32,625 nt of DNA from Elusimicrobiota bacterium (GTDB taxonomy: Bacteria > Elusimicrobiota > Elusimicrobia > Elusimicrobiales > UBA9959). Location of the stretch: positions 1 through 32,625 of the forward strand of contig DAOWCC010000003.1 of NCBI GenBank assembly GCA_030639665.1, given 5' to 3'. The notes beneath the pieces were generated by a model, which saw nothing but the letters and a program-made list of their open reading frames with translations, was not told the DNA's origin and searched no databases. The translations under genes were made by a program, and so were the position numbers. This document shows, piece by piece, positions 1-32,625 of this stretch (position 1 is its first letter; the number at the start of each line of letters is the position of its first letter).

Positions 1-109
1 AAAAAAGAAAGGCTGTTTGGAAAATTTTCATTCCTCTTTTTGGAACTTTATATAGTGGGAAGCGAAAAAAGATAAAAAAGCCGGTTTAATTAAGATTGAC
101 CGGGCTTTT

Positions 110-985
110 ATGAATTTAAAAGAGATAAATTTCAAATTGGCCGTATTCAATTATATCTGCGCGAGAAGCGTTGGCGCGTCATTGGATTTTATAGCTGAAA
201 AACACGGCCGCAAGAACTTTTTAGATATTTACGCCTCTCTAATGGCCCCGTCCCGGTTTTATTTTAAACGGTTTTTAAAAGATGTGGAAGCGGGTAAAAA
301 GTCGGAATCTTTTTTTGCCGACAGAATAAAAGATATTCCGATAGATAAGCTGTCCAAGGCGTTTAAAAATTCAGAAAAGCAAAAAATAACTCTCGGCCAA
401 ATTTCCAAAAGCGGCAGATTGTTTATTGAGGCCGTAAATGATTTGATTTTATTGAAAAACGAAGTAAACTATTATTTTTCGCTGATAAACAAGGCTTATA
501 TGTCGCGGATTTTTAAATTAAGGGCGAATTTGACGGGCGAGGATATAGCCAAAATTTGTAAACTTTCCATTGATTCCGCCCGAAAAATAATTAATAAGGA
601 ACCGGGCTCCCGCGAACTTTTTGCCTGCAAAAAAGAAAAACGCCGCAATCGCGCTGAAAAAATTCAAACGGAGTTTCCTTTGAAGGGTATTATTGTTTGC
701 GAGGGAGACGCGAAAGGCAGAATTAAAATAGTGAGAAAACCCTCAGACGCGAAAGATATAACGGAACGGGATATACTTGTATCGGATTATTTAAACGGCG
801 AGCTTCTTGTTCCGATGCTTATATGCAAAGCCATAATAACGGCCAGAGGCGGGTTTTTGTCGCACGCGGCGGCGCTTTCAAGAGAGATAAAGAAGCCGTG
901 TTTAACCGGAGTTTTCGGTTGTGAGAAAATTTTTTCCGATGGGGAAAAAATTACGATAAGAAAAGGAATGATTTACAGAAAATAA
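110..985 (+). CDS. PEP-utilising enzyme mobile (phosphohistidine swivel) domain protein with uncharacterised N-terminal region
   Basis: C-terminal ~90 aa 'GIIVCEGDAKGRIKIV...DILVSDYLNGELLVPMLICKAIITARGGFLSHAAALSREIKKPCLTGV' matches the PEP-utilising mobile domain pattern with the catalytic-His motif (GG..SHAA..SRE...P). N-terminal ~190 aa not recognised. Confidence 0.8.
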   Translation: MNLKEINFKLAVFNYICARSVGASLDFIAEKHGRKNFLDIYASLMAPSRFYFKRFLKDVEAGKKSESFFADRIKDIPIDKLSKAFKNSEKQKITLGQISKSGRLFIEAVNDLILLKNEVNYYFSLINKAYMSRIFKLRANLTGEDIAKICKLSIDSARKIINKEPGSRELFACKKEKRRNRAEKIQTEFPLKGIIVCEGDAKGRIKIVRKPSDAKDITERDILVSDYLNGELLVPMLICKAIITARGGFLSHAAALSREIKKPCLTGVFGCEKIFSDGEKITIRKGMIYRK

Positions 986-1006
986 ATCGACTTTACGGAG
1001 GAGCGT

Positions 1007-3247
1007 TTGCTTATGTTTTCAATAGATATTTATGACGAAAATTTTTTAAAAGAAATATTCGCCGTAACCGACGCCAATTCTCTTCCCGAAACCCCGCCCA
1101 ATTATCCGCCGTTTTTTTCATGGGACAAAACAGCCGGCTTTGAGGTTGATAAAATATCAAATATCTGGAAGAAATCGAATAAAGAGAATTTTGACCGCAA
1201 TCCCACCATATATGTTCATGTGCCTTTTTGTGAATATATCTGCAAGTTTTGCGGTTTTTACAGAAAGATTCCCAAAAATAATATTGAAATAAATAAATAT
1301 TTGAAAGCTCTTGAAAAAGAAGTTCTTTTTTTGAAAAAAACTTTCAAAAATTTGCCAATCAGAAATTTATTCATTGGCGGCGGCACGCCCACCATTTTGA
1401 GCGAAGATGAATTGGAGTTTATGTTTGGGATTTTTAAAGACAATTTTAATATAACGAAAAACACCAGAATAGCCATTGAATCCAGCCCGCAGACTTTAAC
1501 TTATCCAAAGGCTAAAAAATTGAAGAAGCTCGGAGTTGGATTTTTATCCATGGGAATTCAGAGCTTTAATGAACAATTGATGAGAAGTTTCAACAGGCCG
1601 CAAACCATGAGCCAATGCGTGAACGCTCTGAAAAATGCCAAGAAAGCGGGCATAAAAAATGTTGAAGCCGATTTAATGGTGGGTTTGCCCGGCCAGACTG
1701 AAAAAATTTTCATGAAAGATGTGGATATATTATCCAAATTTGATTTGGAAAGAGTTTATATATTTGATTGGCAGCCAAAAGAATTTACGGGGTTTAAGAA
1801 TTTTCACGGAGCTTCTCTTGGGCTAAGCGATTTAAGAAAAGCCAGAGAGTGGAGAAAAAAAGCAATAGATTTATTGGTAAAGCGGCAAGGCTATACAACG
1901 GAAAGCGGACACTGGATGTCCAAAAGGAAAGGAGGCGAATGGCCGTATACATATGACCAGCAGGAAAATGAAGGCTATTCCATATTGGGGCTGGGCCCTA
2001 CCGGCATGAGTTATTGTACCGATGGTCAGAGATATCAAAATATTTCCAGTGTGAGCAAATATGTGTCATTGATTGAAAAAAATAAATTGCCGATAGCAAT
2101 AATACATTTTCCCTCCAAAAGAGATGAAATGGTCAATTACGCCCTGTTAAAATATATACATACGGGAAGCCTTGTTATAAATCGTTTTAAAAAGAAATTC
2201 AAAAAAAACCCCGAAGATGTTTTCAAGAAAGAATTTGACTATCTTTGTAAAAAAGACATAATTCTCAAGGCCGGTTCCTCCTATGCGCTTAAGGACAGAA
2301 CAAGAGCCATATTTTTCCTTAAAGCGGTTTTTTATTCTCCTGAACTGATAAAAAAATTGGCCCGGCGCGCGAAAATTAAAATTGAATATAAAAACAGCGG
2401 CTCCGCTAAAAAATCCATTTCTGAAAAAGTTTCAGATTCCCGTAATTTGAAGATAATATATCTTGGTAAAAATTTCAAAAGAGAACTTATCGGACTGGAA
2501 GGCTTAAAATCCGAGAAAAGAGATTTTAAGGATATTGCGGCGGAACTTAAAAGCAAAAATTCCAAAGGGCTTAATGAAGTTATCTTCATGGACGGGGATT
2601 TTATTGAATATGAGAAAGCGTGTTTTCTTATAAATATCGCCGGTAAAATAGGTTATAAAAAGGTTTCGTTTTTTACCTCCGGATTGACCGGCGCGAGCGC
2701 CGAGAAATTTAAAAAACTTAAAAAATACGGGATTGATAAATTTTATCTGAATATGCCGGATTTTCAGGATAGCGGTTTTAGTAATAAAGATGTGAAAGTG
2801 AAAAACGCTTTTTGGGCTAAAAAAGCGGGGCTGAATCTGGTAATGACGGCTATCTTGAATGAAAAAGAATTTGGAAATATTGAGAAGCGATTTTCCTTGG
2901 CGAAAAAACTGGGAGCGGAAGAATTTTTATATGTTTTGCCCAGTGGTTATAAAAATCATAATACCGCGGCGTTGTATGAAAAGCTCAAAAAGAACGCTAA
3001 AAAAATAAATGCCGCGGCATCAAGAAAAAAAATAAAGGTTAAAATTTTGAATTCTTTGCCGTGTTTTTTGCAATCATATAATGAATTTTTTGAAAATTTT
3101 TTATTTGTTTCGGATGCCAGGGAAGAAGGCGATCTGATAAAAATCGAAGTGTGCTTAAAATGCAAATATTCATCCCATTGCCCGGGGCCGCGAGAGGAAT
3201 ATCTGAAGGAATTGAAGCATTTTGATATAAAACCGATAAAAGTGTAA
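1007..3247 (+). CDS. HemN/HemW-like radical SAM protein fused to a second, cysteine-less rSAM-like domain and a C-terminal CxxC...C motif
   Basis: 'TIYVHVPFCEYICKFCGFYRK' has CxxxCxxC in HemN context, followed by 'NLFIGGGTPTILS' and 'SMGIQSFNEQLMRSFNR'. C-terminus 'CLKCKYSSHCPGPREEYLKEL'. Real start may be ATG at 1013 (RBS ggaggag); 1007 is TTG. Confidence 0.85.
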   Translation: MLMFSIDIYDENFLKEIFAVTDANSLPETPPNYPPFFSWDKTAGFEVDKISNIWKKSNKENFDRNPTIYVHVPFCEYICKFCGFYRKIPKNNIEINKYLKALEKEVLFLKKTFKNLPIRNLFIGGGTPTILSEDELEFMFGIFKDNFNITKNTRIAIESSPQTLTYPKAKKLKKLGVGFLSMGIQSFNEQLMRSFNRPQTMSQCVNALKNAKKAGIKNVEADLMVGLPGQTEKIFMKDVDILSKFDLERVYIFDWQPKEFTGFKNFHGASLGLSDLRKAREWRKKAIDLLVKRQGYTTESGHWMSKRKGGEWPYTYDQQENEGYSILGLGPTGMSYCTDGQRYQNISSVSKYVSLIEKNKLPIAIIHFPSKRDEMVNYALLKYIHTGSLVINRFKKKFKKNPEDVFKKEFDYLCKKDIILKAGSSYALKDRTRAIFFLKAVFYSPELIKKLARRAKIKIEYKNSGSAKKSISEKVSDSRNLKIIYLGKNFKRELIGLEGLKSEKRDFKDIAAELKSKNSKGLNEVIFMDGDFIEYEKACFLINIAGKIGYKKVSFFTSGLTGASAEKFKKLKKYGIDKFYLNMPDFQDSGFSNKDVKVKNAFWAKKAGLNLVMTAILNEKEFGNIEKRFSLAKKLGAEEFLYVLPSGYKNHNTAALYEKLKKNAKKINAAASRKKIKVKILNSLPCFLQSYNEFFENFLFVSDAREEGDLIKIEVCLKCKYSSHCPGPREEYLKELKHFDIKPIKV

Positions 3248-3315
3248 AAAGGAAGCCGGCAAGTCGTAGAGCGCGGGGCCATTTTTTAGTAAACTGAATA
3301 TATACGGAGGATATT

Positions 3316-4506
3316 ATGATTGACGCGAAAAAGATAAATGAAGCGGTAAAAAAACAGGAAAAAAATATAGTTGCTTTTGCCAGAGATTTGGTGAAGATTT
3401 CAAGTTTTTCAATGGAAGAGGGCCCGGTCGCCAAAAGAATATTGAAAGAAATGAAGAAAGTCAGTTTTGATAAGGCCAAGATAGATAAAATGGGCAATGT
3501 TATAGGATTTATAGGCAAAGGCCGGAAAAAAATAATGATGGACGCCCACATAGATACGGTTGGAGTGGGAGATAAATCGGCTTGGAAAATAAATCCTTTT
3601 GCCGGAATTTTAAAGAACGGCGTTATTTACGGCAGGGGTGCGACCGACCAAAAGCTGTCAATGGCTTCCATGGTTTACGCCGGAAAAATTATTAAGGACC
3701 TTAAACTTTATAATGATTTTACTTTGATGGTGGTGGGTTCATGCCAGGAAGAGGATTGCGACGGCCTTCCTTTGCTTCACATAATTAATAAAGAAAAGCT
3801 TAAACCGGATTTCGTTGTTTTAACCGAGCCGACAAATCTTGCCGTTTATAGAGGACACAGGGGCAGAATGGAAATGAAGGTTACGGTTAAAGGGAAATCC
3901 TGCCACGCTTCCGCTCCCGAGCGCGGTGATAACGCAGTGATTAAGATGACTGCCATAGCGCAAGAAATAACCGCGCTTAATAAAAAATTGAAAAAAGATA
4001 AATTTTTGGGCAAAGGCACTGTGGCCGTAACTTCCATAGACTGCAAAACTCCCTCGTTAAACGCCATTCCCGACGAATGCGCCGTTTATTTGGACAGAAG
4101 GCTCACTATCGGTGAAACGCTTAAAACTTCGGTAGCCGAGATTAAGAAGCTCGCCTCGGTTAAAAAATTCAAAGCGAAAGTGGAAGTTCTGCAATATGAG
4201 GCCGTTTCATGGACGGGTTTAAAAGTGGGACAGGAAAAATATTTTCCAACTTGGGTTTTGCCGGCAAACCATAAACTTGTTAAGGCCGGAGTTGAGGCGG
4301 GAAAAATAGCTCTCGGGAAAAAGCCCGTGGTTGATAAGTGGGTTTTTTCAACCAATGGAGTCGCGTCTTGCGGAAGATTAAAAATACCGTCAATAGGCTT
4401 CGGTCCTTCAGATGAGATTTACGCGCATACGGTTAAGGAGAATATGCCTGTTTCTCATCTTTTAAAAGCCGCTTCTTTTTATGCGTCCATAGGCATGTTC
4501 CTTTAG
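3316..4506 (+). CDS. ygeY: YgeY-type M20 family metallopeptidase/deacylase
   Basis: 'MMDAHIDTVGVGD', 'GRGATDQKLSMASMVYAGKIIKDL', 'QEEDCDG', 'TEPTNLAVYRGHRGRMEM' and 'SCHASAPERGDNA' closely resemble the YgeY subfamily; RBS ggagg upstream. Confidence 0.85.
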   Translation: MIDAKKINEAVKKQEKNIVAFARDLVKISSFSMEEGPVAKRILKEMKKVSFDKAKIDKMGNVIGFIGKGRKKIMMDAHIDTVGVGDKSAWKINPFAGILKNGVIYGRGATDQKLSMASMVYAGKIIKDLKLYNDFTLMVVGSCQEEDCDGLPLLHIINKEKLKPDFVVLTEPTNLAVYRGHRGRMEMKVTVKGKSCHASAPERGDNAVIKMTAIAQEITALNKKLKKDKFLGKGTVAVTSIDCKTPSLNAIPDECAVYLDRRLTIGETLKTSVAEIKKLASVKKFKAKVEVLQYEAVSWTGLKVGQEKYFPTWVLPANHKLVKAGVEAGKIALGKKPVVDKWVFSTNGVASCGRLKIPSIGFGPSDEIYAHTVKENMPVSHLLKAASFYASIGMFL

Positions 4507-4529
4507 AATTTGTATTTTCGGTAAATTTT

Positions 4530-5579
4530 ATGATTCCACGAGAATTAGATCTTTGCGTTACAAATAAATGCAATATGAATTGCCTTTATTGCTATGCCGC
4601 CGGAAAAAATTTGGAGAACAAAAGTTTAACGCTTGAGGAAATGAAAAAGGCCGTTCTTATGTATTTTGAAGCCGCATTGTCTGAAAAGAGAAAAATCGAC
4701 AAAATAAGCGTTTCGGGGGGAGAGCCTCTTACTCATTGGGACGCTGTGTCCCGGTTTATTTTGTGGTTTTCAAAGCATACTCCGCAAGATGTAAACGCCG
4801 AAATTTTCACGAACGGTTTGTTATTGGATAAAGATAAGGCCAAGCTTATACTTGATAACGGGTTTAAATTAAGGATAAGTTTTGACGGGCTTAAAAAAAC
4901 TCATGACGCGAGCCGCGTATCCGTTTCGGGAAAATCTTCTTTTGACGGATTTATGAAAAACTTTAATTCTTTCCCTCTTTCTTTAAAGAAACGATGTGAA
5001 GTTGTGCCCATAGTATCGGAAAGAAATGTCGCGGATATGGCGGATAATATGAAGTTTTTGATGGATTTGGGATTTGCTTGCGTTAAGCCTTCTTTTGTTT
5101 TGGATGAAGTGTGGAAAAAGCAATCGTTTAAAATTCTGACCCGGCAATTTGATTTGCTAAAGGAACTTTTAAAAAAGCAAAAAAAATATTCTTTAAAGTT
5201 TGAAAAAATAGCTTTAAAAAATCTCTCCGGCGGCTTAAAGGAATTTTCCGCGTCAAATGAAATATCCGTCGGAACGGATGGCTGGTTTTATCCCTCCTCT
5301 CTGATTTCAGCTTCCGTGGCGGCTAAAAGCGAAGCCTTTAAAAAAAGATACCGCGTGGGAAATATAAACCGGGGCATAGACACGGAAAAATTCGGCAAAT
5401 TGAGGGAGTCTGCTTTTAAAGATATAAAAAAATCAAAAGCGGAGCTTTATTTAGGTTGTCTTCTTTGCATGCACTATAGCTCTAAAGTAAAGAAAGTGGA
5501 TTTTGAAAAACTTCTTCTAAGCGGCGATCAAATAGCTAAAATTACGGCCGCCTCGGGTTTGGGGGAAATTTCCTCTTGA
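4530..5579 (+). CDS. Radical SAM protein, SPASM-like
   Basis: 'CVTNKCNMNCLYCYAAG' (CxxxCxxC), 'VSGGEPLTHWD', 'RISFDGLKKTHD', C-terminal 'LGCLLCMHYSS'. Confidence 0.85.
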   Translation: MIPRELDLCVTNKCNMNCLYCYAAGKNLENKSLTLEEMKKAVLMYFEAALSEKRKIDKISVSGGEPLTHWDAVSRFILWFSKHTPQDVNAEIFTNGLLLDKDKAKLILDNGFKLRISFDGLKKTHDASRVSVSGKSSFDGFMKNFNSFPLSLKKRCEVVPIVSERNVADMADNMKFLMDLGFACVKPSFVLDEVWKKQSFKILTRQFDLLKELLKKQKKYSLKFEKIALKNLSGGLKEFSASNEISVGTDGWFYPSSLISASVAAKSEAFKKRYRVGNINRGIDTEKFGKLRESAFKDIKKSKAELYLGCLLCMHYSSKVKKVDFEKLLLSGDQIAKITAASGLGEISS

Positions 5580-5617
5580 ACATTTGCCCTTGAATGTTTT
5601 TTAGAGCCAAATTTATC

Positions 5618-7051
5618 ATGAGACATCCGTCCGTTTTACTTATTAAAAGCAGAAGTCTTATCGCTAAAAATACGGGAATCACTCCTCCCTTGGGCATATT
5701 GTATATAGCGGCTTATTTGAGAGAACGATTGAAAGCCGATGTCAAAATTATTGATACCGTCTGGGAAACCGATCCTTTGAACGCTGTTCGCTCCGCTGTC
5801 CGGGAGCAGAATCCCGATATTGTTGGGATAAGCGCTCTTACGGCGGAAGCCTTTTTAGCTCATAAAATCGCGGACGCGGTAAAAAGCGAAAATTCCGGTG
5901 TTCCGGTTATAATGGGCGGGCCCCATCCTTCTTCTCAGCCTGAGTTGGCGATGAATGATAAAAATATTGACGCTCTTATTGTGGGAGAAGGAGAGGTAAC
6001 ATTTTGCGAGCTTCTAAGGGTGATTGTTGAGGAAGGGCATCATTGGAAAAATTCAAAAATTCTGGCCAAAATAGACGGACTGGTTTTTAGAGGCGAAGGC
6101 ATTGAATTTTCAAAATCCAGAGCTCCCATAACTGATTTGGATTCTTTGCCTTTTCCGGCCTGGGACCTTATTGATTATAAAAAGTTTTGGACAAAAGCGA
6201 GCATGGCCACGATTGGCATAAGGCCTTATTTAACAATGTTTACTTCAAGGGGCTGTCCTTATCATTGTGTTTTTTGCCATCAGCTTTTTGGAAAGGTTTT
6301 TCGCGCCAGGTCTCCCGAAAGCGTGGCGGAAGAAGTCAGGCAAATACTTAAAATGGGAGCGAAACATATAGAGGTTTTGGATGATATCTCCAATCTTGAT
6401 CATAATAGATTTAATGGAATGCTTGAACTGATGCTTAAAGATAACTTACATCCCGTTTTAAGTTTTCCAAACGCCATAAGGGCCGATATTATGCGAGAAG
6501 ATTCCATTGATTTGCTTAAAAAAGTGGGCGTGGGAGAAGTTTCAGTGGCTATTGAGACGGCTTCAAATCGTTTGCAAAAATTGATAAAAAAAAATCTTTC
6601 ATTGGATAAGGCGTCAAAAACCATAGAAATGCTGACAAAACGGAGGATTTTTACCCGGGGATTTTTTATGCTGGGCCTGCCGACTGAGACTGAGGAAGAA
6701 ATGCGCTCCACCATTCGCTTTGCCCATAAATCCTCATTGCATCTCGCTTTGTTTTTTACGCCCAATCCTTTCCGCAATACCGAGCTTTACGATATGTTCG
6801 TAAAAGCGGGAAAACTGCCCGATAAATCCAGCACGATAGATTTTGAATATTACGGCTCTCCTTTTAACGCGAGCGAGATTCCCGAAAAAAAATACAGATT
6901 TTTATATAAATGGGCTTATTACGGATTTTATTTTAATATTATCAGGATGTTTCGCATAGCGCGCGACAGGCCTTTATGGTCGGATATTCCTCTTCGCGCT
7001 TATTCCTTGTTTCGCAATATCGTGTCATTTAGGAGATTAAAGGAAAATTGA
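5618..7051 (+). CDS. B12-binding-domain radical SAM protein (subfamily A, copy 1)
   Basis: N-terminal Rossmann-like cobalamin-binding region 'PLGILYIAAYLRERL...VIMGGPHPSSQPE...VGEGEVTF', then 'TSRGCPYHCVFCHQ' (CxxxCxxC). Start at 5618 chosen by alignment with the paralog at 11586; the ORF track begins at 5594. Confidence 0.9.
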   Translation: MRHPSVLLIKSRSLIAKNTGITPPLGILYIAAYLRERLKADVKIIDTVWETDPLNAVRSAVREQNPDIVGISALTAEAFLAHKIADAVKSENSGVPVIMGGPHPSSQPELAMNDKNIDALIVGEGEVTFCELLRVIVEEGHHWKNSKILAKIDGLVFRGEGIEFSKSRAPITDLDSLPFPAWDLIDYKKFWTKASMATIGIRPYLTMFTSRGCPYHCVFCHQLFGKVFRARSPESVAEEVRQILKMGAKHIEVLDDISNLDHNRFNGMLELMLKDNLHPVLSFPNAIRADIMREDSIDLLKKVGVGEVSVAIETASNRLQKLIKKNLSLDKASKTIEMLTKRRIFTRGFFMLGLPTETEEEMRSTIRFAHKSSLHLALFFTPNPFRNTELYDMFVKAGKLPDKSSTIDFEYYGSPFNASEIPEKKYRFLYKWAYYGFYFNIIRMFRIARDRPLWSDIPLRAYSLFRNIVSFRRLKEN

Positions 7052-7052
7052 T

Positions 7053-8585
7053 ATGGCCAATGTTTTGATTATGACGCCGTCTTCTCTTTACAGAAGGTGG
7101 CCCACCACTCCCGATACCACCAAGATGGCCACAAACGCGGCTCCCGTCACAATGCCGCAGCTTGCCGCCGCTTTGCCTAAGCATAATGTTAAAATTCACG
7201 ATGGCAACGCTTATGATATTTCACTCACTGAATACGCCGAATTATTACAATGGGCGGATATTGTCGCCATGAATATCATGAGCTCTTACGCGGCTTTGAA
7301 CAGCGAACTTAATATTCGGTTTATAAAAAAAATAAAGCCTGAAATAAAGGTGATACTTGGCGGTCATCACGCGACTTTTCAGGCGCAGGAATGGCTTTCA
7401 AAGGGGGCGGATGTCGTGGTTAGGCGCGAGGGAGAAATTACGCTGCCGGAAGTTGTGGACGCTTTGATTGAGAAAAAAGATCTCGCGCGGGTATTGGGCA
7501 TTTCTTGGAATTTGCAAGGCGATATTATTCATAATCAGGACCGTCCTTTTATTGAAAATTTGGATTCTTTGCCTTTGCCCAGATGGGATTTAATGAATTT
7601 TGGCAAATATTATTTGTATCTTCGAAAAAAGGGCTATCAGGCCTGTCTTGAAACCAGCAGAGGATGCGAGCAGCATTGCGCGTTTTGCCAGGTGGGCCCG
7701 ATGTGGAAGCATACTCACAGATTCAAATCCGTCGAAAGAGTGAGAGAGGAAATGAGACTGCTTAAGAGCTGCGGGGTTGAACAATTGTTTATCGTTGATG
7801 ACAATTACGGCTCCAATATGGATACCGACAGGCAAGCCGATATATACAAAATGATGCGTAAGGAAAATTTTAATTTTGAGTGGGGCGGATTTTTCAGGCA
7901 TGATTATATTTCATCAAATCATAAACTTCTTAAAGAGGCCGCGGCTACCGGCCTGAAATTCGCCTGCATAGGTTTTGAAAGCGTGGAAGGTTCCGACCTT
8001 AATTCCTTCAATAAAAAAAATTCTTCTTTCAAAAATCTCGATTCATACGCTAAGGAATATGAGTTTTTAAAGAGTCTTGGAATAATCAGTTTTGGTTTTA
8101 TTGTGATAGGCTATCCGGGGCAAAATGAAAGTTCCGCCATCGCAACTCTGGAGAACGCGCATAAATTTTGTAATTATCCCGTGGTTACCCTATATAAGCC
8201 TTTGCCCGGCACCGCCGGTTATATAAAAACGAAAAAAGAAGGCTTGCTGACAAAAAAAATGTTTTATCATGATTCTTTTACCGTGGCCATTAAAGGCACC
8301 AGGCCTATTTTAGCCAAATATAATCGGTTTTTTATCAAGTATTTAATGAGTCCGTCGCGTCTGGTGAAAGGGCTCATGAATAAAAATTGCAGGCCGATAG
8401 AAGTTGTTTTCTTTAAATGGTTTATCGGGGGTATTTTAAGAGCCAATTTTAAAAATGTCGGCGATTTTTTCTGGTTTATTTTTAAAGGCCGTAAATTACA
8501 GGAAGAAAAAGTCATGGAATATTTATGCGAAAATCATCTTTCGGATAAAAATGTTTCCCAACTTGTTAATAAAGCGAAAAAATGA
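7053..8585 (+). CDS. B12-binding-domain radical SAM protein (subfamily B, copy 1)
   Basis: 'VILGGHHATFQAQEWLSKGADVVVRREGE', 'TSRGCEQHCAFCQVG', 'DMFYHD'-type motif (KMFYHD) near C-terminus. Confidence 0.9.
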   Translation: MANVLIMTPSSLYRRWPTTPDTTKMATNAAPVTMPQLAAALPKHNVKIHDGNAYDISLTEYAELLQWADIVAMNIMSSYAALNSELNIRFIKKIKPEIKVILGGHHATFQAQEWLSKGADVVVRREGEITLPEVVDALIEKKDLARVLGISWNLQGDIIHNQDRPFIENLDSLPLPRWDLMNFGKYYLYLRKKGYQACLETSRGCEQHCAFCQVGPMWKHTHRFKSVERVREEMRLLKSCGVEQLFIVDDNYGSNMDTDRQADIYKMMRKENFNFEWGGFFRHDYISSNHKLLKEAAATGLKFACIGFESVEGSDLNSFNKKNSSFKNLDSYAKEYEFLKSLGIISFGFIVIGYPGQNESSAIATLENAHKFCNYPVVTLYKPLPGTAGYIKTKKEGLLTKKMFYHDSFTVAIKGTRPILAKYNRFFIKYLMSPSRLVKGLMNKNCRPIEVVFFKWFIGGILRANFKNVGDFFWFIFKGRKLQEEKVMEYLCENHLSDKNVSQLVNKAKK

Positions 8586-10129
8586 AGAAAAAAAATATTA
8601 TATTAATGAATTCTCTAAGGCTTGCGCCGCGGTTTATGTCCACAAATGAATTTTCGCTTGTTTGGGGCCCTCATCCTTTGGTGACTCTCCCTCTTTTAGC
8701 CACTATGGTTCCCAAAAATTGGAATATTAAATTGTTGGATCCCATTGTTTACAATGTAAAACTGAAAGATTTTGGCTCTTTAATACAGAAAGCCGATGTA
8801 GTGTCAATAACCTGTACGGCTTCAAGTTCAGCTCTCAATACGGAGATGACTATAAAATTAATCAGGCAATTAAGGCCGGATATTCATATTGTGCTTGGCG
8901 GGCATCATTCTTCGTTTTATCCCAAAGAGTGGCTCGAAAAAGGGGCGAGTATTATTGTCAGAGGAGAAGGTGAATATACTTTAAAGGAAATTCTGGAGTC
9001 TATTGAAAAAAATGAAGGCTTTGACAAAATTAAGGGAATATCGTTTATTTCCGGCAATAAAATAATTCATAATCCCGATAGAGAATTAATGCCCGATCTT
9101 GACGCTTTGCCGTTTCCCAGATGGGATTTAATGGATTTTGGGCGTTATAATCAATTCACTCGCAGAAAAGGATTGACTGTGGGGATTGAAACCACGCGCG
9201 GTTGCACGAATAAATGTTCATTTTGTCTGGTTAATAAAATGTGGAAAGGAGAGCAGCGGTATCGCTCTCTTAATAAATCCATGGAAGATATTAAGCGGCT
9301 TTATTCGATGGGAGCAAGGCAATTGGGATTTGTGGGAGACGGTTTTGGCAATCCTCCCGACAGGCATATGGAATTGATGAAAGCCATACAAAAAGAAAAA
9401 ATGGATATTGATTGGATGTCGTTTATGAGGGTTGATTCCATTTTAAAAGAACCCCGTTTAGCCAAAGAAATGGCAAAGGCGGGATGCAAAGCTGTTTTTA
9501 TCGGTTTTGAATCGCCTTTTCAAAACCTGTTAAAAATATGGCAAAAAGGCCCCGACGGTTTGGCGAAAGTTTCAACATATCAAAAAGTTTATGAGCTTTT
9601 GGATAAAGAGGGAATACTTGTTTTTGGATTTTTAATAGTCGGGCATCCCCAAGAGCCTGAAGGAATAGTTCCTAAAATTTTTCGGGAATATCAAAAATGG
9701 TGCGATATTCCTTTGGTAAATGCCATTCAGCCGATGAAGGGAACTCTTGATTATGAGGATTATGAAAAGAAAGATTTATTGGCCAAAGATATGTTTTATC
9801 ATGATATAAGAATTCCGAGTTTGAAAGGTTCAAATAGAAATGTTCATGAGGGTTTAAGTTTGTTCGGTAAGAAAATTATTTTTGAGTTTCCGTTTTATAT
9901 GTTTTCGGCTAAAAAAACAAAAAGACAATTTTTCAGGCATATGTATTTGTTTTTAATAAAGAAACTTCTTGAAACGAATTTGGCCGAGCTTAAAGATTAT
10001 TGGCTATTGCTGAATTTTAATAAAATGTCTCCTTCAGACTTGCAGAACGCGGTAATAAACAGAAATCTTAATCCGAAAAAAATAAGCAAACTCGCGGAAA
10101 AATGCAGAAAAGGATTTAGCGTTTTATAG
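8582..10129 (+). CDS. B12-binding-domain radical SAM protein (subfamily B, copy 2)
   Basis: 'IVLGGHHSSFYPKEWLEKGASIIVRGEGE', 'TTRGCTNKCSFCLVN', 'DMFYHD'. ATGA overlap with the upstream gene. Confidence 0.9.
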   Translation: MKKKNIILMNSLRLAPRFMSTNEFSLVWGPHPLVTLPLLATMVPKNWNIKLLDPIVYNVKLKDFGSLIQKADVVSITCTASSSALNTEMTIKLIRQLRPDIHIVLGGHHSSFYPKEWLEKGASIIVRGEGEYTLKEILESIEKNEGFDKIKGISFISGNKIIHNPDRELMPDLDALPFPRWDLMDFGRYNQFTRRKGLTVGIETTRGCTNKCSFCLVNKMWKGEQRYRSLNKSMEDIKRLYSMGARQLGFVGDGFGNPPDRHMELMKAIQKEKMDIDWMSFMRVDSILKEPRLAKEMAKAGCKAVFIGFESPFQNLLKIWQKGPDGLAKVSTYQKVYELLDKEGILVFGFLIVGHPQEPEGIVPKIFREYQKWCDIPLVNAIQPMKGTLDYEDYEKKDLLAKDMFYHDIRIPSLKGSNRNVHEGLSLFGKKIIFEFPFYMFSAKKTKRQFFRHMYLFLIKKLLETNLAELKDYWLLLNFNKMSPSDLQNAVINRNLNPKKISKLAEKCRKGFSVL

Positions 10130-10164
10130 AAACCTGTCATGTATATATCTTATAATGATAAGTA

Positions 10165-11589
10165 ATGGCTAAAGTTTTACTTACGACTCCTCCTTGGCTG
10201 CATTTTCACAGCTTGCAGGTATTGTTTCCCAATATTCCGCCTTTAAATCTTCAAATTTTGGCCGGCGTATTGCGTAATGCCGGCCATGAAGTAATGATTG
10301 CCGATATTCAGCATTTGCCGCTTTCAGATAAGAAATTACAGCGGATGATAGAATCATTTCGACCGGATATCATAGGTTTTTCAGTTTCCGAAATTGCCAC
10401 CACTCCCATTGTCGTTGAGATGGCTGCCAAATTGCGCGAGCGATATCCGAATATAAAATGGTTGGCCGGCGGACAAGCCCCCTCATTCAGTCCGGAATTG
10501 TTTTTGGGAAATAATAAGCCTTTTGACGCGGTCGCCTTATATGAAGGTGAAAACACTATCGCGAATATTGTGTCGGCGCTCGCGGCGGGTTCATTGTCCA
10601 AAGATATTCCCGGCGCCGCTTGGCTCGGAGCCGGCGGAAAAATTGAACGCTCCAAAATAGAGCGTTTAATTTGCGATTTGGATAATAGTCCTTTGCCTTA
10701 TGTGGAAGGAACTTTAAAGAGGGCTTATTATTCGGATGGATTTTGCGGAGCCATTGAGACGGCGCGAGGCTGTCCTTTTAAATGTAATTTTTGTCCCGTG
10801 CCGAATTTTTACGGCAATCCCACCAGATATAAATCCGCTAAGCGCATTTTGGAAGAAATAAGGCAATTAAAAGCGAAAGGCGCCACTGAAATAGCTTTCA
10901 ATGATGACTCTTTCGGGACGAGGTTGCAGATTGCTCGAGAAGTTTTTGAAACAATGATTCGCGAGAATATGAAACTTCGTTTCGGACTTCAAATTCGCGC
11001 CGATATCATCGCGGCCAATCCCGACCTTATTGAGCTGGGGGCCAAGGCCGGTCTGGGTTTGGCTGTAGTCGGTTTTGAGGGTTATACCTTGGCCGTGCAA
11101 GCTAAAGCGGATAAAGGCAATTCCGCCGAAATTAATTATGCCGCTTCGCGGATTTTGCGCCGCAATGGAATTTTTGTTTACGGAACACATATATTCGGCG
11201 GTCCCGGCACCTCTTGGCGCGACAATTTTATTACTTTTTTAAAAGGAAGATTCAATTCCGATATTTTTAGGATGACGATTTTTACTCCCGTGCCCGGCTC
11301 GCCTATTTATAATGAACTTTCCAGCGCGAATTATATTGATGTTAGCAATCCAGGCGATTTTTATGAAGGTAAATATCTTATTCCCAATTCTTTTAATCCT
11401 TTTTTGGTGGAGTTTATGTATTTCGGTTTATTGGCTTTGCATTATGCTTTGCCCGACACTTTGTTTAAGGCGCTGTTTCATTCCAATTTGGATTACCGCG
11501 TTTTTCATCGGCGGGCGTATAAAGCGGCGTTTCTATTTGTTATCGGACAAATCGCTTCGCGGTTCAGAAAAAAAAGGTATGAAATATGA
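10165..11589 (+). CDS. B12-binding-domain radical SAM protein (subfamily C)
   Basis: 'PPLNLQILAGVLRNAGHEVMIADI...WLAGGQAPSFSPELF', 'TARGCPFKCNFCPVPNFYG'. Confidence 0.9.
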   Translation: MAKVLLTTPPWLHFHSLQVLFPNIPPLNLQILAGVLRNAGHEVMIADIQHLPLSDKKLQRMIESFRPDIIGFSVSEIATTPIVVEMAAKLRERYPNIKWLAGGQAPSFSPELFLGNNKPFDAVALYEGENTIANIVSALAAGSLSKDIPGAAWLGAGGKIERSKIERLICDLDNSPLPYVEGTLKRAYYSDGFCGAIETARGCPFKCNFCPVPNFYGNPTRYKSAKRILEEIRQLKAKGATEIAFNDDSFGTRLQIAREVFETMIRENMKLRFGLQIRADIIAANPDLIELGAKAGLGLAVVGFEGYTLAVQAKADKGNSAEINYAASRILRRNGIFVYGTHIFGGPGTSWRDNFITFLKGRFNSDIFRMTIFTPVPGSPIYNELSSANYIDVSNPGDFYEGKYLIPNSFNPFLVEFMYFGLLALHYALPDTLFKALFHSNLDYRVFHRRAYKAAFLFVIGQIASRFRKKRYEI

Positions 11590-13034
11590 CCAGACGGCCG
11601 AAAATTTTATTTGTGAAAAGTCGGAGCATGACTTCAAAGATAAAGGGAACATATGTTTCATTGGGCATTCTTTATATAGCGACATACTTGCGTAAAACTC
11701 TTTCGGCGACAGTGCGCATTATTAACACTATGTGGGATGACGATAATCCTCTAAAAACGGTACTCGACGGAACGCGGGAATTTAAGCCCGACGCGCTTGG
11801 AATCAGCGCTCTTACAGCGGAAGCCTTTTTGGCTCATAAAATAGCGGCCGCCGTAAAAAGCGAAAACCCCGATTTGCCCGTTATAATGGGCGGTCCTTAT
11901 CCTTCTTCGGACCCCGAAAGAGCTCTTAGCGATTTAAATGTGGATATTGTCATTATCGGTGAAGGCGAGGAAACATTCAAAGAACTTGCCGGCGTTATTA
12001 TGAAAGAAGGTCCGCGTTGGAAGGAAGCGAATATATTAAATTCCATTGCCGGTATAGCGTTTCGCGATGGTGAAAATACGCGTATTACGGCTGTCCGTCC
12101 GCCGATAAAAGATCTCGATTCTTTGCCCTTTCCCGATTGGGACCTTATAGATTATCATCGTTTTTGGAAACTCGGCAAATGCGGCATGGCGACCATTGGC
12201 CACAGTTATTATCTGCCGATTTATACTTCCAGAGGCTGTCCTTATAATTGTATTTATTGCCATCAGATTTTCGGTAAAAAATTTAGAGCCCGTTCTCCCG
12301 AGAATGTGGTGGACGAAATAGCTCAAATTATGCGCCGCGGGGTAAATCACATCGAGGTTTTGGACGATATATCCAATTTTGATCAAAAGCGTTTTAATCG
12401 CATACTGGAAATAATGCTGGAGCGAAATCTTCATCCCATGATGAGTTTTCCGAACGGCATTCGCGCCGACCTAATGACCGAAGACTCCATTGATTTGCTT
12501 AAAAAAGTGGGCACGGGGGAGATATCCATAGCTGTTGAAACCGCTTCCAATCGTTTGCAAAAACTATTGGATAAAAATCTTTCTCTTGAAAGAACATGGA
12601 ATACCATAGAAATGTTCGCGAAGCGAAAAATATTCACTCGCGGTTTTTTTATGCTTGGTTTTCCCACCGAAACGGAAGAAGAAATTCGTTCAACTATACG
12701 ATACGCTCATAAATCCAATCTGCATCTCGCTTTGTTTTTTACGCCCAATCCTTTTAAAAACACCAAGCTTTACGATATGTTTACAGATGCCGGAAAAATG
12801 CCGTCCGATACGCGCACCATAGATTTTGAATATTTCGGCTCGCCTTTCAATGGCAGTGAAGTATCGGAAAAGACTTATAAGAGGCTCTACTATTGGGCTT
12901 ATGCTGGATTTCACTTTCATCCGCGCCGCATGTTTCGCATACTTCGCGACAGGCCTTGCAAGGCTGATATTCCGGCGCGAGCTCTGGGATTATTCAGTAA
13001 TTTAGTTTCATTTCGCCGTCTTAAGGAAAATTGA
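11586..13034 (+). CDS. B12-binding-domain radical SAM protein (subfamily A, copy 2)
   Basis: Paralog of the 5618 gene along its length: 'KSRSMTSK', 'ISALTAEAFLAHKIA', 'TSRGCPYNCIYCHQIFGKKFRARSPE', 'LHLALFFTPNPF', C-terminus 'SFRRLKEN' identical. ATGA overlap with upstream gene. Confidence 0.92.
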   Translation: MTRRPKILFVKSRSMTSKIKGTYVSLGILYIATYLRKTLSATVRIINTMWDDDNPLKTVLDGTREFKPDALGISALTAEAFLAHKIAAAVKSENPDLPVIMGGPYPSSDPERALSDLNVDIVIIGEGEETFKELAGVIMKEGPRWKEANILNSIAGIAFRDGENTRITAVRPPIKDLDSLPFPDWDLIDYHRFWKLGKCGMATIGHSYYLPIYTSRGCPYNCIYCHQIFGKKFRARSPENVVDEIAQIMRRGVNHIEVLDDISNFDQKRFNRILEIMLERNLHPMMSFPNGIRADLMTEDSIDLLKKVGTGEISIAVETASNRLQKLLDKNLSLERTWNTIEMFAKRKIFTRGFFMLGFPTETEEEIRSTIRYAHKSNLHLALFFTPNPFKNTKLYDMFTDAGKMPSDTRTIDFEYFGSPFNGSEVSEKTYKRLYYWAYAGFHFHPRRMFRILRDRPCKADIPARALGLFSNLVSFRRLKEN

Positions 13035-13035
13035 T

Positions 13036-14469
13036 ATGCCTAAAATTCTGATGTTGCAGCCTGTTAGAATCCATAAACGCTGGCCCGTGCCCGAAGACTT
13101 TACGGGACTTCTCGGCGCTTCGCCGACTCTCGCTTTCGCGCAATTGCGCGCTAAGCTTAAAAATTACGAAGCGGACTATATGGACGGTTTGGCCAGAGAA
13201 TATTCGCTCGCGGAGCTTACTCGGCGCGCGAAAGCGGTTGATGCCGTTCTTATAAACGCCCATTCCAGTGTGGGCGCTCTTAACGCGGAAGCGAATGTCA
13301 GGCATATTTTAGACAATTGTCCCGGCGTTCCGATAATTATGGGAGGCCATCACGCTACGGTTTATGATTTTCAATGGCTTGGGCGCGGAGCGCATTTTGT
13401 CGTGCGCAATGAAGGTGAAGAAACCATCGTTGAATTGCTTGAGGCTATTTTTAAAGGCGGTTCTTATGATGAGATAAAGGGAATTTCATGGCAGGGTCCC
13501 GGCAATGAATTCCACCGTAATCCGCCCAGATCCTTGATTAAGAATTTAGATGATTTGCCCATTCCCGATTGGGGCATCTACGACAAAAAACTTTATCACT
13601 TGCCTTTGCCCATTAAGGGTTATTCAACTACGGCGGAAACTTCCCGAGGCTGTCCTTATCATTGCAGTTTTTGCGCAGCGAGCGAGATGTGGATGCATAA
13701 GCAGAGGTTTAAAAGTCCAGAGAGAGTTTTGGAAGAATTGCGAATTTTAGGCAAGCTGGGTTTTACAAAAATCTGGTTTGCCGATGATAATTTCGGGCAG
13801 GATCCCGAGCGCTATGCCCAAATATACGAGGGCATTCTTAGGGAAAATATGAAGTTCAATTTTGTGGTTTTCATTCGTTCCGATAATATCGTGAAATCGC
13901 CAGAAGTCATGAGGCTTGCTCATCGCGCGGGCATGCGCGTGGCGCTCGTCGGCATTGAAAGCGCCGTGGACCGCCTTCTTACGGATTGTTCCAAGGTCAG
14001 TGAGGCCGAGACCAGCCGGAAAGCGGTTGAGATTTTGCGTGAAATAGGTATTTTCATCGGAGGTTTCCTTATGGTAGGCTACCTCGATGAGAAACAGGAT
14101 GAAACAGACACCACCTTTCGCGCGGCAAATGAGATGACGGATTATCCCATTATATCCATATTCGAACCGCGATTCGGAACAAAAGATTTTGTTCGCGCCA
14201 AAGCCAAATTGGATACGCCGGGCGGCGATATGTTCTATCATAATACCGAACATTTTATTCCGAGTATGGTTCATGTTTTGCCGCAATATAGAGATTTTTA
14301 TAGGCGTTATTTAACTCATCCCAAACAAATAAATAAGCTTTTATTCGGCACTCCGACGCAAAAAAAGTGTTACCGCACTTTGTATATGAATCTGGCAAAA
14401 TCAGTCCTGCGCGTTACTCCCGCCATGCTGGCCAATCCATGGGAAATGACACGGGATATATACAAATAG
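13036..14469 (+). CDS. B12-binding-domain radical SAM protein (subfamily B, copy 3)
   Basis: 'IIMGGHHATVYDFQWLGRGAHFVVRNEGE', 'TSRGCPYHCSFCAASEMW', 'DMFYHN'. Confidence 0.9.
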   Translation: MPKILMLQPVRIHKRWPVPEDFTGLLGASPTLAFAQLRAKLKNYEADYMDGLAREYSLAELTRRAKAVDAVLINAHSSVGALNAEANVRHILDNCPGVPIIMGGHHATVYDFQWLGRGAHFVVRNEGEETIVELLEAIFKGGSYDEIKGISWQGPGNEFHRNPPRSLIKNLDDLPIPDWGIYDKKLYHLPLPIKGYSTTAETSRGCPYHCSFCAASEMWMHKQRFKSPERVLEELRILGKLGFTKIWFADDNFGQDPERYAQIYEGILRENMKFNFVVFIRSDNIVKSPEVMRLAHRAGMRVALVGIESAVDRLLTDCSKVSEAETSRKAVEILREIGIFIGGFLMVGYLDEKQDETDTTFRAANEMTDYPIISIFEPRFGTKDFVRAKAKLDTPGGDMFYHNTEHFIPSMVHVLPQYRDFYRRYLTHPKQINKLLFGTPTQKKCYRTLYMNLAKSVLRVTPAMLANPWEMTRDIYK

Positions 14470-14529
14470 GTTTCATGATAGTGATGTTTGTTATAAAAAA
14501 ACGATTAACATTTAATGCTATTCTAAAAA

Positions 14530-15843
14530 ATGACAGCTAAGAAAAAATTATCTGAAAAAGTTCTGATTTTGGGCGCCGGTTTAACGGGGCTTAGCGCGGC
14601 TTATAAATTAAAAACGCTCGGCTTTAAAAATGTTTTAGTTTTAGAAAAAGAAAAAAGACCGGGGGGGCTGTTAAAAACCGATAGGAAAGAGGGAGGCGCT
14701 ATAGACCAATTGCCTCATGTTTTTTTCAGCAAGGATAAAACAGTTAAAAGTTTTTTTCTTAAAATGGTCGGAAAAGTTTACAGGCATTCTCATAAACTGG
14801 GGGTTTTGTGGAAAAACGGCTATATTGATTATCCTTTTCAAAACAATATACATCAACTGGAAATAGAGGAAAGAAAAAAAATTCTGAAAGGATTGTTTGA
14901 AAGAAAGCCGCTTAAAAATTTAAAAGCCGGAAATTTTGAAGATTTCGCCGTAAAAACTTTTGGGAACGAATTAACGGAACTGTTTTTCCGGCCCTATAAT
15001 GAAAAGCTTTGGCTGACGCCGCTGAAAAAAATGGATTATAAATGGCTCGCGTCAAAAATAAAAATGCAGGAACCCTCTGAACTTGTTGAAAGCGTTTTGG
15101 GCGCTGAAAATAAAAAAGATAAAGCCGTGGCGCCTCATGCTGAGTTTATTTATCCAAAGAAAGGCGGCATTCAAACGCTTATTGACGGCTTGATTGCCGA
15201 AGTGGGCGCGGATAAAATCAAGCTTGATATTAATATAACCAGGATAGACTCCAAGAAAAAAACGGTTTTCGCGGGAAAAGAAATTTTTCATTACGATAAA
15301 ATCATTTCCACTTTACCTTTAAATGAAGCGGTTAAACTGTCAGGCATGAAAAAGAATGGAAGCGCTTTAAAACGCTTGAAAGCGACAAAGGTTTTTTGCG
15401 TTCAATATGTTCTTAAAAAAATCAATCTTCCCCGGTATCATTGGATATATGTTCCAGGCAAGAAGTTTCCCTTTTATCGCTTAACCAGAGAGGAATTGAT
15501 AAATCCCAAAGCGTTTAAAAATAAAAAAGTTTTGCTGGTTGAATGCGCCATGGGTAAATCCGATTTTCCAAATGAAAAAACTTTTATTAAGGAAATTACT
15601 TCCCATCTCGAAAAGTTAAATATTTTAAAGAGAAAAGACATAGAGCGGATGTGGCATTCCGATCATTTTCCTGCCTATCCCGTTCCGCATTTGAAAGGAG
15701 AGAAGGATATTTCTTTTTGTTTGAATGAGCTTTTAAAAAGGGGAATAATTTCCGCGGGCCGATCGGGAGAATGGTTTATAAAAAATATGGACCATAGCAT
15801 TTTGGCGGGCTTTAAGGCCGCGGGGGAAATTTTAAAAAGATGA
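14530..15843 (+). CDS. FAD/NAD(P)-dependent amine oxidase-type protein (protoporphyrinogen oxidase / UDP-galactopyranose mutase-like)
   Basis: 'KVLILGAGLTGLSAAYKLKTLGFKNVLVLEKEKRPGGLLKT' dinucleotide-binding motif; C-terminal 'GIISAGRSGEWFIKNMDHSILAGFKAA'. Confidence 0.85.
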   Translation: MTAKKKLSEKVLILGAGLTGLSAAYKLKTLGFKNVLVLEKEKRPGGLLKTDRKEGGAIDQLPHVFFSKDKTVKSFFLKMVGKVYRHSHKLGVLWKNGYIDYPFQNNIHQLEIEERKKILKGLFERKPLKNLKAGNFEDFAVKTFGNELTELFFRPYNEKLWLTPLKKMDYKWLASKIKMQEPSELVESVLGAENKKDKAVAPHAEFIYPKKGGIQTLIDGLIAEVGADKIKLDINITRIDSKKKTVFAGKEIFHYDKIISTLPLNEAVKLSGMKKNGSALKRLKATKVFCVQYVLKKINLPRYHWIYVPGKKFPFYRLTREELINPKAFKNKKVLLVECAMGKSDFPNEKTFIKEITSHLEKLNILKRKDIERMWHSDHFPAYPVPHLKGEKDISFCLNELLKRGIISAGRSGEWFIKNMDHSILAGFKAAGEILKR

Positions 15844-16787
15844 TTCCGGCGGTGATACTTACGGCGGGGGAAGGTAAACGCCTTGGAAAGATGTCAAAGA
15901 ACTTTTCCAAGAGTTTGCTGACGGTGGGCGATTCCACTTTACTGGCGGGGCATTTAAATAATTTTCTTGAAATCGGAATTAATGAATTTATTATCGTGGC
16001 GGATCCTTTGTCCGAGGATATAGAAAAAGAGGCCCAAAAAGTTCTCAAAAACCGGAAGGCTTCTTTTCGCGTTGTTCATCAGAAAAAAAGATTAGGCATA
16101 GGCCACGCGGCTTTGCTTGCCGAAAAATATATCGGCGAGGGAGAATTTATTCTTGTCTTGGGAGATACTTTTTATTCGCCCGGGGATATTTTAGCCGCCA
16201 TTAAGGAGATAACTTCCGGCTCCGTCGATGCCGTTTTATCGGTGAGAAAAGTTTCCGATGACAAAGAAATACTTAAAGAATGCACCGTTAAGCTTGATGA
16301 AAACAATGTTGTTGAAAAAATAGTTGAAAAGCCCGAGCGGGCCTTGAGCATGATGAAGCCTTGCGGAGTTTATTTTTTTAATCATAAGTTTTTTAAACAT
16401 TTGAAAAAAACTTCGGCATCTTCTTTAAGGGGTGAAATAGAGCTGACTGACGCCATAGATAATTTTGTTCGGGAAGGCGGAATGGTTGTGGCCAGAAATA
16501 CTTTGAAGTTTGATGTTAATATAAATTATCCAAGGGATATATTGGCCGCCAATTTAGCCTGGCTCGCCCAAAAAAAAATAAAATGTTTTTCTCACGCGAG
16601 CGCCGTTATAGGCGAAGACGTTTCGCTTTCTGAAAGCGTTGTGGGCCAAAACAGCCGGATTGGAAAGTTTTCCAAGCTGAGGCGGGTTGTGGTTTTTCCC
16701 GGCAGTGAAGTTTCTCCCAATTCAAATTTGGAAAATATTATTGTTCTGCCGGATATGAAAATTCCGGTTTTGCCGGATGAAAATTAA
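15840..16787 (+). CDS. NDP-sugar pyrophosphorylase-like nucleotidyltransferase with short hexapeptide-type C-terminus
   Basis: 'AVILTAGEGKRLGKMSKNFSKSLLTVGDSTLL', 'FILVLGDTFYSPGD', 'VEKPERAL', C-terminal 'AVIGEDVSLSESVVGQNSRIGKFSKL'. ATGA overlap with upstream gene. Confidence 0.85.
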   Translation: MIPAVILTAGEGKRLGKMSKNFSKSLLTVGDSTLLAGHLNNFLEIGINEFIIVADPLSEDIEKEAQKVLKNRKASFRVVHQKKRLGIGHAALLAEKYIGEGEFILVLGDTFYSPGDILAAIKEITSGSVDAVLSVRKVSDDKEILKECTVKLDENNVVEKIVEKPERALSMMKPCGVYFFNHKFFKHLKKTSASSLRGEIELTDAIDNFVREGGMVVARNTLKFDVNINYPRDILAANLAWLAQKKIKCFSHASAVIGEDVSLSESVVGQNSRIGKFSKLRRVVVFPGSEVSPNSNLENIIVLPDMKIPVLPDEN

Positions 16788-18243
16788 GATGAAAAAAAAT
16801 ATACTTCTTTTCCAGCCTCGAATCGGCGATATGGATATGTTCCGGGATAAGCCGACGCCTCCCATGGGATTATTATGCGCCTGCTCTCTGGCGAGCCAAA
16901 AATTTGAAATAAGGCTTCTGGACCAGAGGATAAATAGAGATTGGAAAAAAGTTTTAAAAACTCTCATAGATGATAATACGATAGCTATTGGAATCAGCAT
17001 TATGACCGGCGGGATGATTAGCCACGCCCTCAAAGCGGCTTCTGAAATAAGGCGTCTTACAAAAGCTCCGCTTATCTGGGGTGGGGTGCATCCGTCTCTT
17101 TTGCCGGAGCAAACCGTTTTAAACAAATTCGTGGATTATGTGATTGCCGGAGAGGGAGAAGAAGCCTTTGCCAAACTTGTGGAAAAAATTTCCATAAATG
17201 AAAATGCCGATAATATTCCCGGAGTTTGGACCAAGTCAAACGCGCGGATAAAAGAACGCCCTGAGAAACCTTTGCTTGATATGAATAATCTTCCGGGCGT
17301 TCCTCATCATTTGGTGGATATGGAAAAATATGTTCAGACATACCGCGGAAAACGAATGTTTTTTTATCAAGCGAGCAGAGGTTGTCCGTGCCGGTGCTCC
17401 TATTGTTATAACAAGGTGTTTAATTTGGGGCTTTTGCGTTCGGCCGATATTGAAAAAGTTTTGCGGGATTTAAAACAATTGAAGGATAAATACGAGTTTT
17501 CTCTGGTGTATTTTTTGGATGACAATTTTCTTATAGACAAAAAGCGGGCTTTAACTATTTTAAGGGGACTTAAAGAGCTGGGTTTGGGGAGCGTTCTTCA
17601 AGGGGTGGATATAGAGAGTTTGAATCGTTTGTCGGATGAAGAATTGGATTTTTTGGAGGCTTCGGGAGTTGAAAGAATCGCGATAGGGGTTGAATCCGGC
17701 TCAAACAGAATCAGAAATAATATTTTGAAAAAAGAAGGAAGCGTGGAGCTGGCGAGGCGCCAGCTGATTCGTTTTAAAAACAGAAAAATTATCGTTTTAT
17801 TTTCTTTGATGATAGGCTTGCCTTCTGAAACCGCCGATGAAATAAAAGAAACTGTTAAATTCGGCTTGGATATTTTAAAAATGGGGCCTAATTTCAGGAT
17901 ACCTCAGTTTTATATATTTTCTCCCTATCCCGGAACGCTTTTGTTTGAGGAGTTGAAACGCGAAGGCGTAAGTTTTCCGTCAAAGCTTGAGGCTTGGGGA
18001 AAATATGAATGGGATTATTCGCATATGCATGAAAAAAATCCCGGCATTAAGGATTTTTTGGAGAGAGTGGGTTTTTTAAGCAAGTTTTTGGATTCGAAAT
18101 TCGGTGATTATGGTTCCGGTAAAATTCTGAAAATTATCTATGATTTTTATCGTCCCATAGCTTGGTTTAGATTGAGCCGCGGTTTAATGAAGCCTTTGCC
18201 TGAGAAGTTTTTTTACAGCCTATTAAAAAAAATATTCGCCTAA
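16777..18243 (+). CDS. B12-binding-domain radical SAM protein (seventh in window, distinct subfamily)
   Basis: 'PPMGLLCACSLASQKFEIRLLDQR...LIWGGVHPSLLPEQTV...VIAGEGEEAF', 'ASRGCPCRCSYCYNKVFN'. Overlaps upstream gene by 11 nt. Confidence 0.9.
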   Translation: MKIKMKKNILLFQPRIGDMDMFRDKPTPPMGLLCACSLASQKFEIRLLDQRINRDWKKVLKTLIDDNTIAIGISIMTGGMISHALKAASEIRRLTKAPLIWGGVHPSLLPEQTVLNKFVDYVIAGEGEEAFAKLVEKISINENADNIPGVWTKSNARIKERPEKPLLDMNNLPGVPHHLVDMEKYVQTYRGKRMFFYQASRGCPCRCSYCYNKVFNLGLLRSADIEKVLRDLKQLKDKYEFSLVYFLDDNFLIDKKRALTILRGLKELGLGSVLQGVDIESLNRLSDEELDFLEASGVERIAIGVESGSNRIRNNILKKEGSVELARRQLIRFKNRKIIVLFSLMIGLPSETADEIKETVKFGLDILKMGPNFRIPQFYIFSPYPGTLLFEELKREGVSFPSKLEAWGKYEWDYSHMHEKNPGIKDFLERVGFLSKFLDSKFGDYGSGKILKIIYDFYRPIAWFRLSRGLMKPLPEKFFYSLLKKIFA

Positions 18244-18297
18244 AATTATGTATAGGAATTTCAAGGTTTAGCCACAAAAAGCGCAAAAAGCGCAAAA

Positions 18298-18384
18298 CAA
18301 ATCTCCCCCGGCCCCTCTTTGACAAAGAGGGGAGAAAGAATAAAAGTTCTTCCCCCTTTTGCAAAGGGGGCTAGGGGGATTTTG
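18298..18384. repeat. Large imperfect palindrome of C/G-tract type, with an internal small hairpin
   Basis: Left arm 'aaatctcccccggcccctctttgacaaagaggggagaa' is near the reverse complement of 'ttcttcccccttttgcaaagggggctagggggatttt'. Left arm itself contains cccctcttt-gac-aaagagggg. Confidence 0.85.
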
Positions 18385-18404
18385 GCAGGATAAAGAAAAG
18401 TTTA

Positions 18405-18792
18405 GACCGAAGGTCGGCTAACTTGTCGTATAGGAATTTCAAAGCTATGCTGGGTGCCGTTTTAAAGAGCTATGCTCCTCAGACGGCCAAAGTAGGCGCA
18501 AAAGGAAGGGACACATATACGAATTAAACGCAGAGTTCACAGAGAACATAAAAGCGCAGAGAACGCGAAGGAAGAATAAAAAATAGGAAAAATCTGTAAA
18601 AATCCGCGTCTGTTCGCCACAGTATATTGGCGGGGCAAAAGTTGTTTGGTCGTCCGCATAGCTACCGACACCTTATGAAGCATAGCTTCGTTAATTGTAG
18701 TTTGGGTTTGAGTTTTTAACTCTGCGGACTCTCTGTAAAAAGCTCTGCGTTCTCTGCGTTAAAAAAAGTCGCTACCAAAGGCAGCCTAATTA
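18405..18792. repeat. Non-coding composite inverted-repeat element (copy 1)
   Basis: Outer arms 18525-18572 (aaacgcagagttcacagagaac...) and 18717-18762 (...gttctctgcgtt) are complementary. Internal AGCTATGCT at 18443 and 18468 opposes GCATAGCT at 18656 and 18679. Ends 'accaaaggcagcctaatt'. Shares core and ends with the 23.5 kb element. Confidence 0.8.
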
Positions 18793-19542
18793 TTAGGGCT
18801 GTTGAAAGAAATATTTTTTCCTAAAATATTTAAAAATCGTTTTTAATATTTCAAATAAATACGGCAACGGAGATAGGCTGGAAAATTGGGTTCCGTAATG
18901 AGCTGTTATGGGCAACTGCGCTACGCGAAGTTTTAGTTTTCCCGCGCAAAGCAGCATTTCGCCGTCAAAATGAAATTTATCCGTAAGGGTTTCAAATTTT
19001 ATGGCCCGCAAAGCTTTTAAAGAATATGCCATATATCCCGAATGGTATTCGGCGAAATTTAAATTAAAGATTTTATTTTCAATGAAGGTTATAAGGCGGC
19101 TTGCGAAATATCGGAGTTTGGGCATGCCCTCGCTTAAGGCTTTTCCTGAAATAAGTTTGGAGCCCATTGAAACATCCGCTTTTCCCGTCATCAGAGGCTT
19201 GATTATCCGCGCCATTTCTTCGGGGGCGTATTGTCCGTCGGCATGAAGCAAAACAGAGAATTTACAGCCTGATGAAAGAGACTCTTTTAAGCCGGTTTTC
19301 TGGGCGGCTCCATAGCCTTTATTGGATTTGTGATTGAGCACGATAAAATTTAATTGTAGCTCTTTCCCGGCTTTTTCGGCTTCAATTGAGGTGTTGTCAC
19401 TGCTTCCGTCGTTTATTATTACTATAATTGATGGAGGCAATTCCTTTAAGTGACGATTAAGCCTTGAAAGAGTTTGAAAAATGGTCTTTTCCGCGTTAAA
19501 GGCGGGAATGATTATGGCAAGTTGGGGTTCATTTGAAAACAT
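18793..19542 (-). CDS. Family 2 glycosyltransferase (dolichol-phosphate mannosyltransferase-like)
   Basis: 'LAIIIPAFNAEKTIFQTLSRLNRHL', 'IVIINDGSSDNTS', 'VLLHADGQYAPEEMARI', 'GSKLISGKAL'. Start chosen at the 'MFSNEPQ' Met; the ORF track extends to 19608. Confidence 0.85.
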   Translation of the reverse strand: MFSNEPQLAIIIPAFNAEKTIFQTLSRLNRHLKELPPSIIVIINDGSSDNTSIEAEKAGKELQLNFIVLNHKSNKGYGAAQKTGLKESLSSGCKFSVLLHADGQYAPEEMARIIKPLMTGKADVSMGSKLISGKALSEGMPKLRYFASRLITFIENKIFNLNFAEYHSGYMAYSLKALRAIKFETLTDKFHFDGEMLLCAGKLKLRVAQLPITAHYGTQFSSLSPLPYLFEILKTIFKYFRKKYFFQQP

Positions 19543-19573
19543 GGGATTTGAGTTTAACTGAAATATCAAAAAT

Positions 19574-21166
19574 ATGAATATGTCAAAATTATTTACAAGT
19601 AAAAGCAAAAATTATGAGCTGTTTTTGGTTCTTGTTCCCGCTATTTTTTCCTGCTTGCAATTATACTATATTCAGAATATCTATCTTTATTTCTACATTT
19701 TAAGTGAAACAAGGTCGGCCAAGCTGGTTTTTTTGGCGGTAATTCCTTTGCTTATTTCGGAATTTTTGGCGACAAAATTTTGGGAAGCCTCAAAATACGG
19801 TTGGACCAATCGGGTTAAGGCGGCTTTTTTTGCCCGTTGCGTTATTTTATTCGGCGCGGGGCTGATTTTTTTCTGGTATCCGGTCAAAATGAAAGATTCG
19901 GCCGGTTTAATAGCGCCTTTGATTTGGAGATGGGTTGATGTTGTCAGGATTTCATGGGAGGCCAGTATTTTCCCCGCCTCTTTTTTTCTCATTTTTATTC
20001 TATTTTTTTATTATCAATTTACAGTGAAGAGACGCCTTTTTAGATTTGTTTCCACTTTGTTTATTCCCTTTGTTGCAACGGTTTTGCTTTTTTCGCTTTT
20101 ATATTTTAATCCGACAAGTTTTTTTAGAACATGGAATTTAAAAAGGCCGAGCGAGGTTGAAAGCGTTTTTCCAAAAGAAAATTCGGATTTTAAAAATAAA
20201 TTTTTGCCTCAAGGAGATTTTTTTCCGCATGACTTGTATGTTGAGAAAAACGACGCGTGGGCCATGTTTTCAAACGGGCCGACTTTCAGAAGCGCCAAAG
20301 ATGAAGATAAGCTTAGTTTCTTATGGATAAATTTAAAAAATTTGGAATTCCAAGCTTTTTTGGGAGGGCAGATTCGCAGGTTTTATTCCGAATGTTCCGA
20401 TAAATTTTATTTTTCTCCCTGGCATAAAAGCGTTTTATTTGAATACGCGCCCGGAAGCAAAACTTTTAAAAATATAGATTTGCCGGGAGAGGTGGCCGGA
20501 GAAAAAGTAAAAGAGCTTTTTTCCGTTTATCACGATTGCCAAAATAAAAAAGTTTATGTCGCGAACAATATAAATCCGGCTTTATTTGTTTTAAGCAGTT
20601 TGGATAATAAGCTGGAAAAAAGCCTGTCATTGGTTGGGAAAAACGGCATCAGGCAAGGTTCTCATATCTTTGCGGTTAAGCGAAATCCATTTAGGAAAAC
20701 GATAATTTTATCAATGTATCCGAAATATTCCTTGATTGAGCTTGATGAAAAAACCCTTGCTTTTAAAAATAAAATGGGAGTCATACAGCATAGATGCGCG
20801 TATTTTGATGTGGTTGTGTCTTCCGACGGCAAGTATTTATACGCTCCGGCCATATTTAGAAAACAAATAATGAAATTTAACGCTGAAACCTTTGAGTTGG
20901 TTAAAAAAATTAAATCCGAGCCCCATTGCCGGAAATTGGTTTTTTCAAAGGACGGCAGATGGCTTTTTGCGGTTTCATATTTAACGGGAAAAGTTTTAAT
21001 ATATGATGTCGAATCCGATTCTATGCTGACTTCTTTTTATGTTACTCCCAGAGCTGAAACATTGTATGCTACCGACAAATATCTTTATATAGCGGGAGCG
21101 GAAGGCTTATTCAGAATTTCAAATGAAGCCTTGAATTTTATGGTTCAAAATAATGCGAAGTCTTAG
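19574..21166 (+). CDS. Multi-pass membrane protein with C-terminal beta-propeller-like (YVTN-type) repeats
   Basis: Several hydrophobic helices in the first ~190 aa; C-terminal 'VVVSSDGKYLYAPAIFRKQIMKFNAETFELVKKIK', 'LVFSKDGRWLFAVSYLTGKVLIYDVES' and 'LYATDKYLYIAGAEGLFRI' are propeller-type repeats. Confidence 0.65.
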   Translation: MNMSKLFTSKSKNYELFLVLVPAIFSCLQLYYIQNIYLYFYILSETRSAKLVFLAVIPLLISEFLATKFWEASKYGWTNRVKAAFFARCVILFGAGLIFFWYPVKMKDSAGLIAPLIWRWVDVVRISWEASIFPASFFLIFILFFYYQFTVKRRLFRFVSTLFIPFVATVLLFSLLYFNPTSFFRTWNLKRPSEVESVFPKENSDFKNKFLPQGDFFPHDLYVEKNDAWAMFSNGPTFRSAKDEDKLSFLWINLKNLEFQAFLGGQIRRFYSECSDKFYFSPWHKSVLFEYAPGSKTFKNIDLPGEVAGEKVKELFSVYHDCQNKKVYVANNINPALFVLSSLDNKLEKSLSLVGKNGIRQGSHIFAVKRNPFRKTIILSMYPKYSLIELDEKTLAFKNKMGVIQHRCAYFDVVVSSDGKYLYAPAIFRKQIMKFNAETFELVKKIKSEPHCRKLVFSKDGRWLFAVSYLTGKVLIYDVESDSMLTSFYVTPRAETLYATDKYLYIAGAEGLFRISNEALNFMVQNNAKS

Positions 21167-21321
21167 TATTTCGTTAATAGGGCATATGGATTTGGAAATT
21201 AAAATTTATAGAGCGATAACGGTTTGACGAAAGGGTTTAAAAAATATATAAAATAGGAAACAATGGGCGCGATTTCCATTAAAAAATATCGGCGGCGGAA
21301 AACAACTAAGGAGAATCAATA

Positions 21322-22335
21322 ATGAAAACAATGCTTAGAGGCAAAGATTGGATAGAGACCGTAAACTGGTCAAAAGAAGAACTGGAAACCGTTTTAGATG
21401 TTGCCAAATATCTTAAGATGAAATTCTCTCTTGGCGAAGCGCATAGAATCCTTCAAGATAAAACTTTATTCATGATGTTTTTTGAACAATCCACAAGAAC
21501 CAGAAATTCAACCGAAGCCGCTATGACTCAGCTTGGCGGACATGCCCATGATTTGACTCCTGATAAAATGCAGATATCTCATGGAGAGACGCCCAAAGAT
21601 ACGGGCAAAGTGCTTTCAAGATACGGCCACGGCATAGCCATAAGAAATTGTTTTTACGGCGTTGGAAACAAATATATAAGAGAGGTTGCCAAGGAAGCTG
21701 ATATTCCCGTTAGCAATCTTCAATGCGATGTTGATCATCCCTGTCAAACAATAGCGGATTTAATGACCATAAGGGAAAAATTCGGAACAAACCTCAAAGG
21801 CATGAAATTTGTTATTTCTTGGACTTATGCTCCCGCTTATGCGCGGCCTCTTTCCGTTCCTCAGGGTCTGGTAACCTTAATGCCGAGATTCGGCATGGAT
21901 GTTGTGCTTGCCCATCCGAAAGAATTTAAGCTTATGCCCAAAACCATAGCGGACGCGGAAAAATATGCCAGAGAATCCGGTTCAAAGTTTGAAATTGTCA
22001 ACGATATGGATGAAGCTTTCAAAGACGCCATAGTGCTTTATCCCAAATCATGGGGCTGTCATCAATTTCTTGATGAACAAAAAATTCCCGAGAAAGAAAG
22101 ACAGGCGCAGGGTATGGAATATTTGAATAAATACAAATCCTGGGTTTGCACTGAAAAAAGAATGAAACTTGCTGATAAGAAATCCGTCTATATGCATCCC
22201 CTTCCGGCCGATAGAGGCGCCGAGGTTGAAGACGCGGTAATTGACGGCCCGCAAAGCATTGTTTTTGATCAGGCGGAAAACAGGCTGCATACCGTAAAAT
22301 CAATACTCGCTCTTACAATGGGCGGCAGACCATAA
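21322..22335 (+). CDS. ygeW: YgeW-like (knotted) carbamoyltransferase
   Basis: 'FEQSTRTRNSTEAAMTQLGGHAHDL' (STRT motif), 'DVDHPCQTIADLMT' (HPxQ), 'SWTYAPAYARPLSVPQG', 'YMHPLPADRGAEV'; aaggag RBS. Confidence 0.85.
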   Translation: MKTMLRGKDWIETVNWSKEELETVLDVAKYLKMKFSLGEAHRILQDKTLFMMFFEQSTRTRNSTEAAMTQLGGHAHDLTPDKMQISHGETPKDTGKVLSRYGHGIAIRNCFYGVGNKYIREVAKEADIPVSNLQCDVDHPCQTIADLMTIREKFGTNLKGMKFVISWTYAPAYARPLSVPQGLVTLMPRFGMDVVLAHPKEFKLMPKTIADAEKYARESGSKFEIVNDMDEAFKDAIVLYPKSWGCHQFLDEQKIPEKERQAQGMEYLNKYKSWVCTEKRMKLADKKSVYMHPLPADRGAEVEDAVIDGPQSIVFDQAENRLHTVKSILALTMGGRP

Positions 22336-22393
22336 AAATAGCGCGGCAGCGCGGCAGTACTTTGTGTTAAAAAAAAATAAAGGAAAATTTAAA

Positions 22394-23479
22394 ATGAAAA
22401 GAATCAGAATATTCGCTTTTGGCGGAAATGAAGTTTCCCCGTCAGGCCTTAAAGATGAAAATGGAAAAACCATAAATCCCGATATCGCGATGCAATGGCA
22501 AAGAACAAAAAAAACTTGCGAATTTGTGGCTGATATAATGAAGGAGCATCCCCAAGACACTTATATCATCACTCACGGCAATGGTCCGCAAGTTGGAAAT
22601 GTTCTTTTGAGAGCGGAATATTCAAGGCCTATTTTGCCGTCATTACCGCTTGATGTATGCGGCGCCGATACTCAGGGAGCAATGGGCTATATGATGGCTC
22701 AGCTTCTGACAAATGAACTTAAATTGCGGGGAATTGATAAAGTGGCGGCTGAAACGGTTACACAGGTTTTGGTCAATGCCGATGATCCGGATTTTAAAAA
22801 TCCTTCAAAGTTTGTCGGTTCTTCTTATACCAAGGATGAGGCGGAAAGAAGAAAAGAGCAGAATGGTTGGGATGTTAAATTGTATAAGAAAGATGACGAA
22901 GGCAATGAAATTTGGCGCAGAGTTGTGCCTTCCCCCGTTCCCAAAACCATTATTGAAATAGATATTATAGATAAGAGCATAGAAGCCGGATTTATCCCCA
23001 TTTGCGTTGGCGGTGGTGGAGTTCCCGTAGTTGAAATAAAACCCGAGGACGGGGTTTATAATGCCAACTATGGCATTGGCTATAAATCCGAAAGCGATAT
23101 AAAATTACTTAAGGGCGTTGAAGCCGTTATAGACAAAGATTTGGCCTCGGCCTTGCTTGGAAAATTGCTTTTGGAAAAGGCGAAGGCTAAAGGGGAAGAG
23201 ATTGAAATTTCACTTACGATATTTACCGGTGAAGACGGCGCGAAATTAAATTATCAAAAACCCGATCAAGTGGATTTAAGAAAATTAACTTTAGCTGAAC
23301 TTGAAAAGATTCATTTTTCAAATCCTTGTCCTTTTCCCGCGGGAAGCATGGGACCCAAAATAAAAGCGATTATAGAGTTTTTGCGGTTTGGCGGCAATAT
23401 CGCTTATATAACAAAAACCGATTTATTTGAGGAAACTCTTAAAGGCCGAGCCGGCACTACGGTTACCCAAAAGGCGTAA
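22394..23479 (+). CDS. arcC: Carbamate kinase (ArcC/YqeA family)
   Basis: 'FAFGGNEVSPSG', 'THGNGPQVGNVLLRAE', 'LPLDVCGADTQGAMGYMM', 'RRVVPSPVPKTIIEI', 'ICVGGGGVPVVE', 'FPAGSMGPKI'. Start 22394 follows an AAAGGA RBS; the ORF track starts at 22364. Confidence 0.88.
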   Translation: MKRIRIFAFGGNEVSPSGLKDENGKTINPDIAMQWQRTKKTCEFVADIMKEHPQDTYIITHGNGPQVGNVLLRAEYSRPILPSLPLDVCGADTQGAMGYMMAQLLTNELKLRGIDKVAAETVTQVLVNADDPDFKNPSKFVGSSYTKDEAERRKEQNGWDVKLYKKDDEGNEIWRRVVPSPVPKTIIEIDIIDKSIEAGFIPICVGGGGVPVVEIKPEDGVYNANYGIGYKSESDIKLLKGVEAVIDKDLASALLGKLLLEKAKAKGEEIEISLTIFTGEDGAKLNYQKPDQVDLRKLTLAELEKIHFSNPCPFPAGSMGPKIKAIIEFLRFGGNIAYITKTDLFEETLKGRAGTTVTQKA

Positions 23480-23493
23480 ACCATTTTGAGCCG

Positions 23494-23512
23494 CCGGTTG
23501 CCGGTCACCGGT
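23494..23512 (+). repeat. Short interspersed repeat ccggttgccggtcaccggt
   Basis: 16/19 match to the reverse complement of 31013-31032; both intergenic. Confidence 0.5.
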
Positions 23513-23529
23513 ATGAGTGAGCCTTTTGT

Positions 23530-23772
23530 CCTAATTTAGCGTAACAGCTTGCCCGCCAATGCAGTAGTGGAGGGGAATTTCAAAGTTTAAAGCAACCACG
23601 AAAGTGTGAAAATTGAGAAGACACGAAAAACGGCGAAAAAAATAAAATATATTTCGGTCGTTCACATAGTTACCGACACTTTATGAAACATAGTTTCGTT
23701 CTTCGTGCTTTCAGCCTTTCGTGCCTTCGTGGTAATGTTTTATAAAGAGCTCCCGCCAAAGGCGGGCTAATT
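23530..23772. repeat. Non-coding composite inverted-repeat element (copy 2)
   Basis: Arms 'accacgaaagtgtgaaa...cacgaaaaacggcgaaaa' and 'ttcttcgtgctttcagcctttcgtgccttcgtggt' are complementary. Core 23656-23700 matches 18648-18692 at 39/45. Ends 'gccaaaggcgggctaattt'. Confidence 0.8.
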
Positions 23773-23779
23773 TAAAAGA

Positions 23780-24787
23780 ATGCAATACAAAATAAAAAAT
23801 TGTGAAATCATCTTGAATACCGATTGTAATGCGAGGTGTTCTTTTTGTTATCAGCCCGATATGGAAACGACGGAAGCGTCATATCGAATGCCTTTTAAGG
23901 CAGCGGCGAAAGCGCTTTATGACGGAAGAAAAAGAGGCGCGCAAGTGGCGTATTTTATAGGCGGCGAGATAACGCTTCATCCGGAACTTCCCAAAATAAT
24001 AGCCTTTGCCAAAAAAGTCGGATATCCGTATATTCAGGTTATGAGTAATGCTTTAAAGCTCGCCGATTTCGCCTATACCAAAAGCTTAATCGACGCGGGC
24101 GCGAATTTATTTAAAATTTCATTGCATGGCTATAACGCGAAGATACATGATGATTTGGTAGGCGTGCCGGGCGCTTACGCGAAAATTATTAAAGCTTTTG
24201 AGCATATTGAAAAACTGGGCGCTGAAACAACAATCAACTATACGATGAATAAACATAATTATCAAACCGTTCATAAATTTGCCGAGCTTATAACGGAGAA
24301 ATTTAAAATAGAGGATTTTAATATTATCTTTCCGCATTATACCGGCATGATGAAAGATAATGCCAAAATACTTAAAGTGAGCGTGAATCAGGCCGAGCCT
24401 TATTTAAAAAAGATGTTAAAAGTTTTGGAAAAATCAAAGGCAAAAGTGGAAAATGCCATACTCATTAATTTTTGTCCTTGCAATCTGCCTGAGGCGACTC
24501 ATCTGATGACCGAATGGGAAAGACCGGATTCCGTTTTGGAAGATGAACCGATGTATCATCTTGAAGGTTATACGGAAAGAATTTATCAGATGAAAGAAGA
24601 GTTAAGAACAAAAAACAAAAGTTGCGCGAAATGTATTTATGATAAAAGATGTATGGGTTTTGAAAAGTGGTATGTGGATATTTTTGGTTCAAGAGAATTT
24701 AAGCCTGTGATTAAGCGCGTTAAACCCGTTAATGTTCGGCCCACTTACAGAAAAATAAAAAATTTGAAAAGCATGAAAGTTTCATAA
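23780..24787 (+). CDS. Radical SAM protein with C-terminal Cys cluster (SPASM-like)
   Basis: 'IILNTDCNARCSFCYQPDME' (CxxxCxxC), 'YFIGGEITLHPELPKII', 'KISLHGYNAKIHDDLVGV', C-terminal 'CAKCIYDKRCMGFEKWYVDIFG'. Confidence 0.88.
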   Translation: MQYKIKNCEIILNTDCNARCSFCYQPDMETTEASYRMPFKAAAKALYDGRKRGAQVAYFIGGEITLHPELPKIIAFAKKVGYPYIQVMSNALKLADFAYTKSLIDAGANLFKISLHGYNAKIHDDLVGVPGAYAKIIKAFEHIEKLGAETTINYTMNKHNYQTVHKFAELITEKFKIEDFNIIFPHYTGMMKDNAKILKVSVNQAEPYLKKMLKVLEKSKAKVENAILINFCPCNLPEATHLMTEWERPDSVLEDEPMYHLEGYTERIYQMKEELRTKNKSCAKCIYDKRCMGFEKWYVDIFGSREFKPVIKRVKPVNVRPTYRKIKNLKSMKVS

Positions 24788-24831
24788 AAAGTATAATTGT
24801 AAGCATATAATTAGCTTAAAGGAGTTTTAAA

Positions 24832-26067
24832 GTGAGAAAGATAAAGACGGTTCAATGTATACAATGCGGGAAAGACCACGATTTTGATGATTTGGATATG
24901 GATTGCACTTCCTGCGGCGGCAATTTACATGTTATTTATGACTATAAACTTATAAAAAAGAGACTCACTTATGAAGAGTTGGAAGAAAATCCCGATAGGA
25001 GCATTTGGCGTTATATGGATCTCCTTCCTCTATCCAGTAATAAGCATTTGCCTTTGCCCAGTATAGGTTTCACGCCTCTTTATAAAGCGGAGAAATTGGG
25101 CCATGATATCGGTGTTCCCGAATTATATGTAAAGGATGAGGGAAGAAATCCGAGCGCTTCTTTTAAAGACAGAGCGAGCGCGATTGTTGTTGCCAGGGCC
25201 ATGGAGTTAAAAGAAAAAATTATTACAACCGCATCCACCGGCAACGCGGCTTCTTCGCTCGCGTGTTTAACGGCCGGCACAAATTTGAAAACCATAATTT
25301 TTGTTCCTGAAACGGCTCCCGCTCCAAAAATAGCGCAATTGCTTGTTTTTGGCGCTACTGTAATTACGGTCAAAGGAACTTATGATGACGCTTTTGAGCT
25401 TTCCGTGCAGGCTTCTCAGGAATATGGCTGGTATAATAGAAGCACCGGTTATAATCCTTTGACGAGAGAGGGGAAAAAAACTTGTTCGTATGAAATATGC
25501 GAACAAATGCATTGGGAATCTCCCGAGAAAGTTATAGTTCCGGTCGGCGATGGAAATATTATAAGCGGTTTATGGAAAGGTTTTATTGATTTTCATAAAC
25601 TTGGAATAATCGAAAAATTGCCTCAAATGATAGCTGTTCAAGCCGAGAATAGCAATGCGATTAAAAAAGCTTTTGACAGCGGCGGAGATATTGAGCCGGT
25701 AAGCGGCAACACCATAGCGGACAGCATATCCGTTCGCATGCCCAAAGATGGCATGTCGGCGCTTATGGCTATAAAAGATTCGGGAGGTTTTGCCGTTTCG
25801 GTTTCCGATGATGAGATATTAAAAGCTATTCCCGAGCTTGCCAGAGCTACCGGTGTTTTTGCTGAGCCAGCGGGCGCGGCCGGTCTTGCAGGCTTAAAAA
25901 AGGCGATTAAAGAAGGCAAAGTTGATGACGGCGATTCCGTAGTTTTAATCGCGACAGGCAATGGCCTGAAAGATATTAAAAGCGCCGTAAAAGCCACCGG
26001 CAAGCCTTTCTGCATAAATCCCGATATAAACGAATTAAAGAGCCTTGTTGATTCAGGAAAAATATGA
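24832..26067 (+). CDS. thrC: Threonine synthase-like fold-type II PLP enzyme (GTG start)
   Basis: N-terminal zinc-ribbon-like 'CIQCGKDHDFDDLDMDCTSCGG', then 'GRNPSASFKDRASAIVV' (PLP lysine) and 'STGNAASSLACL'; AAAGGAG RBS. Confidence 0.8.
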   Translation: MRKIKTVQCIQCGKDHDFDDLDMDCTSCGGNLHVIYDYKLIKKRLTYEELEENPDRSIWRYMDLLPLSSNKHLPLPSIGFTPLYKAEKLGHDIGVPELYVKDEGRNPSASFKDRASAIVVARAMELKEKIITTASTGNAASSLACLTAGTNLKTIIFVPETAPAPKIAQLLVFGATVITVKGTYDDAFELSVQASQEYGWYNRSTGYNPLTREGKKTCSYEICEQMHWESPEKVIVPVGDGNIISGLWKGFIDFHKLGIIEKLPQMIAVQAENSNAIKKAFDSGGDIEPVSGNTIADSISVRMPKDGMSALMAIKDSGGFAVSVSDDEILKAIPELARATGVFAEPAGAAGLAGLKKAIKEGKVDDGDSVVLIATGNGLKDIKSAVKATGKPFCINPDINELKSLVDSGKI

Positions 26068-26068
26068 A

Positions 26069-26108
26069 GCTTGCCCAGCTTAAAAGGCTGGGCAAGCGGA
26101 ATCCTCCG
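26069..26108 (+). other. Strong hairpin immediately after the thrC-like stop, no adjacent U-tract, with an overlapping alternative hairpin
   Basis: gcttgcccagc (26069-26079) and gctgggcaagc (26087-26097) form a perfect 11-bp stem. Overlapping agcgga-atcc-tccgct can form a second stem. Confidence 0.7.
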
Positions 26109-26165
26109 CTCTTCCAGTCCTCTTCGTTGCCCGGTGTTCTGTTTTTTTGTTTATTAATTTCCATA

Positions 26166-26210
26166 TAGGTCCTATGACCCATTGTCAAATAGTACCTTAG
26201 GTTCTTGACA
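26166..26210 (+). promoter_or_regulatory. Upstream conserved element, copy 1, ending in a TTGACA -35 hexamer
   Basis: taggtcctatgacccattgtcaaatagtaccttaggttcttgaca; TTGACA 26205-26210, TAGGAT 26227-26232 (16-nt spacer). Aligns without gaps to copies at 27236 and 28355. Confidence 0.7.
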
Positions 26211-26289
26211 TTAGGTTTATCTGTGCTAGGATATAAGCATAGTTCACTATATCCTTACAAAAGACTTGAAGTAAAGCGGAGGTAGCGTT

Positions 26290-27153
26290 ATGAAAAAGAT
26301 ATTAGCTTTATTATTGTGTTTCGCGTTTGCCGGAGCGGCCGGAGCGGAAACGGCTAATTTTGACCAAGGTCTCAAGGGTAGCAATATTTTAAAGGATAGT
26401 CAGAATAAATCATACGCGTTTCCCAATTCTATCATTCCTTTTGACAGCAGTGACGGTTATACGGAAGATTGCGCGAGATTTAGTTTTCGCCCTTCAGATG
26501 CTTTATTGTCAAAGGAAGTAAAATTGCGCAGTGAAGAACATTCACAAGACTGTTATATTGTCAATGAAAAGGGGCCGAACGGCACTGTCATTCCCATGGA
26601 GATTTGCGATGATACTTATGGAGAGGTATGGAATAAAACCGTGCGAATGGAAATAATGGACAGGGAACTTTTTCCTTGGGAGGATGAGACTTTTAATATT
26701 TGTCTCAATGGTCCGGGGCTGACAATGCACTTTACTCAAGCGTCATACAAATATGATGTTAAGCAAACCGAACAGGACGGGAAAGCTTTCTTTGTCTTAA
26801 CGCCTAAAGAGAAAAAAGTATTGCGTCCCGATAAAAACGGAATTAATTTTATTGATTTGAAATATAATCAGGATTCAGGTGCGTATGTGCTTACGCTTAA
26901 GGATTCATGGGCAAAAGAATATGCCGGTGAAAGAGTTTTGCTTAAAGCGGATCTTTATCACGATAAGACTTTATGGGGTGATTCTCATGAAGGCGCGGGT
27001 GAAGTTACGCTTAATATAGCCGGTGAATATGAGGTTCTTATCCCCGCCAATGAGGTTAAGAAAGCTTATGTGAAATGGGGTTTTAAGAGAATAGGTAAAA
27101 TTTCCATAAGGGAGTTTATTGACAAAGGTGAAACGCCCAGAGTTGAAAAGTAG
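26290..27153 (+). CDS. Secreted/exported protein of unknown function (paralog 1 of 3)
   Basis: Signal peptide 'MKKILALLLCFAFAGAAGAE'; shared 'YTEDCARFSF', 'LFPWEDETFNICLNGP', 'WAKEYAGE', C-terminus 'YVKWGFKRIGKISIREFIDKGETPRVEK'. Confidence 0.85.
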   Translation: MKKILALLLCFAFAGAAGAETANFDQGLKGSNILKDSQNKSYAFPNSIIPFDSSDGYTEDCARFSFRPSDALLSKEVKLRSEEHSQDCYIVNEKGPNGTVIPMEICDDTYGEVWNKTVRMEIMDRELFPWEDETFNICLNGPGLTMHFTQASYKYDVKQTEQDGKAFFVLTPKEKKVLRPDKNGINFIDLKYNQDSGAYVLTLKDSWAKEYAGERVLLKADLYHDKTLWGDSHEGAGEVTLNIAGEYEVLIPANEVKKAYVKWGFKRIGKISIREFIDKGETPRVEK

Positions 27154-27181
27154 TTTTTTACGGCGGAAAACAGTTCTCAAA

Positions 27182-27213
27182 CCCCGCGGATATTGTTCCG
27201 CGGGGCTTTTTTA
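27182..27213 (+). terminator. Rho-independent terminator
   Basis: ccccgcgga-tattgt-tccgcgggg followed by cttttttattt. Confidence 0.9.
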
Positions 27214-27235
27214 TTTCATTCTTGATCTCAATCAA

Positions 27236-27280
27236 TAGGTCTTATGTCCCATTGATAAATAGGGCTTTACGTTCTTATGG
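27236..27280 (+). promoter_or_regulatory. Upstream conserved element, copy 2
   Basis: taggtcttatgtcccattgataaatagggctttacgttcttatgg; 33/45 identical to copy 1 without gaps; start is 120 nt before the ATG. Confidence 0.7.
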
Positions 27281-27355
27281 GGTTGCGTTTGACTATGGTA
27301 AAATATAATTGGATTAGATGCGTTTTTAAAGATTTTAAAAGACAGAGGTGATATT

Positions 27356-28264
27356 ATGAGAAAAGTATTGGCGTTGTTATTGTGTTTTGCTTTTACCGGC
27401 ATAGCCGGAGCTACTGAATTTAATTTTGACCAAGGCATAGATACTAAAGAAATTGTGGAAGGGCGTTATGATTATGGATATGATTATATGCCGGATGTTC
27501 ATATGTCGCGAGGTCATTCAAGGTATACGGAGGATTGCGCGAGGTTCACTTTTGGAGTGAATAATAATGAAATAATGTCTGAAAAAGTGCGGCTTTATAG
27601 TGATGAATATATTGAGGAGTGTTGGTATGTTCCGGTATCGGATCCTGGCGGCGTAGTTAATATGGTTAGGCGCTGTCATGAGAGGAGAGGACAAAGTTGG
27701 AGCAGAACGGTTCAGTTGAATATAAAGCCGAGAATTCTGTTTCCGTGGGAAAAAGAAACTTTTAATGTTTGTCTAAAGGGTCCGCATATGGATATTTACT
27801 TTATCGATACGGCGTATAAATATCATTTTAGAAAGATAACCGATCATGAAACTCTTTTTGAATTAACGCCTGAATATAAGAAAGCCAAGGATCCGGATTT
27901 AAACGGTATTCAGTTTATTGATTTTAAGTATGATGAAAGGAGTGAAAGATATACCCTTAAGGTTGAGGATATCTGGGCAAAAGAATATGCCGGCGAAAAA
28001 ATATTTTTTAAAATTGAGCTTCGCAGAGATATTCCCTATTGGTTTGATGCGAGCAAGGGAGAAAAGGAAATTACATTTGACACAAACGGCGAATATGAAA
28101 TTTCTTTTTTTGAAAATGAACTTATAAAGGGAAGATTTGATAAAGATATTCAATTGCTTAAAGGACCTAAAAAATTCTTTCTCAAGTGGGGTTTTAAAAG
28201 AATTGGCAAGATATCCACGGATAAGTTTATGAAGAAAGGTGAAACGCCCAGAGTTGAAAAGTAG
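27356..28264 (+). CDS. Secreted/exported protein of unknown function (paralog 2 of 3)
   Basis: Signal peptide 'MRKVLALLLCFAFTGIAGAT'; 'YTEDCARFTF', 'LFPWEKETFNVCLKGP', 'WAKEYAGEK', C-terminus 'LKWGFKRIGKISTDKFMKKGETPRVEK'. Confidence 0.85.
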   Translation: MRKVLALLLCFAFTGIAGATEFNFDQGIDTKEIVEGRYDYGYDYMPDVHMSRGHSRYTEDCARFTFGVNNNEIMSEKVRLYSDEYIEECWYVPVSDPGGVVNMVRRCHERRGQSWSRTVQLNIKPRILFPWEKETFNVCLKGPHMDIYFIDTAYKYHFRKITDHETLFELTPEYKKAKDPDLNGIQFIDFKYDERSERYTLKVEDIWAKEYAGEKIFFKIELRRDIPYWFDASKGEKEITFDTNGEYEISFFENELIKGRFDKDIQLLKGPKKFFLKWGFKRIGKISTDKFMKKGETPRVEK

Positions 28265-28292
28265 TTTTTTACGCTGGAAAATAGTTTTCAGG

Positions 28293-28324
28293 CCCCGCGG
28301 ATATTGCTCCGCGGGGTTTTTTTA
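28293..28324 (+). terminator. Rho-independent terminator
   Basis: ccccgcgga-tattgc-tccgcgggg followed by ttttttta; nearly identical to the 27182 terminator. Confidence 0.9.
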
Positions 28325-28354
28325 TTTCCGTTTAATTCCGGCGCGCAATTTAAG

Positions 28355-28399
28355 TAGGTCTTTTGGCCTATCTTCAAATAGGGCTTTAGTCACTGGTAT
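28355..28399 (+). promoter_or_regulatory. Upstream conserved element, copy 3
   Basis: taggtcttttggcctatcttcaaatagggctttagtcactggtat; gapless alignment to copies 1 and 2, strongest in taggtc and caaatagggctttag; start is 110 nt before the ATG. Confidence 0.65.
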
Positions 28400-28464
28400 T
28401 TGAATTATCGGATTTATTAAAATTAATTACTCAATTAAAAACATCAATAAATGGGAGGTAGTAA

Positions 28465-29304
28465 ATGAAGAAAGTATTAGCGATTGTAATCTGTTTGGGT
28501 TTTACATCTTATGCCGCGGCGGAAATTGATTTTGACCGGGCGATAGATATAGAGGAAGCTATAGAAAGCTCTTCCGAGCATTCTTTTGATATTCCAAATG
28601 TCAGGTGGGATGGGGATTCATGGTATACGGAACAGTATTATGAGTACCTTGTTTATTCTCTCGACACTGATTGTACATTTGAAAAAACAAGGTTTTTTAG
28701 TCAGGAATGGATTCAGAATTGTTATACCGATTATGCTTTTGATACCGGCACGCATTGTTCGGACATTCGCGGAAGGTCTTGGAGTCTGAATGGTCAATTA
28801 ATTATAAAGCAGAGAGAACTGTATCCATGGGAAAAGGAAACTTTTCATATATATATTCATGGCCCAAAATTGGATTTGCGGCTTATTGACACGGTGTATA
28901 AATATAGTATTGAGAGGGTGGAAGGCGGTGGAGAAACTATTTTCACTTTAACTCCCAAATCGCGGGAGGCCGGTAAACCTGATATGTACGGAATTGAAAT
29001 TGTTCATTTTGCATATAGCAAAGAGGCCAAGAAGTATGTTTTAAAGCTTAAGGATGTGTGGGCAAAAGACTATGCCGGCGAAAAAATTGAAATATACGCG
29101 GAGCTTTGGAAGGATGCTTTTTTGTGGCCTGATTCCGCTAAGGAAACGAAAAGAATTGAATTTGAAGTGAGTGATAATTATGAGATTTTTTTTGATAATA
29201 ATGAAATTGATAAAGCCTATGTTAAGTGGGGTTTTACGAGAATAGGTAAAGTTTCCACAGAGGATTATATGAATAGAGGTGAAACATACAAAGTCTCAAA
29301 ATAG
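28465..29304 (+). CDS. Secreted/exported protein of unknown function (paralog 3 of 3)
   Basis: Signal peptide 'MKKVLAIVICLGFTSYAAAE'; 'LYPWEKETFHIYIHGP', 'WAKDYAGEK', C-terminus 'YVKWGFTRIGKVSTEDYMNRGETYKVSK'. Confidence 0.85.
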   Translation: MKKVLAIVICLGFTSYAAAEIDFDRAIDIEEAIESSSEHSFDIPNVRWDGDSWYTEQYYEYLVYSLDTDCTFEKTRFFSQEWIQNCYTDYAFDTGTHCSDIRGRSWSLNGQLIIKQRELYPWEKETFHIYIHGPKLDLRLIDTVYKYSIERVEGGGETIFTLTPKSREAGKPDMYGIEIVHFAYSKEAKKYVLKLKDVWAKDYAGEKIEIYAELWKDAFLWPDSAKETKRIEFEVSDNYEIFFDNNEIDKAYVKWGFTRIGKVSTEDYMNRGETYKVSK

Positions 29305-29340
29305 CAGTGTGAAACAATGTATTATAAATTTGTTTAAAGG

Positions 29341-29371
29341 GCCCCGTGAAATTTATTTCACGGGGCTTTTT
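29341..29371 (+). terminator. Rho-independent terminator
   Basis: gccccgtgaaa-ttta-tttcacggggc followed by ttttta. Confidence 0.9.
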
Positions 29372-29512
29372 ATTATCGTTTTTTAATCGCTCCCTCCATT
29401 AAGGTGTTGGCGGGTCCGTTTAAGTTGCAATGGCGGAAAACTCTAAGTTCTCCAGACACATATATTGCTATAATGAGTGTGTAACCACCATTTAATCGCA
29501 AGGAGTTCCAAT

Positions 29513-30979
29513 ATGTCGGAAATAAAAATAAATTCAAGTGTTTTAGAAAAAACCATAGGCCGCGCTCGTGAAAAAAATATTATTTTACCCACTTTCTCCC
29601 AACAGAAAAATCCCGAACTCGTGCCTCAAAGTATAAAAGAAGAACTTAAAGACATCGGTCTTTGGGATATCAATTCAAGAAATCTTTTCAGAATTACATG
29701 GAAAAATAATCCGAAAGAAGCAGGCGGCGACGGTCTTTTCGGCGAGGCTAATTTTGTGGAATTGCCGCGAGAAATTACGGGCATTAAAGCCAGAGTGATA
29801 GGGCTTGTCGGAAAATATTTCCCCACGGGTTCGCATAAAGTGGGCGCGGCTTATGGCTGTTTGGCGCCCAGGCTTGTTACGGGAGAATTCGATCCCACAA
29901 GCCAAAAAGCCGTTTGGCCGTCCACCGGCAACTATTGCAGAGGGGGCGCTTTTGACAGTGTTCTCTTAGGCTGCACCTCCATTGCCATACTTCCTGAGGG
30001 CATGAGCAGGGAGCGTTTTGATTGGCTTGAGGAAGTTGGTTCGGAAGTTATAGGCACTCCCGGAACTGAGTCAAATGTGAAAGAGATTTATGATAAGTGC
30101 TGGGAGTTGAGAAGAACCAGAAAAGATATTGTTATTTTCAATCAATTTGATGAATTCGGCAATTCAATATGGCATTATCATATGACGGGCTCCGCCTTGG
30201 AAGAAATTTATGATAAAGTAAAAACTCCAAAAAGTAGATTCGCGGCTTATTGTTCGGCCACAGGTTCTGCGGGAACAATCGCCGCGGGTGATTATTTGCG
30301 AAAAAAACATCCGCTTATGAAAGTTGTGGCTTCCGAAGCTTTGCAATGTCCCACCATACTTTTAAACGGTTTTGGCGAACATAGAATAGAGGGCATAGGA
30401 GATAAGCATATTCCTTGGGTTCACAATGTTAGAAATACGGATGTGGTGACAGCCATTGATGATGAGGACTGTATTAGGTTGATGCGGCTTTTCAATGAGC
30501 CGGAAGGTCAGAAAACTTTACTTGAAAAGGGTATTAAAAAAGAAACAATTGAAAAACTTCAGCTTTTGGGCATTTCAAGCATTTCCAATATGTTGAGCGC
30601 TATTAAAACCGCTAAATATTTCGAATATGGCGAAGATGATATTGTTTTTACCGTATTTACCGATTCAATGGAGCTTTATCAATCAAGATTGAAAGAGGTG
30701 CATGATGCGAAAGGAGCTTATAGGCGAGATAATGCTTTGATTGATTTTGAAGGCTGTATTGAAAAATGTGCCATTGACAATATGAAAGAGCTTTCTTACT
30801 ATTATAGAAAAGCCGTTCATAATTTAAAATATTTTACTTGGGTTGAGCAACAGGCCAAAGATTCCGTTGATTTAAAAGAGATGTGGAGCCCGGAATTCTG
30901 GGATAAAAAATTCTCAAGTATTAATGAATGGGATAAGCTTATAGAAGAGTTTAATGAAAAAGTGGGATTGCTAAAATAG
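29513..30979 (+). CDS. Fold-type II PLP-dependent enzyme (cysteine synthase/threonine synthase superfamily), substrate unknown
   Basis: 'GLVGKYFPTGSHKVGAAYG' (probable PLP lysine), 'VWPSTGNYCRGGAFDS', 'YCSATGSAGTIAAGDYL'. Start 29513 follows aaggag; TATAAT at 29469-29474; the ORF track begins at 29477. Confidence 0.8.
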   Translation: MSEIKINSSVLEKTIGRAREKNIILPTFSQQKNPELVPQSIKEELKDIGLWDINSRNLFRITWKNNPKEAGGDGLFGEANFVELPREITGIKARVIGLVGKYFPTGSHKVGAAYGCLAPRLVTGEFDPTSQKAVWPSTGNYCRGGAFDSVLLGCTSIAILPEGMSRERFDWLEEVGSEVIGTPGTESNVKEIYDKCWELRRTRKDIVIFNQFDEFGNSIWHYHMTGSALEEIYDKVKTPKSRFAAYCSATGSAGTIAAGDYLRKKHPLMKVVASEALQCPTILLNGFGEHRIEGIGDKHIPWVHNVRNTDVVTAIDDEDCIRLMRLFNEPEGQKTLLEKGIKKETIEKLQLLGISSISNMLSAIKTAKYFEYGEDDIVFTVFTDSMELYQSRLKEVHDAKGAYRRDNALIDFEGCIEKCAIDNMKELSYYYRKAVHNLKYFTWVEQQAKDSVDLKEMWSPEFWDKKFSSINEWDKLIEEFNEKVGLLK

Positions 30980-31012
30980 AGACAAGAGATATGAAGAAGG
31001 TTAGTTTTTTTA

Positions 31013-31032
31013 ACTGGTGACTTGCAACCGGT
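31013..31032 (-). repeat. Short interspersed repeat, inverse orientation to 23494-23512
   Basis: actggtgacttgcaaccggt; reverse complement aligns 16/19 with 23494-23512. Confidence 0.5.
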
Positions 31033-31066
31033 AACTTGTGACTATTTTTTACAGGGTAAAAATATT

Positions 31067-31723
31067 ATGGCTATAAAAGGAAAATTTCGCATTACTTGTC
31101 CGTCTTGCGACCATGAATTTGAAGTTGATTTTTGGACTGTCGTAAGAGGTGACAGAGATTTGAAGCTTAAAGAGATGCTTCTTGAAGGCGAGTTTGATAT
31201 GTTTATGTGTCCTTTGTGTAAAAAAGTTTTTCTTAAAGAAGAAACTTTTATCTATCATGACCGGAAAATGGATTTGTTTATTTTTGTTTTGCCTTCGGCA
31301 TATATCGCGGAAAAGGACAAATGGATAAAGAAAATGGAAGATGATTATGTTTTGGTTAAAAAGACAATGAATAATGAATTTTCCGGCAAGCCGTTAATTT
31401 TATTTGGCAGTAACGCGCTTAGAGATTTGCTTCTGCGCGACAGAGATATTGAGGAAGAAACGGAAGTTCTTCAATTTATGGCGGATGACTTAAAAATAAA
31501 AACCAAGCCGATAAAAGCGGGGTTTGCCAGAGAGCGTGATTTTCCTTTTATTATTCCCTATGGGGGAGATGAAATTAATCATACAAATATCTTAAAGGCC
31601 GTTAAAAAAATTCATGCCGCCAATAAATCCCTGCCGAGGCTTAATAAATTTATGGAATTTCTCGCGTTGAAAGAAAGCAAAAAAATAAATTTTCTTAAAA
31701 ATGAAAATGTTCCCGCTCAATAA
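31067..31723 (+). CDS. CpXC-domain-like protein
   Basis: 'GKFRITCPSCDHEFEVDFWTVVRGDRDLKLKEMLLEGEFDMFMCPLCKKVF' has two CPxC motifs in a CpXC-like arrangement. ATG at 31067 preferred over the track start at 31022. Confidence 0.75.
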   Translation: MAIKGKFRITCPSCDHEFEVDFWTVVRGDRDLKLKEMLLEGEFDMFMCPLCKKVFLKEETFIYHDRKMDLFIFVLPSAYIAEKDKWIKKMEDDYVLVKKTMNNEFSGKPLILFGSNALRDLLLRDRDIEEETEVLQFMADDLKIKTKPIKAGFARERDFPFIIPYGGDEINHTNILKAVKKIHAANKSLPRLNKFMEFLALKESKKINFLKNENVPAQ

Positions 31724-32625
31724 TAATAAAATTATAGAAGAGATAGCTCTTTTTTGCCTTAAAAATAATATTAAAATTTATGCGGTAGGCGGATATGTCA
31801 GAGACGCTCTTTTGGGTATTGAAAGTAAGGACATTGATTTGCTTTTTGGTTCGGATATAGAAAAAGTCGCGGCTCATATTAAGCGCAAATATAAGGCTAA
31901 AATTGAATATTTTAAACCATTTTTAACTTATCGCTGTTTTTTTAATAATAATACAAGAATTGATTTGGCCCGGTTTAGAAGCGAGAAATATTCAGGCTCG
32001 GCGGTTTTGCCCGCGGTTATAAAAGCCGGGTCCATCAAGGAAGATTTAAAAAGAAGAGATTTTTCCATTAATGCTTTGGGTATGAATGTGCGGCCTGATG
32101 GAGCGAATGAAATTATTGATTTATTTGGCGGACGGAAAGATATCAAAGACGGCAGAGTTAAAATTCTTCATAATAAAAGTTTTATTGATGATCCTACAAG
32201 AATTTTTAGAGCGGCCAAGTTTTGCGCCAGATTTAACTGGCGGCCCGACGCTTTAACTCTAAATCTTATAAAGCGGGCGGTTAAAAAAGATTTGCCGGCT
32301 TTATTATCGCGAGAAAGAATAAAGAATGAATTGTTTAGAATCCTTGAAGAAAAAAATCCCGAAGCGGTTTTTGTCTTGCTTGAAGATTGGGATATGCTCA
32401 AATATATTCATAGAGAATTTAGAGTTTTTAAGAATATAAAAGTTTTGTCTGACCCTGAAAAAAAACTTGCCCTTATGGCATGTAAAATGAAAACGAGCGG
32501 TTTGGGTTTTTTGAAGGGCCTTGAATTAAATAGAGACTCATTCCGTAGATTGAAAGAAGTTGTTTTAATAAATAATCTGAAGGAAGCTCCAAAAAAATCT
32601 ATTGATGAATTTGAGAAATCCATAT
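31701..32625 (+). CDS. tRNA nucleotidyltransferase/poly(A) polymerase family (CCA-adding enzyme-like), truncated by window end
   Basis: Translated by hand from 31701: 'IKIYAVGGYVRDALLGIESKDIDLLFG', 'RRDFSINALGMNV', 'DLFGGRKDIKDGRVKILHNKSFIDDPTRIFRAAKFCARF'. Not in the ORF track because no stop occurs before the edge. Confidence 0.9.
   Translation, partial: MKMFPLNNNKIIEEIALFCLKNNIKIYAVGGYVRDALLGIESKDIDLLFGSDIEKVAAHIKRKYKAKIEYFKPFLTYRCFFNNNTRIDLARFRSEKYSGSAVLPAVIKAGSIKEDLKRRDFSINALGMNVRPDGANEIIDLFGGRKDIKDGRVKILHNKSFIDDPTRIFRAAKFCARFNWRPDALTLNLIKRAVKKDLPALLSRERIKNELFRILEEKNPEAVFVLLEDWDMLKYIHREFRVFKNIKVLSDPEKKLALMACKMKTSGLGFLKGLELNRDSFRRLKEVVLINNLKEAPKKSIDEFEKSI

Follow-up and report, generated by a model that had tools for sequence, protein, structure and literature searches.

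An array of seven predicted B12-dependent radical SAM enzymes with sugar-type and membrane partners in Elusimicrobiota: a possible glycosylated membrane lipid pathway

Background

Described pathways that involve B12-dependent radical SAM (B12-rSAM) enzymes use one to a few of them. Among the closest described systems are the ladderane candidate genes of anammox bacteria (Kuste2803 and its neighbours; TIGR04072), in which B12-binding radical SAM proteins are accompanied by phytoene-desaturase-like flavoenzymes (PMC2649909). Four full-length structures were counted for B12-rSAM enzymes in a 2025 review (PMC13331322).

Here, an array of seven such genes from an Elusimicrobiota bacterium was compared with these systems and with genomes of the same phylum. 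The window (the whole stretch of DNA analysed, 32,625 nucleotides) had earlier been read from its sequence alone as holding a candidate undescribed, multi-step biosynthetic cluster. That claim was upheld, given that no NCBIfam equivalog cut-off was reached and that the genes are conserved and co-occur across genera. No description of the cluster was found in the literature searched (most subscription journals lay outside the search).

Gene content and layout

Open reading frames confirmed the layout first proposed for the locus, with six consecutive B12-rSAM genes up to position 14469 and a seventh (16777-18243) after a flavoenzyme and a nucleotidyltransferase. The genes are as follows.

4530..5579, plus strand: SPASM-type radical SAM protein immediately 5' of A1, PapB-like, below the cut-off
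5618..7051, plus strand: A1, B12-binding radical SAM protein, BchE/HpnJ-like but below all equivalog cut-offs (PF02310 1e-24, PF04055 2e-22)
7053..8585, plus strand: B1, B12-binding radical SAM protein (PF02310 and PF04055)
8582..10129, plus strand: B2, B12-binding radical SAM protein (PF02310 and PF04055), in an orthologous clade
10165..11589, plus strand: C, B12-binding radical SAM protein, HpnR the top match (145 of the 650 bits required)
11586..13034, plus strand: A2, B12-binding radical SAM protein (PF02310 and PF04055), predicted structure similar to MgmA, CysS, TokK, AprD4 and OxsB
13036..14469, plus strand: B3, B12-binding radical SAM protein (PF02310 and PF04055)
14530..15843, plus strand: FAD, UDP-galactopyranose-mutase-like flavoenzyme with a changed GGH loop (LPH)
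15840..16787, plus strand: NTase, sugar-1-phosphate nucleotidyltransferase with a partial left-handed beta-helix tail (PF00483 6e-22)
16777..18243, plus strand: D, B12-binding radical SAM protein (PF02310 and PF04055), 3' of NTase in almost every genome read
18793..19542, minus strand: GT2 glycosyltransferase, AglJ/PpgS-like (polyprenyl-phosphate glycosyltransferase group; PF00535 5e-21)
19574..21166, plus strand: TMprop, membrane protein with about five N-terminal transmembrane helices and a C-terminal beta-propeller

Genes A1 to D (5.6-18.2 kb) are arranged as in an operon: neighbouring genes overlap by at most 11 bases or lie at most 60 bases apart. An alternative longer start for A1 lies at 5594; homologues favoured 5618, the start originally chosen. 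The GT2 open reading frame as listed runs over 18793-19608, and a start near 19542 is likelier. Promoter and terminator counts were about the same as in shuffled sequence, and an Rfam search gave no match. Across the 2.26-Mb genome there were 11 matches to PF02310, seven of them within the 12.6 kb of the cluster.

The cluster had been taken to span 5618-18243. The genes placed there stand, but that end is too early, since GT2 and TMprop belong to the cluster on the basis of conserved order and co-occurrence. The SPASM-type gene upstream of A1 is probably a partner, though not a constant one.

Distribution and gene order in relatives

Gene C was present in 12 of 341 genomes of the phylum. D was found in 11 of the 12 C-bearing genomes and in 0 of 89 other relatives (p=7.6e-14), and TMprop gave the same counts (11/12 versus 0/89; p=7.6e-14); the cluster is not a chance run. 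Its distribution is patchy, and two genomes of the same genus lack it.

Genes were placed in relatives by using tblastn; six-frame greedy ORF calls gave false antisense genes in high-GC genomes. The block FAD-NTase-D-GT2-TMprop, with GT2 on the opposite strand, was unchanged in order and orientation in seven relatives, of which one has an extra gene inserted, and was inverted as a whole in an eighth. The A/B/C block also recurred but was rearranged, and in most relatives the two blocks lay on different contigs or well separated. Thus the order A-B-B-C-A-B-oxidase-NTase, which the sequence-only reading had proposed to look for, is not kept whole, and what recurs is two blocks, usually apart. 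Scrambled neighbours with no co-occurrence, named there as grounds for rejecting the cluster, were not what was found, as the genes co-occur across genera.

B genes were missing from several relatives, in which a CrtI-like desaturase was found instead. Homologues of the SPASM-type gene adjoined A or C in three relatives (47-50%) and adjoined or lay near FAD in five others (34-35%). A Smithella bin contributed a separate contig on which genes for LPG_synthase_TM, VTT and a marginal PMT_2 protein lie next to A and a D-like gene.

The seven B12-rSAM enzymes

All seven proteins (A1, B1, B2, C, A2, B3 and D) exceeded the gathering scores of PF02310 and PF04055, the check suggested at the outset, and each has an N-terminal B12-binding domain followed by a radical SAM barrel (Pfam; A2 model). 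They are therefore predicted to be B12-dependent radical SAM enzymes of the class with an N-terminal Rossmann domain. The CxxxCxxC motif is kept in all seven and was intact in 32/32 A, 25/25 B, 12/12 C and 16/16 D sequences. None of the seven reached the NCBIfam equivalog cut-off of a characterised B12-rSAM family.

The subfamilies first assigned by eye (two A, three B, one C and one more) agreed with both identities and clades. A1 and A2 share 65% identity; A orthologues are present in two copies in cluster genomes, and the first copies from most relatives form a clade. B1, B2 and B3 share only 31-35% identity with one another and fall into three separate orthologous clades, all fully supported (B1: n=8, support 100/100). 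C and D each stand alone as subfamilies, and in C 161 residues are invariant among 12 sequences (orthologue identity 57-63%).

The core of the A2 model aligned with TokK, CysS, OxsB, MgmA and AprD4 (query TM-score 0.59-0.70); its best structural matches were B12-rSAM enzymes and the related AprD4. The residue at the aligned lower-cobalt-face position differs in each paralogue; in B3, sequence alignment places an invariant histidine in the loop expected beneath the cobalt face.

Sugar-type and membrane partners

The FAD gene had been labelled an amine/FAD oxidase. This label was wrong: the protein is closest to UDP-galactopyranose mutase (UGM), with a full-length alignment to 4dsg (E=7e-44). 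With roles of active-site residues taken from PMC4192007, equivalents of Arg327, Tyr395, Arg423 and Asn433, which contact the diphosphate or lie next to it, and the flavin-side His62 were found to be invariant among 11 orthologues. All 11 orthologues nevertheless depart from UGM in the GGH flavin loop (LPH), in the catalytic residues Arg176 (Lys) and Asn201 (His) and in the missing catalytic Tyr429. FAD is best described as a UGM-like flavoenzyme with an altered active site and a possible pyranose-furanose mutase activity.

A sugar-nucleotide component, as had been supposed, is indeed present. NTase matched PF00483 at 78.8 bits with its catalytic motifs kept (91 invariant residues, including G10-x-G12-x-R14-L15 and K24), and its nearest solved structures were Sulfolobus-type sugar-1-phosphate enzymes (2ggo/5z09). 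The top NCBIfam matches of GT2 were AglJ and PpgS, both below cut-off; its position and orientation are unchanged in relatives. Profile searches with TMprop recognised the beta-propeller alone, and its single-sequence structure model (pLDDT 43) fell short of the quality needed to search for its fold. Membrane proteins are predicted both for TMprop and for the CrtI partner f8.

Lipid-pathway markers

The cluster-specific CrtI-like flavin desaturase (f2, at least 55% identity) was found in 9 of 12 cluster genomes and in no other genomes; in nine relatives it sits beside, or replaces, the B genes. Its best NCBIfam match, over its full length, was crtI_fam of the CrtI/CRTISO family (TIGR02734; 202 of 238 bits, below the subfamily cut-off), and a match of this kind suggests that the chain is a polyene or an isoprenoid. 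The gene is absent from the window genome, so this argument for a chain depends on the relatives.

Squalene/phytoene synthase (PF00494) was present in 98 of 101 relatives; it therefore does not track the cluster and is uninformative as a tracer. Squalene-hopene cyclase (PF13243) was detected in 0 of 101 genomes in a search whose control gave signal, and a hopanoid pathway was rejected. The window contains no fatty-acid synthase gene, and the operon contains no PKS, NRPS, amide-bond or export gene.

Proposed pathway and alternatives

We tentatively favour a conserved, undescribed pathway by which anaerobic bacteria would make a modified membrane lipid, glycosylated and of isoprenoid or long-chain type, a reading that is plausible although its probability falls somewhat short of even. 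It is suggested by the UGM-like FAD, the polyprenyl-phosphate-group GT2, the membrane proteins TMprop and f8, and the neighbours on the Smithella-bin contig; counting against it are that PF00494 does not track the cluster and that FAD lacks defining UGM features. The original formula of a lipid, glycan or small molecule is thus narrowed, short of proof, towards a glycolipid or isoprenoid.

Domain content, intact cofactor motifs, the operon-like layout, co-occurrence, the two conserved blocks and the B/CrtI variation are established; we infer a pathway in two halves, with its substrate, the order of its steps and the choice between methylation and cyclisation. In the sugar half, NTase would activate a sugar 1-phosphate, FAD would rearrange the nucleotide-linked (or polyprenyl-diphosphate-linked) sugar, D would tailor the rearranged sugar, GT2 would move it onto a lipid carrier, and TMprop may work in the membrane on, or after, this transfer. 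In the chain half, A1, B1, B2, C, A2 and B3 would act serially on the hydrophobic partner, at carbons that are not activated. The likeliest chemistry is C-methylation by way of methylcobalamin and a 5'-deoxyadenosyl radical; the alternative is ring formation. Relatives with the CrtI-like desaturase beside or in place of B enzymes would make a variant product. Since the two blocks are mostly on different contigs or well separated in relatives, the halves could also be two pathways in one organism. The boldest form of the proposal is unlikely: a new class of bacterial glyco-isoprenoid or polycyclic membrane lipid, with six B12-rSAM enzymes placing methyl branches or rings serially on an unreactive hydrocarbon chain and the seventh modifying a sugar head group that a UGM-like enzyme of new specificity has rearranged.

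With three sugar enzymes present (NTase, the UGM-like FAD and GT2), it is possible, if somewhat doubtful, that all seven B12-rSAM enzymes modify the sugars from which a surface glycan or exopolysaccharide is built on a polyprenyl carrier (C-methylation, deoxygenation or ring contraction on NDP-sugars or lipid-linked oligosaccharide). AprD4 and OxsB, which A2 resembles in structure, act on a sugar or nucleotide, and other arrays (in G043/G005/G036) combine close A homologues with AMP-binding (CapK-like) and GNAT/FemAB-like genes. The CrtI-like desaturase of nine cluster genomes, however, fits a sugar pathway poorly, and there is a single glycosyltransferase with polymerase and export genes absent. 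A secreted small-molecule natural product, neither lipid nor glycan, is decidedly improbable as the target of the seven enzymes: membrane and glycosyl enzymes make up the constant partners and the operon carries none of the assembly or export genes listed above, although secondary metabolism typically shows a patchy distribution and modules that vary, and characterised B12-rSAM methylases frequently come from natural-product pathways (PMC13331322).

Ribosomal peptide or protein modification, with the upstream SPASM gene and the Hxs-type genes of relatives as one RiPP-like system, is still harder to credit. The SPASM gene adjoins A1, and HxsB-like, HxsC-like and His-Xaa-Ser repeat genes lie close to FAD-NTase-D in several relatives. 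Gaps in the operon are too small for a precursor, however, and ORFs in 18244-18792 are unlike peptide precursors, though a distant one is possible; the absence of a visible RiPP precursor or PKS/NRPS gene had already been remarked. Genomes that lack C and D (G044, G055) have Hxs-like genes too, and the HxsA model, within low-complexity limits, matched 0 of 101 genomes. A RiPP system with Hxs was rejected for want of a precursor and for the occurrence of Hxs-like genes without the cluster. A tetrapyrrole or other cofactor pathway, with A1 and A2 as anaerobic cyclases of a porphyrin-like molecule, is scarcely credible: BchE is the top NCBIfam match of A1, A2 and B3, but at no more than a third of its cut-off, and scores almost as high come from B12-rSAM families whose functions are very different. 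These scores led to rejection of a BchE-type role.

Comparison with known systems

BchE, an anaerobic cyclase, is a non-methylating B12 radical SAM enzyme; the cluster proteins reach at most 162 of the 481 bits of its model (TIGR02026), and their constant partners include no chlorophyll or porphyrin genes. The hopanoid C-3 methylase HpnR and the hopanoid B12 radical SAM enzyme HpnJ share the two-domain architecture and a lipid-acting B12 radical SAM chemistry. HpnJ is the top match of D (107 of 577 bits) as HpnR is of C, both below cut-off, and the 101 relatives differ from hopanoid producers in lacking the cyclase. The ladderane genes are alike in pairing B12-rSAM enzymes with a CrtI-like partner, found here in the nine relatives. 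Unlike them, this cluster lacks type II fatty-acid synthase genes and has sugar genes, the window genome lacks the CrtI-like gene, and the cluster enzymes score 78-119 bits against a TIGR04072 cut-off of 360. FAD resembles eukaryote-type UGM in full-length alignment and diphosphate-binding residues, and is unlike it in the loop and residue changes described above. The A2 core is like those of TokK, CysS, OxsB, MgmA and AprD4, yet at 16-20% identity. In uncultured anaerobes the pathway would probably lead to a new lipid biomarker or glycolipid, and seven conserved paralogues, each with its own orthologue and its own lower-cobalt residue, would suit study of the sequence rules that separate methylation from ring formation.

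Composition of the gene run

The window contig is complete at 32,625 bases and belongs to a draft genome of 2.26 Mb in 276 contigs. ORF and domain searches bore out the sequence-only reading that seven genes (A1, B1, B2, C, A2, B3 and D) each encode an N-terminal B12-binding domain followed by a radical-SAM barrel; these account for seven of the 11 B12-binding matches genome-wide. Within the run, neighbouring genes overlap by at most 11 bases or lie at most 60 bases apart, and a SPASM radical SAM gene and YgeY continue it upstream of A1 without a large gap.

Genes of the run and the associated membrane protein
3316-4506, YgeY, upstream part of the run
4530-5579, SPASM radical SAM gene, upstream part of the run
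5618-7051, A1, B12-binding and radical SAM
7053-8585, B1, B12-binding and radical SAM
8582-10129, B2, B12-binding and radical SAM
10165-11589, C, B12-binding and radical SAM
11586-13034, A2, B12-binding and radical SAM
13036-14469, B3, B12-binding and radical SAM
14530-15843, FAD, flavoenzyme between B3 and D
15840-16787, NTase, nucleotidyltransferase between B3 and D
16777-18243, D, B12-binding and radical SAM
19574-21166, TMprop, membrane protein with no database name

Subfamilies and predicted cobalt environment

The grouping into A, B, C and D, made by eye, agreed with measured identities (65% for A1 and A2, 31-35% among B1, B2 and B3). In trees, B1, B2 and B3 formed three separate, fully supported clades across genomes, and by this evidence they are old, separately maintained paralogues. 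A copies preceding B1 or the phytoene-desaturase-type (CrtI-like) gene in most relatives formed one clade (support 97/97), and A1 and A2 of the window had no firm placement. CxxxCxxC was present in all A, B, C and D sequences examined. The enzymes belong to the known B12-radical-SAM superfamily, and the predicted A2 structure (pLDDT 78) matched MgmA, CysS, TokK, AprD4, OxsB and TsrM. In an NCBIfam model search none of the seven window proteins reached an equivalog cut-off; the nearest models were BchE (A, B3), PhpK (B1, B2), HpnR (C) and HpnJ (D), with scores roughly one sixth to one third of those cut-offs.

Below the cobalt lies the loop that follows Rossmann strand 3 (OxsB Asn186, TsrM Arg69, TokK Trp76; PMC13331322). 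The position aligned to OxsB Asn186 is Leu in A, Met in B1, Thr/Ser in B2, His in B3 (invariant, n=7 sequences), Ser in C and Met in D. This alignment suggests distinct chemistries for the paralogues, which would then not be spare copies. To our knowledge none of the solved B12-radical-SAM enzymes of this class is His-ligated, so the invariant His of B3 (13036-14469) is unusual.

Distribution and block structure

C was found in 12 of 341 genomes of the phylum (57-63% identity), all from one family and five genera. D and TMprop were each detected in 11 of 101 relatives, always among the 12 C genomes (Fisher test, p=7.6e-14 for each; the test assumes independent genomes, an assumption that relatives violate); the single absences fall in genomes with completeness of 63% and 78%. 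The two same-genus genomes do not carry the gene set, which makes its distribution patchy. The seven-gene run is not a chance arrangement.

The DNA around matches was read in relatives and resolved into two blocks. Block 1 (FAD, NTase, D, a glycosyltransferase, GT2, on the opposite strand, and TMprop) keeps order and orientation in G045, G047, G016, G031, G034 and G041; all five genes occur in the same order in the window, one gene is inserted between NTase and D in G006, and the whole block is inverted in G026. Block 2 comprises A, then B1-B2 or the CrtI-like gene, then C, A and B3 (B3 in seven genomes), with the membrane-protein gene f8 and the CrtI-like gene preceding C in many; in G006 a rearrangement puts C-A first. 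Nine of the 12 cluster genomes, and no other relatives, carry the CrtI-like gene (at least 55% identity); at that threshold it was not found in the window genome, G045 or G047. The proposed run thus stands, but its end at D does not, as block layout and CrtI-like distribution add GT2 and TMprop and make the B genes a variable module. The gene order of the array is not conserved as a whole: FAD-NTase-D keeps its order, whereas the A/B/C part recurs but is rearranged.

Proposed sugar and chain halves

The nearest match of the FAD protein is UDP-galactopyranose mutase (UGM; 4dsg, E=7e-44). Catalytic residues of Trypanosoma cruzi UGM (PMC4192007) were mapped onto 11 FAD orthologues; chain numbering was taken to differ from that of the paper by a fixed offset of three, inferred from the residues. 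His62, Tyr317, Arg327, Tyr395, Arg423 and Asn433 are kept, whereas LPH replaces the GGH flavin loop, Arg176 becomes Lys, Asn201 becomes His and Tyr429 is lost. FAD therefore probably acts on a diphosphate-linked sugar, yet should not be called UGM. NTase is a predicted sugar-1-phosphate nucleotidyltransferase. GT2 groups, below cut-off, with AglJ and PpgS, enzymes that add sugars to polyprenyl phosphates. TMprop combines roughly five N-terminal helices with a beta-propeller at its C terminus.

Against the phytoene desaturase family the CrtI-like partner scored 202 bits (cut-off 238), an indication of a long unsaturated or isoprenoid chain. Squalene-hopene cyclase was found in none of 101 relatives; squalene/phytoene synthase was nearly universal among them and is thus uninformative. 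A Smithella MAG contig (L031), whose presence there reflects a transfer between phyla or else faulty binning, carries an A homologue (61-65%) and a D-like gene beside LPG_synthase_TM, VTT and a marginal PMT_2 match, by predicted families a lipid and glycosyl setting.

In two relatives (G031:C7, L046; G046:C110, L058) a MetH-like gene, recognised by eye, and an apparent activation-domain gene directly precede the A homologue, which hints weakly at a need for methyl groups. Several relatives have, upstream of A, a 4Fe-4S membrane ferredoxin-type protein that could donate electrons.

Neighbouring features

Three tandem paralogous, secreted-looking proteins (26290-29304; 40-43% identical, no Pfam match) may be linked to the cluster, since in G006 (L128) the gene right after TMprop is a homologue (46%). 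A HemN-like radical SAM of 746 aa with a second, C-terminal radical-SAM-like stretch lies at 1007-3247. Flanking genes (3316-4506, 21322-24787, 24832-26067, 29477-30979) encode the YgeY hydrolase, a YgeW-like carbamoyltransferase, carbamate kinase, an HxsC4-like radical SAM, threonine synthase and another PLP enzyme; several recur near the cluster in relatives. The long intergenic stretch at 18244-18792, with imperfect repeats (29-nt direct repeat and 21-nt inverted arms, 'cgcagagaacgc' type), is probably a dispersed element. HxsA-like His-Xaa-Ser repeat proteins with HxsB/HxsC-like radical SAMs, a RiPP-like system present also without the cluster, lie near the blocks in relatives, at L125, L126, L127, L129 (before FAD) and L049 (G026).

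Proposed pathway and comparison with known systems

The sequence data directly establish which genes are present, their motifs, their conservation and co-occurrence, the two-block layout and the alternative partners. On that basis we tentatively favor a pathway joining a lipid chain to a sugar half. By family, NTase and FAD would activate and rearrange a sugar, GT2 would transfer it and A-D would carry out radical modification; the substrate would be a lipid chain on which A, B and C might act serially, with D perhaps on the sugar half. Methylation would be likelier than cyclisation, because most B12-radical-SAM members are presumed methylases (PMC13142503). An all-glycan substrate is somewhat unlikely and is the nearest competitor. 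A small-molecule product is a good deal less probable, a RiPP lower still, and we give a cofactor pathway very little credence.

No description of the cluster, gene combination or product was found in the part of the journal literature that was searched. A second, different tandem B12-radical-SAM array (L051 in G043, L052-L053 in G005, L056-L057 in G036), likewise undescribed as far as seen, holds an A homologue, SPASM radical SAMs and AMP-binding CapK-like and GNAT/FemAB-like genes; in G005 and G036 a UGM-like flavoenzyme adjoins a D-like gene.

Among known systems, candidate ladderane genes pair B12-radical-SAM with phytoene-desaturase-like enzymes (PMC2649909), and the same pairing is found here, in the relatives.
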